Positions 1 to 64,000 of a stretch of DNA of 64,000 bases are shown in pieces (positions within the stretch are counted from its first letter, which is position 1; each line of letters opens with the position of its first letter). The DNA comes from Hydractinia symbiolongicarpus. Lineage: Eukaryota; Cnidaria; Hydrozoa; Anthoathecata; Hydractiniidae. Location of the stretch: contig NC_079877.1 in NCBI RefSeq assembly GCF_029227915.1, forward strand, positions 25,509,851 through 25,573,850, read 5' to 3'. Both the position numbers and the translations under genes were made by a program. Below the pieces are notes generated by a model. The model saw only the letters and a list, made by a program, of their open reading frames with translations, was not told where the DNA came from and ran no database searches.

Positions 1-705
1 AACAGGAACAACCATTTCGTAAATTTTAGCAGCAGCATCAAAAAGGGTCTCATTTTTGAGAGTAAGCTCAATCTGCTTGATGCCTTCTTGTGCAACTTAT
101 CAAAGTTATTGCTCATTGTTAATGAAGGGTCTAATTCGTTTCCAAGATAACAAATGTGATTGTATGATTTATGTCATGGTCATCCAAGGTGATTTTTAGA
201 GATTTTGTCCCAATAGGCTTGACTGTACCAAATGGCATTGTTTCTGTCCTTCCTTTTTTGAGATTGAATATTAATTCATTGTTGTCAAAATATTTCTTTA
301 AAGCATTCATTTCATCAACTTGAGCTAGAGAAAAACACCACGGTATCGTCAGCATACTAAATACATTTTGCCTTCGATAGATGTTCGGGAAAGTCGTTGT
401 AAAATATTAGGTAGATCAACGGTCCTAATATTGACCCCTGAGGAACTACACTATAAACATTTGACTTTGGTGAACACTGCCTGCCAATCATAACATATTG
501 CAACTGACAATAGAAGTACTTGGTAAACCACCTCAACTCCACGTCTAAAACACCATACGAAGCAAGCTTTTTAATAATAAGATCGTGATTTATAGTATCA
601 AAAGCTTTACTAAAGTCTAGAAATATTGCACCGGTCAACATGTGGATCTGTTTGCCCGATATCCAAGCTGACAATCACTTAAAAGATTGTTACTTTACCA
701 AATTT
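1..705 (-). pseudogene. Degenerate non-LTR (LINE) reverse transcriptase fragment
   Basis: Read on the minus strand from about 705 down to the window edge, this encodes pieces of a LINE-type reverse transcriptase. Positions 674-357 carry the palm motif FLDFSKAFDTINHDL with its catalytic Asp, then VPQGSILGPL (RT motif B). The YADD catalytic box is present at 345-356, but in a different frame from the flanking pieces, so there is a frameshift just after it. Positions 355-131 continue with thumb-like sequence (KKYFDNNELIFNLKKGRTE). Near 110-30 there is SRLSLLSKMRPFL, again followed by a frameshift. The order of motifs is correct, but at least two frameshifts make it non-functional. The 5' part (endonuclease, N-terminal RT) is missing and the 3' part runs off the window. 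The exact clade (CR1/Jockey/RTE-like) cannot be decided from this piece. Confidence 0.85.
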
Positions 706-1521
706 GTAAACTGCGTACACACGCCTTTTCAAGAAGCTTTGATAAAATCGTAGCACAGATATGGGTTGGTAATTTTCTACAAATGATGTGTTACATCAAA
801 TTCAAAGTACCTTCTCATAGCTTCTAACTTCATTTTTTAAATTCTGCTTTAATTCTTTACCTGGACTTTTCTTTCTTTTTCAAAATGCTTTTTGAACCAC
901 TTTACCCTTTAACGTTTTGAACTTTTTTCAAGACGAATGAACCATTGCATATTTTTTTTGTGTATCAAGGGTTACCCTTTTTTGAAAGTCAACCGTTAAA
1001 ATTATTTAAGCAAATCAAATAGAGTCATTTTATTCAGGTGACGTAAACAAAGTAAAACTTCAAAGAAAATTTTGGTGACTAAAGAATAATAAAGACAATC
1101 ACTTTGCTTTTCAGACAGAAGTGCACAATATCAAGCCGAGTTCCCAAGTTTATTCTCATCTAATTTATTGTGCAGTAAAATTATGCGTTCACACTGAACT
1201 GTACAACTGTTCTAAAACGAAGTTAAAGAACAGAAATGTTTGTTAGCACTCAATAACCTTATATTGGCTATACTCTTTACTAGCACACTTGCAGTGCTAG
1301 TATTGGTTACAGGCCTATCAATAAGGGAAGAGCAATTGCTCTTGCTCACGCAAAGGCTTGTCCTATTTTGAGAAATGAGATCCGCTGAGCCATTAATTGT
1401 TTCTCCAATTCCAAAAAAAGGTTTTCTGGCTGAGCAATATCAATTCATCTCACATGGAAATCAATGTTCCCTTTCTTATTATTTACAGTAACAAGGTGAT
1501 AAATATGCGTTTATATTCTTA
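706..1521. other. Non-coding stretch, no gene recognised
   Basis: AT-rich sequence with no long open frame and no recognised motif. A short segment near 1285 (TTGCAGTGCTAGTATTGG) recurs near 58510, suggesting a dispersed repeat of unknown type. Confidence 0.4.
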
Positions 1522-1575
1522 CTAGTAGATTAGGCCCGTGGAAAAATCCACTTAGGCAGAAAAACAATTGAAAAG
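1522..1575 (-). mobile_element. Helitron-like 3' terminus
   Basis: On the minus strand the sequence reads GTGGATTTTTCCAC (a hairpin) then a short spacer ending in CTAG followed by T. This is the layout of a Helitron 3' end: a subterminal hairpin about 10-15 nt before CTAG. The same end recurs at 5789, 16689, 24856 and 51698. The element body would lie to the right (from 1576 on) and is degenerate. Confidence 0.55.
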
Positions 1576-1821
1576 TTCTGTCATTTGAATTTTGATGACA
1601 TCAGCAAATATTTCAGTATGTTGAATATGCCTTTTACTAAAAAAAATAATCTGAAAATGCATAAAAAGAAAGTATATAAGTCATAATTTAACAAAAAAGT
1701 TCTTAAAATCTAACACAAAATATCAAATGTCAAATCGCAAATAATCCTCCCAACAAAACTTCAGACGAAATATGAAAAACAACGTCATGCAAGGTGTAAA
1801 ATCTAGTTAGCAGAAAGTTAC

Positions 1822-3150
1822 AACATTGACAGTCACAACCCAGACAGAAATAACACATCTAAAATATGTATACATCTTATTATGTGATTATGTGGAAAAC
1901 CTTCAATATTTTAATCTGAAATGTCGAAAAGAAAGGCTTGCAACAGTCAGCACAGATCTATGAAATAAGTTCTTTATGCATTTTAACCCTATTCGGTCCA
2001 GGGTTTTTCGAACATACTATAACCGGGGATTCCGCCCCCCCCCTCAATAACTTTTCATAGGATTGTTCAAATTGAATCAAGCTTGGCACACCTATAGTAC
2101 ATCACAAAAGGAACAAAATGGTGGCAATAAATTTTTGCTTGCGTCAGCACATTTTCTGTGATGTCATCAGAAGTTTAAAAATTGTTAAAAATGCCACTAT
2201 CTGCTTAAAATATAATTACTTTTGTTCTAGAGCGAATTTTCTGTTTGAAGTTTCTGAAAGCTAAATAAAATGTTATTTAACATATTGTCCTGTTTTTACA
2301 TGGATCGGATAAAAAATTGCCTGAAAATCCTAGGATAATCCTAACAGGAGTTATTATATTTTCCTCATTATAAGGATTTCATAGAGATTTTTAGGGGTAG
2401 TTTCGAGTAATGGCCGATATCAAAGCCTCTGAAAGGTATGGGACCTAAAAATTTAGCATGCAGGTGTCTAATAGATAAATGTTGAAACTCAGTAAGTATC
2501 ATAGCCATATAACAAAAACAATCAGGGGAGAGGGGAGGGGCAGATTCTGCCAAATAGGGTTAAACACCAATAAACAAAAAGTTAAACTTTGAAAAATCAT
2601 TTATTCGGTTGCATACCATCATCTCCCACAAAAATATGCACAAAATGTAAAAATTAACCGGTTAATAAAACAATTTTTTTGTCTAATGATCCGTACTGAC
2701 TTTACCAAACATTTTAAACTGAAATTGCATATGGTCCTTCCTCACATATTTATTCCCGTAATTACATTACTTACAGTTAGTTTAAAGTTTAAAAAAAGTT
2801 TATAAAACAAAATATAAAAAAAAATCCTACTTACACAACAGCTCAGTCTAATTGTACAAGCATTTGTTCTTTCAGTATTTTGCATGTGGTCTTTTTCCAC
2901 AAAAGTTTACACAGCATTTAAAAACAACAGTTTGCAACACAAACAATATAATCGGCAACCATACTATTCTCTGCTGAGAAATTTTAACCACAAATGTAAA
3001 AAACCCAGGTAAATTTCCCAAAAAATGTCAGCAACCTTTGTAAAAATATCAACCACTCCCTTGTAAAAATATATAACCTGGTAATTTACATGTGATCTCA
3101 CAGAAGTTTAACAGGATGTCAACAACAAAACAAAACTTACTCCAAATAAG
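1822..3150. repeat. Dispersed repeat, inverted relative to 8220-8800
   Basis: Several blocks here match, as reverse complement, blocks in 8220-8800 in collinear order. Examples are the CATTTATTCGGTTGCATACC block near 2597, the CATGTGGTCTTTTTCCACA block near 2884 and the AACCTGGTAATTTACATG block near 3074. The left copy is interrupted by the MITE at 1987-2559, while the right copy has no MITE, so the right copy acts as a pre-insertion comparison. It is probably the body of a non-autonomous element. No coding potential seen. Confidence 0.6.
1987..2559. mobile_element. piggyBac-like MITE with TTAA target duplication
   Basis: The element begins CCCTATTCGG and ends CCAAATAGGG, an inverted terminal repeat of 10 bp with one mismatch. 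It is flanked on both sides by TTAA (1983-1986 and 2560-2563). TTAA duplication with CCY...RGG ends is the piggyBac superfamily signature. No transposase is encoded, so it is non-autonomous. Related copies lie at 14208-14545 (internal similarity to 2340-2560), 16498-16600 (left end) and 23320-23336 and 51235-51243 (right ends). Confidence 0.8.
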
Positions 3151-4385
3151 GCACATACTTTAGTTTTACAAAATCACTCCTCTTAAAGTAAAATTTTTCC
3201 TCACACTACCCTTAAAGTTTAATAAGTCTTTGAAAGATTTTGTGGCTTGTTACATCATAATTCGTGCTCAAATAAGATCCCTAAATTTGACTACTAAGGT
3301 GGATTTAAATAGCTGAAAGAGGAATAACAACATTAATCATCAGTTAGCTAGCTAGGTTTAGGGAGCTTGAAGGTAACATTAGATAAGACTCCATTACATA
3401 AAAACATAACGTCTAAAAATATCTAAAAAGTTCTTATTATTTATGAATCCAAATCTACTTTAAACCGAAGCTTTCATTTTCTACTTCTAACTTTTCTTTG
3501 CTACTTCTAGCTCCACTCTTCACTTTCGAAGTAACTTCTTGTGGCTTCTGACTTCACTTTTGTACTTCTATGTTCACATAAAATATATATAAAAAAGAAC
3601 AGAGTGTAAAACCAATTGGCAAATTTTTTAGGCTAATTAGTCAAATTAGAAATGCAAAAACAAAGTTTTAGTCATAATTCATGTTAAAACAACAACAATC
3701 AATTTAACAGTTCATTTTGCGTCAATTTTTGCACTAAATTTGCAACACAAAATACAAATTCTAAATAATTCCTATGATTTTCCTCAGAAGTTTAATCAAA
3801 AATATAAAAGATGAGAGGTGAACGACAAAATCAAAGTTTGCAGAATTTAATTATTTTGGTATATATATGTCTCTTAATATATGCCCTTTATAAAAATATT
3901 TCAATCCAAAATGTGAAAAAGAAAAACAGTTTGCAACAACATCAGTTATTCTGATGATATTGCATACACTTTTTCTCCACAAAAGTGTAAAAAAAGAATG
4001 GTTCTAGGAAATACTTCTGATTCAACAAAAATCAGTATTTGTATCTTGTGCTCATTAAATATTATCCAAAATTTCAAAAAACTGCGATTTGGAACGCATC
4101 AAACTTTAAATAGAGAGGGATCAGTCATTTCGGTATGTTGTACAGAGTCCTGCCTGGTAAGAATTTATACAAAATATAAAAAAACAGTTTTTTTGGTGTT
4201 GTACTCCCACAAAAAAAGTTAAAACTTTTCTTAATTAAGACAAAATGTCATAAACAAAAACATTTTAGTCAGAACATCTAGAACAACAAAAATCACAACA
4301 CTTAAGGTACCAACCAGAACTACATGTTAAATAAAAATCGTTTCATCATATTGCATGTTAACTGATGTATATAAGTTTAGTTACA
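3151..4385. other. AT-rich repeat-derived stretch, no gene recognised
   Basis: Contains many short recurring A-rich phrases (AAAATGTGAAAA, TTTGCAACAC) and TAGCTAGC palindromes. The open frames present are short and show no recognisable protein features. Confidence 0.4.
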
Positions 4386-4387
4386 CA

Positions 4388-4480
4388 AAATGTGAAAAAG
4401 ACATTATTTACATACACGAAATGTGAAAACAACATTATTTGCATACAAAAAATGTGAAAAAAACATTATTTGCTTAAAAA
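4388..4480. repeat. Tandem repeat, three 31-bp copies
   Basis: Three consecutive copies of a 31-bp unit starting AAATGTGAAAA and containing ACATTATTTGCATAC, at 4388, 4419 and 4450, with a few substitutions. Confidence 0.75.
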
Positions 4481-4924
4481 CAGTCCTTAAACTCTTCTTA
4501 AATATTATGTAATACTTTTTTAAAAGTTGTTGTGGCTTGTTAATTTAAGCCTAAAATGTCAAATGAAATAAGTTACAGTCACATTCTTAGCAAAGACCAC
4601 TAAGATAACACTACGGTAGCTAGCTTAGCTACATGTAAAAAGCAACATAAAACTGAAGCAAACATAAGCTAGCTACAGCAGCTAATAGCTGGTCAAAGAA
4701 CATGGCTACATATTTACAAAGTCTGAGCTAGCTAGCTATTAGGTTGTTGTTGGTGTGGTTGGTTTTATGATGCTAGCTAACAAACATGTCTTGCATCAAT
4801 AATATCATCAAAACTGAAAAAAAACATAAACAAACCTTACAGAAACCTTTCTATACTTCATTTATATACCATGCCCCTTTTTAAATGCTTTTGTAAAGAT
4901 TTATTTTTAAGGAAAGAGTAGAAA

Positions 4925-5482
4925 TTGCTTAAAAAGAACAGCCATCTTTTTTGCAAACACAATTTCTGTTACTTTGTGCTAGAACTTCATTTAACAAACC
5001 ACACAAAACTTGCAGCTTTTCACGACAAAGAAGACATATATTTTACGGTAACATCAAAGATTTTTGAAAGGCAACACAAGATCAAATGCATTCTTACCTC
5101 TAAAGACTCCCTAAGAAGCACTTTGTCTAAACCAAAAGACAAAATAAACCTGGAAGAACAAAGCAATGTTGTTTACGAAATCCCGTGTAAAGATTGTGAT
5201 GCAGTGTATATAGGCGAAACAAAAAGAAAGTTTAAGCAACGAGTACAAGAACATATGCGCGCAGTGAGAAACGGAGATTTGAAGAAAAACGAAATTGTGG
5301 ACTACAGCTGGTGCAGAAGTCATCAGTTTAATTGGGATGAGAAGAAAATCATTGACAGAGAATCCAGAACAACGGCCAGGAAGATTAAAGAAACCATCAA
5401 CAGTGTGGAACGTAACAAACACATAAACAGCATCTCGTATCAACTTTCTGAGATTTGGTTACCAGCCCTACAGAAAAAGTAG
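4925..5482 (+). pseudogene. Penelope-like retroelement GIY-YIG endonuclease, 5'-truncated
   Basis: An open frame of 185 codons whose C-terminal ~110 residues match the GIY-YIG endonuclease of Penelope-like elements (PLEs). VVYEIPCKDC leads into the AVYIGET box (the YIG part of GIY-YIG), followed by the Arg-containing helix KFKQRVQEH and, about 60 residues later, ARKIKETI, where the family's catalytic Glu lies. A Cys-x2-Cys pair in the linker is also typical. The reverse transcriptase that should precede it is absent; the sequence before about residue 50 is unremarkable. The piece is best read as a 5'-truncated PLE insertion, a common fate of such elements, not a host gene. A hammerhead-like motif lies 127 bp past the stop, as expected for PLE flanking repeats. 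Confidence 0.85.
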
Positions 5483-5608
5483 TTACCTACATCCAGGTCC
5501 GAAAATGTTAATTACCGTAATTAACTGTAATTATCATCTCGTTTCTAATTGCTTAATTTTTATGAATTTCAATCCTCTGCAATTATATAAATACATGCGC
5601 AACACCCT

Positions 5609-5660
5609 TTTACTTTGCCCGATGATGGGAGAAGGATCTCCCGAAACGTCGCCTACTAAA
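5609..5660 (+). ncRNA. Hammerhead-ribozyme-like motif of the PLE (stem-III-less variant)
   Basis: The core reads CCGATGA, then a strong stem II (GGGAGA/TCTCCC with an AGGA loop), then GAAACGTC. In hammerhead numbering, GAA is followed by AC-GU, a self-complementary 4-nt stem III with no loop, and the cleavage-site C. Short hammerheads without a closed stem III are known from PLEs and are reported to work as dimers. A possible stem I uses TTTA (5609-5612) with TAAA (5657-5660) and GC with GC beside the core. Oddity: the usual CUGAUGA has C at the U4 position here, which may impair activity. Confidence 0.6.
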
Positions 5661-5689
5661 CTATCATGTTCAAGAAATGATAAACTTTC

Positions 5690-5788
5690 CACAGTAATCA
5701 AGGATTTTTTTCGGCAACATCAAAGGAAAATGAACATATCCACTTTGCCTGTTACAAACAGACACAGTCTCTGTATTATTATAAGAGA
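5690..5788 (-). mobile_element. Helitron-like 5' end fragment
   Basis: On the minus strand this starts TCTCTTATAATAATACAGAG and continues with GTAACAGGCAAAGTGGAT, matching the 5' ends of the elements at 12021 and 51254 and an internal block near 24190. The 5' terminal TC directly abuts the CTAG 3' terminus of the next element at 5789. Confidence 0.55.
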
Positions 5789-5924
5789 CTAGTCGTTAGC
5801 CCGTAGAAAATCCACGGGTTTGCCCGTCCTTTTTATACCGCATTGCGTGCTTCTCGCTATTGCGCAGCTAAGCTACCATTTTGCGTGACAGACAGACAGA
5901 CGTATACAGGCATTATAATATAGA
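5789..5924 (-). mobile_element. 136-bp mini-Helitron
   Basis: On the minus strand it starts TCTATATTATAATGCC, carries a GTCTGTCTGTCTGTC tract, and ends with the hairpin CCCGTGGATTTTCTACGGG, a short spacer and CTAG. TC at the 5' end, a subterminal hairpin and CTAG at the 3' end are Helitron hallmarks. A flanking T sits at 5925 (plus strand). It is non-autonomous, with no Rep or helicase. Confidence 0.7.
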
Positions 5925-5925
5925 T

Positions 5926-5990
5926 TACGGAGTTTCATACTGCGCAGGTCTGCGCGCTAACGAAGCGCTTTGTAGGGACAAAGTTTTGGC
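5926..5990 (+). repeat. Dispersed repeat shared with 7914-7985
   Basis: The block TTACGGAGTTTCATACTGCG through CTTTGTAGGGACAAA recurs with substitutions at 7914-7985, in the same orientation. Confidence 0.6.
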
Positions 5991-7913
5991 TTGTTTTCAT
6001 TTGTCTCAATGACCCAAATAATTTTCATGGTAAGGTTTTTTACAACTATTCTGGTTAGTGCTCCGAGAAGAGGCAGAAATGCAAAATCCTGCCTGATGTT
6101 TCTTCAACTAATGTTGTACTTTAACTGACATTTGGCTTTTTAATAACACGTTTAAATGGTGTTGCTAACCCTCTTTGTGGTGTATTGACATGGCTAAGAT
6201 GTTGGAATCGAAAAAAACTTAAATTACTGACTTTTATAGAGAGGCAAGAGGGACAAGCTATATGCCACAATATACCAAACATTTTGTGTTGTGTTGTGAG
6301 GAATAAAGTAATGGTTAAAAAGAAACACTGTTCTATCATCAGTGCACTTTGGCAAGAAGAAATAAAAATTACAGCTAGCTATAGAAAGACTTAAGAGGAA
6401 GTTTTTTTACAGTAAGCTATAGCTAGCTAGCTATATATGGATCCGCAAGTTTGACATGGATTAACGTGGAAGAGCATTTAATAAAGGATTTATTTACAAA
6501 GTATAGCTAACTAGTTATATAAAAAAGAGCACAGATAAAATCGATTGAAAATAAAATGCACAATTCAATGATATAATGACTGGCTTTGACTTTTCGTTAG
6601 AAATTATTGTATATAAATATTACATAACTAGCTAGGAAGGGATATATTAGCATGTTACACTGTATTACTGTGTTCTTAATTTTGGTAAAATGCAAGAATA
6701 AATTTAGGCAAGGCCCACTTTTACAATTTTGTGATAACTATAGTAATTTTTGTACATTGACATGGAAAAAATTGGCAACCGAAAATATTTGACGAAAACA
6801 GTTAAAGTCACTAAATTTGTTATTTTCCATTAAATTTGTTTATACCACAGTATATTATTTTATTTTATATTTCGCAGCAGTCGAAACTTTGTACTTTACA
6901 GATTAAAATTATTCCAATGCAAAATTGAGGTGTAGCAATTTTTAAGGCTAAGTTTGTGTTCAAACTGCACTGTTTAATGTTTTTTGAAGTTGAGTGATAT
7001 TAGAAATAACTTTTTATGATCTATTTTTAGCATCTGGGCTTAGCATCTTGCCCTCCTACATATCTAAGGAATAAGGCTACGATATGTATGAGTGATCCAG
7101 TGTGACCCCTAGCTAACAAAAACTACGAGACAGATACAGCCAGCTTTTTGACAATTTTTAATTTGGTTTATAAAAAATGTAGGTAGCTCCGCCCTGGTTT
7201 GTTAAATAAAGTTTCTAAAAACACAAAATAAGAAATTTTAGAATTGTTTTTTTTATATTATAGCTAGCTAGGTATCTGTTTAATGAGCATGAAACTATTA
7301 GTTTAGAAAAAAACCCATTGTTTTCTTTACTTGTGTTTAATGAGCTACATTATTTTGGCTGTACTAGTAGCTATATAAATCTTGTATGACATAACTAGCA
7401 ATTCCTCTTTGATCAGCACTGTGGTATTTTTAAGACAATATTAAAACTTGTGATGTAACTAGCTTCCAAAATAAGGTTTCTTTCTCTTTTGACTGCTAAT
7501 TTTTCATGATGAGTGTACCCCACAACTTGAAGCAATTAAATTAATAACCAAGTTTAGGTCTTGAACTTTCATAATATACAATCTTATGTCACTACTGAGT
7601 ATCCTTCAAATAATTGTAAAATCGCAAATCGCACCAGTTTAAAAAGTGAAAATACAAAGGAAAAAGTGAATAATTCTCTGCCTACTGCATGTTTTTCTTA
7701 GCAAATGCCTTACGTACGATGGCCCCTATGGTCCACTTCCCTTCTTACTTAAAACACTTCTCTTTTTTCCTCTGAAATCTTCTCTTCCGTTCGAAACACT
7801 TCTCTTCGAAAGTGAGAAACACTTTTCTTCCATGAACTCAAAAAATTCCCAGACCTAATTCCGGTCCGGAATATTAATAAAGCTAGATTTGCTAACTCAC
7901 GTTTTTTGAATAA
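5991..7913. other. AT-rich non-coding stretch
   Basis: No gene recognised. Open frames near 6121-6394 overlap on both strands, are short, and lack splice context or family motifs. TAGCTAGC palindromes recur near 6424 and 7262. Confidence 0.4.
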
Positions 7914-7985
7914 ATTACGGAGTTTTATACCTTGCAGGTCTGGGTGCTAGAGAAGCCCTTTGTAGGGTAGGAGACAAAACTGACT
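7914..7985 (+). repeat. Second copy of the dispersed repeat at 5926-5990
   Basis: Matches TTACGGAGTTT...GCAGGTCTG...CTTTGTAGGG in the same order as the first copy. Confidence 0.55.
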
Positions 7986-8219
7986 AATTGATTATTATTG
8001 CATCATTTGTTATCTTTGTCACATTTGGAAATCAAAAACTTCATTCTCTCTGAACACAATGTGGCATTACTATACTAAGTTTTAAGAAATTAGGCCAATT
8101 TGCTTTGAAATGAAAAAGTATTTTTATGCGCATAGACTAAATTCTTTTAATATTTCCTGTAACTTTTACATCTGACCACGTGCAATATGACAAGTGGAAT
8201 AAATTTTTTCAGAATTTAA

Positions 8220-8800
8220 AGCGTGTTTGTTAAGTTTTTTTTTATTGTTTTGTTTCTGACATCCTGGTAAAATTTTGTTAGCCTACATGTAAAATGCCAG
8301 GTTATTTTTACAGGGGGTTGTAGACATGATTGGAAATGCACTTGGGTTTATGTAGCACGGTTGTTCGTGTTTTTGTTTGTGTTGCAAACTGCTGTTTTTT
8401 TTGTGTGTAAACTTTTGTGGGAAAAAGACCACATGCAATATATATACTGATAAAACAAATTTTTGTGGAATTGAACTCCACTGAAGGCTATTGTGTAAAC
8501 TTATAGCTTTTTTATATCTTTGTTGATTCAAAATTTACTGCTTTTTTATTTTTTACATTTACGTTTAAAATGGTTAGTAAAGGTCACTACAGATCGTCAT
8601 ACTAAGAAGAGAAAAAATTGCGTTCTTAACTGGTTATTTTTACATTTTTGGGGACAGGATGGTATGCAACCGAATAAATGATTTTCCAGATAAGTTTGTT
8701 TTCTGACACTTCAGATTGAAGGTTTTCAACATAATCAAACGTAATCACTTTATAAGATGTGAATATTTGAGATGTGTTCTTTCTGAATTTGTTATTGTTG
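8220..8800. repeat. Inverted copy of the repeat at 1822-3150
   Basis: Reverse-complement blocks run collinearly with 1822-3150, for example GGTATGCAACCGAATAAATG near 8660 and AAAGACCACATGCAATA near 8425. It lacks the piggyBac-like MITE found in the left copy. The frames inside are not credible genes. Confidence 0.6.
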
Positions 8801-8879
8801 GTGTTGTAATTTTGACTAGCTTTACACTATGAAAGCAACGTATCATCAAATTTCAAAAAAAATATGTGTATAGACGGCT

Positions 8880-9185
8880 CCTGGGGGACGTTATCAAAAT
8901 ACAAGTTAGCATTCTCTTTTCCAATGTACTCCTGCCTAAGTGGATTTTACAGTGCAAATTTCTAAAGAAGATTTTTTTTAAAACACATATCTCCTTATGC
9001 GTTTGCAAACACATATGATCCTATACATTATTTGTTATCAGCGTTTCAATCTATATGCATCACAGGCAACAGATATATAAACTACATTTTGGCAATTTTT
9101 TTGTATATGCACTGTTGACGTTAGCAAAACCTGCAAAACAAACTAATCTTCTGACAGAGTGGATTCTTCCACAGGCCTTATAGAA
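8880..9185 (+). repeat. Helitron-like interior/3' region, shared with 24480-24856
   Basis: Contains ATATCTCCTTATGCGTTTGC, GATCCTATACATTATTTG, TTTTTTTGTATATGCACTG and a degenerate GTGGATTCTTCCACAGGCC hairpin, all in the order seen at 24640-24845. The CTAG terminus is lost here. Confidence 0.55.
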
Positions 9186-9924
9186 TAAAAATATAATCTG
9201 AACAAAGTCAATACTTATGACCTTACTTCACTTACGTGATTTATTTTTTTCTTTAGTAACGATTTCCTTACTCTCTCTAACAATTCTGGAGATCAATTTT
9301 TCTTCTGTGTTGAATGTTATTTTAATCTATTTATATATTTGCAATCAAATTGAGCATGTATGTAATGGAGCAGTATGGCAGGTACTATTTTTAGGTGTTA
9401 TTGGCATGTATTTCACAACCTAGTGCCCAGGACTAAATTAATAAATGCTGTTAAAATTAAGTTTAAATGATATTCTTATTTCTTTTCTTTTTTATATTTG
9501 TTACTTTTAAACCACAATGTAAAAAAATAAAAAATACAATTAATATTCATTTTATCATGCACACTGATTGCTGAAATATAAATAGATAATAAAATTCTAT
9601 AAACGGGTCTGACAGACAACTGTGATAATTATTTTGTTCATTTTTATGTCAAGAAAACTTAGATTTACATAAAAAGAAACATTCTAGATGACATTGTAGT
9701 GCGTTTTGAATAAGTTTCTGAAATAAAAAAGGAGCTACAGATTGAAAAACAAAACACTTTGGTAAATTAAAAAAATTAAGCAAATCTATATATCTAATGT
9801 TTTTTATATACTGTTTTTACAATATAAAAATTAATTTAGTGACAGTGCGTGACAGTAAGTTTTATTAGATTTATAATTTTTATTCTTTTATTTAAAAAGA
9901 ATGTAAAACAAACACCTTATAACC
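9186..9924. other. AT-rich non-coding stretch upstream of the transposase-like gene
   Basis: No gene recognised. A 68-codon frame at 9217-9423 is hydrophobic and compositionally AT-driven, with no supporting context. Confidence 0.4.
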
Positions 9925-10127
9925 TTGAAACGATTTAAAATAAATATACTGAAGCGATCATAATGATTTTATGGTATGTGAAACAATTTCCAGTAAATAT
10001 AATAAAACAATCTTGAAACAGTTGTTTTTAATGAAACGATTAACAAAATAGTGAAACGATTTTCATACGATTTAAAAAGATTAAACAATGAAACGATATG
10101 AAATGATTTTTTTGAAGAAACGATCCC
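9925..10127 (+). promoter_or_regulatory. Cluster of GAAACGAT motifs
   Basis: Five exact GAAACGAT copies (near 9926, 10033, 10052, 10090, 10117) and at least three near-copies (GAAGCGAT, GAAACAAT, ATACGATT) occur in 200 bp, all in the same orientation, ending about 130 bp before the transposase-like coding start. Motif clusters like this near an element end can be transposase-binding subterminal repeats; promoter elements are an alternative. I saw no matching cluster past the 3' end of the gene. Confidence 0.4.
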
Positions 10128-10259
10128 TAAGAACATTTCCTTTGACAATGCTGTATTTTTGTGTGTCAAAGTTTACTGAAAAGATTTGCATATTTCCTTG
10201 TTTCTTTGGCTGCGAAAGTGTGATGGCTGTCTATATTGATTTCTTTTTTAGGTATCAAT

Positions 10260-11847
10260 ATGAAATTATCAAAAACATTGACTGATGTCATTAGCAAAAT
10301 TTTGGAAACTGTTGGTACCCAGAAATCAACATATTACACTAACCTTGCTAATTATGTTCCAGTTAATGCTGATTTAACGGAAGTAGCAATATTGCCTAAT
10401 ATTCTTGTATGGGATCCAATATCTCATCTATCAGACAAAGAATTGCACTGCCCCCATTGTATGCAAGATGACAATAAAAAATCAAAGTTGGATGTCACTG
10501 GAGAATGGGATAAAGGTTTGACTTCTGGTAGATCTCCTCGTATCATCTGGGATTTCAACTGGCACTTAGCTTTGATTGGAAGAATGTACCAGTGCTCATA
10601 TAAACACAAAATGGTGTCATATCACTCAGGGATATTGAACCAAATTCACCATGAAGATGTACCATTCGTACTCAGTCATGATAGCGGCATGATGAAAACT
10701 GTTTTTGACAGTATAGTTCGCTTGGTTGAGAATGGAAATAATTTTGCAGCTATTGAAAGAATATTGAGTGGATCATTTTTGGATCACTATTTTCGATCAT
10801 TTGGAAAGTTAAAAACATTGGGAATTCCTCCTTATAAGAACCATTTTAAATCGATATCACCAAGTGATAACTTAATAAAAAAGTGTTTTGTTATGCATTA
10901 TCAAGGGAATGTTGAGCACTTTGATTGGCATTTTCACCATGTACAAGTTAAAATGTTGTCATGCGATCACACTTTTAAGTGTGCAGCCAACATTGGTTAT
11001 GAAAAGAATGGACGTTGGGTGATGCAATTTGATAGTGTTTTCATCATCTTGAATGAAATGGGGAAAGTTAAAAATTTTCGCTTAACTAAAGGAACCTCAT
11101 TTGAAGTTATTTCCTCCTTATTTGAAAAGATAGCAGTTCAAGCTGAATTAGTTGAATCTATCTGTATAGATAACTGTTGTCATTGGCGAAACAAGCTCCA
11201 AGAGATTTTTCCAAAATGTAGTGTGAAACTAGATTTGTTTCATGCAATTCAGCGACTTACCAAGACCCTCTCTAAAAAACATCCATTTTTCCATGATGTG
11301 TGTAGAGAGGTAGGCTTGATTTTTCGGCAGGCAAATGATTTGGGAACGAGTAGAAAGAAATCAACAGCAAGCATTGAACAAATCAATAACTGTCTGGATT
11401 GCTTTGTAAAGAAATGGCAAAACATCAATTACAATGGTTGGAATATTTTCAATGCAAATTTTTACAAGGAAGTGAAAAATCTCAAACATCACATTTCTCT
11501 TGGATGCGTTTCTAATATTCAAGTGGGTATGGGGACCAACAGGAATGAACGTTTGCATAGGGAATTGAAAAGTCTTGTAAAAAGAAATAAACTGGGAGTA
11601 CAAACAGCCATTTCTCTTCTTGCCCAAATGTTTTACATTCATAATTGCCGAATTGATGGTCATATGGTTGCACCTCCAATTTGGAGCATAGAGAAAAACT
11701 TAGGTAATATACTTCCAATGCATTCATTGACAGATCAATTTAATGAATGTCATGCAAAGATTGATGCTGTTGATCTTGCCTATGAAAGCTTGCTGTTGGA
11801 TAAATCAAATGGACCCACAGATCATAATTATACAAAGGATGCTCAAA
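10260..11847 (+). CDS. DDE-type transposase-like protein, coding exon 1 (zinc-binding N-terminus and catalytic core)
   Basis: Exon 1 of a three-exon gene (10260-11847, 12399-12792, 14657-15449; 2775 nt, 924 aa plus stop). The ATG at 10260 is chosen because a TTTTTTAG acceptor ends at 10251 and no in-frame ATG lies between; a non-coding 5' exon is likely. The N-terminal region resembles the DUF6729-type module: ILVWDP, then a CPHC knuckle (C64, C67), then RSPRIIWD and YQC. The core has an RNase-H-like acidic triad: Asp236 in SCDHTFK, Asp304 in SICIDNCC, and Glu430 in GTNRNERLHRELK, plus the conserved-looking DLFHAIQRL. Spacing (68 and 126 residues) fits DDE transposases. No stop or frameshift interrupts it, unlike the surrounding elements. 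The exon ends at CAAA|GTAAGT in phase 1. It could be an active element or a domesticated gene; the exact superfamily is not resolved. Confidence 0.8.
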
Positions 11848-12398
11848 GTAAGTTAGCCTTATGTAACCCACAGTATACAGACTGATTTTCTATTACTTAT
11901 ATATTAATATGCCTTTTGTGTGTGTTTGTGTGTGGCCAAGGACCAAAAATTACCAGTCTCTTTCTTCCGGCTCATAATTTGCCATCATCATAATTTGAAA
12001 GGCGTTGCGTTGCATTAAAATCTGTATAATAATACACCAGTTCCGTGTGTCTGTAACAGGCAAAATAGATGTGTTTCTTTTTTTCTAAAGAAACAGCCGC
12101 TGTAACATGTTACGTTTGCACGGTTAATTTATTTTTTGTTGTCCTTAAAACTTGTGTAACATTTCGTAATTTGCTGATTGGTCTATAATTAATCAAAATA
12201 TCTCTATTATTTTCGTTTCTCATGACCAGCATGTCACGTTTCCTTAGAGGGAGTTTTTTGGTTTGAAATTCTCTGTTTTGTATTGTCTCCCCAATTTTTT
12301 AAGCCCATTATATATTAGCCTCAAAGCAGGGGTAAGTATCCTGATCAGTGTGAATTTAAAATTTCCAAAATTGATAATTGTTATCCAATTTTTTTTAG
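11848..12398 (+). other. Intron 1 of the transposase-like gene
   Basis: Bounded by GTAAGT at 11848 and a T8AG acceptor ending at 12398. Phase 1 on both sides, so A plus CT forms a Thr codon and the frame continues. Contains a TGTGTG tract near 11920 and a Helitron-like insertion from 12021. Confidence 0.75.
12021..12250 (+). mobile_element. Helitron-like element in intron 1 (3' end unclear)
   Basis: Begins TCTGTATAATAATACACCAG after an A and continues with TGTGTCTGTAACAGGC, then TCTAAAGAAACAG, closely paralleling the intact-ended element at 51254-51698. No hairpin or CTAG end was found, so the right boundary is approximate. Confidence 0.55.
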
Positions 12399-12792
12399 CT
12401 AGTGGAACAATAACTCTTGCTAAAGTGCTTTTACATATAAGTAGCAAGATAACCAAAGAACTCTCAACTCGACTTTATCGATACCAAGGCTACTCAACTG
12501 TTCCAACTGAGAACTGGAGCCCACTTCAATATTATCAGGCTTGTCAAAAAGCACAATCCATGAAGCCAGAAACACTCCAGGAAGTTTTAACTAGCATGCA
12601 GTTGACTTTGAGACCATCTACAGGATGCATTTACAATGACCTATTCAATGTGATGAAGGATTTATCTACTAAAGAAGAACTGCCAAAGGAAATGTGTGAT
12701 TTCATCAATGGATCATTGTCACAAGACGGAGGAATAACTTCCTTTAAAACTTTTTTAGCCAACCATCTTCAGGAATTTAAGTCTACTTCGAG
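12399..12792 (+). CDS. DDE-type transposase-like protein, coding exon 2
   Basis: Continues the transposase-like protein with SGTITLAKVLLHISSKITKE onward (residues about 530-661). Only the acceptor at 12398 preserves the frame; the next AG (12403) would break it. The exon ends TTCGAG|GTAAGG in phase 2. The encoded segment is mostly helical and charged, with two Cys but no recognised domain. Open frame upstream of 12399 is intronic read-through, not coding. Confidence 0.75.
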
Positions 12793-13369
12793 GTAAGGAA
12801 TGTTAAATATGTGAAACTGCCATTGTTAAGAACATTGTAAGGTGATTATTTCATTTCAAAAATAAAGATTTGCAAACGTTTTCACCTTTCACATAGAACA
12901 TGTTTGATCAGCTGGCTCTCACAAAAAATAGACTAACAACGGTGCTGTGCAGATATTTGTATTACAAATCATGGGTAATATATTATATATATGCCTGCCA
13001 TGGGGTGTCAAAAAAATTCTCTTTTTAGCATGTACAAAGGAAATTATAATTTATTCACATCATGTTTTTATTAAAAGTTGTGAACTTGTAGTTAAAAGTT
13101 AAAAGTTTTAAAAACGACAACATTTTGATAGAACTTTTGATTTTTAGCATAATAAAATTAGAAGTGAAATAGTAACTTATCATTTATATCCCATTTGGTC
13201 TGTTGGACAACATAACCTGGCTGTCAAAATAAGGCCAAAGAATTTTTCTAGATCTTAACTGGAAACTTCCAATAATCACGCTGTCACTGAAAACCTCTTC
13301 TTGATTTGCAAAGGTGAGATTATAGAGAATGAAGTATTTCCAGCTTCAATGATGTACAACAGTGGCTCG

Positions 13370-13951
13370 TTAGAGATAGTTGAGAAGGGGGTGTTGGAAG
13401 AAGTGTTACTTGCAGGATAGGTTCTGCTTGGAAAAAGTTCAGAGAGTTACTTCCTTTGTTGACTAGCAGAGTCTTGTCAATTGAGTTATAAGGTAGGTTG
13501 TTTGAGGCTTGTGTAAGAAGTGTTATGTTGTATGGTAGTGAGACATGGGCAGTGAAGCAGGAAGATCTTGACCGTTTATTAAGGAATTAAGGAATGATAT
13601 GAGAATGGTTAGGTGGATGTGTAACTCCAGTCTGAGAGACAGAAAGAGTTCAGATGAGCTAAGAAGCAGCTAAGTATCCGTAGAATTAAAGATTATCCAG
13701 ATAAGAAGATTAAATTGGCTGGAGCACTTGGAAAGAATGGAGGGGGATAATTGGGTAAGAAAGTGTAGGGACAGAGACAGATCGAGAGGCAGGGGGTTAT
13801 AAGGACAGACTTGATACAGAGGAAGTTGAGTTTAGATCTAACACAGTCTAGATCAGATTGGAAGAGGGTCATTAATATACCCTGTCCAACCCATGCTAGC
13901 ATGGAAAACGGACGTTAAGCCGAGAATGATGATGATGATGATGATGATGAT
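13370..13951 (+). pseudogene. LINE 3' end remnant with (GAT)n tail
   Basis: Translated in shifting frames, the plus strand gives fragments such as EACVRSVMLYGSETWAVKQE and KLNWLEHLERMEGDNWV-like sequence, characteristic of the C-terminal region of RTE/LINE-type polyproteins. Stops and frameshifts abound. It ends in a CATGCTAGCATG palindrome, a short unique tail and (GAT)n at 13926-13951, typical of the 3' end of such elements. Confidence 0.7.
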
Positions 13952-14207
13952 TGGAACATTCTATCTATTCATTCGTGACCAATGCAATTTAGTCAACCTT
14001 AAAAAATCAGGCTGAAAGTGTGAATCGTGAGTGACAGAAAAAAAAAATGATGTCTTATCACAAGCAAAAAATTAGTGCCAAGAAGCGAGTACAAATTTCA
14101 CACAATTAATTTCAAACATTTTCCGTTGCCAAACAATGCACTGATGTCAGCATTATTAGATATAGGTAGCTAGCTAATTAGTTTAAGATTGTGATTCATA
14201 ACTGTAA

Positions 14208-14545
14208 CCCTATTTGGTCCGGGTTTTCCATGTAATATTGGGACAAAGACCAAAGCAAGCAAAATGATTCTTTTTGAGGAAACAAAGTGGTGTTGTGAGT
14301 TTCAAGTTCCAAAGATAATTCTTAGAGATATTATATTTTCCCCATTATAAGGGTTTCATAGAAATTTTTAGGTGTAGTTTCGAGTCATAGCCAATATCTC
14401 AGCCTCTGAAAGGTATATGGGACCTAAACATTTTGTGTGCAGGTGTCTAATAGATAAATATTGGAGCTCAATAAGTATCGTAGCCATGCAACATAGCATT
14501 AAAGCGTTGTTAATAAAAAAACGCCAGAGGAGGGGTGGAATCCGC
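14208..14545 (+). mobile_element. piggyBac-like MITE copy in intron 2
   Basis: Starts CCCTATTTGGTCCGGG like the element at 1987, and 14330-14510 matches 2345-2515 closely (AGCCTCTGAAAGGTAT, GCAGGTGTCTAATAGATAAA). Only TAA of the TTAA duplication is kept at the left, and the right terminus has decayed. Confidence 0.65.
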
Positions 14546-14656
14546 ATGATGGAACTTCCAGGGATAGGCAGGACTGATGTGGGTGAATAAGTTCTAATTG
14601 TGTTAACAATAATCATAGCAATAACAATGATAATAATAAATGAGTTATTTCTTTAG

Positions 14657-15449
14657 ATACAATAACTGTATTGAAGGAGAAGTTCTGGATAACAGCATGT
14701 CAATGTTAGATAACTATCAAATCGGAATCCTGACTTTTGGGGATGCATTCGGGATTTCAGTTGTTGTCATCCCATCCTGTTTGGACATCCCAATATTACC
14801 ACTGATAGCTAAAGATTCTGTTGTCAGTAAGCCAGTATTTGTTCTTTATGATGGCGTAAAAGATGCTTTTTTCATTTTGGAAGAACAAATCCAAGGACCT
14901 TCTGAGCAAAATGAAATTCACTGCTCTTGTGGCAAAAACGACAAAGATTTGAAAAAAAGGTGTGTATACAATTACAGATGCAAGTGTTTTCGTGCAGGTA
15001 TTGATTGTTCACTAAAGTGCACTTGTAAAGGTTGTCATAACAGCAGACCCAGCAAAGCTGGCCAGAAACGACGCCGGAGAACACAGCCTGTGCTCTCTTG
15101 TACTCCTGTTTGGTCATCCTTTGATTTTCTCCATCAAAGTGATTACACACCAGCTGCTGCTCCAGTAACTACGGTACAACATTTCCTCCTTGAAAGTTGC
15201 CTTTTTTTTCTATTGGATGAGCTGAAAAGTCCCTTCACAAATTTAGTTAATGGTTTTGTTTCCGAAAAACTTTTCATCCGTTACCAGCAAGCATGTAAAG
15301 ACTTCGTCTCACTAGATTCTGAACTTCTCCAACAGCTTTCTGCTCTTGAAAAGGTTTCACTTGAAAACTGGATAAAAGGAAGAAAAAGAAAAAGTAACCA
15401 GATGCATCAACTTGTTACATCACTAGTTGTAGAAGAACCACAAACCTGA
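14657..15449 (+). CDS. DDE-type transposase-like protein, coding exon 3 (CXC domain)
   Basis: C-terminal exon, residues about 661-924. About 90 residues in, it has a tesmin/TSO1-like CXC cluster: CSCG, then Cys after ten residues, YRCKC, C, KCTCKGC. Ten Cys are spaced C-x-C-x10-C-x5-C-x-C-x6-C-x3-C-x-C-x2-C. These clusters bind zinc and DNA. A basic run KAGQKRRRRTQ follows and may be a nuclear signal. The remainder is helical and ends with KRKSNQMHQLVTSLVVEEPQ. TGA at 15447 is followed immediately by AATAAA. The ATG at 14640 belongs to intron 2 and is not a start. Confidence 0.75.
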
Positions 15450-15455
15450 ATAAAA
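15450..15455 (+). terminator. Polyadenylation signal of the transposase-like gene
   Basis: AATAAA begins right after the stop codon of exon 3. Confidence 0.5.
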
Positions 15456-16497
15456 CTAAATGTGTTAAAAACCGTTGTGTGATGATAGACTTATATGAGT
15501 AATTTTAGTATTGTTGATTAACATCTTTCTCTTTTGTTAGACCATTGAGGATTATTTACTGAGTAACAACACAACATTCCCTGTAGGTCAAGAAATGCGT
15601 TTTTCTTGCTTAACCAATTAATAAAGATATTATTTTTTAACCATTGATTGAAAACAAATGACGTCAGATTTTTAAGTTGGTATATTATTAAGTTGGCCCA
15701 CATGCCACAATTTTTTTTTTGGCAATAAATGTCGAAGTAAGAAAAACTAGGCCGAGGTAGTTATTCTTTGGTGATATTTTTTTATTTGCCAATCTAGTGT
15801 TTATATTGTTACATGGTATTTGTTTAGTGTTTTTTTTGTTTTGTCCAAATATATACTGTTTTATAGATATGCTGGTCTTGAACTTTTTGATTTAGGTAAT
15901 CTAATGCTATTTTTTTGATATTAATGGTAGCCTATTCATAGACCATTTCTGCGTTCTCATGGCTTATCAACCCGCGAGCAGGGTTTGATATTGCGAGTGG
16001 GGTATGCCAACAATCTTTAGGTATTATTAAGGCCAAAACTTGCTAATGCACATTTTCTTCATTAGAATTAGATTCGACAGAGACCATAAGAAATGCCACA
16101 AAGGTGTAATAGACCCAGAGAAACGCAGTAAGTTCGGGGTTGGTAAAAGACGTTTTAAGCTAAAGGGACAAAAGTAGAGCTCTCATTCCGTTTTATTTCG
16201 ATTTTACACCCCCTGAAATCAAGAATAGATAAAGGTGTCAGCTGGAGAAAACCATGTTATATCTTTTATCCATTGTTTAAAACGGCTTTGATTAAAAACG
16301 AATTGTGGAACCGATTTTTCCTTCAAACTTTTTCCTTCGTTTTTTTATTAAGAAACCTAAACATTTTGTTAAGCCTAGGGTTTTTTAGCCTGAAATGTTT
16401 TTGCAATGCTTTTCCCAGGACGGCATTGACGGAAACATATTTGATTTGCTTAAATTGTCGTATATACATTAGTTTGTTATAAATGGATGCATGTTTA
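15456..16497. other. Non-coding stretch downstream of the transposase-like gene
   Basis: AT-rich with T-tracts. No gene, no clear terminal inverted repeat, and no GAAACGAT cluster to pair with the one at 9925-10127. Confidence 0.4.
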
Positions 16498-16600
16498 ACC
16501 ATATTCCGTCAGGGGTTTTTCAAACATGACCTCAGTAACTTTTAATAGGCTTTTCCAAATTGGATCAAATTAGCACACTTGTAGAGAGATAAAAATGGGC
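16498..16600 (+). mobile_element. piggyBac-like MITE left-end fragment
   Basis: TTTAACCATATTCCGTCAGGG followed by TAACTTTTAATAGG and AAATTGGATCAAATTAGCAC parallels 1983-2095. Confidence 0.5.
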
Positions 16601-16618
16601 CTGGGGACGAGGTTGGCG

Positions 16619-16688
16619 TCTCGCTACTTGCGCAGCTAAGATACCATTTTGCGTGACGGAAAGACGTGTACGGGCGTTATAATATAGA
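16619..16688 (-). mobile_element. Helitron-like 5' end
   Basis: On the minus strand it starts TCTATATTATAACGCC and matches the 5' half of the mini-Helitron at 5789-5924, including TTGCGCAGCTAAG-type sequence on the plus strand. It is truncated and directly abuts the next element. Confidence 0.55.
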
Positions 16689-16900
16689 CTAGTCGTCCGT
16701 GGAAAAATCCACGGGTTCGCCCGTCCTTTAAATTAACCCGTGGCAACAAAGTGGACAAAAATATATCACATTTGATATTCGTGTTTCCGTAGCACGATTT
16801 TCTAACTCAGCAGTCCGCGCAGAGACAGACAATTTTTACACAGATCGCATAAAAAATGCATGGAAATCTGTTTTTTCCGATTTTCGGGTATGAATAGAAT
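16689..16900 (-). mobile_element. Helitron-like 3' end abutting the preceding 5' end
   Basis: On the minus strand the hairpin CCCGTGGATTTTTCCACGG is followed by a spacer and CTAG, and the CTAG touches the TC of the element at 16688 with no bases between. The far (5') end was not identified; the right boundary is approximate. Confidence 0.5.
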
Positions 16901-17520
16901 ATTGCAAAGAAGAAAGATAAATATGATATTTCAAATCAATTTAACTAAATTCATAACTCACCGTCAAAATACTGAATTTGATTCCCTTTTTCTCCGCCGC
17001 TAACCACCAGTGGCTTGGCAACAACAAAAGGAAAGGGACCAAAAATCACTTAACGATACCAGGGTATTTTTCGTCGTCTTCTTTCATATCATAACAACAA
17101 GAAACCCTGGGAGACGAGGGTGGGTTCACCTGTTCAGATAGCACTACAAAAGTGAGGAAAATATCTATTTTAAAAGTATTTTGAGTTGTGTATCAAAGAT
17201 TCCAGAAGTACCACCAGCTACAAACAGTCTACCCAAATTTAACGTAAACGAAATATCCCCAAAAACAAGAAATTGGAAAAGGATCATTCCCTACCGTTTA
17301 TCTTGTAGAATATAAACGCTACAACAAAGCTATAAAGGAGTTAGAATGTAAAGAGCGGGATAAAACTGGCTAAATTTTGTCAAGGAAGCTAAAACATAAA
17401 AATATTTAAACTTAAGAAATGATATAATAAAAAACGTGTACATATCTTTTGCATGTGTATATATTTTATAATTTGTTTTGAAAGTGTCCGAATTATCAAC
17501 AGACCGTTAATGGCATATCA
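16901..17520. other. Non-coding stretch
   Basis: Nothing recognised. A splice-site-like CCACCAG occurs near 17210, but no coding frame accompanies it. Confidence 0.35.
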
Positions 17521-17924
17521 GAAAAGTGGGACGCGGGATCCTGTTAAGTCGGAGCGCGAGACTCAGGAAACGGAACGCGGGATTCTGATATTGAGGCGCG
17601 GTACACAATAAGTCAGCATTCTTTATCTTTAAAAAGCTTAACAAGTAAGATAAAAAAAGTTTTATTTGGAAGTAATATTTCCAGTAAATATTAAAAAAAA
17701 GTTGCAGATTTTTCACTTTTTTTGGTATCAGATTGACCAGGACACTTGAAATACACCACGACATTGAACAGGAAGAGCGCCCGTATCGCGCAGAATTCGA
17801 CGCTCTGGAAAGAGATCGGAGTTACACATCTGATACACGGCCCCGCGAAATTCTTAAAATATATATTTTCCCAGGGTCCCGCGTCCTGCGTTCCGACTCA
17901 ACAGGGTCCCGTGTCCCACTTTTC
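17521..17924. mobile_element. MITE with long (about 45 bp) GC-richer inverted ends
   Basis: The left end GAAAAGTGGGACGCGGGATC, then TGTTAAGTCGGAGCGC, matches the reverse complement of the right end (GAAAAGTGGGACACGGGACC, then TGTTGAGTCGGAACGC). The interior is non-coding; the short frames inside are shadows of the GC-richer ends. A target duplication could not be fixed, so the superfamily is unassigned. Confidence 0.75.
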
Positions 17925-20900
17925 CAATACTTGTTAACTTGACCCATATTTAATTTTTTTCATCGCATCATAGTGTCTATTTACTTTACAGCATCAGCTA
18001 CGACTATATTTTCGAGCATGTTTCATTTACTCCTTTGACAATTTTCTACATTTTTTTCCATCTATAATTTTTACCACCAGCAAAAAGCGTTGTTAACTTT
18101 CGGTATTTATTTTAATCTAGTTTTTACACATTTGGAAATATTAGTCCCAAGTCCAACTTCCGATATGCCTGAAAATTATGGTATAAAATTGACAATTTAG
18201 TTCCCAGTACTTGTGATCCTTTATCTTGTTGAGAATAAAAGCCACGATTTTGCGCAAATAGCGGATATAGAAATGATTACTACATAACTACTACACTACT
18301 AAATACCGTGTTATTATTGTCCCTCATGGAGTTTAGAAAATAAATAAGGTTATTTTCGGTTGAGGAAAGCGAATTAGAAAATAACCACAGAAATATAACC
18401 ACATCATAGCAATCTATTGGCTTTTAAGTAGTATTTTAACTATTCAAAAATAACCGCTTCGTAAAAAAAACGAGATTTATAAAAAACAATGAACCCTCTC
18501 AGTATCCCTTCCAATTATCTATTTATACCATCCTTTTCCCTCTTCCATTTAGCCAAGTTATAGCCAATTAAATTATGAAAAAAAATGAAAAACAGTAATG
18601 AGTACGCTGATCAAAATGTTACAGCGTAGCCACTCATATCTTATATTCCAATGTTTCACTCATATCTTATATTCCAATTTTGTTAAAAAAAGAGTTTGGG
18701 TGCAAACAGTTACACAGAACAATCTTTCTATAATTTTCCGTTTGGTAGACCATAAGAACACAGAGAAATGCTTTACAGGTAGGCTACTTTAGGCATGCAT
18801 AAATAACAAACTATTTTTTTTTTTGACGTTAACCTCAACTTTCTTAGCCAAATGTCTGATTATTTTCTTTTTTCTCCTAATAATAACATAGTTATGTATT
18901 TTATAAGAGACATATTGGAGAAACGACTTCTTTTATATTTAACTGAAAAAAACAACTTTGTATTAAGTTCTTTAAAATTTGGATCTTAACACGCTTAGCT
19001 AACACACGCATTTCTCAATTGTTGAAAACTTTAAAGCATCTATTAAAGAATATTGAAACAATAATGGATTAAACACGGGACGAACCGATTAAAAAAAGTG
19101 AGTTCACTCAGATAAATTTTTTTCCGAAATAATTTCAACAGAAGAATTAATTAAACGTCGAGTGTCGATCATGACGTAATGTTGTATTATACACAACGCA
19201 TGCGCATTTTGGACTCTCTTCGTTCTTATAAAACCACGAGCATTTTAAAACCAACAGTAAGAACAGAGTCGACAGTGTCGGAATGTAGTGCGCTTACACC
19301 TGCCCCATGTGGGGTAAAACAAGAAAAAAGCGTTAACAACCAACGGTAAAAAAGAGGGTCATAGCCCAATTGTAAACATGATAGTCATAGCCACAGCAAG
19401 ACCTCACTTTTGTAACGAGGGTTGGTTAGGGTTACGGGAGGTTATTTTAGCTAATTCGTTGGCGTGAATTTAGTCGCAGTAGTAGTCAGTTTTTTGTTTT
19501 CCCGGACCTCGTTAGTTAAAATGTTGAATGTCATTAAATGTTATTTTGTTGTGGTTTGTAATTAATGTTCTCGACAGAGATTTCGCTAATGACTATGAGG
19601 AAGTGCACAACAAATTTCACGATCACACGATCTAAATATAAATGTCAAAAATAAACCAACATACATACACAAGCGAGTGTGGTAGAGAAAGTGCTGATAA
19701 ACCAACATAAATTTTACCAGAGGATAAACATTGCCATATGTACTGACTCAATCACTTTAATAAAAGTAACAAAAGATCGGTTTGAACACACATTTCCATG
19801 CGTATGGTCAAATGTTATAGTATCAAGGAATTAATTTATATTATCAACTCGTGTTAAATCATTTAAATTTAATTCAAAAGGGATTGTATGTTTTATGTCC
19901 CATGTGTAATAATGCTTAAAAGTACTAGACAAGCGCATGTGCATTCACTCTTTGTTGACGGAAGGCAAAAACAGGAAAAAAGAAAAAAGCAAAAGAAAAT
20001 GAATTCCAAACAACATTCTAAGAAATGTATGATAAATGGTTATCCTGTCAAAAATTTATGCGGACTTATCAGCATTTTTCTATTGTTCGTGGGTCAAAAT
20101 TTCCCATTGTGATAATATTTCTACTTTCTAATAAAAATTTGCTCTACCATCAATAACATCAAAAATCCTTTCATACCACATCATCCCATTTCGGACATGT
20201 TTGGTCAAAGTTCTATATATAATTATTACATTAATTACATAAGATAAAAAAATATTTGAAAACGTCATCGTAGAAAATTGAATCGATAAAAAGTCAATCC
20301 TTTTGTTGCTTGGATATGAAAAAATGCAGACGTAACCTAATGCAATGTCTTCTTTTTGCTTCACACAAGGTCACATTTATGTCACGCGTTTATCTTCACT
20401 TTCAGTAACTTGATTAGCTATTCTACATGAAATATGCTACGTTTTGTTTTTCTATAAAGAAACTTGTGCAATACTTACTTATAAAGCGTGCAAAAAGCTC
20501 ATATTTTTACTCTCATTGTCTGATCATTCGCTAAACAACGCCATAAGAAATTTTTGCAACCTAAAGGCTCGTTAAATATACACACAAGAACATAAAAAAA
20601 CTGAAAAAAAGTGTCATAACTAGTTTTCAAGATCAGAACGTAGGCCATGGAGAAGGTCACACATGACCACGACCAATAGTCGTTTTGTTTTCTGCGTTTT
20701 TAATGAATGTTGTCGTTTGTACATATATATACAAGTAGTAAAAATAACAGAAATTCGACAAACAAAATAAAATAATAAATAAATGTAACAAAAAATTTCA
20801 TGAAGCAAGAAGATTGTGAATAGCCAAAGGCTATTAATATAACAATCAAGCAAAATAAGAAATTGATGTACAAATCTTTTTTTCATATTTACTAACATTA

Positions 20901-20941
20901 CTGAATATATCCAGAGTTTTGATATCATCGCTTCCGTTTAC
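17925..20941. other. Long non-coding stretch
   Basis: No recognised gene. It contains a direct repeat of ACTCATATCTTATATTCCAA near 18631 and 18657, a promoter-like spot at 19198-19233 and short AT-rich frames. A strong donor-like GTAAGTATT on the minus strand near 20475 has no open exon in front of it. Confidence 0.35.
19198..19233 (+). promoter_or_regulatory. Possible promoter: NRF-1-like palindrome plus TATA-like box
   Basis: CGCATGCGCA (19198-19207) is close to the NRF-1 consensus, and TATAAAA follows at 19227-19233. No convincing coding exon follows on the plus strand, so this is speculative. Confidence 0.25.
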
Positions 20942-20989
20942 CTTCTACATTCTCGTGGACACTCAGGCTATCGAATAGTGCAGATCGTT
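20942..20989 (-). CDS. Candidate 48-bp exon of the minus-strand array gene
   Basis: On the minus strand, TTTTATTCTTTTAG precedes and GTAAAC follows a 48-bp segment open only in phase 1 (RSALFDSLSVHENVE), the same phase and length as the array exons. It is a plausible downstream coding exon, but the exons between it and 23599 do not join unambiguously in frame. Confidence 0.35.
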
Positions 20990-22006
20990 CTAAAAGAATA
21001 AAATTAACAATTTATCAACAAGGTAGGAAGGGACATCGTAAATTATTCGACATCAGAACCTTTTTTTGCACAGAAAACCAGTCGTAAAAAATTACCGAAA
21101 TCAACAATTCACGTTTTTCAATATACTCTGGCCTTACAGTAAAAATTTAAGTTATGAAGATATAAGTTTTAATCTCAAAAATTTATTATGAAAGATAAAT
21201 TATTAAAAAATTTCAGGTAAAATTTACTCTAAAGAAAGAAATTGACACTTATTCACAAACAAGGACATTCACATTGAGATGACAGCAGCACCGACAACCG
21301 AAACATCTAATAAGTGGCAATAAATCACAAAATGAAGTACTGGTGAATGGATAGATTAACATATATTTAAAATATAAGATATAATTAAACTGGGCTTATC
21401 AGTCAGTTACAGCGACTGTTCCAATGATTGATTATCAATATAGTCAAGATGCTGTAGCTCTCCAGCAGAACTGGCCTAATTTCACTGCCCGTGGTTTTCT
21501 CTATAGCAAATACATACACAACAGAACTATAGAGCAATAAAAAATATACAAAATTTAAAAAGGATTTCCATGTCTTGTTTAACCCCAAGATTACCGATAG
21601 TAAAAAGCACCCTTTAATCAAAAAAAATAACGGCTTCGATGAAGGAGGCTTTACTAATATATATTTTCGTTTTGTTTTGAGATCCAATATATGGATTTGG
21701 CAGAGAAACTTATTTTAAAAACCTATTTTATTTGACTTTTAAACCAGATCAATATTTCAATTTTTGACTGCAACTAAATTGTAAGTTGTGAGGAATAGTG
21801 TATAAAGTACAGTGAGCGCTGGACACAAAGGCTATCATTTTTAGGCTAGTTGTAAGGCCTATATTCCAAACGGCTAAAAACAACGTAAACTAATTTAAAC
21901 TATGATAGGCAAAATGCAAACGCGCCATGGAGCTGAGTAAGCAAGCAACAATATAAATTGCAAACAAACGCCTGCGCCCAATAGTCAACATGCAATGTAA
22001 AAGGTA
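20990..22006. other. Non-coding stretch with a weak exon-like segment
   Basis: A minus-strand segment near 21249-21300 has a CACTTATTAG acceptor and GTGAAT donors, and reads VSVVGAAVISM then stop in phase 1. Weak; nothing else recognised. Confidence 0.25.
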
Positions 22007-22545
22007 CAGTAGACGTCCGTTAATTCGAATGCCGCTTAATTCGAACTTTCCGTTATTTTAAACAAATTGCCAAGTCCCTTGAGTTTGGTTTAATAAAGTC
22101 TTAAGCTGCTTAATTCGAACTCAGATAATTCGAACATTTCGCCAATTCGAACAATTTTTTAGTCTTAAGGCTACATTATGCTCGTTAAATCGAACTATTT
22201 TTGTGTATCGATAAATAAAACCTTACGGGGAAATAGAAAAACGTTTTCATTTTTATTTATTTTTATTGCATCAATGGTCGCAAAATTTCTTTCCATTTAT
22301 CAATTAAATTGGCATTTCCAATAAAATGAAGTTTACAAGGAATTTAAAGGCCTTGCCCATCGCCAAGCAAAGAACGTTAAAAGATCTTTTAAAAAGTTGT
22401 AGAAAGTTGTAACAAAGTTATATTAACATAAAACCTTTAAAAGTTTAAAAATTTCATTTTTTCTTAACTTCCGATAATCCGAACATTCGTTAATTCGAAC
22501 AAATAATTTAGTTCCTTGCGTGTTCGAATTAACGGACGTCTACTC
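22007..22545. mobile_element. pogo/Tc1-type MITE
   Basis: The terminal inverted repeat CAGTAGACGTCCGTTAATTC at the left matches the reverse complement of the right end (AGTAGACGTCCGTTAATTCG). Subterminal TTAATTCGAAC motifs recur inside on both strands. The left flank is TA, but the last base of the right end has changed, so the TA duplication is not verifiable there. The related family at 49341-49820 has clear TA flanks. Confidence 0.75.
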
Positions 22546-22572
22546 CACCTAAAGCCAAACATCACGAGTCAT

Positions 22573-22591
22573 ACACACACACACACACACA
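22573..22591. repeat. (AC)n microsatellite
   Basis: Uninterrupted AC dinucleotide run. Confidence 0.9.
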
Positions 22592-22696
22592 AACCTCATA
22601 TAACGCAACAAAATATATATCTAACAAAATTGACGACACGGAACAGATAATGATTTCAAAAAAACTAATGCACAATAAACGAATAACAGACATTAC

Positions 22697-22744
22697 CGTG
22701 AGAACATGTTCATAGTTACGATTGAAAGTACCAAAGGGAGAACG
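22697..22744 (-). CDS. Candidate 48-bp minus-strand exon with a Tyr motif
   Basis: On the minus strand, CTTTAAGATAG precedes and GTAATG follows 48 bp reading RSPFGTFNRNYEHVLT in phase 0. Phase 1 contains a stop, so it cannot follow the array exons directly unless a phase-shifting exon intervenes; use of the upstream AAG acceptor (52 bp) gives a hydrophobic phase-1 reading instead. YEHV resembles a YxxV docking motif. Status uncertain. Confidence 0.25.
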
Positions 22745-23598
22745 CTATCTTAAAGAGAAACCATGGTAACGATAAAAAGAGAGCTAGTAATCGGCACTAA
22801 CAAGCACTGGAGTCAAATGTTGAAATTCTATTGACTTTTTTTTGGCATTGATTACTTTCAGTTGATCAACATTTGGAAAGGAGTTTTAAACATGTTTGAA
22901 TAAAATATTGATTTAGTGCTGCATGTTTTTGATGCGACTATAAACCTAGCACCAACAGGGTGTTTGTGCATCTTTGGTATCCAGTAAATGGAAGAAAGAC
23001 CGTAATTTTTTTTTTAGCAATTTCATCAGTAGTAGTGTTGGTTTGGGAGTAAGTTTAACTATTTGATACTTCCAAAAAAAAGCGAAAATCTTTTGCATAT
23101 AAAAGCAAAATTATTTCTCAAAATGGGGTTAGTATTAGCGAGTTTATTTATTTTTTACAACCATGTGAATACATGCATGGACAAAAAAATCGTTTTCACA
23201 TTATTAAATCGCAAAATTATATGAGTATCAATGACGCGTTTCGCACAATCTTGGGCAAATTTGGCCATTAATAAGTTTTACGTCAATACCTGTTGCGATA
23301 GGCCTGCAGAACCCCAGTGATCCCGGTCGAATAGGGTTAAAGTAGTAAATAGGTTTGTATCGCGTGTTTATCCAATTTACGAAAGAAATAGTTTGTCTAT
23401 TATTCGGCCTAAAGAGCACTATTTACCCCTATATATATTAAAACGGTTTCGGAGAATAGAAACCAGTTTTTTTAAGATGGAAACAACGAAGTTCCAGATG
23501 CCAGTTCCCTGAACTGAACCCGTAATTACATGAAAAAAAAGCTTCCTGAAACATTCTTTAGGAATAAATTGAAACTAACACAATATTATCATACTCAC

Positions 23599-23628
23599 TT
23601 TTCTTTTTTGAGCTCTTAATGCCAGAAT
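23599..23628 (-). CDS. Candidate 30-bp exon downstream of the array
   Basis: The minus strand shows TACTTATTTAG acceptor, 30 bp, and a strong GTGAGTATG donor. Length divisible by three, and phase 1 continues the array frame (A plus AT gives Asn), reading NSGIKSSKKK. Lys-rich. It is the best-supported exon left of the array. Confidence 0.5.
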
Positions 23629-23789
23629 CTAAATAAGTATAAATTTAAAAAAAATCATAATTTTTAACCGGAAAGGAAAAGGCGTTGCTTTTGAGATTAG
23701 ACTTCAACAGGAAATATCAGCAATATATTCCGATTAAACTATTTCAAATTAAATAGAACAGAACGTCAGGCAATTAAGGCTCTAACATG

Positions 23790-23867
23790 CTTTATTAACC
23801 AGCCTCTTTAATCATCATTAAAGTGGCAAATGACTTGCTGTAGTAGTCTGGGATAGAACACGTAAGT
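23790..23867 (-). CDS. Candidate alternative terminal exon with poly(A) signal
   Basis: The minus strand shows a TGCTGATCTTTCAG acceptor, then a phase-1 reading LRVLSQTTTASHLPL and a TAA ending at 23818. AATAAA (minus) at 23791-23796 lies about 20 nt after the stop. It would end the array gene if used; exclusive with 23599-23628 unless alternatively spliced. Confidence 0.3.
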
Positions 23868-24479
23868 CTGAAAGATCAGCAGAGGCAGAGAAGCAGCTCT
23901 CTGATAGTGCTACCTACGAAGAATTATCTGCTAGCCTCGTCCGTCATTTTTGTACACAATTTTGGTTAGATTTGTTTTTCTTACGCTAACATCGAACAAT
24001 TATCTTAAGTGGCAAATGTGTTCAAAATGGTTTGAATATGATACCCTTGCATCTCAATAATAATCAAAACAACATGACAAAAACTGCTAAATGGGAGGGG
24101 TGTTAATAAATGGAAATGGGTGGTGGGTTTTTTTAAAAAAACTGCAAACTCCCGCACCCCTACAATTAGCTGCCGAAGAGTAACAGGCAAAGTGGATGTG
24201 TTCATTTTCCTTGGATGTCGACGAAAAACTTATGTCTGAAATATAAAATCTTATGACGTTACGGCGCGACGTCAATAACACAACTTTAACGTCAATATCC
24301 TATATTAAATTAATGAAGCCATTACAGTGCACTTAAAATTTTAAAGCCAAATAATTTGGAAATGAGGTGGTGAAATCAATGATTTCCCACCGCGTGGGTA
24401 ACTAGGGACCACACTGGGTAAGTTTCCCAAACTTGGGACCACAAAGCCGTTTCAGGATGGACAGGTTGATGACAACATC

Positions 24480-24856
24480 AAAAAACCTTTAAACCCTAAT
24501 ATCTCTGCAACCGTTTGTCAAAAGTACATGATCCTACACATTTTCTTGATCAGCGTTTCAGGATCTATATGATGAAGGCAAGAGGTATAAAAAATTGGAA
24601 AAAAATTTGACAGGCCATTGCAGACGTCACTAAAGTTTTTAAATCATATATCTCCTTAAGCTTTCGTTGAAAACATGTGATCCTACACATTATTTTCACC
24701 AGCATCTCAACCTCTATAGATTACAGACAAAGTATAAACTAAATTTCGTCAATTTTTTTGTATCTGCACTGCTGACGTCAGCAAAACATCTAAAACAACC
24801 TACTTTTCCATTGTTCTTCTGCCTAAGTGGATTTCTCCACGGGCCTTATTGACTAG
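24480..24856 (+). mobile_element. Helitron-like element, 3' end intact
   Basis: Ends GTGGATTTCTCCACGGGCC, a short spacer and CTAG (24853-24856) followed by T. The interior matches 8975-9185. Two partly similar halves (ATATCTCTGCAACC near 24500 and ATATCTCCTTAAGC near 24648) suggest an internal duplication. Confidence 0.6.
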
Positions 24857-24859
24857 TTA

Positions 24860-24944
24860 TCTCTATAATAATAAGGAACTTCTTTCTGTCTGTCTGTCTC
24901 TCTGTGAGTTTTGCAAAGTGGACTGACTATATTATCAAATAAAA
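24860..24944 (+). mobile_element. Helitron-like 5' end next to the array
   Basis: TCTCTATAATAATAAGGAAC follows an A, three bases after the previous element's CTAG-T. A TCTGTCTGTCTGTC tract follows. The tandem array starts directly after this segment; no 3' end found. Confidence 0.45.
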
Positions 24945-24963
24945 AACAGTATTGCCAACTCAC

Positions 24964-27900
24964 TTTGCCTTGATGAAGCAGTGCCTTCCTGACCTATTGA
25001 CGGAGATGATGCTAGAATATAAAATAACTTTAATTAATTCCATTTTACCAAGGTGCTAGTGAGCAAAGTTCACTGGTGCACACATCTTCTTTCGAAAAAA
25101 AACACTTTCCTCCATATAAAAAGTTTGGTTTGACACATGAATATATTTAAAGTATGAAGAATTAAATTACGAAGGAAATTTGATCAACCGGAAATTGAAT
25201 TTCAATACTAAAAGCAGTTACAACTCCGTCCACTTGACGTTATGTTGTACCAAAACCTTAACCAACATTTTAAAGTGTTTTTCATAGCAACACTTGAATA
25301 TGCTAATAGAAATGTCACAAGGAGTCGCAAGAAAAAAACTAAAAAAAAAACTGAAGAAAGATAAACATTGGCAAGCAAATATTTTTGCAAACAAAGTTTT
25401 TGTTAGATTCGCATGTAAAAGATTTATAAACGCTCCAAATATAAAAATAGAGTACAAACAAGCTTTTGCCAATAATTTGTGGTCGCAAGAATTTTTAAGA
25501 TATTAAAGAAATTGGTGCTTATTCTAATTTTTGCATACAAAAAGGTACAGGTCGTTCTGTGAAAATACTGTTTCCTATTGTCTTGTGAAGATATTTTGCA
25601 TCGAATTCAAAATAATACGAAGAAGTACTGTTGAGAATATTACAAAAATTAAAGGGCTCATAATGTCATATTTTTGTTAACTCTGCGACAAATGCCACAT
25701 TGAAATTTAAACTAATTGATGCATCCACACATTTTCTAGTCTAATAAATATTTTGCACTCTTTTTGAAATTGCAAACAAATATATAAAAACAGTATTGAC
25801 AACTCACTTTGTCTTAATGAAGCAGTGCCTTCATGACCTATTGACGGAGATGATGCTAAAACATAAAATAACTTTAATTAATTCCATTGTACCAAGGTGC
25901 TAGTGAGCAAAGTTCACTGGTGTACACATATCTCCTTTTGAAATCAAACATTTTCCTCCATATAAAAAGTTTGGTTTGACACATGAATATATTTAAAGTA
26001 TGAAGAGTTAAATTACGAAAGAAATTTGATCAACCCTAACCCTAACCCTAACTCTAAACGCAGTTACAACTCCGTCCAAATGACGTTATGTTGTACCAAA
26101 ACCTTAACCAACATTTCAAAATGATTTTCATAGCAACTCTAGAATATGCTAATATAAATGTAAAAAGGAGCTGCAACAAAAAACTAAAGTATGGATATTG
26201 GAAGAAAACCTGAAGAGAGAAAAACATCGGCAAGCAAATATTTTTGTAAACTATGTTTTTGTTAATTTTTCATGTAAAAAATATGTGAACGCTCTTAATA
26301 CAAAACGTTAGTACAAACGAACTTTTGGAATCATTTGTCGTTGCTTAAATTTTTAGGATATTAAAGAAATTGGTACTTATTCTACTTTTTGCATACAAAG
26401 ATACAGGCTGTTCTGTGAAAATACTGTTTCCTATTGTCTTGTGAAGATATTTTGCATCAAATTCAAAATAATACGAAGAAGTACTGTTGAGAATATTTCA
26501 AAAATTAAAGGGCTCATAATCTCATATTTTTGTGAACTCTGCGACAAATGCCACATTGAAATTTAAACTAATTGATGCATCCACACATTTTCTAGTCTAA
26601 TAAATATTTTGCACTCTTTTTGAAATTGCAAACAAATATATAAAACAGTATTGACAACTCACTTTGTTTTGATGAAGCAGTGCCTTCATGACCTATTGAC
26701 GGAGTTGATGCTAAAATATAAAATAACTTTAATTAATTCCATTTTACCAAGGTGCTAGTGAGCAAAGTTCACTGGTGCACACATCTTCTTTCGAAAAAAA
26801 ACACTTTCCTCCATATAAAAAGTTTGGTTTGACACATGAATATATTTAAAGTATGAAGAATTAAATTACGAATGAAATTTGATCAACCGGAAATTGAATT
26901 TCAATACTAAAAGCAGTTACAACTCCGTCCACTTGACGTTATGTTGTACCAAAACCTTAACCAACATTTTAAAGTGTTTTTCATAGCAACACTTGAATAT
27001 GCTAATAGAAATGTCACAAGGAGTCGCAAGAAAAAAACTAAAAAAAAAACTGAAGAAAGATAAACATTGGCAAGCAAATATTTTTGCAAACAAAGTTTTT
27101 GTTAGATTCGCATGTAAAAGATTTATAAACGCTCCAAATATAAAAATAGAGTACAAACAAGCTTTTGCCAATAATTTGTGGTCGCAAGAATTTTTAAGAT
27201 ATTAAAGAAATTGGTGCTTATTCTAATTTTTGCATACAAAAAGGTACAGGTCGTTCTGTGAAAATACTGTTTCCTATTGTCTTGTGAAGATATTTTGCAT
27301 CGAATTCAAAATAATACGAAGAAGTACTGTTGAGAATATTTCAAAAATTAAAGGGCTCATAATCTCATATTTTTGTGAACTCTGCGACAAATGCCACATT
27401 GAAATTTAAAAGCAGTTACAACTCCGTCCAAATGACGTTATGTTGTACCAAAACCTTAACCAACATTTCAAAATGATTTTCATAGCAACTCTAGAATATG
27501 CTAATATAAATGTAAAAAGGAGCTGCAACAAAAAAACTAAAGTATGGATATTGGAAGAAAACCTGAAGAGAGAAAAACATCGGCAAGCAAATATTTTTGT
27601 AAACTATGTTTTTGTTAATTTTTCATGTAAAAAATATGTGAACGCTCTTAATACAAAACGTTAGTACAAACAAACTTTTGGAATCATTTGTCGTTGCTTA
27701 AATTTTTAGGATATTAAAGAAATTGGTACTTATTCTACTTTTTGCATACAAAGATACAGGCTGTTCTGTGAAAATACTGTTTCCTATTGTCTTGTGAAGA
27801 TATTTTGCATCGAATTCAAAATAATACGAAGAAGTACTGTTGAGAATATTTCAAAAATTAAAGGGCTCATAATGTCATATTTTTGTGAACTCTGCGACAA

Positions 27901-30900
27901 ATGCCACATTGAAATTTAAACTAATTGATGCATCCACACATTTTCTAGTCTAATAAATATTTTGTACTCTTTTTGAAATTGCAAACAAATATATAAAAAC
28001 AGTATTGACAACTCACTTTGTCTTAATGAAGCAGTGCCTTCATGACCTATTGACGGAGATGATGCTAAAATATAAAATAACTTTAATTAATTCCATTTTA
28101 CCAACGTGCTAGTGAGCAAAGTTCACTGGTGTACACATCTTCTTTCGAAAAAAAACACTTTCCTCCATATAAAAAGTTTGGTTTGACACATGAATATATT
28201 TAAAGTATCAAGAATTAAATTACGAAAGAAATTTGATCAACCCTAACCCTAACCCTTACTCTAAAAGCAGTTACAACTCCGTCCAAATGACGTTATGTTG
28301 TACCAAAACCTTAACCAACATTTCAAAATGATTTTCATAGCAACTCTAGAATATGCTAATATAAATGTAAAAAGGAGCTGCAACAAAAAAACTAAAGTAT
28401 GGATATTGGAAGAAAACCTGAAGAGAGAAAAACATCGGCAAGCAAATATTTTTGTAAACTATGTTTTTGTTAATTTTTCATGAAAAAAATATGTGAACGC
28501 TCTTAATACAAAACGTTAGTACAAACGAACTTTTGCGAATCATTTGTCGTTGCTTAAATTTTTAAGATATTAAAGAAATTGGTACTTATTCTACTTTTTG
28601 CATACAAAGATACAGGCTGTTCTGTGAAAATACTGTTTCCTATTGTCTTGTGAAGATATTTTGCATCGAATTCAAAATAATACGAAGAAGTACTGTTGAG
28701 AATATTTCAAAAATTAAAGGGCTCATAATGTCATATTTTTGTGAACTCTGCGACAAATGCCACATTGAAATTTAAACTAATTGATGCATCCACACATCTT
28801 CTAGTCTAATAAATATTTTGCACTCTTTTTGAAATTGTAAACAAATATATAAAAACAGTATTGACAACTCACTTTGTCTTAATGAAGCAGTGCCTTCATG
28901 ACCTATTGACGGAGATGATGCTAAAACATAAAATAACTTTAATTAATTCCATTGTACCAAGGTGCTAGTGAGCAAAGTTCACTGGTGTACACATATCTCC
29001 TTTTGAAATCAAACATTTTCCTCCATATAAAAAGTTTGGTTTGACACATGAATATATTTAAAGTATGAAGAGTTAAATTACGAAAGAAATTTGATCAACC
29101 CTAACCTTAACCCTAACTCTAAACGCAGTTACAACTCCGTCCAAATGACGTTATGTTGTACCAAAACCTTAACCAACATTTCAAAATGATTTTCATAGCA
29201 ACTCTAGAATATGCTAATATAAATGTAAAAAGGAGCTGCAACAAAAAAACTAAAGTATGGATATTGGAAGAAAACCTGAAGAGAGAAAAACATCGGCAAG
29301 CAAATATTTTTGTAAACTATGTTTTTGTTAATTTCATGTAAAAAATATGTGAACGCTCTTAATACAAAACGTTAGTACAAACGAACTTTTGCGAATCATT
29401 TGTCGTTGCTTAAATTTTTAAGATATTAAAGAAATTGGTACTTATTCTACTTTTTGCATACAAAGATACAGGCTGTTCTGTGAAAATACTGTTTCCTATT
29501 GTCTTGTGAAGATATTTTGCATCGAATTCAAAATAATACGAAGAAGTACTGTTGAGAATATTACAAAAATTAAAGGGCTCATAATGTCATATTTTTGTTA
29601 ACTCTGCGACAAATGCCACATTGAAATTTAAACTAATTGATGCATCCACACATTTTCTAGTCTAATAAATATTTTGCACTCTTTTTGAAATTGTAAACAA
29701 ATATATAAAAACAGTATTGACAACTCACTTTGTCTTAATGAAGCAGTGCCTTCATGACCTATTGACGGAGATGATGCTAAAACATAAAATAACTTTAATT
29801 AATTCCATTGTACCAAGGTGCTAGTGAGCAAAGTTCACTGGTGTACACATATCTCCTTTTGAAATCAAACATTTTCCTCCATATAAAAAGTTTGGTTTGA
29901 CACATGAATATATTTAAAGTATGAAGAATTAAATTACGAAGGAAATTTGATCAACCCTAACCCTAACTCTAAAAGCAGTTACAACTCCGTCCAAATGACG
30001 TTATGTTGTACCAAAACCTTAACCAACATTTCAAAATGATTTTCATAGCAACTCTAGAATATGCTAATATAAATGTAAAAAGGAGCTGCAACAAAAAACT
30101 AAAGTATGGATATTGGAAGAAAACCTGAAGAGAGAAAAACATCGGCAAGCAAATATTTTTGTAAACTATGTTTTTGTTAATTTCATGTAAAAAATATGTG
30201 AACGCTCTTAATACAAAACGTTAGTACAAACGAACTTTTGGAATCATTTGTCGTTGCTTAAATTTTTAGGATATTAAAGAAATTGGTACTTATTCTACTT
30301 TTTGCATACAAAGATACAGGCTGTTCTGTGAAAATACTGTTTCCTATTGTCTTGTGAAGATATTTTGCATCGAATTCAAAATAATACGAAGAAGTACTGT
30401 TGAGAATATTTCAAAAATTAAAGGGCTCATAATGTCATATTTTTGTGAACTCTGCGACAAATGCCACATTGAAATTTAAACTAATTGATGCATCCACACA
30501 TTTTCTAGTCTAATAAATATTTTGTACTCTTTTTGAAATTGCAAACAAATATATAAAAACAGTATTGACAACTCACTTTGTCTTAATGAAGCAGTGCCTT
30601 CATGACCTATTGACGGAGATGATGCTAAAATATAAAATAACTTTAATTAATTCCATTTTACCAACGTGCTAGTGAGCAAAGTTCACTGGTGTACACATCT
30701 TCTTTCGAAAAAAAACACTTTCCTCCATATAAAAAGTTTGGTTTGACACATGAATATATTTAAAGTATCAAGAATTAAATTACGAAAGAAATTTGATCAA
30801 CCCTAACCCTAACCCTTACTCTAAAAGCAGTTACAACTCCGTCCAAATGACGTTATGTTGTACCAAAACCTTAACCAACATTTCAAAATGATTTTCATAG

Positions 30901-33900
30901 CAACTCTAGAATATGCTAATATAAATGTAAAAAGGAGCTGCAACAAAAAAACTAAAGTATGGATATTGGAAGAAAACCTGAAGAGAGAAAAACATCGGCA
31001 AGCAAATATTTTTGTAAACTATGTTTTTGTTAATTTTTCATGAAAAAAATATGTGAACGCTCTTAATACAAAACGTTAGTACAAACGAACTTTTGCGAAT
31101 CATTTGTCGTTGCTTAAATTTTTAAGATATTAAAGAAATTGGTACTTATTCTACTTTTTGCATACAAAGATACAGGCTGTTCTATGAAAATACTGTTTCC
31201 TATTGTCTTGTGAAGATATTTTGCATCGAATTCAAAATAATATGAAGAAGTACTGTTGAGAATATTTCAAAAATTAAAGGGCTCATAATGTCATATTTTT
31301 GTGAACTCTGCGACAAATGCCACATTGAAATTTAAACTAATTGATGCATCCACACATTTTCTAGTCTAATAAATATTTTGCACTCTTTTTGAAATTGTAA
31401 ACAAATATATAAAAACAGTATTGACAACTCACTTTGTCTTAATGAAGCAGTGCCTTCATGACCTATTGACGGAGATGATGCTAAAACATAAAATAACTTT
31501 AATTAATTCCATTGTACCAAGGTGCTAGTGAGCAAAGTTCACTGGTGTACACATATCTCCTTTTGAAATCAAACATTTTCCTCCATATAAAAAGTTTGGT
31601 TTGACACATGAATATATTTAAAGTATGAAGAGTTAAATTACGAAAGAAATTTGATCAACCCTAACCCTAACCCTAACTCTAAACGCAGTTACAACTCCGT
31701 CCAAATGACGTTATGTTGTACCAAAACCTTAACCAACATTTCAAAATGATTTTCATAGCAACTCTAGAATATGCTAATATAAATGTAAAAAGGAGCTGCA
31801 ACAAAAAAACTAAAGTATGGATATTGGAAGAAAACCTGAAGAGGGAAAAACATCGGCAAGCAAATATTTTTGTAAACTATGTTTTTGTTAATTTCATGTA
31901 AAAAATATGTGAACGCTCTTAATACAAAACGTTAGTACAAACGAACTTTTGCGAATCATTTGTCGTTGCTTAAATTTTTAAGATATTAAAGAAATTGGTA
32001 CTTATTCTACTTTTTGCATACAAAGATACAGGCTGTTCTGTGAAAATACTGTTTCCTATTGTCTTGTGAAGATATTTTGCATCGAATTCAAAATAATACG
32101 AAGAAGTACTGTTGAGAATATTACAAAAATTAAAGGGCTCATAATGTCATATTTTTGTTAACTCTGCGACAAATGCCACATTGAAATTTAAACTAATTGA
32201 TGCATCCACACATTTTCTAGTCTAATAAATATTTTGCACTCTTTTTGAAATTGTAAACAAATATATAAAAACAGTATTGACAACTCACTTTGTCTTAATG
32301 AAGCAGTGCCTTCATGACCTATTGACGGAGATGATGCTAAAACATAAAATAACTTTAATTAATTCCATTGTACCAAGGTGCTAGTGAGCAAAGTTCACTG
32401 GTGTACACATATCTCCTTTTGAAATCAAACATTTTCCTCCATATAAAAAGTTTGGTTTGACACATGAATATATTTAAAGTATGAAGAATTAAATTATGAA
32501 GGAAATTTGATCAACTCTAACCCTAACTCTAAAAGCAGTTACAACTCCGTCCAAATGACGTTATGTTGTACCAAAACCTTAACCAACATTTCAAAATGAT
32601 TTTCATAGCAACTCTAGAATATGCTAATATAAATGTAAAAAGGAGCTGCAACAAAAAAACTAAAGTATGGATATTGGAAGAAAACCTGAAGAGAGAAAAA
32701 CATCGGCAAGCAAATATTTTTTTAAACTATGTTTTTGTTAATTTTTCATGTAAAAAATATGTGAACGCTCTTAATACAAAACGTTAGTACAAACGAACTT
32801 TTGCGAATCATTTGTCGTTGCTTAAATTTTTAAGATATTAAAGAAATTGGTACTTATTGTACTTTTTGCATACAAAGATACAGGCTGTTCTGTGAAAATA
32901 CTGTTTCCTATTGTCTTGTGAAGATATTTTGCATCGAATTCAAAATAATACGAAGAAGTACTGTTGAGAATATTTCAAAAATTAAAGGGCTCATAATGTC
33001 ATATTTTTGTGAACTCTGCGCCAAATGCCACATTGAAATTTAAACTAATTGATGCATCCACACATTTTCTAGTCTAATAAATATTTTGTACTCTTTTTGA
33101 AATTGCAAACAAATATATAAAAACAGTATTGACAACTCACTTTGTCTTAATGAAGCAGTGCCTTCATGACCTATTGACGGAGATGATGCTAAAATATAAA
33201 ATAACTTTAATTAATTCCATTTTACCAACGTGCTAGTGAGCAAAGTTCACTGGTGTACACATCTTCTTTCGAAAAAAAACACTTTCCTCCATATAAAAAG
33301 TTTGGTTTGACACATGAATATATTTAAAGTATCAAGAATTAAATTACGAAAGAAATTTGATCAACCCTAACCCTAACCCTTACTCTAAAAGCAGTTACAA
33401 CTCCGTCCAAATGACGTTATGTTGTACCAAAACCTTAACCAACATTTCAAAATGATTTTCATAGCAACTCTAGAATATGCTAATATAAATGTAAAAAGGA
33501 GCTGCAACAAAAAAACTAAAGTATGGATATTGGAAGAAAACCTGAAGAGAGAAAAACATCGGCAAGCAAATATTTTTGTAAACTATGTTTTTGTTAATTT
33601 TTCATGTAAAAAATATGTGAACGCTCTTAATACAAAACGTTAGTACAAACGAACTTTTGCGAATCATTTGTCGTTGCTTAAATTTTTAAGATATTAAAGA
33701 AATTGGTACTTATTCTACTTTTTGCATACAAAGATACAGGCTGTTCTATGAAAATACTGTTTCCTATTGTCTTGTGAAGATATTTTGCATCGAATTCAAA
33801 ATAATATGAAGAAGTACTGTTGAGAATATTTCAAAAATTAAAGGGCTCATAATGTCATATTTTTGTGAACTCTGCGACAAATGCCACATTGAAATTTAAA

Positions 33901-36900
33901 CTAATTGATGCATCCACACATTTTCTAGTCTAATAAATATTTTGCACTCTTTTTGAAATTGTAAACAAATATATAAAAACAGTATTGACAACTCACTTTG
34001 TCTTAATGAAGCAGTGCCTTCATGACCTATTGACGGAGATGATGCTAAAACATAAAATAACTTTAATTAATTCCATTGTACCAAGGTGCTAGTGAGCAAA
34101 GTTCACTGGTGTACACATATCTCCTTTTGAAATCAAACATTTTCCTCCATATAAAAAGTTTGGTTTGACACATGAATATATTTAAAGTATGAAGAGTTAA
34201 ATTACGAAAGAAATTTGATCAACCCTAACCCTAACCCTAACTCTAAACGCAGTTACAACTCCGTCCAAATGACGTTATGTTGTACCAAAACCTTAACCAA
34301 CATTTCAAAATGATTTTCATAGCAACTCTAGAATATGCTAATATAAATGTAAAAAGGAGCTGCAACAAAAAAACTAAAGTATGGATATTGGAAGAAAACC
34401 TGAAGAGAGAAAAACATCGGCAAGCAAATATTTTTGTAAACTATGTTTTTGTTAATTTCATGTAAAAAATATGTGAACGCTCTTAATACAAAACGTTAGT
34501 ACAAACGAACTTTTGCGAATCATTTGTCGTTGCTTAAATTTTTAAGATATTAAAGAAATTGGTACTTATTCTACTTTTTGCATACAAAGATACAGGCTGT
34601 TCTGTGAAAATACTGTTTCCTATTGTCTTGTGAAGATATTTTGCATCGAATTCAAAATAATACGAAGAAGTACTGTTGAGAATATTACAAAAATTAAAGG
34701 GCTCATAATGTCATATTTTTGTTAACTCTGCGACAAATGCCACATTGAAATTTAAACTAATTGATGCATCCACACATTTTCTAGTCTAATAAATATTTTG
34801 CACTCTTTTTGAAATTGTAAACAAATATATAAAAACAGTATTGACAACTCACTTTGTCTTAATGAAGCAGTGCCTTCATGACCTATTGACGGAGATGATG
34901 CTAAAACATAAAATAACTTTAATTAATTCCATTGTACCAAGGTGCTAGTGAGCAAAGTTCACTGGTGTACACATATCTCCTTTTGAAATCAAACATTTTC
35001 CTCCATATAAAAAGTTTGGTTTGACATAGAATATATTTAAAGTATGAAGAATTAAATTACGAAGGAAATTTGATCAACCCTAACCCTAACTCTAAAAGCA
35101 GTTACAACTCCGTCCAAATGACGTTATGTTGTACCAAAACCTTAACCAACATTTCAAAATGATTTTCATAGCAACTCTAGAATATGCTAATATAAATGTA
35201 AAAAGGAGCTGCAACAAAAAAACTAAAGTATGGATATTGGAAGAAAACCTGAAGAGAGAAAAACATCGGCAAGCAAATATTTTTGTAAACTATGTTTTTG
35301 TTAATTTTTCATGTAAAAAATATGTGAACGCTCTTAATACAAAACGTTAGTACAAACGAACTTTTGCGAATCATTTGTCGTTGCTTAAATTTTTAAGATA
35401 TTAAAGAAATTGGTACTTATTCTACTTTTTGCATACAAAGATACAGGCTGTTCTATGAAAATACTGTTTCCTATTGTCTTGTGAAGATATTTTGCATCGA
35501 ATTCAAAATAATATGAAGAAGTACTGTTGAGAATATTTCAAAAATTAAAGGGCTCATAATGTCATATTTTTGTGAACTCTGCGACAAATGCCACATTGAA
35601 ATTTAAACTAATTGATGCATCCACACATTTTCTAGTCTAATAAATATTTTGCACTCTTTTTGAAATTGTAAACAAATATATAAAAACAGTATTGACAACT
35701 CACTTTGTCTTAATGAAGCAGTGCCTTCATGACCTATTGACGGAGATGATGCTAAAACATAAAATAACTTTAATTAATTCCATTGTACCAAGGTGCTAGT
35801 GAGCAAAGTTCACTGGTGTACACATATCTCCTTTTGAAATCAAACATTTTCCTCCATATAAAAAGTTTGGTTTGACACATGAATATATTTAAAGTATGAA
35901 GAGTTAAATTACGAAAGAAATTTGATCAACCCTAACCCTAACCCTAACTCTAAACGCAGTTACAACTCCGTCCAAATGACGTTATGTTGTACCAAAACCT
36001 TAACCAACATTTCAAAATGATTTTCATAGCAACTCTAGAATATGCTAATATAAATGTAAAAAGGAGCTGCAACAAAAAAACTAAAGTATGGATATTGGAA
36101 GAAAACCTGAAGAGAGAAAAACATCGGCAAGCAAATATTTTTGTAAACTATGTTTTTGTTAATTTCATGTAAAAAATATGTGAACGCTCTTAATACAAAA
36201 CGTTAGTACAAACGAACTTTTGCGAATCATTTGTCGTTGCTTAAATTTTTAAGATATTAAAGAAATTGGTACTTATTCTACTTTTTGCATACAAAGATAC
36301 AGGCTGTTCTGTGAAAATACTGTTTCCTATTGTCTTGTGAAGATATTTTGCATCGAATTCAAAATAATACGAAGAAGTACTGTTGAGAATATTACAAAAA
36401 TTAAAGGGCTCATAATGTCATATTTTTGTTAACTCTGCGACAAATGCCACATTGAAATTTAAACTAATTGATGCATCCACACATTTTCTAGTCTAATAAA
36501 TATTTTGCACTCTTTTTGAAATTGTAAACAAATATATAAAAACAGTATTGACAACTCACTTTGTCTTAATGAAGCAGTGCCTTCATGACCTATTGACGGA
36601 GATGATGCTAAAACATAAAATAACTTTAATTAATTCCATTGTACCAAGGTGCTAGTGAGCAAAGTTCACTGGTGTACACATATCTCCTTTTGAAATCAAA
36701 CATTTTCCTCCATATAAAAAGTTTGGTTTGACATAGAATATATTTAAAGTATGAAGAATTAAATTACGAAGGAAATTTGATCAACCCTAACCCTAACTCT
36801 AAAAGCAGTTACAACTCCGTCCAAATGACGTTATGTTGTACCAAAACCTTAACCAACATTTCAAAATGATTTTCATAGCAACTCTAGAATATGCTAATAT

Positions 36901-39900
36901 AAATGTAAAAAGGAGCTGCAACAAAAAAACTAAAGTATGGATATTGGAAGAAAACCTGAAGAGAGAAAAACATCGGCAAGCAAATATTTTTGTAAACTAT
37001 GTTTTTGCTAATTTTTCATGTAAAAAATATGTGAACGCTCTTAATAAAAAACGTTAGTACAAACGAACTTTTGCGAATCATTTGTCGTTGCTTAAATTTT
37101 TAAGATATTAAAGAAATTGGTACTTATTGTACTTTTTGCATACAAAGATACAGGCTGTTCTGTGAAAATACTGTTTCCTATTGTCTTGTGAAGATATTTT
37201 GCATCGAATTCAAAATAATACGAAGAAGTACTGTTGAGAATATTTCAAAAATTAAAGGGCTCATAATGTCATATTTTTGTGAACCCTGCGACAAATGCCA
37301 CATTGAAATTTAAACTAATTGATGCATCCACACATTTTCTAGTCTAATAAATATTTTGCACTCTTTTTGAAATTGTAAACAAATATATAAAAACAGTATT
37401 GACAACTCACTTTGTCTTAATGAAGCAGTGCCTTCATGACCTATTGACGGAGATGATGCTAAAACATAAAATAACTTTAATTAATTCCATTGTACCAAGG
37501 TGCTAGTGAGCAAAGTTCACTGGTGTACACATATCTCCTTTTGAAATCAAACATTTTCCTCCATATAAAAAGTTTAGTTTGACACATGAATATATTTAAA
37601 GTATGAAGAGTTAAATTACGAAAGAAATTTGATCAACCCTAACCCTAACCCTAACTCTAAACGCAGTTACAACTCCGTCCAAATGACGTTATGTTGTACC
37701 AAAACCTTAACCAACATTTCAAAATGATTTTCATAGCAACTCTAGAATATGCTAATATAAATGTAAAAAGGAGCTGCAACAAAAAAACTAAAGTATGGAT
37801 ATTGGAAGAAAACCTGAAGAGGGAAAAACATCGGCAAGCAAATATTTTTGTAAACTATGTTTTTGTTAATTTCATGTAAAAAATATGTGAACGCTCTTAA
37901 TACAAAACGTTAGTACAAACGAACTTTTGCGAATCATTTGTCGTTGCTTAAATTTTTAAGATATTAAAGAAATTGGTACTTATTCTACTTTTTGCATACA
38001 AAGATACAGGCTGTTCTGTGAAAATACTGTTTCCTATTGTCTTGTGAAGATATTTTGCATCGAATTCAAAATAATACGAAGAAGTACTGTTGAGAATATT
38101 ACAAAAATTAAAGGGCTCATAATGTCATATTTTTGTTAACTCTGCGACAAATGCCACATTGAAATTTAAACTAATTGATGCATCCACACATTTTCTAGTC
38201 TAATAAATATTTTGCACTCTTTTTGAAATTGTAAACAAATATAATAAAAACAGTATTGACAACTCACTTTGTCTTAATGAAGCAGTGCCTTCATGACCTA
38301 TTGACGGAGATGATGCTAAAACATAAAATAACTTTAATTAATTCCATTGTACCAAGGTGCTAGTGAGCAAAGTTCACTGGTGTACACATATCTCCTTTTG
38401 AAATCAAACATTTTCCTCCATATAAAAAGTTTGGTTTAACATAGAATATATTTAAAGTATGAAGAATTAAATTACGAAGGAAATTTGATCAACCCTAACC
38501 CGAACTCTAAAAGCAGTTACAACTCCGTCCAAATGACGTTATGTTGTACCAAAACCTTAACCAACATTTCAAAATGATTTTCATAGCAACTCTAGAATAT
38601 GCTACTATAAATGTAAAAAGGAGCTGCAACAAAAAAACTAAAGTATGGATATTGGAAGAAAACCTGAAGAGAGAAAAACATCGGCAAGCAAATATTTTTG
38701 TAAACTATGTTTTTGCTAATTTTTCATGTAAAAAATATGTGAACGCTCTTAATAAAAAACGTTAGTACAAACGAACTTTTGCGAATCATTTGTCGTTGCT
38801 TAAATTTTTAAGATATTAAAGAAATTGGTACTTATTGTACTTTTTGCATACAAAGATACAGGCTGTTCTGTGAAAATACTGTTTCCTATTGTCTTGTGAA
38901 GATATTTTGCATCGAATTCAAAATAATACGAAGAAGTACTGTTGAGAATATTACAAAAATTAAAGGGCTCATAATGTCATATTTTTGTTAACTCTGCGAC
39001 AAATGCCACATTGAAATTTAAACTAATTGATGCATCCACACATTTTCTAGTCTAATAAATATTTTGCACTCTTTTTGAAATTGTAAACAAATATAATAAA
39101 AACAGTATTGACAACTCACTTTGTCTTAATGAAGCAGTGCCTTCATGACCTATTGACGGAGATGATGCTAAAACATAAAATAACTTTAATTAATTCCATT
39201 GTACCAAGGTGCTAGTGAGCAAAGTTCACTGGTGTACACATATCTCCTTTTGAAATCAAACATTTTCCTCCATATAAAAAGTTTGGTTTAACATAGAATA
39301 TATTTAAAGTATGAAGAATTAAATTACGAAGGAAATTTGATCAACCCTAACCCGAACTCTAAAAGCAGTTACAACTCCGTCCAAATGACGTTATGTTGTA
39401 CCAAAACCTTAACCAACATTTCAAAATGATTTTCATAGCAACTCTAGAATATGCTACTATAAATGTAAAAAGGAGCTGCAACAAAAAAACTAAAGTATGG
39501 ATATTGGAAGAAAACCTGAAGAGAGAAAAACATCGGCAAGCAAATATTTTTGTAAACTATGTTTTTGCTAATTTTTCATGTAAAAAATATGTGAACGCTC
39601 TTAATAAAAAACGTTAGTACAAACGAACTTTTGCGAATCATTTGTCGTTGCTTAAATTTTTAAGATATTAAAGAAATTGGTACTTATTGTACTTTTTGCA
39701 TACAAAGATACAGGCTGTTCTGTGAAAATACTGTTTCCTATTGTCTTGTGAAGATATTTTGCATCGAATTCAAAATAATACGAAGAAGTACTGTTGAGAA
39801 TATTTCAAAAATTAAAGGGCTCATAATGTCATATTTTTGTGAACCCTGCGACAAATGCCACATTGAAATTTAAACTAATTGATGCATCCACACATTTTCT

Positions 39901-42900
39901 AGTCTAATAAATATTTTGCACTCTTTTTGAAATTGTAAACAAATATATAAAAACAGTATTGACAACTCACTTTGTCTTAATGAAGCAGTGCCTTCATGAC
40001 CTATTGACGGAGATGATGCTAAAACATAAAATAACTTTAATTAATTCCATTGTACCAAGGTGCTAGTGAGCAAAGTTCACTGGTGTACACATATCTCCTT
40101 TTGAAATCAAACATTTTCCTCCATATAAAAAGTTTAGTTTGACACATGAATATATTTAAAGTATGAAGAGTTAAATTACGAAAGAAATTTGATCAACCCT
40201 AACCCTAACCCTAACTCTAAACGCAGTTACAACTCCGTCCAAATGACGTTATGTTGTACCAAAACCTTAACCAACATTTCAAAATGATTTTCATAGCAAC
40301 TCTAGAATATGCTAATATAAATGTAAAAAGGAGCTGCAACAAAAAAACTAAAGTATGGATATTGGAAGAAAACCTGAAGAGGGAAAAACATCGGCAAGCA
40401 AATATTTTTGTAAACTATGTTTTTGTTAATTTCATGTAAAAAATATGTGAACGCTCTTAATACAAAACGTTAGTACAAACGAACTTTTGCGAATCATTTG
40501 TCGTTGCTTAAATTTTTAAGATATTAAAGAAATTGGTACTTATTCTACTTTTTGCATACAAAGATACAGGCTGTTCTGTGAAAATACTGTTTCCTATTGT
40601 CTTGTGAAGATATTTTGCATCGAATTCAAAATAATACGAAGAAGTACTGTTGAGAATATTACAAAAATTAAAGGGCTCATAATGTCATATTTTTGTTAAC
40701 TCTGCGACAAATGCCACATTGAAATTTAAACTAATTGATGCATCCACACATTTTCTAGTCTAATAAATATTTTGCACTCTTTTTGAAATTGTAAACAAAT
40801 ATAATAAAAACAGTATTGACAACTCACTTTGTCTTAATGAAGCAGTGCCTTCATGACCTATTGACGGAGATGATGCTAAAACATAAAATAACTTTAATTA
40901 ATTCCATTGTACCAAGGTGCTAGTGAGCAAAGTTCACTGGTGTACACATATCTCCTTTTGAAATCAAACATTTTCCTCCATATAAAAAGTTTGGTTTAAC
41001 ATAGAATATATTTAAAGTATGAAGAATTAAATTACGAAGGAAATTTGATCAACCCTAACCCGAACTCTAAAAGCAGTTACAACTCCGTCCAAATGACGTT
41101 ATGTTGTACCAAAACCTTAACCAACATTTCAAAATGATTTTCATAGCAACTCTAGAATATGCTACTATAAATGTAAAAAGGAGCTGCAACAAAAAAACTA
41201 AAGTATGGATATTGGAAGAAAACCTGAAGAGAGAAAAACATCGGCAAGCAAATATTTTTGTAAACTATGTTTTTGCTAATTTTTCATGTAAAAAATATGT
41301 GAACGCTCTTAATAAAAAACGTTAGTACAAACGAACTTTTGCGAATCATTTGTCGTTGCTTAAATTTTTAAGATATTAAAGAAATTGGTACTTATTGTAC
41401 TTTTTGCATACAAAGATACAGGCTGTTCTGTGAAAATACTGTTTCCTATTGTCTTGTGAAGATATTTTGCATCGAATTCAAAATAATACGAAGAAGTACT
41501 GTTGAGAATATTACAAAAATTAAAGGGCTCATAATGTCATATTTTTGTTAACTCTGCGACAAATGCCACATTGAAATTTAAACTAATTGATGCATCCACA
41601 CATTTTCTAGTCTAATAAATATTTTGCACTCTTTTTGAAATTGTAAACAAATATAATAAAAACAGTATTGACAACTCACTTTGTCTTAATGAAGCAGTGC
41701 CTTCATGACCTATTGACGGAGATGATGCTAAAACATAAAATAACTTTAATTAATTCCATTGTACCAAGGTGCTAGTGAGCAAAGTTCACTGGTGTACACA
41801 TATCTCCTTTTGAAATCAAACATTTTCCTCCATATAAAAAGTTTGGTTTAACATAGAATATATTTAAAGTATGAAGAATTAAATTACGAAGGAAATTTGA
41901 TCAACCCTAACCCGAACTCTAAAAGCAGTTACAACTCCGTCCAAATGACGTTATGTTGTACCAAAACCTTAACCAACATTTCAAAATGATTTTCATAGCA
42001 ACTCTAGAATATGCTACTATAAATGTAAAAAGGAGCTGCAACAAAAAAACTAAAGTATGGATATTGGAAGAAAACCTGAAGAGAGAAAAACATCGGCAAG
42101 CAAATATTTTTGTAAACTATGTTTTTGCTAATTTTTCATGTAAAAAATATGTGAACGCTCTTAATAAAAAACGTTAGTACAAACGAACTTTTGCGAATCA
42201 TTTGTCGTTGCTTAAATTTTTAAGATATTAAAGAAATTGGTACTTATTGTACTTTTTGCATACAAAGATACAGGCTGTTCTGTGAAAATACTGTTTCCTA
42301 TTGTCTTGTGAAGATATTTTGCATCGAATTCAAAATAATACGAAGAAGTACTGTTGAGAATATTTCAAAAATTAAAGGGCTCATAATGTCATATTTTTGT
42401 GAACCCTGCGACAAATGCCACATTGAAATTTAAACTAATTGATGCATCCACACATTTTCTAGTCTAATAAATATTTTGCACTCTTTTTGAAATTGTAAAC
42501 AAATATATAAAAACAGTATTGACAACTCACTTTGTCTTAATGAAGCAGTGCCTTCATGACCTATTGACGGAGATGATGCTAAAACATAAAATAACTTTAA
42601 TTAATTCCATTGTACCAAGGTGCTAGTGAGCAAAGTTCACTGGTGTACACATATCTCCTTTTGAAATCAAACATTTTCCTCCATATAAAAAGTTTGGTTT
42701 GACACATGAATATATTTAAAGTATGAAGAGTTAAATTACGAAAGAAATTTGATCAACCCTAACCCTAACCCTAACTCTAAACGCAGTTACAACTCCGTCC
42801 AAATGACGTTATGTTGTACCAAAACCTTAACCAACATTTCAAAATGATTTTCATAGCAACTCTAGAATATGCTAGTATAAATGTAAAAAGGAGCTGCAAC

Positions 42901-45900
42901 AAAAAAACTAAAGTATGGATATTGGAAGAAAACCTGAAGAGGGAAAAACATCGGCAAGCAAATATTTTTGTAAACTATGTTTTTGTTAATTTCATGTAAA
43001 AAATATGTGAACGCTCTTAATACAAAACGTTAGTACAAACGAACTTTTGCGAATCATTTGTCGTTGCTTAAATTTTTAAGATATTAAAGAAATTGGTACT
43101 TATTCTACTTTTTGCATACAAAGATACAGGCTGTTCTGTGAAAATACTGTTTCCTATTGTCTTGTGAAGATATTTTGCATCGAATTCAAAATAATACGAA
43201 GAAGTACTGTTGAGAATATTACAAAAATTAAAGGGCTCATAATGTCATATTTTTGTTAACTCTGCGACAAATGCCACATTGAAATTTAAACTAATTGATG
43301 CATCCACACATTTTCTAGTCTAATAAATATTTTGCACTCTTTTTGAAATTGTAAACAAATATATAAAAACAGTATTGACAACTCACTTTGTCTTAATGAA
43401 GCAGTGCCTTCATGACCTATTGACGGAGATGATGCTAAAACATAAAATAACTTTAATTAATTCTATTGTACCAAGGTGCTAGTGAGCAAAGTTCACTGGT
43501 GTACACATATCTCCTTTTGAAATCAAACATTTTCCTCCATATAAAAAGTTTGGTTTGACATAGAATATATTTAAAGTATGAAGAATTAAATTACGAAGGA
43601 AATTTGATCAACCCTAACCCTAACTCTAAAAGCAGTTACAACTCCGTCCAAATGACGTTATGTTGTACCAAAACCTTAACCAACATTTCAAAATGATTTT
43701 CATAGCAACTCTAGAATATGCTAATATAAATGTAAAAAGGAGCTGCAACAAAAAAACTAAAGTATGGATATTGGAAGAAAACCTGAAGAGAGAAAAACAT
43801 CGGCAAGCAAATATTTTTGTAAACTATGTTTTTGCTAATTTTTCATGTAAAAAATATGTGAACGCTCTTAATAAAAAACGTTAGTACAAACGAACTTTTG
43901 CGAATCATTTGTCGTTGCTTAAATTTTTAAGATATTAAAGAAATTGGTACTTATTGTACTTTTTGCATACAAAGATACAGGCTGTTCTGTGAAAATACTG
44001 TTTCCTATTGTCTTGTGAAGATATTTTGCATCGAATTCAAAATAATACGAAGAAGTACTGTTGAGAATATTTCAAAAATTAAAGGGCTCATAATGTCATA
44101 TTTTTGTGAACCCTGCGACAAATGCCACATTGAAATTTAAACTAATTGATGCATCCACACATTTTCTAGTCTAATAAATATTTTGCACTCTTTTTGAAAT
44201 TGTAAACAAATATATAAAACAGTATTGACAACTCACTTTGTTTTGATGAAGCAGTGCCTTCATGACCTATTGACGGAGTTGATGCTAAAATATAAAATAA
44301 CTTTAATTAATTCCATTTTACCAAGGTGCTAGTGAGCAAAGTTCACTGGTGCACACATCTTCTTTCGAAAAAAAACACTTTCCTCCATATAAAAAGTTTG
44401 GTTTGACACATGAATATATTTAAAGTATGAAGAGTTAAATTACGAAAGAAATTTGATCAACCCTAACCCTAACCCTAACTCTAAACGCAGTTACAACTCC
44501 GTCCAAATGACGTTATGTTGTACCAAAACCTTAACCAACATTTTAAAATGATTTCCATAGCAACTCTAGAATATGCTAATATAAATGTAAAAAGGAGTTG
44601 CAACAAAAAAACTGAAGTATGGATATTGGAAGAAAACCTGAAGAGAGAAAAACATCGGCAAGCAAATATTTTTGTAAACTATGTTTTTGTTAATTTTTCA
44701 TGTAAAAAATATGTGAACGCTCTAAATACAAAACGTTAGTACAAACGAACTTTTGCGAATCATTTGTCGTTGCTTAAATTTTTAAGATATTAAAGAAATT
44801 GGTACTTATTCTACTTTTTGCATACAAAGATACAGGCTGTTCTGTGAAAATACTGTTTCCTATTGTCTTGTGAAGATATTTTGCATCGAATTTAAAATAA
44901 TACGAAGAAGTACTGTTGAGAATATTACAAAAATTAAAGGGCTCATAATGTCATATTTTTGTTAACTCTGCGACAAATGCCACATTGAAATTTAAACTAA
45001 TTGATGCATCCACACATTTTCTAGTCTAATAAATATTTTGCACTCTTTTTGAAATTGTAAACAAATATATAAAAACAGTATTGACAACTCACTTTGTCTT
45101 AATGAAGCAGGGCCTTCATGACCTATTGACGGAGATGATGCTAAAACATAAAATAACTTTAATTAATTCCATTGTACCAAGGTGCTAGTGAGCAAAGTTC
45201 ACTGGTGTACACATATCTCCTTTTGAAATCAAACATTTTCCTCCATATAAAAAGTTTGGTTTGACATAGAATATATTTAAAGTATGAAGAATTAAATTAC
45301 GAAGGAAATTTGATCAACCCTAACCCTAACTCTAAAAGCAGTTACAACTCCGTCCAAATGACGTTATGTTGTACCAAAACCTTAACCAACATTTCAAAAT
45401 GATTTTCATAGCAACTCTAGAATATGCTAATATAAATGTAAAAAGGAGCTGCAACAAAAAAACTAAAGTATGGATATTGGAAGAAAACCTGAAGAGAGAA
45501 AAACATCGGCAAGCAAATATTTTTGTAAACTATGTTTTTGCTAATTTTTCATGTAAAAAATATGTGAACGCTCTTAATAAAAAACGTTAGTACAAACGAA
45601 CTTTTGCGAATCATTTGTCGTTGCTTAAATTTTTAAGATATTAAAGAAATTGGTATTTATTGTACTTTTTGCATACAAAGATACAGGCTGTTCTGTGAAA
45701 ATACTGTTTCCTATTGTCTTGTGAAGATATTTTGCATCGAATTCAAAATAATACGAAGAAGTACTGTTGAGAATATTTCAAAAATTAAAGGGCTCATAAT
45801 GTCATATTTTTGTGAACCCTGCGACAAATGCCACATTGAAATTTAAACTAATTGATGCATCCACACATTTTCTAGTCTAATAAATATTTTGCACTCTTTT

Positions 45901-48563
45901 TGAAATTGTAAACAAATATATAAAAACAGTATTGACAACTCACTTTGTCTTAATGAAGCAGTGCCTTCATGACCTATTGACGGAGATGATGCTAAAACAT
46001 AAAATAACTTTAATTAATTCCATTGTACCAAGGTGCTAGTGAGCAAAGTTCACTGGTGTACACATATCTCCTTTTGAAATCAAACATTTTCCTCCATATA
46101 AAAAGTTTGGTTTGACACATGAATATATTTAAAGTATGAAGAGTTAAATTACGAAAGAAATTTGATCAACCCTAACCCTAACCCTAACTCTAAACGCAGT
46201 TACAACTCCGTCCAAATGACGTTATGTTGTACCAAAACCTTAACCAACATTTCAAAATGATTTTCATAGCAACTCTAGAATATGCTAATATAAATGTAAA
46301 AAGGAGCTGCAACAAAAAAACTAAAGTATGGATATTGGAAGAAAACCTGAAGAGAGAAAAACATCGGCAAGCAAATATTTTTGTAAACTATGTTTTTGCT
46401 AATTTTTCATGTAAAAAATATGTGAACGCTCTTAATAAAAAACGTTAGTACAAACGAACTTTTGCGAATCATTTGTCGTTGCTTAAATTTTTAAGATATT
46501 AAAGAAATTGGTACTTATTGTACTTTTTGCATACAAAGATACAGGCTGTTCTGTGAAAATACTGTTTCCTATTGTCTTGTGAAGATATTTTGCATCGAAT
46601 TCAAAATAATACGAAGAAGTACTGTTGAGAATATTTCAAAAATTAAAGGGCTCATAATGTCATATTTTTGTGAACCCTGCGACAAATGCCACATTGAAAT
46701 TTAAACTAATTGATGCATCCACACATTTTCTAGTCTAATAAATATTTTGCACTCTTTTTGAAATTGTAAACAAATATATAAAAACAGTATTGACAACTCA
46801 CTTTGTCTTAATGAAGCAGTGCCTTCATGACCTATTGACGGAGATGATGCTAAAACATAAAATAACTTTAATTAATTCCATTGTACCAAGGTGCTAGTGA
46901 GCAAAGTTCACTGGTGTACACATATCTCCTTTTGAAATCAAACATTTTCCTCCATATAAAAAGTTTGGTTTGACACATGAATATATTTAAAGTATGAAGA
47001 GTTAAATTACGAAAGAAATTTGATCAACCCTAACCCTAACCCTAACTCTAAACGCAGTTACAACTCCGTCCAAATGACGTTATGTTGTACCAAAACCTTA
47101 ACCAACATTTCAAAATAATTTTCATAGCAACTCTAGAATATGCTAATATAAATGTAAAAAGGAGCTGCAACAAAAAAACTAAAGTATGGATATTGGAAGA
47201 AAACCTGAAGAGGGAAAAACATCGGCAAGCAAATATTTTTGTAAACTATGTTTTTGTTAATTTCATGTAAAAAATATGTGAACGCTCTTAATACAAAACG
47301 TTAGTACAAACGAACTTTTGCGAATCATTTGTCGTTGCTTAAATTTTTAAGATAGTAAAGAAATTGGTACTTATTCTACTTTTTGCATACAAAGATACAG
47401 GCTGTTCTGTGAAAATACTGTTTCCTATTGTCTTGTGAAGATATTTTGCATCGAATTCAAAATAATACGAAGAAGTACTGTTGAGAATATTTCAAAAATT
47501 AAAGGGCTCATAATGTCATATTTTTGTGAACTCTGCGACAAATGCCACATTGAAATTTAAACTAATTGATGCATCCACACATTTTCTAGTCTAATAAATA
47601 TTTTGCACTCTTTTTGAAATTGTAAACAAATATATAAAAACAGTATTGACAACTCACTTTGTCTTAATGAAGCAGTGCCTTCATGACCTATTGACGAAGA
47701 TGATGCTAAAACATAAAATAACTTTAATTAATTCCATTGTACCAAGGTGCTAGTGAGCAAAGTTCACTGGTGTACACATATCTCCTTTTGAAATCAAACA
47801 TTTTCCTCCATATAAAAAGTTTGGTTTGACACATGAATATATTTAAAGTATGAAGAGTTAAATTACGAAAGAAATTTGATCAACCCTAACCCTAACCCTA
47901 ACTCTAAACGCAGTTACAACTCCGTCCAAATGACGTTATGTTGTACCAAAACCTTAACCAACATTTTAAAATGATTTCCATAGCAACTCTAGAATATGCT
48001 AATATAAATGTAAAAAGGAGTTGCAACAAAAAAACTGAAGTATGGATATTGGAAGAAAACCTGAAGAGAGAAAAACATCGTCAAGCAAATATTTTTGTAA
48101 ACTATGTTTTTGTTAATTTTTCATGTAAAAAATATGTGAACGCTCTAAATACAAAACGTTAGTACAAACGAACTTTTGCGAATCATTTGTCGTTGCTTAA
48201 ATTTTTAAGATATTAAAGAAATTGGTACTTATTCTACTTTTTGCATACAAAGATACAGGCTGTTCTGTGAAAATACTGTTTCCTATTGTCTTGTGAAGAT
48301 ATTTTGCATCGAATTTAAAATAATACGAAGAAGTACTGTTGAGAATATTACAAAAATTAAAGGGCTCATAATGTCATATTTTTGTTAACTCTGCGACAAA
48401 TGCCACATTGAAATTTAAACTAATTGATGCATCCACACATTTTCTAGTCTAATAAATATTTTGCACTCTTTTTGAAATTGTAAACAAATATATAAAAACA
48501 GTATTGACAACTCACTTTGTCTTAATGAAGTAGTGCCTTCATGACCTATTGACGGAGTTGATG
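24964..48563 (-). CDS. Array of 28 tandem 48-bp exons encoding a 16-residue Ser/Thr-rich repeat
   Basis: Each exon lies between a TATTTTAG/TGTTTTAG acceptor and a GTGAGT donor (minus strand). Low coordinates are 24964, 25808, 26663, 28017, 28873, 29729, 30577, 31433, 32289, 33141, 33997, 34853, 35704, 36560, 37411, 38268, 39120, 39971, 40828, 41680, 42531, 43387, 44237, 45093, 45944, 46802, 47658 and 48516; each is 48 bp. Phases 0 and 2 hit stops (TAG, TGA); phase 1 is open and joins copy to copy as TSSPSIGHEGTASLRQ. No copy has an indel or stop. Variants include STPSIGHEGTASSKQ (26663, 44237), SSPSIGQEGTASSRQ (24964), GHEGPASLRQ (45093), SSSSIG (47658) and GTTSLRQ (48516). The product would be a long, flexible, probably heavily phosphorylated or glycosylated repeat tract. 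No family recognised; transcription is inferred, not shown. Confidence 0.65.
26034..26052 (+). repeat. Telomere-like CCCTAA block within a unit (type example)
   Basis: Three CCCTAA copies sit between GATCAA and CTCTAAACGCAG. Equivalent blocks of one to three copies occur in nearly all interior units, for example at about 28244, 31669, 34223, 37637, 42757 and 47889. Some units carry decayed forms (CCCGAAC near 38500). The block is intronic relative to the minus-strand exon. Confidence 0.9.
27400..27420. repeat. Out-of-phase unit junction
   Basis: GAAATTTAAA (normally followed by CTAATTGATG) joins AGCAGTTACA (normally preceded by CTCTAAA), deleting about 500 bp including one exon. The shared bases TAAA point to microhomology-mediated joining. 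Confidence 0.85.
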
Positions 48564-49340
48564 CTAAAATATAAAATAACTTTAATTAATTCAATTGTAC
48601 CAAGGTGCTAGTGAGCAAAGTTCACTGGTATACACATATCTCCTTTTGAAATCAAACATTTTCCTCCATATAAAAAGTTTGGTTTGACACATGATTATAT
48701 TTAAAGTATGAAGAATTAAATTACGAAGGAAAATTGATCAACCGGAAATTGAATTGCAATGCTAAAAGCAGCTACAACTCCGTCCAAATGACGTTGTTGT
48801 ACCATAACCTTAACCAACATTTTAAAGTGATATTCATAGCAACACTTGAATATGCTAATATAAATGTCACAAAGAGTTGCAACAAAACAACTAAAGTATG
48901 GATATAACAAAAAAACATGAAGAGAGAAAAACATCGGTAAGCAAATATTTAAACTATGTTTTTGTTAATTTTGCATGTAAAAAATTTGTGAACGGTCTAA
49001 ATATAAAACGTTAGTACAAACGAACTTTTGTGAATAATTTGTGGTTGGCAAAATGTTAAAGATAGTAAAGAAATTAGTACTTATTCTACTTTTTGCGTAC
49101 AAACGCACAAGTGGTTCTGTGAAAATATGTTTCATAAAGTCTTGTGAAGTTATTTTACCTCCATTTTAAAAAGTACAAAGATGTACTTTTAGGAATAAAT
49201 AAAAAATTAAAGCGCTCATAAAGTCATATTTTTGTGAACTCCTCAACACATCCAAGATTGAAATTTAAACTAATTGATGCATCCACACAATTACTGATTT
49301 AATAAATAATTTGCACTCCTTTTGCAATCGCTAACAATTA

Positions 49341-49820
49341 CAGTGGACTCTATAAATTGAACTCCTATAACTCGAATCTCTCCTTAACTCGAACGTCGCA
49401 CGAAGTTCAGAAAGCTATAAGTATTCTTGCATATTTTAGGCTCTTTTCAAATTTCAGGGAGGCAATGATGAGATAACTAAAGGACTTAAATAAAACTGTT
49501 GAAAAGATGTCCTTCATACAAGAAAGCAAACTCTAATTTCGGATTTCTTTTCTTCCCAAGAATAAATCGTTGAGATAAAATATTTTGTATTTTTTATTTT
49601 TTCAGCCTGTTCTTAGCCTACGAGGTCGAGATTTTATCCTACACAACGAAAGATTTTGTCCCCATTCCATATAAGGGAGAAAATTCGCGTTTAATTGGCT
49701 ATTTATACAAAATTTATACAAAAACTTGGAAAAACTCCAAACTCTCTATTACCAGAACCTTTCTATAACTTGAATGGCTTCCGATTCCCCATGGCTGCTC
49801 GAATTATAGAGAGTCCACTG
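49341..49820. mobile_element. pogo/Tc1-type MITE inserted in the array
   Basis: CAGTGGACTCTATAAATTGA at the left versus CAGTGGACTCTCTATAATTC as reverse complement of the right end, flanked by TA on both sides (49339-49340, 49821-49822). 480 bp, no transposase. Subterminal CTCGAA/TTCGAG motifs recur. It interrupts a diverged array unit whose exon resumes at 49849. Confidence 0.85.
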
Positions 49821-49848
49821 TATATAAAAAACAGTATTGGCAACTTAC

Positions 49849-49896
49849 TTTGCCTCGATGAAGCACTGGCTTCGTGACCTATTGACAGAGATGATG
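49849..49896 (-). CDS. Diverged array exon, still intact
   Basis: 48 bp with the acceptor TATCTTTAG and donor GTAAGT (changed from GTGAGT yet still good). Phase 1 reads SSLSIGHEASASSRQ. It differs from the consensus at several bases without an indel, while the neighbouring non-exonic sequence has lost hundreds of bases, which suggests the exon has been kept by selection. Confidence 0.6.
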
Positions 49897-50298
49897 CTAA
49901 AGATATAAAATAATTTTAATTAAAATGTGAAGAGAGATAAATGTTGGCTAGCAAATATTTTTACAATGTTTTTGTTAATTTTGCATGTAAATTATTTGTG
50001 AACGACCTAAATATAAAACTTTAATACAAACAAACTTTTCTGTTTGTTTTGTAAAAATGTACCACTCCTTCAGTAAAAATATTGTTTCCTGATGTCTTGC
50101 TCATGTATTCTGCCTCTATTTCGAAAACTTTCAAAGGCATGTGAGAATGAATAAAATTAAATATTAAAGAAAAGGTGCTTATACACTCATATTTTCGTGA
50201 ATTCATCCAAATACGTTAAGTTGAAATTTAACCTCAGGGAGGCATTAATATAATCACCAATGTAAGCAATATAAGAAACAGTATTGAACTATACTCAC
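49897..50298. repeat. Decayed array unit (intronic part)
   Basis: Recognisable unit phrases (GAGAGATAAATGTTGGCTAG, GCATGTAAATTATTTGTGAA) with large deletions. Confidence 0.7.
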
Positions 50299-50355
50299 CT
50301 TGAGTCAGAGAATGAGTACTCGATAGAATGGGTTGGTGAAGCCACATTGGTGATG
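50299..50355 (-). CDS. Most 5' and most diverged array-type exon (57 bp)
   Basis: Lies at the exon position of a decayed unit (AACAGTATTGAACTATACTCAC precedes it on the plus strand). It has a TATTTTTAG acceptor and GTGAGT donor. 57 bp keeps the phase; phase 1 reads SPMWLHQPILSSTHSLTQ, but phase 2 is open too, so the reading depends on the upstream exon. Confidence 0.5.
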
Positions 50356-50545
50356 CTAAAAATACAAAATAAACTTAATTTGTTATAAATTGTCAGGGTG
50401 TTGATAAAAAAAGCTTACTAAGGCACATAACATTTTTGCCAATTGTTATATATTCCTTAACAACACATAGAATTCCCAGGCATCACAAAGAGATTTGTAT
50501 GGTACGAATTGTATATTTGTATTATATAATTGCACAGAGTCAGAT

Positions 50546-50739
50546 TTAAACCAAATCCAATTTCTCTACTAAGTGCACTATCAGACCATGATGTAACACT
50601 AGTCCACTAGTCTTGCTTTGTCTAAATGTGATTTCATTTACAGATAAGCAATCAGAGTTGCCCGCAGTGAAATTACTAACAGTCTCAATCATCTCCTCAA
50701 CACTTTCAGTATCACACAACAAAAGTTCTCTTCGCGGTA
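50546..50739 (-). CDS. Candidate coding exon of the array gene, possibly an alternative terminal exon
   Basis: A TTTACTTTTCAAG acceptor ends at 50740. Phase 1 (G from the microexon plus TA gives Val) opens a 64-residue reading from VPRRELLLCDTESVEEMIET through SNFTAGNSDCLS to a TAA at 50546. Acidic, two Cys, one N-glycosylation-type NFT. If it runs to the stop it would end the protein before the array; alternatively a GTAATT donor about 67 nt in (phase 1) would give a short internal exon that joins onward. Neither a poly(A) signal nor a strong donor decides. Confidence 0.45.
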
Positions 50740-51253
50740 CTTGAAAAGTAAATGTGCAGTTAATGAATATTATAACAAGAAACACAGAGTTGTTTCAAAT
50801 AAAGTGGTTGACATTAAAAGGTTTATGATTCTCTTGAATGTAATGAAATAAATAAAATACTGTTGAATTATTTGGAAATCAAAAATTTGCAAACAATAAC
50901 TATCGGTAAAAAAAAAATCAAAAATTGAAAATTGAAAAAATGTCCCCAGTTCTGTCTAAACATTTTGGTTTTTATTTTTTGTTTTCTGTTAAATAATATC
51001 CCAAAAATTTAGTACATGCAAAATAGGTGATAAATATCAATTTGCGAAACCCACCTGCGTTAGAATTAAATATTTTTATAGTATTTAAGATTTTGGAGAC
51101 ATCACCAAAAAAACCAGCAAAAATTCAGTGGTTCAGGTTTTGGTGGTTGAAGCCTACATGTGTGAAAAGTTTCATGCCAATGCCTTTTATAATTTAAAAG
51201 TTAGATGAGCAGGGGAAAGAATCTCTCCCTCCTGAATAGGGTTAAATCTGATA
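50740..51253. other. Intron with piggyBac-like right end
   Basis: Non-coding. Ends near 51235-51246 with CTGAATAGGGTTAA, a piggyBac-like right terminus plus TTAA, immediately before the Helitron. Confidence 0.45.
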
Positions 51254-51698
51254 TCTATATAATAATATGCCAGTTCTGTGTGTCTGTAACAGGTAAAGTG
51301 GATGTGTTGTCTTTTCTAAAGAAACAGACGCGGTAACATGTCAATTTTGCTAAACTTTTATTTTTATTCAGTCTTTTGTGTGCTTTCAAATTGATTTAAA
51401 ATATTTGTTTCAAAAAAGTCACGGTTAATTTATTTTATTATTCTCAAAAAAACCTTTGTGTAATGATGTAAACTTTATTACACAAAAGTCACGGGTAATT
51501 AATTTTTATCATTCCCTTAAGCACGTGTCTATTGTCAACTGTTATATGAAAAGCAGATTGGTTTTACTTATTCCCGGTTAAATGGAATTAACAACAAAAC
51601 GTTTTGACGAAAAGAACAATGAATTTTATGGTTAATTTCGCTCACTATTTTGCTGTTTGTTTATCTATAGTGGATTTTTTCACGGGACTAAATACTAG
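51254..51698 (+). mobile_element. 445-bp non-autonomous Helitron
   Basis: Starts A|TCTATATAATAATATGCC and ends with a degenerate hairpin TAGTGGATTTTTTCACGGG, a spacer and CTAG|T: TC...CTAG between host A and T, as Helitrons insert. Two ACGGTTAATTTATTTT-like internal repeats are seen near 51421 and 51490. No Rep/helicase. Lies in an intron of the minus-strand gene. Confidence 0.75.
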
Positions 51699-51891
51699 TC
51701 AGAGGGAATAATACAGTGAATTTACGTCATACTTTACAGTAAAATTATGACGAAGGGAGGGTTAAAACTCAACCATTTTGAACTGATTTTTTTTAATTAA
51801 GAAATCTATTTGAAAATGAGCAAATTGTAATGAAAAAACAATTAGGGTACTAAATTTTGTGCATTATGTATAATTTCGTAGTAAAACATAC

Positions 51892-51915
51892 CTTGATCAT
51901 TCGCTGGAGGCATAG
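51892..51915 (-). CDS. 24-bp microexon of the array gene
   Basis: On the minus strand, CTTTTTTATAG precedes and GTATGT follows a 24-bp segment that reads MPPANDQ with phase 1 on both sides (G plus CT gives Ala). Splice signals and phase agree with exon 57945-58196 upstream and the array exons downstream. Its brevity keeps confidence moderate. Confidence 0.5.
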
Positions 51916-54104
51916 CTATAAAAAAGAATTTTTTGCATTAGCATTTGTATTTAAAAAGGCTTCTTGAATTTAGTTCACTATTCACAAATAAGATTTTTTT
52001 CTGAAAAGGGTTAAAAGGCAAAAATAGAAACATAGATATATAACTGGAATACTAGTGCATAAATAATAATACTAGTGCACTTTCAGGCATACTATTGTTG
52101 AAAAAATAAGTATCATTTTATAACAACCCATTTTGGAACTAATTTCACCTGTACAAGGACTAATCAACTTGATTTCACCTAATACTAAAATAATACTAGA
52201 AATGTGACGATTCCAGAGAATTTGATAACAAGCTATATTTATCGATAGCTATTTAGAGATAATTCATGAAAAAATGAACAGAATTATTGATAAATAAAAT
52301 GGATTAGCAATAAGGCCATCAGCAATAAATAATGCTAAGCTGTAATTATCGCTATATTGATTTGCTTCGTCAGCTAATTATACCGAAAGTAAGACAACAT
52401 TTTTTAATGTTAGTGGATTAAATAACTTGCAAAACAGCAAAAACAGTTTGCCTAATTTTGTTCATAAATTGTATTAATATTCTTTTTAGAATAGTGAATA
52501 TAATTTGTTTCATCGCTGTAAAAAATAAAACATCAATTTAGTTAGTTTCTTTTAATTTTTCTTGTTCTGCAAAATACCGCACGCTGTGAACATGTGGCGC
52601 TGTGCAGACCTCTTTATTTTAGATTCTTCTTTTGGACGCAATGGCTGCACTGGTACAAAACCTTATTAAATTAACTTACTAATTTATAACAAGTAAGAAA
52701 CAAGTTCTTTTTGTAAAAAAGCCCAAGCCAATGAATTTATAGCTTTCTTAAATCTAAAACAAGACTGGGTCAAGGGAGCTAGCTAGCCTCAGCTGTTGCT
52801 TTGGAATAATTTTAGTTGTGATCGTTTAATTTGCCAAACTTTTAGTCAGAAAAATTATATTATATCAATTAGGGGGTGATTTTGTTTTGTGACACTTAAA
52901 GCCCTGTTTACACAAACCACACAACATACAAAACAATACTCAAAAGACCTGCTCTTTTCACTGCTTACATGCCTGGAGATTTTTTACACAAAATTGCAAT
53001 ATCAAAAATATCATTATTAGACACTGACACAATATAGCTTTAATATTCTTTTTTGTGGCAGTGAATTCCTGTATCGGACATTTCAATTAACAGGAGATGG
53101 TGTCGTAAGAAATTTGATTATTTGATACCCAATTTTGGCATTACATATTCCAATGAATTTAGAATTATGGTGTTACATGGTGGAGAAGAGTTTTGTTTGC
53201 TTCAGAAATTTTGATGATTCCCATGGTCGACTCCTGAGTTATATATTTTTAGTAATGTATTTAAACTAAAAAAATAAATTTAGCCTCTTTTTTTTGGTCA
53301 CACACGATAGTGAAGTTATCTATAAATTAGGTCTGTTCATACGTCAAAGCTTCTCTCAAAATCCGCTCTTCACGATTTTTTAATTCTTTACACAAAGTTA
53401 TTAATAAATAAATGCAAATAAATACTAGGAAGTGACATTTTGGATTTGTGGAAAAAATCATAATCGCGAAAATTTAATTGTTGTTATTTGTTTATTTGAT
53501 TTTTTCACCAAGTTACTTCTCAATAAAGGCTAGTAGAAAGTGACATTCTTGAAATTTTCGGAAAAAAATCATAACACCATATTTGCCACTTGTAATCTAG
53601 CTAGTTCAAGGCTAAACTTGTATTAAAATGATTATCACTACTTTTTTCTATTAATGGTTTAATATCTGATCTGCAAATTTTATTTGGTCCCACCTGCGGC
53701 CTCTGGTTTCAAAATTAGCTAAAAATATGGTTTTCACATTTTTTTAAAATTGATAAAATATAATCTGAGAACAGGAGATTATTAACAAATTTTAGTTGAT
53801 TTATTGTCTTCGAAAAAATATGCTACCACCCAAAATTAATCGTAACAAAGGTTTTCATGCTTGTCTAAAAATATCATTGTGTATTCTCATGTTTGATAAT
53901 CGCGTGTAAGCATTAAGATGTAAACTTGTTTCATTGTACAGAAATATTTTTGATATGGTGTACATTATTGGTAAGTAGCACAATTTACATTTTAGAAAGT
54001 CTGCAGCCAACTGACTATAAACTTACAAAGTTACCGTTAATATACAATGTCATGTACTCACGTAAATACAATGACTTCAATTGACATTAGTTATTTGTGT
54101 TAAA

Positions 54105-55200
54105 ATTGGTTAACAGAAATTTGTTTCTGTGTCTGCACTTAGATACCAGTTCACCTTTTTTATTCATAAGGTTATTTCCTTTAAACATCAAAATTTTGTG
54201 TTTTTCGTTAAGGCAAAGGTTACATTTTTTGGAATTGACCTTATATGGCGAACATTTTCTAATTATTTTCCATCGAATTTTTGGTATTTCATTGTTTTTC
54301 TTTAATCTTAGGCCGTGTCGATCACGTATCTTTTTGTGTTAAATGACTTTTTATGGTTAGCATAACGCTTCTTGAATACTACTTCACTACCTTAAAGCTT
54401 GGATTAGGCGCCCCCTTCAAACAATCGCCCCCCTCGAATAAGCGCCCATCCTAGACCTAAGATTATTGAATAAGCGCCCCCCGAATAAGCGCCCACCCCT
54501 AGATCTTCAGAAATGGGCATTTATTCGAATTTTCAACAAAAATGAACCGGAATGGTCGAATAGGGATTAAAAGACATTTGTTTTAGTTTTCTTTATTATC
54601 TATTTGACGAGGATGTAGATTTAGAAATAGATATTCTTTAAAATAAAAATAGAAGTCTTTCAACTATTGATATATGGTTTTTATGTTTTCCCAAATCCTC
54701 TTTTTTTTGTAATAAGCGCTCCCGTCGATTAAGCGCCCCCCTCGAATAAGCGCCCACCCTAGAGGCTCAAAAATTTATTAAGTGCCCGGGCGCTTAATCG
54801 AAGCTTTACGGTAATACCAATATAATTTGCCTCATATCGCGGATTGTGTTCAGATATCACGTTGTCTTGATAAACAATGCATGGTGTTTTTTTCGTTTTG
54901 GAAGGGTTTGGTGTTAATAATGTTCTTGTTATGCGCATCTATATGTTGTTTCATGCTGGACACGCAACTGTAACTTACTTTCATGTTGTTTCTGTTAAAT
55001 GATTTATAATACTTGTGTTTCTGGGTAAAATGCTTATCAATTAGCGAGAAAAATATCTTTGCGATTCTTACTTTAACATTTAAGCTGTAGGGAGGATTAT
55101 ACCAAATTTTATTTCTCTTTCTGTTTTTTCTCTTATTATTTTTTTGATTGGTTAAATATATTCTCATTTGAAGAGAGCAGTGAAAGTCAGTCTTCTAAGG
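54105..55200 (-). pseudogene. Penelope-type retroelement C-terminal region, split by a MITE
   Basis: The minus strand from about 55135 reads RKRNKIWYNPPYSLNVKVRI, then SLIDKHFTQKHKYYKSFNRN and MKVSYSCVSSMK, typical of the RT-to-endonuclease linker of GIY-YIG retroelements known from cnidarians and other animals. Past the MITE (54390-54811), 54300-54110 reads WKIIRKCSPYKVNSKKCNLC and NKKGELVSKCRHRNKF, the family's C-terminal tail. The GIY-YIG core between them is missing, so it is non-functional. Confidence 0.7.
54390..54811. mobile_element. MITE with GCGCCC-rich inverted ends and TA duplication
   Basis: CCTTAAAGCTTGGATTAGGC at the left pairs with the reverse complement of the right end, CCGTAAAGCTTCGATTAAGC; TA flanks both sides (54388-54389, 54812-54813). 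Subterminal GAATAAGCGCCC motifs recur. No coding capacity. Inserted in the Penelope-type remnant. Confidence 0.8.
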
Positions 55201-55544
55201 CTATTGGAACTTGTTTAATAAGTGAAGGAGGATGGTTAGATTCTACATGTAGGTAATTGGTTTCGTCATTAGGTTTATGGTAAGGAGCGTAGGTTCCGTT
55301 ATTCAAGTTAAAGGTACAGTCCAAATAGTTTACTATTTTCATGTTAATCTGAATTATTATTGATAATCCACAGTCCTTAAATGTTTTTTAGATGTCTTTC
55401 TTAATTTTTTCTAATTGTGGTCCACTTTTCTTCTAAACACGGCAAATCCATCGTCTTTATACAAACCAATGTCGGTTTTTTCATATTTCCTTGCTACAAG
55501 ATTTAGTATATACATTCCTACAAGTTCGTATGATGGAGCTGAAA

Positions 55545-55680
55545 CTTGGAAAATAATTAGAAAATGTTCACCATATAAGGCCAATTCCAAAAAATGTAAC
55601 GTTTGCCTTTAAGAAAAACACAAAATTTTGATGTTTAAAGGAAATATCCTTTTGATTAAAAAAAGTAAACTGATATCTAT
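55545..55680 (+). pseudogene. Second Penelope-type C-terminal fragment, inverted relative to 54110-54300
   Basis: Reads WKIIRKCSPYKANSKKCNVC then a frame break; the DNA (ATTTTGATGTTTAAAGGAAA) matches the minus-strand copy at 54190 closely. The two copies form an inverted pair about 1.3 kb apart. Confidence 0.7.
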
Positions 55681-57944
55681 TTGCGGAAAAAATTTTACAG
55701 AATTATTTTCTTTATAGGCAGTATGTCAGAATAATTTAAAAAATAATTTTCTGAGGAAACAATGCGAGATTAAAGAATAATTTTATGAGAAAACAATGCA
55801 AATATTAAAGAATAGTTTTTATAGGAAACAAGGCCTGAGGTCGTTGATTAGAACACGTGTTCAATTGTCTATGTTGTCATGAACATGGAAATTTAAATTA
55901 ACTGTTGCTTTACCCTTTTAGTGCTAAAAATGTCAAAAAAATAAACTTAGTGTAGTGGACAGGGCTTATTAAAAAGTGTGTACTTCAGTTTTACCTTCAA
56001 TAAGGAGGAAAGCAGTTCTTTTATTTTTACCATTAAAAACAGCCCTGAAAAATATAATTTTACCAATGTTCAGTTCAAAGGACGTAAAGTGTCAATATTG
56101 TGTTCTTTATAAACGAGTTTCCCAAATCAAAAAAAACAACTGTGTTGCCATGGACTTCATACGTAAGATCCCCTCCCAATGTCTGTCTTGATATGGTCTT
56201 CCATTCTTGAAGCTTAGCAGAAAAATTTCCTGCATAAAAAGCAAACTTAAAAAAAACACTAAGATTACCTTGTATATTTTCTCTATTTTCTCCCAAATGA
56301 CTACAAAATCAATAAAAATACAAAGACCCTCTTTCCCCAAAAATTTGGACGTCTTGTAAGGATGACTCTATACATTATATAAGAAAAATTGCCAATGTTC
56401 CCCTTCCCAAGCCTTGTTACAAAGTTTGTCTGGGATAGAAAGTGACACATTTTATTTAATTGTAACACAGAGTACATGAAATGCGCTCCCTATTAAATTT
56501 CTTGGTTTACTGATTTTGTTACAAACTTTGAAAAGAAGTGATAGTTTCCTACAGTAAGAAATACGTGAAAACGCGCACCCTGTTGAAGTAAACAAAACAC
56601 ATAACTATCAACGTGTTAGACGGCTATCCTCTTCCTTCATTCTCTAGATTATGATCCTGTGAAAAATGAAATTTATCCTAACTAAACCTAGCTAAAAATT
56701 AAGGTAACTAGCTAATCTTTCTTGGTCATTTTTGAATCTTCTGATTGCTTTCTTTATCTAGAAAAAATTTATCTAAAAAGAAGAAAATTTATCTAAAAAG
56801 AAGAAAATAACACAGAGCAAGTATCCCCAAGTCCCTGATTTGCTACATAGTTTTATTCTGAAATAAAAACAAAGCTACATAGCTAGCGTTTTTCTCTGCT
56901 AACGCCGCCATTTTTTTATTATAATTTATGCACTGATAGATATGTAAAAGATATATCGATAAATTTAGCGATAAATAGCCTGAGCTATAATAATTTCCAA
57001 TAGATAATAACATTTATCGGTAATCCTCTTACTGTTAGCAATATAGCGATAATCGAAAATTATCGCTATATAACTTGTTATCAAATTCCCTGAAATTGTC
57101 ACAAATACTCACAGAATCTGTGGTTAAAGTTGGAGAGAAAAAATAAACAGGCAACACTGTGTGCATTATTTCAAAAAAAATACAACCATACTTGGTTTTT
57201 ACTAATTTTGACATGCAGAGACAGACTCATAAAATAATTCATAAATTTTTGATGGTCTTGTGAGCTTTTAATATAACCTTTCTTACAGCATATATTACTG
57301 ACATATACAAGCAGTATTTATAAGAATCAGTATTGATGAGGAGCCACAAGATTTCTCACAATAAAGAACAGCCGAAATAACTAGTGTACTAATATTAGAT
57401 AAATAATCATGAGGTGTGCAATTACACATCACTGATTTGCTGACAGAGAGTGTGATTACAATGTAGTTGTGATTAAAATGTAATTGCAATGGAGCTGAGG
57501 GAAAAAAATAATAAAAGGTTTGCTAAATTTCAAGTGGGTTCAAGAATTATCAATACTTCATAATTAAAAATTTCACAAATTTGTAAAAAGTCAATTTTCA
57601 AGCTCTAAAGGCAAATTCCCCTTCAGACAGCGATAGCCATAAACATCAGAATAAAAGAAAACACTGCATTGCAAATTTAGCTTTAGTCGACGTAAGAAGT
57701 TTAATGTGTCTCTGTCACTAAGAAGGACTTGATTAAATTATTAAATTAAAATATTACTGACAATTCGTGAATTAAACTGTAACTACACTTGTTATTCACC
57801 TGATTACTAATACAGAAAATTTCTGACAGCTATATTATAAAGTTTGTTTACAGGATAATATATACGATAGATAGAACAAAAATGATCAATTCAACATTCA
57901 CTTTTGATAGACAATGGACTCTCCTTACAAATGATAATTGTTAC
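55681..57944. other. Intronic, non-coding stretch
   Basis: A strong minus-strand GTGAGT at 57106-57111 has no credible open exon before it. Repeated AAGAAAATTTATCTAAA near 56780 is a short direct repeat. Nothing else recognised. Confidence 0.35.
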
Positions 57945-58196
57945 CTGTTAGGTTCAAAACATAAACTTGTCCATTTCTTGTTGGTGTCACAGAGACCGAT
58001 TTTTTATTATTGATAAAAAACTTCTTACTTCCCCGAGCAGGATAAACGCTGAACTCCTCACCAATTGCAAATTTTATAGGGTAATCCTTGACTTGTTGAT
58101 TGTCAATTTTTAAGGTGCCCGCAATACGTTCATTTTCTATACCAACAACAACTGATATAGGTAGATAGCTCTCAAATTGAAAACTGCATTCCATAT
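57945..58196 (-). CDS. Array gene, 252-bp exon 4 (unrecognised beta-rich segment)
   Basis: The largest exon of the minus-strand gene. Acceptor TGTTATTTCAG, donor ACAG|GTAACA, phase 1 on both sides (84 codons). It encodes MECSFQFESYLPISVVVGIE, then ERIAGTLKIDNQQVKDYPIK, FAIGEEFSVYPARGSKKFFI and ends near QVYVLNLT (about residues 73-156). Alternating hydrophobic residues suggest beta strands. No transmembrane segment, no known motif. The upstream exon ends in phase 1 (G), giving Asp at the join, which supports this chain. Confidence 0.65.
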
Positions 58197-58592
58197 CTGA
58201 AATAACAACAACAAAATATTAGGATGTTGTCGACTCTTGTAAGAGATATTTCCCAAAAGTTTTTTTTGAGAAAGGTTAGTCTAGTAAGGTGAATCTTCAG
58301 CCACAATTTACTTTGCAAATATTAGCAAATTACCTGCAGGTAGTACAAACGTGTGCTCAATTAGACACATAAAAAATGTTTAATGAATCAAACTTGACAG
58401 TTGAGACCCCTTCAGTTTAAAGAATGATGTTGATTTTACTATACTTAATTCAGATCATTAGTCACAAACCTTGTCAAAAAGTTTAACATTTTCAGAGTTA
58501 TTATTAACTTGCTTGCAGTGCTAGTATTGGACACCAGCCTGACTGATTGACTATGACACGTTCAAAGGTTTCTGACGTCACACAATGCTAGG

Positions 58593-58892
58593 TTGATTGA
58601 TTTTCAGTTAAAAATGATATGTCAAGAATTTCGCTTTCCTGTTTATGATAAAAAGTATACCTCTCTAAAGACAAAGCACAGAAAGAATATTGTTGAACAT
58701 TATTACTGGAATTCCAATAATGATAAACAGATACGTTTTTCTATTACATTACATGCTTTTTTTTCAAATTTCCAGAAAAATTCAACTCAGTATATTCTTA
58801 GCAGAATTATTAGTGACTACAATCCAGAATATTATCTACAAATTGTCATAATTCAGCTTTTTAAGGATAAAAACTTCAAAATTAAGTCATAG
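58593..58892 (+). other. Unsupported 99-codon frame in an intron
   Basis: An AT-rich plus-strand frame (MIDFQLKMICQEFRFPVYDK start) lying within an intron of the minus-strand gene. It has mixed amino-acid use, but no family match, splice context or promoter evidence. Possibly a chance frame or part of a degraded element. Confidence 0.2.
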
Positions 58893-60054
58893 AAATGAGA
58901 TTGTGTTCGCAGTGTTTAGTTCGAATGAAATTAGGATGACAATTCTTATAAATGCAAATCCTTAACATTTTATAGGGATGATGATTCTTAGGATGTTTTA
59001 TAAAACTGACTAAGAATTTAGTATTGACTATTGATTATGCGATATGGTTGTTCATTTTATAATGAAAAATACAAAAATTAAAGATGTTTTGTTCTTATTT
59101 TTAAATTTTAAAATCCCTCTGCTCTAAAAAAGTGAGCACACTGTCTAAATCCTCAAAAGCACTTATCAATTCCAAAAAACTCATTAGTTCTTCAGCGAGG
59201 AATATTCTATGGTTTGTTTGCAAGATCTAAGATTGTCCCAAAATAATGCATTGGGTTATTTAACACGACACGTAGGGTAAAGTAGGATTATAGATTGTCT
59301 TAATGTGTCAATTTGTTAGTTAAAGGTAGTGGCTGCTTAGTTTTCAGTTAATAAATATAATAAAAGTCTTACTATTTACAGATTTCAAGTTAAAAGTTGT
59401 TTCTCTGATTTTTGAAGCTTTTCCTCCGTTTCTATGATCACATTCTCCATTTTAAAAACAGCACTATACACGAAAACGAGGCTTTCATAATATGTTTCTA
59501 ACAGTGGTCATATTTCATCAAAATTCCATGCCCAAAAGTCTCAACGCAATGAATGTATTTATAAAAAGAACAAATATGGGTTTAATCCCCGTTACCAAGA
59601 AGTGACATCTTGCATTCCTTTTAAAGCTTTTAAAAAAAGGAATATCCTTGTACCCATTGAGAGAAAATAATGTAGGAAGAAAGAAAAAATATGTAAGGAA
59701 AATTATTGTCATATAAAACATACTTTAAAATATTTAATTCTTATATTCAGAAGGGATAATTAAAATATCAAATAAAGTTTTATGTGACTGCTTAGAAGTA
59801 TTTGTGTTAAAACCAGGCCCTAAGTTTTAGACACACGCACTGAAATGTTAAGGTTGCGAGAGATTCATATTTCATGTTACAGGGGTCTGTGATTTAAGTG
59901 AACTGTTCACTCGTGACCTGTGTGATTTTCGATCACAAGTATAATTGCAAACTCGTTACCAATGCTTCTTAGGTTTTTTGATTGGAGGGAAACTCAGATG
60001 ATATGTTACCAAATTTAATTCCCCCTTTAATATATACATTTTATTTTGTTTTAC

Positions 60055-60184
60055 CATCTTTTTCTTTCCCTTTTTCTCCAGAACTCGAGTAAAGATCGGC
60101 AGCAGCTTTGGAGTCCACCAGTTTCATAATGGTGTATCCAACACAAATATGTTGCTTCCAGGCAAAGCCATATAGATCTTCCAC
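60055..60184 (-). CDS. Array gene, exon 3 (130 bp)
   Basis: Acceptor GTTGTCAAATAG, donor GATG|GTAAAA; enters in phase 0 and leaves in phase 1. It encodes VEDLYGFAWKQHICVGYTIM, then KLVDSKAAADLYSSS and a charged GEKGKEKD tail (residues 30-72). No family recognised. Joining to exons 2 and 4 keeps the frame open without adjustment. Confidence 0.6.
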
Positions 60185-61496
60185 CTATTTGACAACTTTA
60201 TTACCAGTTCCTGAATTTTTAACAGGGATTTAGATTCAATGTAGGGGGTGTAGGGAATAACAATAGACTCGAAAGAATATCAAAATCAGGTTTAAGAACA
60301 TTGTGAATATCTAGCATAAATAAACTAGTCAGTCTGAATTCCATAGTCTCATAGAAAACTGCGAAAAGAGTAAGCACCCAGTTAAATGTAATTAGGTCAT
60401 GGGAGAGGTTAGGTGCTCTGAAACTTAGTTCAGTTAGTTAGAGATGAAAAATGACGCCCAGGGTGTTCATTGGCATTCACTTATAATATTTTCCATTGTA
60501 AGCCTAAATAATTCTTTGCAATGGAATAAGAATTGTCCAAAAGTCACTTGTACTTTGTTTATTTGTGAGCAGTGGAAAGGGTAGATAATTCCTAGTACAT
60601 TTTTTTTGACCAAATGTAGCCACTTAAGCAGTGTTTAAGGTTGTAGCACTAGCAATCAGGTCAATGATTGCTTTGGGTATAGCATTGGCAATTGCCCTAT
60701 ATGAATTTTATTATTTTTTCCATCCAACCTGGAAAAAACCCACACATATAGCACACTATATCGCCCAGTCATTCTGTCTGTTTTAAAGTCATTGGTCTTG
60801 CTTTGATATTGATATCGATGTACTGGGAACAAATGGTCACATAACATTTATTAGGGTTTAAATTCACACACTAGACAATAATCAGATTAAATACCATTTT
60901 TATTTTGGCACTTCTTATCACTCTACAGACCCTCATTGCAGCGCAGTTAATTATGTGTACCAGACGTGTTTTTTTTTTTTGCTCTAGCAGATTTTTCTTT
61001 GTCCTCCCTTTCTGCAGCAGATCTTATGTATTCGCATATTTTACAATGTGTGCTATGCTTTGTATACATTTGTGCTCATAATATTCATTTCACTTTAGAT
61101 TTGTATACTTACAATACTTATAGTATTCTTTTAAAATAACAAATCTCTTTACCAGGCGTTGTGTTCAATATTTTGCTAGATAAGTGTCTTATACTGGCCT
61201 ACCAGATAAATAACATGATAGTTCATTATTTAGCAACAAATTAAGAACTGCCCCACCTTTAGGGATAAGATTAGGTAGTTCTGTTGCTAGCATTCTGCTG
61301 AATCTAGTTGTACACATTGCCCTAGTTCTGCATAGAAAGTATATTTTGTCTTCAAAAAAGCACAAGGTCAATTTTTTTCAATATTATTAATTCAAGCAGC
61401 CAAATGCGAATTGTACGAATATTTCCTTATGTTTGTCAAGGTGAAAGCAATTAGTCGATTCCATAAATAAAAACTTAATGAAAGCTGTATACGTAC

Positions 61497-61539
61497 CCTC
61501 AGATTGTGGAAACAATTTTCTGTGGCATGCTTGGTAACC
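61497..61539 (-). CDS. Array gene, exon 2 (43 bp)
   Basis: Acceptor TGTAATTGTAG, strong donor GAGG|GTACGT. Phase 2 in, phase 0 out; reads VTKHATENCFHNLR. It fits between exons 1 and 3 in frame. Confidence 0.5.
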
Positions 61540-62985
61540 CTACAATTACAATCAAAAAAAATTCAAAAAGAAAAATACTTGATTTTGATGCTGTTATTAT
61601 CAACAATTATAAAAGATGAAAACATGAGAATTAGTCCCAATGGTTCTACCTTTTTAAAAACAATTCTTTGACTTGGTGATAATATTCTATATGCTTCTTT
61701 AGATCGTGGCGTCAATAACTATACATTTAGTAAAAAAGATTAAAAATACATAAAAAGTTGCTTTTCCAGGACTGAAATTGCAGTTGCAGATAACCTATTT
61801 CCAAGCTTCCATGTATTAAATGTCATTATATGGTAGCCTTGAAATTCGAATTTGCTGCTCTGCTGAGAAAAAATATCTTTACTGTAATTATTTCAAATAA
61901 AATAGCACAAATTATTACAGAAACAAATTCTTTGATTAAATGTTGATTTCACAAGGTTCAATCAAATTCCTTACACGCACGGTTTATGTTTTTTTCACTC
62001 AAAGTTGAGGAAATATTGAAAAAAACAAGGTGTGCCAAAAAATGAACTGGAGATGAGTACAATCATTTGAAATAAATAAACTGAATAAACACATTAGAAG
62101 GAAAGAAGTTTGATTTTAGCAAAAGAAATTGTGTATCATATTAGTTTTTTTTCCAATATGAGACATGACAAAAAAGTCCCTGGACTGGAGAGGCATAGTT
62201 TACATTGAAACTTTTGCGGATGATCTTGGTGTGTAAAAAATGTTTATTACCATTGTTTTGGCCGTTAAACTGCCATTTTCAGGTCATAGTCACATATAAA
62301 GTGAAAATTTGTAAGTATAAATACGTGATTTGTTACATAATAACAATCAAAATGTTGTCGATAATACAAAATTTGGTGAACAAGTGGTGGTGTTTTCAGT
62401 TTAAAAGAATCTTTTTGCTTGAACATTAACCAGATGGTTGGAAGTTGCAAGAAATCGAATAATGGTAATGAACATTGGCTCTGAGTCATGGTTGTAGGAA
62501 TCAATCGTGATATTTTTGAAGGTATCAAAAATTTATACTTCAAAGTATATGCCAGTGTTGTTACTCCACCTCTACATAGACTAGTTTAATCACAAAGAAC
62601 AAGATAAAAAATTAAATGTTGTTTTACGTTTTAATATCATTGCACTTTGTGACACATAATATCTGCCGCATATATTTTTAATATGATTTCCAATTTACAG
62701 CTATATTTCTTGATATTGGGTTACTTTCTACAAAATGCTTTATTGTGAAAAATTCATATTAAAATTCTAGTCTATTCAAAATTTTACATAAGGTCGATAG
62801 AAACACAATAAACTTTGGCAAGAGAACATTAAACAAAATCAAATTCAGAATTTGAACAAAAGTACATCGTGGAGGTTGCATTTCATAATTTGTTCTCTTG
62901 GTTCATTGGAGTGATTTAAAATTTTAATTCTCATCAAAAAATATATGGTATAATCTTCAAATACTAAATTTAAAAGTCAAAATAC

Positions 62986-63029
62986 CTCCTTGAAGTCACT
63001 TCCCAAACTTCTGTGTTGTCTGTCTCCAT
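62986..63029 (-). CDS. Array gene, first coding exon (start codon)
   Basis: The exon spans 62986-63038 after a CATTTTTTTCAG acceptor, so a non-coding 5' exon lies further right. ATG at 63029-63027 opens METDNTEVWEVTSR and an in-frame TGA six bases upstream fixes this ATG as the first one. Donor GGAG|GTATTT, phase 2. There is no signal peptide, so the product is predicted intracellular unless another promoter adds one. Confidence 0.55.
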
Positions 63030-63039
63030 GTTTCAATTC

Positions 63040-64000
63040 TGAAAAAAATGAAAAAGGTGCAGTGGACATTATTAGTTGAGTTGATGTGTGAAAATGATTG
63101 ACGTTTAAGCGTAGTTAGTTAATATTTTTCAAGAGAGAAAATATTCCATAAAGGGATACAAAACAAAAAAACTGTTGCAGTTTATGATCCACTTTGCTCC
63201 TCTTGTACCATATTTAGAGACAATGGTCTTGCTAAGCAAAAAATTTCATTTCTTAGACGTGGGTTCAAATATTGCCTGGTTCATAGTTTTTTTGAACTCA
63301 GGTCTATGTTGTGAGAAGTGCAAGTGTTGCTTTTCTTCTTATCAAATGTGGCAGCAAACCTTGTAATATCTCTAATACTGTGTTTGCACTGAAAACTTAT
63401 GTGGAGTCAAACAAAAACAGAGTTAGAAACAGAAAATGTTCATCCAGTTACATTCATTGGTCAAAATGCATAAATTAATTTGGAGACTTTTCATTTAATA
63501 AATGATTCATAATTGCGTGAACGCCAAATGCGATAGCAGTAGTACGATAACGGAAAATATTAAGTTGATAATTAACAGGAATTGAGAAATTAGTATCTTG
63601 CTTGTGGAAACGGTTGTAGCTTTGATACTAATTTATAAAAGCTGTCCCTAAAATTTTGCACCCTCTCTGAACATGGTACTACATTGTGAAAGGACTAGCC
63701 GAGGTAAGCCACAAGTAACTATGTGCTCCAACGTTGAACACTCTGTGGAGCTCTTAACAAGAGATGTAAACTGTGCCACACATTCAGAAGCGCCTTGGTA
63801 CAGTTATATAGTAAATGAAGTGAAGTGCACACAACTTAATGGTGTTTCTGGTGTAATATGTTTTTGAAAAAATAACTTTTCAAAATTTAAGCTAGAATAA
63901 AAACACAGATTATGATCCGTTGTTACCCCGTCAAAGCAAAAACGGCTGGCCAACCTTTTTTATTTTTCAGAGAATGTTCCCGGTGAAAGTTACAAAAATT
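63040..64000. other. Upstream stretch, no firm gene
   Basis: A plus-strand frame at 63673-63867 (Cys-containing, 64 codons) includes a good donor-like GAG|GTAAGC at 63702 and could touch an exon, but there is no family match. Otherwise AT-rich. Confidence 0.3.

Follow-up and report, generated by a model that had tools for sequence, protein, structure and literature searches.

Is the repeated stretch on contig C3 of the hydrozoan Hydractinia symbiolongicarpus a satellite, or the coding part of a gene? It occupies positions 24964-49896 of the window (the whole 64,000-nucleotide stretch of DNA analysed), on the minus strand, and consists of exon-intron units of about 855 bp with 29 copies of a 48-bp micro-exon specifying a TSSPSIGHEGTASLRQ repeat. 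The sequence-only reading, made earlier from the letters alone, had placed a micro-exon with acceptor and donor in each unit, and this was borne out in 29/29 copies. On the 5′ side the exons are preceded by TTAG in 28 copies and CTAG in one, and on the 3′ side followed by GTGAGT in 28 copies and GTAAGT in one; since the flanking AG/GT sites are fixed in every copy, each array exon is delimited as 48 bp between splice sites. Every unit thus holds a complete exon, both splice sites and an intron (29/29), as in intragenic coding VNTRs, and the exon length is a multiple of three with the same phase (1-1) at both ends, another property of that class. As had also been stated, phase 1 is free of stops in all 29 copies despite some substitutions, 22 of the 29 being identical to the consensus; the remaining two frames are interrupted in 29 and 27 of 29.

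The exons are spaced at 844-858 bp, with two exceptions of 1333 and 1354 bp. The first interval of the array is shorter than the rest (459 bp) and starts with a 57-bp segment at 50299-50355 (minus strand, phase 1-1), predicted to be a diverged first array exon, x12, with splice scores of 9.73 and 11.08 bits. Splice scoring was trained on 10 exons of the gene on C3, whose acceptors range from 4.1 to 11.4 bits. Against the array consensus the intron of x12 aligns over 424 positions and differs at 139 of them, and its exon letters scarcely align with the other array exons.

Taken by itself, the array proves little, because a comparable micro-exon arose in 241 of 2000 shuffled units, i.e. a 12% chance per unit (shuffles scored on both strands, thresholds 1 bit under the real site scores), and because the copies lack a signature of purifying selection. 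The dN/dS comparison that the sequence-only reading had suggested gave 10 distinct nonsynonymous and 3 synonymous changes and no stop, against 94:39:11 possible single changes, so that the variation of the 48-bp copies bears no sign of such selection; 6 sites segregate in the 48-bp exon versus 3.3 per 48 bp of intron (25 units). Likewise, copy 49849 had been thought to conserve its exon amid decayed flanks, whereas relative to the consensus it shows 7 differences in 48 exon positions and 101 in 802 aligned intron positions. The lack of selection and the chance frequency would suit a gene that spans the array and has its units as intronic satellite DNA, skipping most or all of the 48-bp segments and joining x10-x12 to the C-terminal exons; such skipping would also preserve the frame, given the common phase 1. 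We hold this to be unlikely, as both splice sites are kept in 29/29 copies and as the dissimilar array of a paralog on contig C4 also has phase-1 micro-exons of 3n length, two of them with a five-codon synonymous run.

The exons predicted around the array, all on the minus strand, can be read in one frame. On the upstream side, x7 (62986-63038, 53 bp, phase 1 to 0, ELKHGDRQHRSLGSDFKE) links x6 and x8 in one frame and has no convincing match on contig C4. Exon x8 (61650-61718, 69 bp, phase 0-0, LLTPRSKEAYRILSPSQRIVFKK) shares 11 of 23 residues with the C4 exon 12516709-12516777, and x9 (61497-61539, 43 bp, phase 0-1, GYQACHRKLFPQSE) is identical to C4 at 11 of 14 residues, with 7 of its 11 differences at codon position 3. 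The last C4-conserved exon ahead of the array is x10 (57945-58196, 252 bp, phase 1-1; 33 of 82 aligned residues identical to C4:12518865-12519113). Exon x11 (51892-51915, 24 bp, phase 1-1, MPPANDQ) is predicted from splice scores of 5.95 and 9.83 bits and an open frame; a C4 counterpart was looked for and not found. The earlier set of upstream exons was partly right. It contained 62986-63038 and 61497-61539, which are retained as exons, and read them in a wrong frame according to the C4 comparison and the joint frame: for 61497 it is another frame that has the synonymous pattern versus C4, and 62986 is ruled out as a start exon since it joins x6 to x8. It missed 61650-61718 in spite of the C4 match, and it included 60055-60184, probably no exon, as the acceptor scores -5.3 bits, a C4 counterpart was not found and its 130 bp would put 61497-61539 and 57945-58196 out of frame with each other.

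On the other side of the array, a penultimate exon is predicted at 23599-23628 (30 bp, phase 1-1, NSGIKSSKKK, splice scores 7.23 and 7.63 bits), the position at which C4 has a 21-bp basic exon (12556775). The terminal coding exon, RSALFDSLSVHENVEGKRKR followed by a stop, lies at 20925-20989 and was the best of 57 x 84 candidate C3/C4 pairs. Joined in this way, 43 exons with 42 junctions yield one open reading of 889 aa that ends at the stop in 20925-20989; the alternative frames of this join meet stops at residues 2 and 10. The gene would extend from at least 10 kb outside the window down to 20925. As its start lies outside, the N-terminal region comprises at least 367 aa and not the roughly 164 aa first proposed, and the end at 20925 had been overlooked too.

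The idea that about 30 tandem micro-exons of phase 1-1 belong to one gene receives independent support from the C4 paralog, through its gene order, its array at the matching place and a terminal exon common to both. Exons x1, x3-x6, x8-x10 and the terminal exon are conserved there, whereas x2, x7, x11 and x12 have no clear counterpart; in the eight exons compared, substitutions at codon positions 1/2/3 amount to 104/81/155. In the paralog the gene order is kept, and the slot of the array is filled, in the same phase, by a separate set of 11 micro-exons of 39-42 bp (17 rows minus 6 poor ones having 16-17 mismatches and no splice sites), phase 1-1, mostly in units of three of about 2.85 kb. Joining its x8-x10, micro-exons and C-terminal exons leaves 298 codons open up to the stop. 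At the DNA level the C3 and C4 arrays have no significant similarity (best E 0.033). Between two C4 exons, b and c, there are 13 differences in 42 positions, 7 falling at codon position 3, and five codons in succession are altered synonymously only; their likeness extends about 22 bp beyond the donor into the intron, and their acceptors are low, 2.3 and 2.6 bits in the small 10-exon model.

The terminal exon shared downstream of both arrays scores 69, compared with a null mean of 31.9 and a top null maximum of 43 in 200 first-order Markov simulations of the 8-kb regions compared. This pair was followed up out of 22250 raw comparison rows, the simulation of 57 x 84 pairs being its control. Two other pairs, with a common C3 stretch, score 51, also above the null, and resemble a shared repeat. 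The array thus appears bracketed by exons of one gene, paralog-conserved ones upstream and the terminal one downstream, as in the VNTR class. Because the C4 paralog has a dissimilar array in that slot and shares the terminal exon, and because the 43 exons here join in one frame, we judge the array, from its sequence, to be intragenic and most likely coding.

An earlier end of the gene has to be weighed against this. A possible alternative terminal exon at 50544-50739 (minus strand, PRRELLLCDTESVEEM...LDLV, then stop) lies ahead of the array and offers 63 open codons in phase with x11 before its stop. The main transcript could end there, with the array downstream untranscribed or in a minor isoform. 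This seems very improbable to us in view of the conserved terminal exon beyond the array in both paralogs, the weak acceptor at 50739 (2.84 bits) and the lack of a convincing match within the 40-kb C4 region; in Pfam this exon met only GP57, under the cut-off (E 0.082). Contig C1, for its part, carries partial copies of the gene, 4 of 10 with a stop. That our locus is a decaying pseudogene comparable to them would agree with array exons that appear neutral; it is hardly credible with 889 codons open across 42 junctions and an excess of differences from the C4 paralog at codon position 3.

A widely dispersed satellite was rejected as well. Genome-wide, the 81-bp exon-plus-flank query gave at least 30 matches, 29 in this array and one on contig C6, whose acceptor AG is lost as judged by eye, and the 810-bp intron query found only C6 and the diverged array edge; both counts are lower bounds, the DNA search skipping very common words. 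Protein searches returned nothing significant: none of 1241 candidates at E <= 10 for the N-terminal part, one PDB sequence match at E 0.19, and no Pfam family at E <= 1 either for the 354-aa non-repeat part or for a stretch of 251 aa from the C4 paralog. The search proposed earlier for the repeat, run with the C-terminus, scored 8000 candidates, none at E <= 0.001.

We are fairly confident that the locus is one protein-coding gene of the minus strand, whose intragenic exon-intron array would encode a repeat tail. Its ordinary exons would specify 367 residues or more, belonging to a family without a relative found outside this genome, each exon-intron unit would contribute one 16-residue Ser/Thr-rich repeat, and two basic exons (SSKKKKR...KRKR, then stop) would close the protein. 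Unequal exchange would spread the copies and keep them alike. As the array exons are 3n in length and phase 1 at both ends, a copy could be added, removed or passed over in splicing with the reading frame left intact, and protein length could probably change through repeat gain or loss. The array exons are presumably spliced in, copy-number variation of the array is plausible, and the protein may be nuclear, its repeat tail disordered. For a wider proposal we see the chances as evenly balanced: that within a hydrozoan gene family coding-exon arrays arise anew time and again, always at one fixed slot and in one phase. The micro-exon amplified as an exon-intron satellite would differ from paralog to paralog, and this would turn the length of the tail and its count of S-P-type motifs into an evolvable, individually variable dial.

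Schistosome micro-exon genes are reportedly the subject of work by Davis et al. They are described as encoding secreted proteins, with very short exons, long introns and repeated exons (PMC10526429); very short, repeated exons separated by long introns are also found here, but as one homogenised array within a gene with longer ordinary exons. Although the sequence-only reading knew no described gene of this kind, two precede it. According to PMC2576457, the SmPoMuc genes of Schistosoma mansoni contain tandem genomic units of about 1 kb with one 27-bp exon each and intron identity >94%; repeat number varies between individuals, and unequal crossing-over and gene conversion are discussed. The likeness is one of architecture: tandem units inside a gene, each with one short exon and a highly conserved intron. 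SmPoMuc are flatworm mucin genes whose repeat is exon 2 near the 5′ end, in at most about 20 genomic copies (PMC2576457), whereas the cnidarian gene carries 29 copies of a 48-bp exon near the 3′ end, codes for a basic C-terminus and has a paralog whose array occupies the same slot but is dissimilar. Human LPA KIV-2 (PMC11201333) is an exon-intron coding VNTR with a unit of about 5.6 kb and two exons (160 and 182 bp) encoding a kringle domain; it too has intragenic tandem exon-intron units altering protein length, unlike the single 48-bp exon and short Ser/Thr-rich repeat here. Exon-intron coding repeats are therefore already known from SmPoMuc and LPA KIV-2, and the present array would be a variant of that kind.

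Published exon-intron coding VNTRs (LPA, SmPoMuc) are relevant to medicine and host-parasite biology. If our reading is true, this pair of paralogs, whose arrays occupy the same slot yet are dissimilar, would offer in a tractable cnidarian direct tests of how coding exon arrays are born, become homogenised and vary in length. The locus may also be a candidate case of a gene hidden by gene annotation and repeat masking. Traces of exchange are visible in the array: the consecutive units 42578, 41727 and 40875 recur unchanged as the three units that follow them, and differences between units reach their minimum at a lag of three (27 units, the first two being set aside; 25 for the site counts). 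Such identical three-unit blocks and the lag-three minimum point to homogenisation or exchange, as in the VNTR class. The interval 28064-26710 contains 499 additional bp, without an exon.

The window spans C3:25509851-25573850. On the minus strand of this contig, which carries the gene studied here, a 48-bp segment occurs 29 times between positions 24964 and 49896 of the window. All are preceded by AG and followed by GTGAGT or GTAAGT, and phase 1 is free of stops in every one of them, as the sequence-only reading had claimed; 22 of the 29 are identical. They recur at intervals of 844-858 bp with three exceptions, of 1333, 1354 and 459 bp. The first has a 480-bp insertion and the second contains 499 extra alignment columns with no exon in them; the 459-bp interval, which opens the array, is shortened and diverged and starts with a 57-bp exon (50299-50355). 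The 480-bp insertion (49341-49820, minus strand), in the intron after the most diverged copy (copy 49849), has ends resembling inverted repeats (CAGTGGACTCT...) and is probably a small DNA transposon.

A micro-exon present in one satellite unit is automatically present in every copy. Splice-site models, for which 10 of the gene's exons served as training set, find one candidate on the sense strand of the real unit, the 48-mer, and none on the opposite strand; at the same thresholds, 241 of 2000 dinucleotide-preserving shuffles contain at least one on either strand. Distinct changes among the 29 copies (10 nonsynonymous, 3 synonymous, 0 stop) are about those expected under no selection, possible single changes in the 48-mer standing at 94:39:11. 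Across 25 units, there are 6 segregating sites in the exon versus 3.3 per 48 bp of intron. Copy 49849 had been described as keeping its length and splice sites while its flanks decayed, but its exon and intron do not differ in conservation in the exon's favour. Taken alone, the array thus leaves coding status unproven.

The upstream exon 57945-58196 (x10), used as query in a protein search of the genome, returned 12 matches including itself, with a full-length one on contig C4 at 40% identity. Comparison of C3 with this C4 paralog revealed the true upstream exons, and 12 C3 exons (x1-x12) form a single joined frame; x1-x6 fall outside the window, at 64757-71564 when its numbering is extended. 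A further C4-like exon near 74040-74160 (extended coordinates) places the gene start beyond the region reached. Over eight exons, C3 and C4 differ at 104, 81 and 155 first, second and third codon positions, respectively. Two exons proposed earlier were retained with corrected readings: that at 61497 reads GYQACHRKLFPQSE, and 62986-63038 is read in another frame. The proposed exon 60055-60184, with an acceptor of -5.3 bits, is probably not a true one, and the exon 61650-61718 had been overlooked. Ten partial copies of exon 57945-58196 are found on contig C1 at about 25.07-31.05 Mb, and four contain a stop; at 31.05 Mb, the only region where a comparison was made, flanking intron sequence matches as well. 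Chromosome 1 of Hydractinia symbiolongicarpus is described as the likely sex chromosome in PMC10411563; C3 and C4 are presumably chromosomes 3 and 4 of this species.

The stretch of C4 from x10 to the terminal exon contains ~2.85-kb units that hold three micro-exons, a, b and c (39, 42 and 42 bp), which encode ISVVSPKRTKTT, VSLTSPKTVESKS and ILPTSPKTVATKS repeats. These micro-exons number 11 and all have phase 1-1; the final one is located 7 kb past the rest. No significant DNA similarity was detected between the C3 and C4 arrays (best E 0.033). Dissimilar micro-exon arrays occupying one slot and phase in two paralogs are difficult to account for if they do not contribute, through splicing, to the product. 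Of the 42 positions in exons b and c, 13 are different, including 7 third positions, and a run of five codons (TSPKTV region) carries synonymous differences only. Their likeness ends upstream of the exon, yet extends ~22 bp beyond the donor; the 200-bp flanks show 35% and 28% ungapped identity.

Downstream of the arrays, the terminal coding exons are 20925-20989 (minus strand), encoding RSALFDSLSVHENVEGKRKR and a stop, and C4:12557992, encoding SVILFDSLSANERVEGKRKRK and a stop. When 57 x 84 candidates for the terminal exon, taken from 8-kb regions, were compared, this pair scored 69; null maxima from 200 Markov simulations averaged 31.9 (s.d. 3.2, highest 43). Two runner-up pairs scored 51, with one C3 stretch common to both, and seem to reflect a repeat shared by the two regions. 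In both genes the terminal exon follows a small basic one (23599-23628 in C3, 12556775 in C4). Joining 43 C3 exons gives a single open frame of 889 aa ending exactly at the 20925-20989 stop, the remaining two frames having stops at residues 2 and 10; the C4 join (x8-x10, micro-exons and C-terminal exons) is open over 298 aa up to its stop.

Searches of Pfam, PDB and protein databases retrieved no relatives of the product, which we infer to be lineage-specific and to combine a tail of Ser/Thr-rich repeats with a basic C-terminus. The latter may direct the protein to the nucleus. S-P-x-K/R motifs of the C4 repeats resemble proline-directed kinase sites.

Like the C3 gene, the SmPoMuc genes of Schistosoma mansoni contain tandem units each with a short exon, of 27 bp there versus 48 bp here; PMC2576457 gives ~1-kb units with intron identity over 94%. 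LPA KIV-2 is the human model of such repeats (PMC11201333). Genes of this kind are thus already known. No cnidarian exon-intron repeat array appeared among the literature matches listed, drawn from open-licence papers only. What is new is the presumed cnidarian host, the 29 copies in one assembly and the pair of paralogs that carry dissimilar arrays at one and the same position.

Among 27 units, those three apart differ least from each other, and one three-unit block is identical to the following block. Together with the exonless partial unit, these are marks of unequal exchange. The 1354-bp interval (28064-26710, minus strand) comprises a full unit and this recombinant-looking partial unit of ~499 bp, and likely arose by unequal or illegitimate exchange. 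A telomere-like TTAGGG motif, in one to three repeats at a single spot, occurs in introns of 25 of the 29 intervals (25000-49900, minus strand); it is missing from four, namely both intervals at the upstream edge, the final interval and the recombinant one. TTAGGGTTAGGG is absent from both strands of the window outside 24901-50400. A lone decayed array unit, with ~72-76% identity to the array over its longest matches and its acceptor AG changed, lies far from the gene at C6:13168766-13169380.

Elsewhere in the window, plus-strand open frames at 10236-11885 and 14640-15449, with sub-threshold matches to ISL3-type transposase and the MSL2 CXC domain, are probably a mobile element. The plus-strand frame at 4925-5482 encodes a GIY-YIG domain, which we take to be Penelope-like. 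An exon-like open stretch on the minus strand (55411-55540), ending in a stop, contains a GLYKDDG motif reminiscent of reverse transcriptases.
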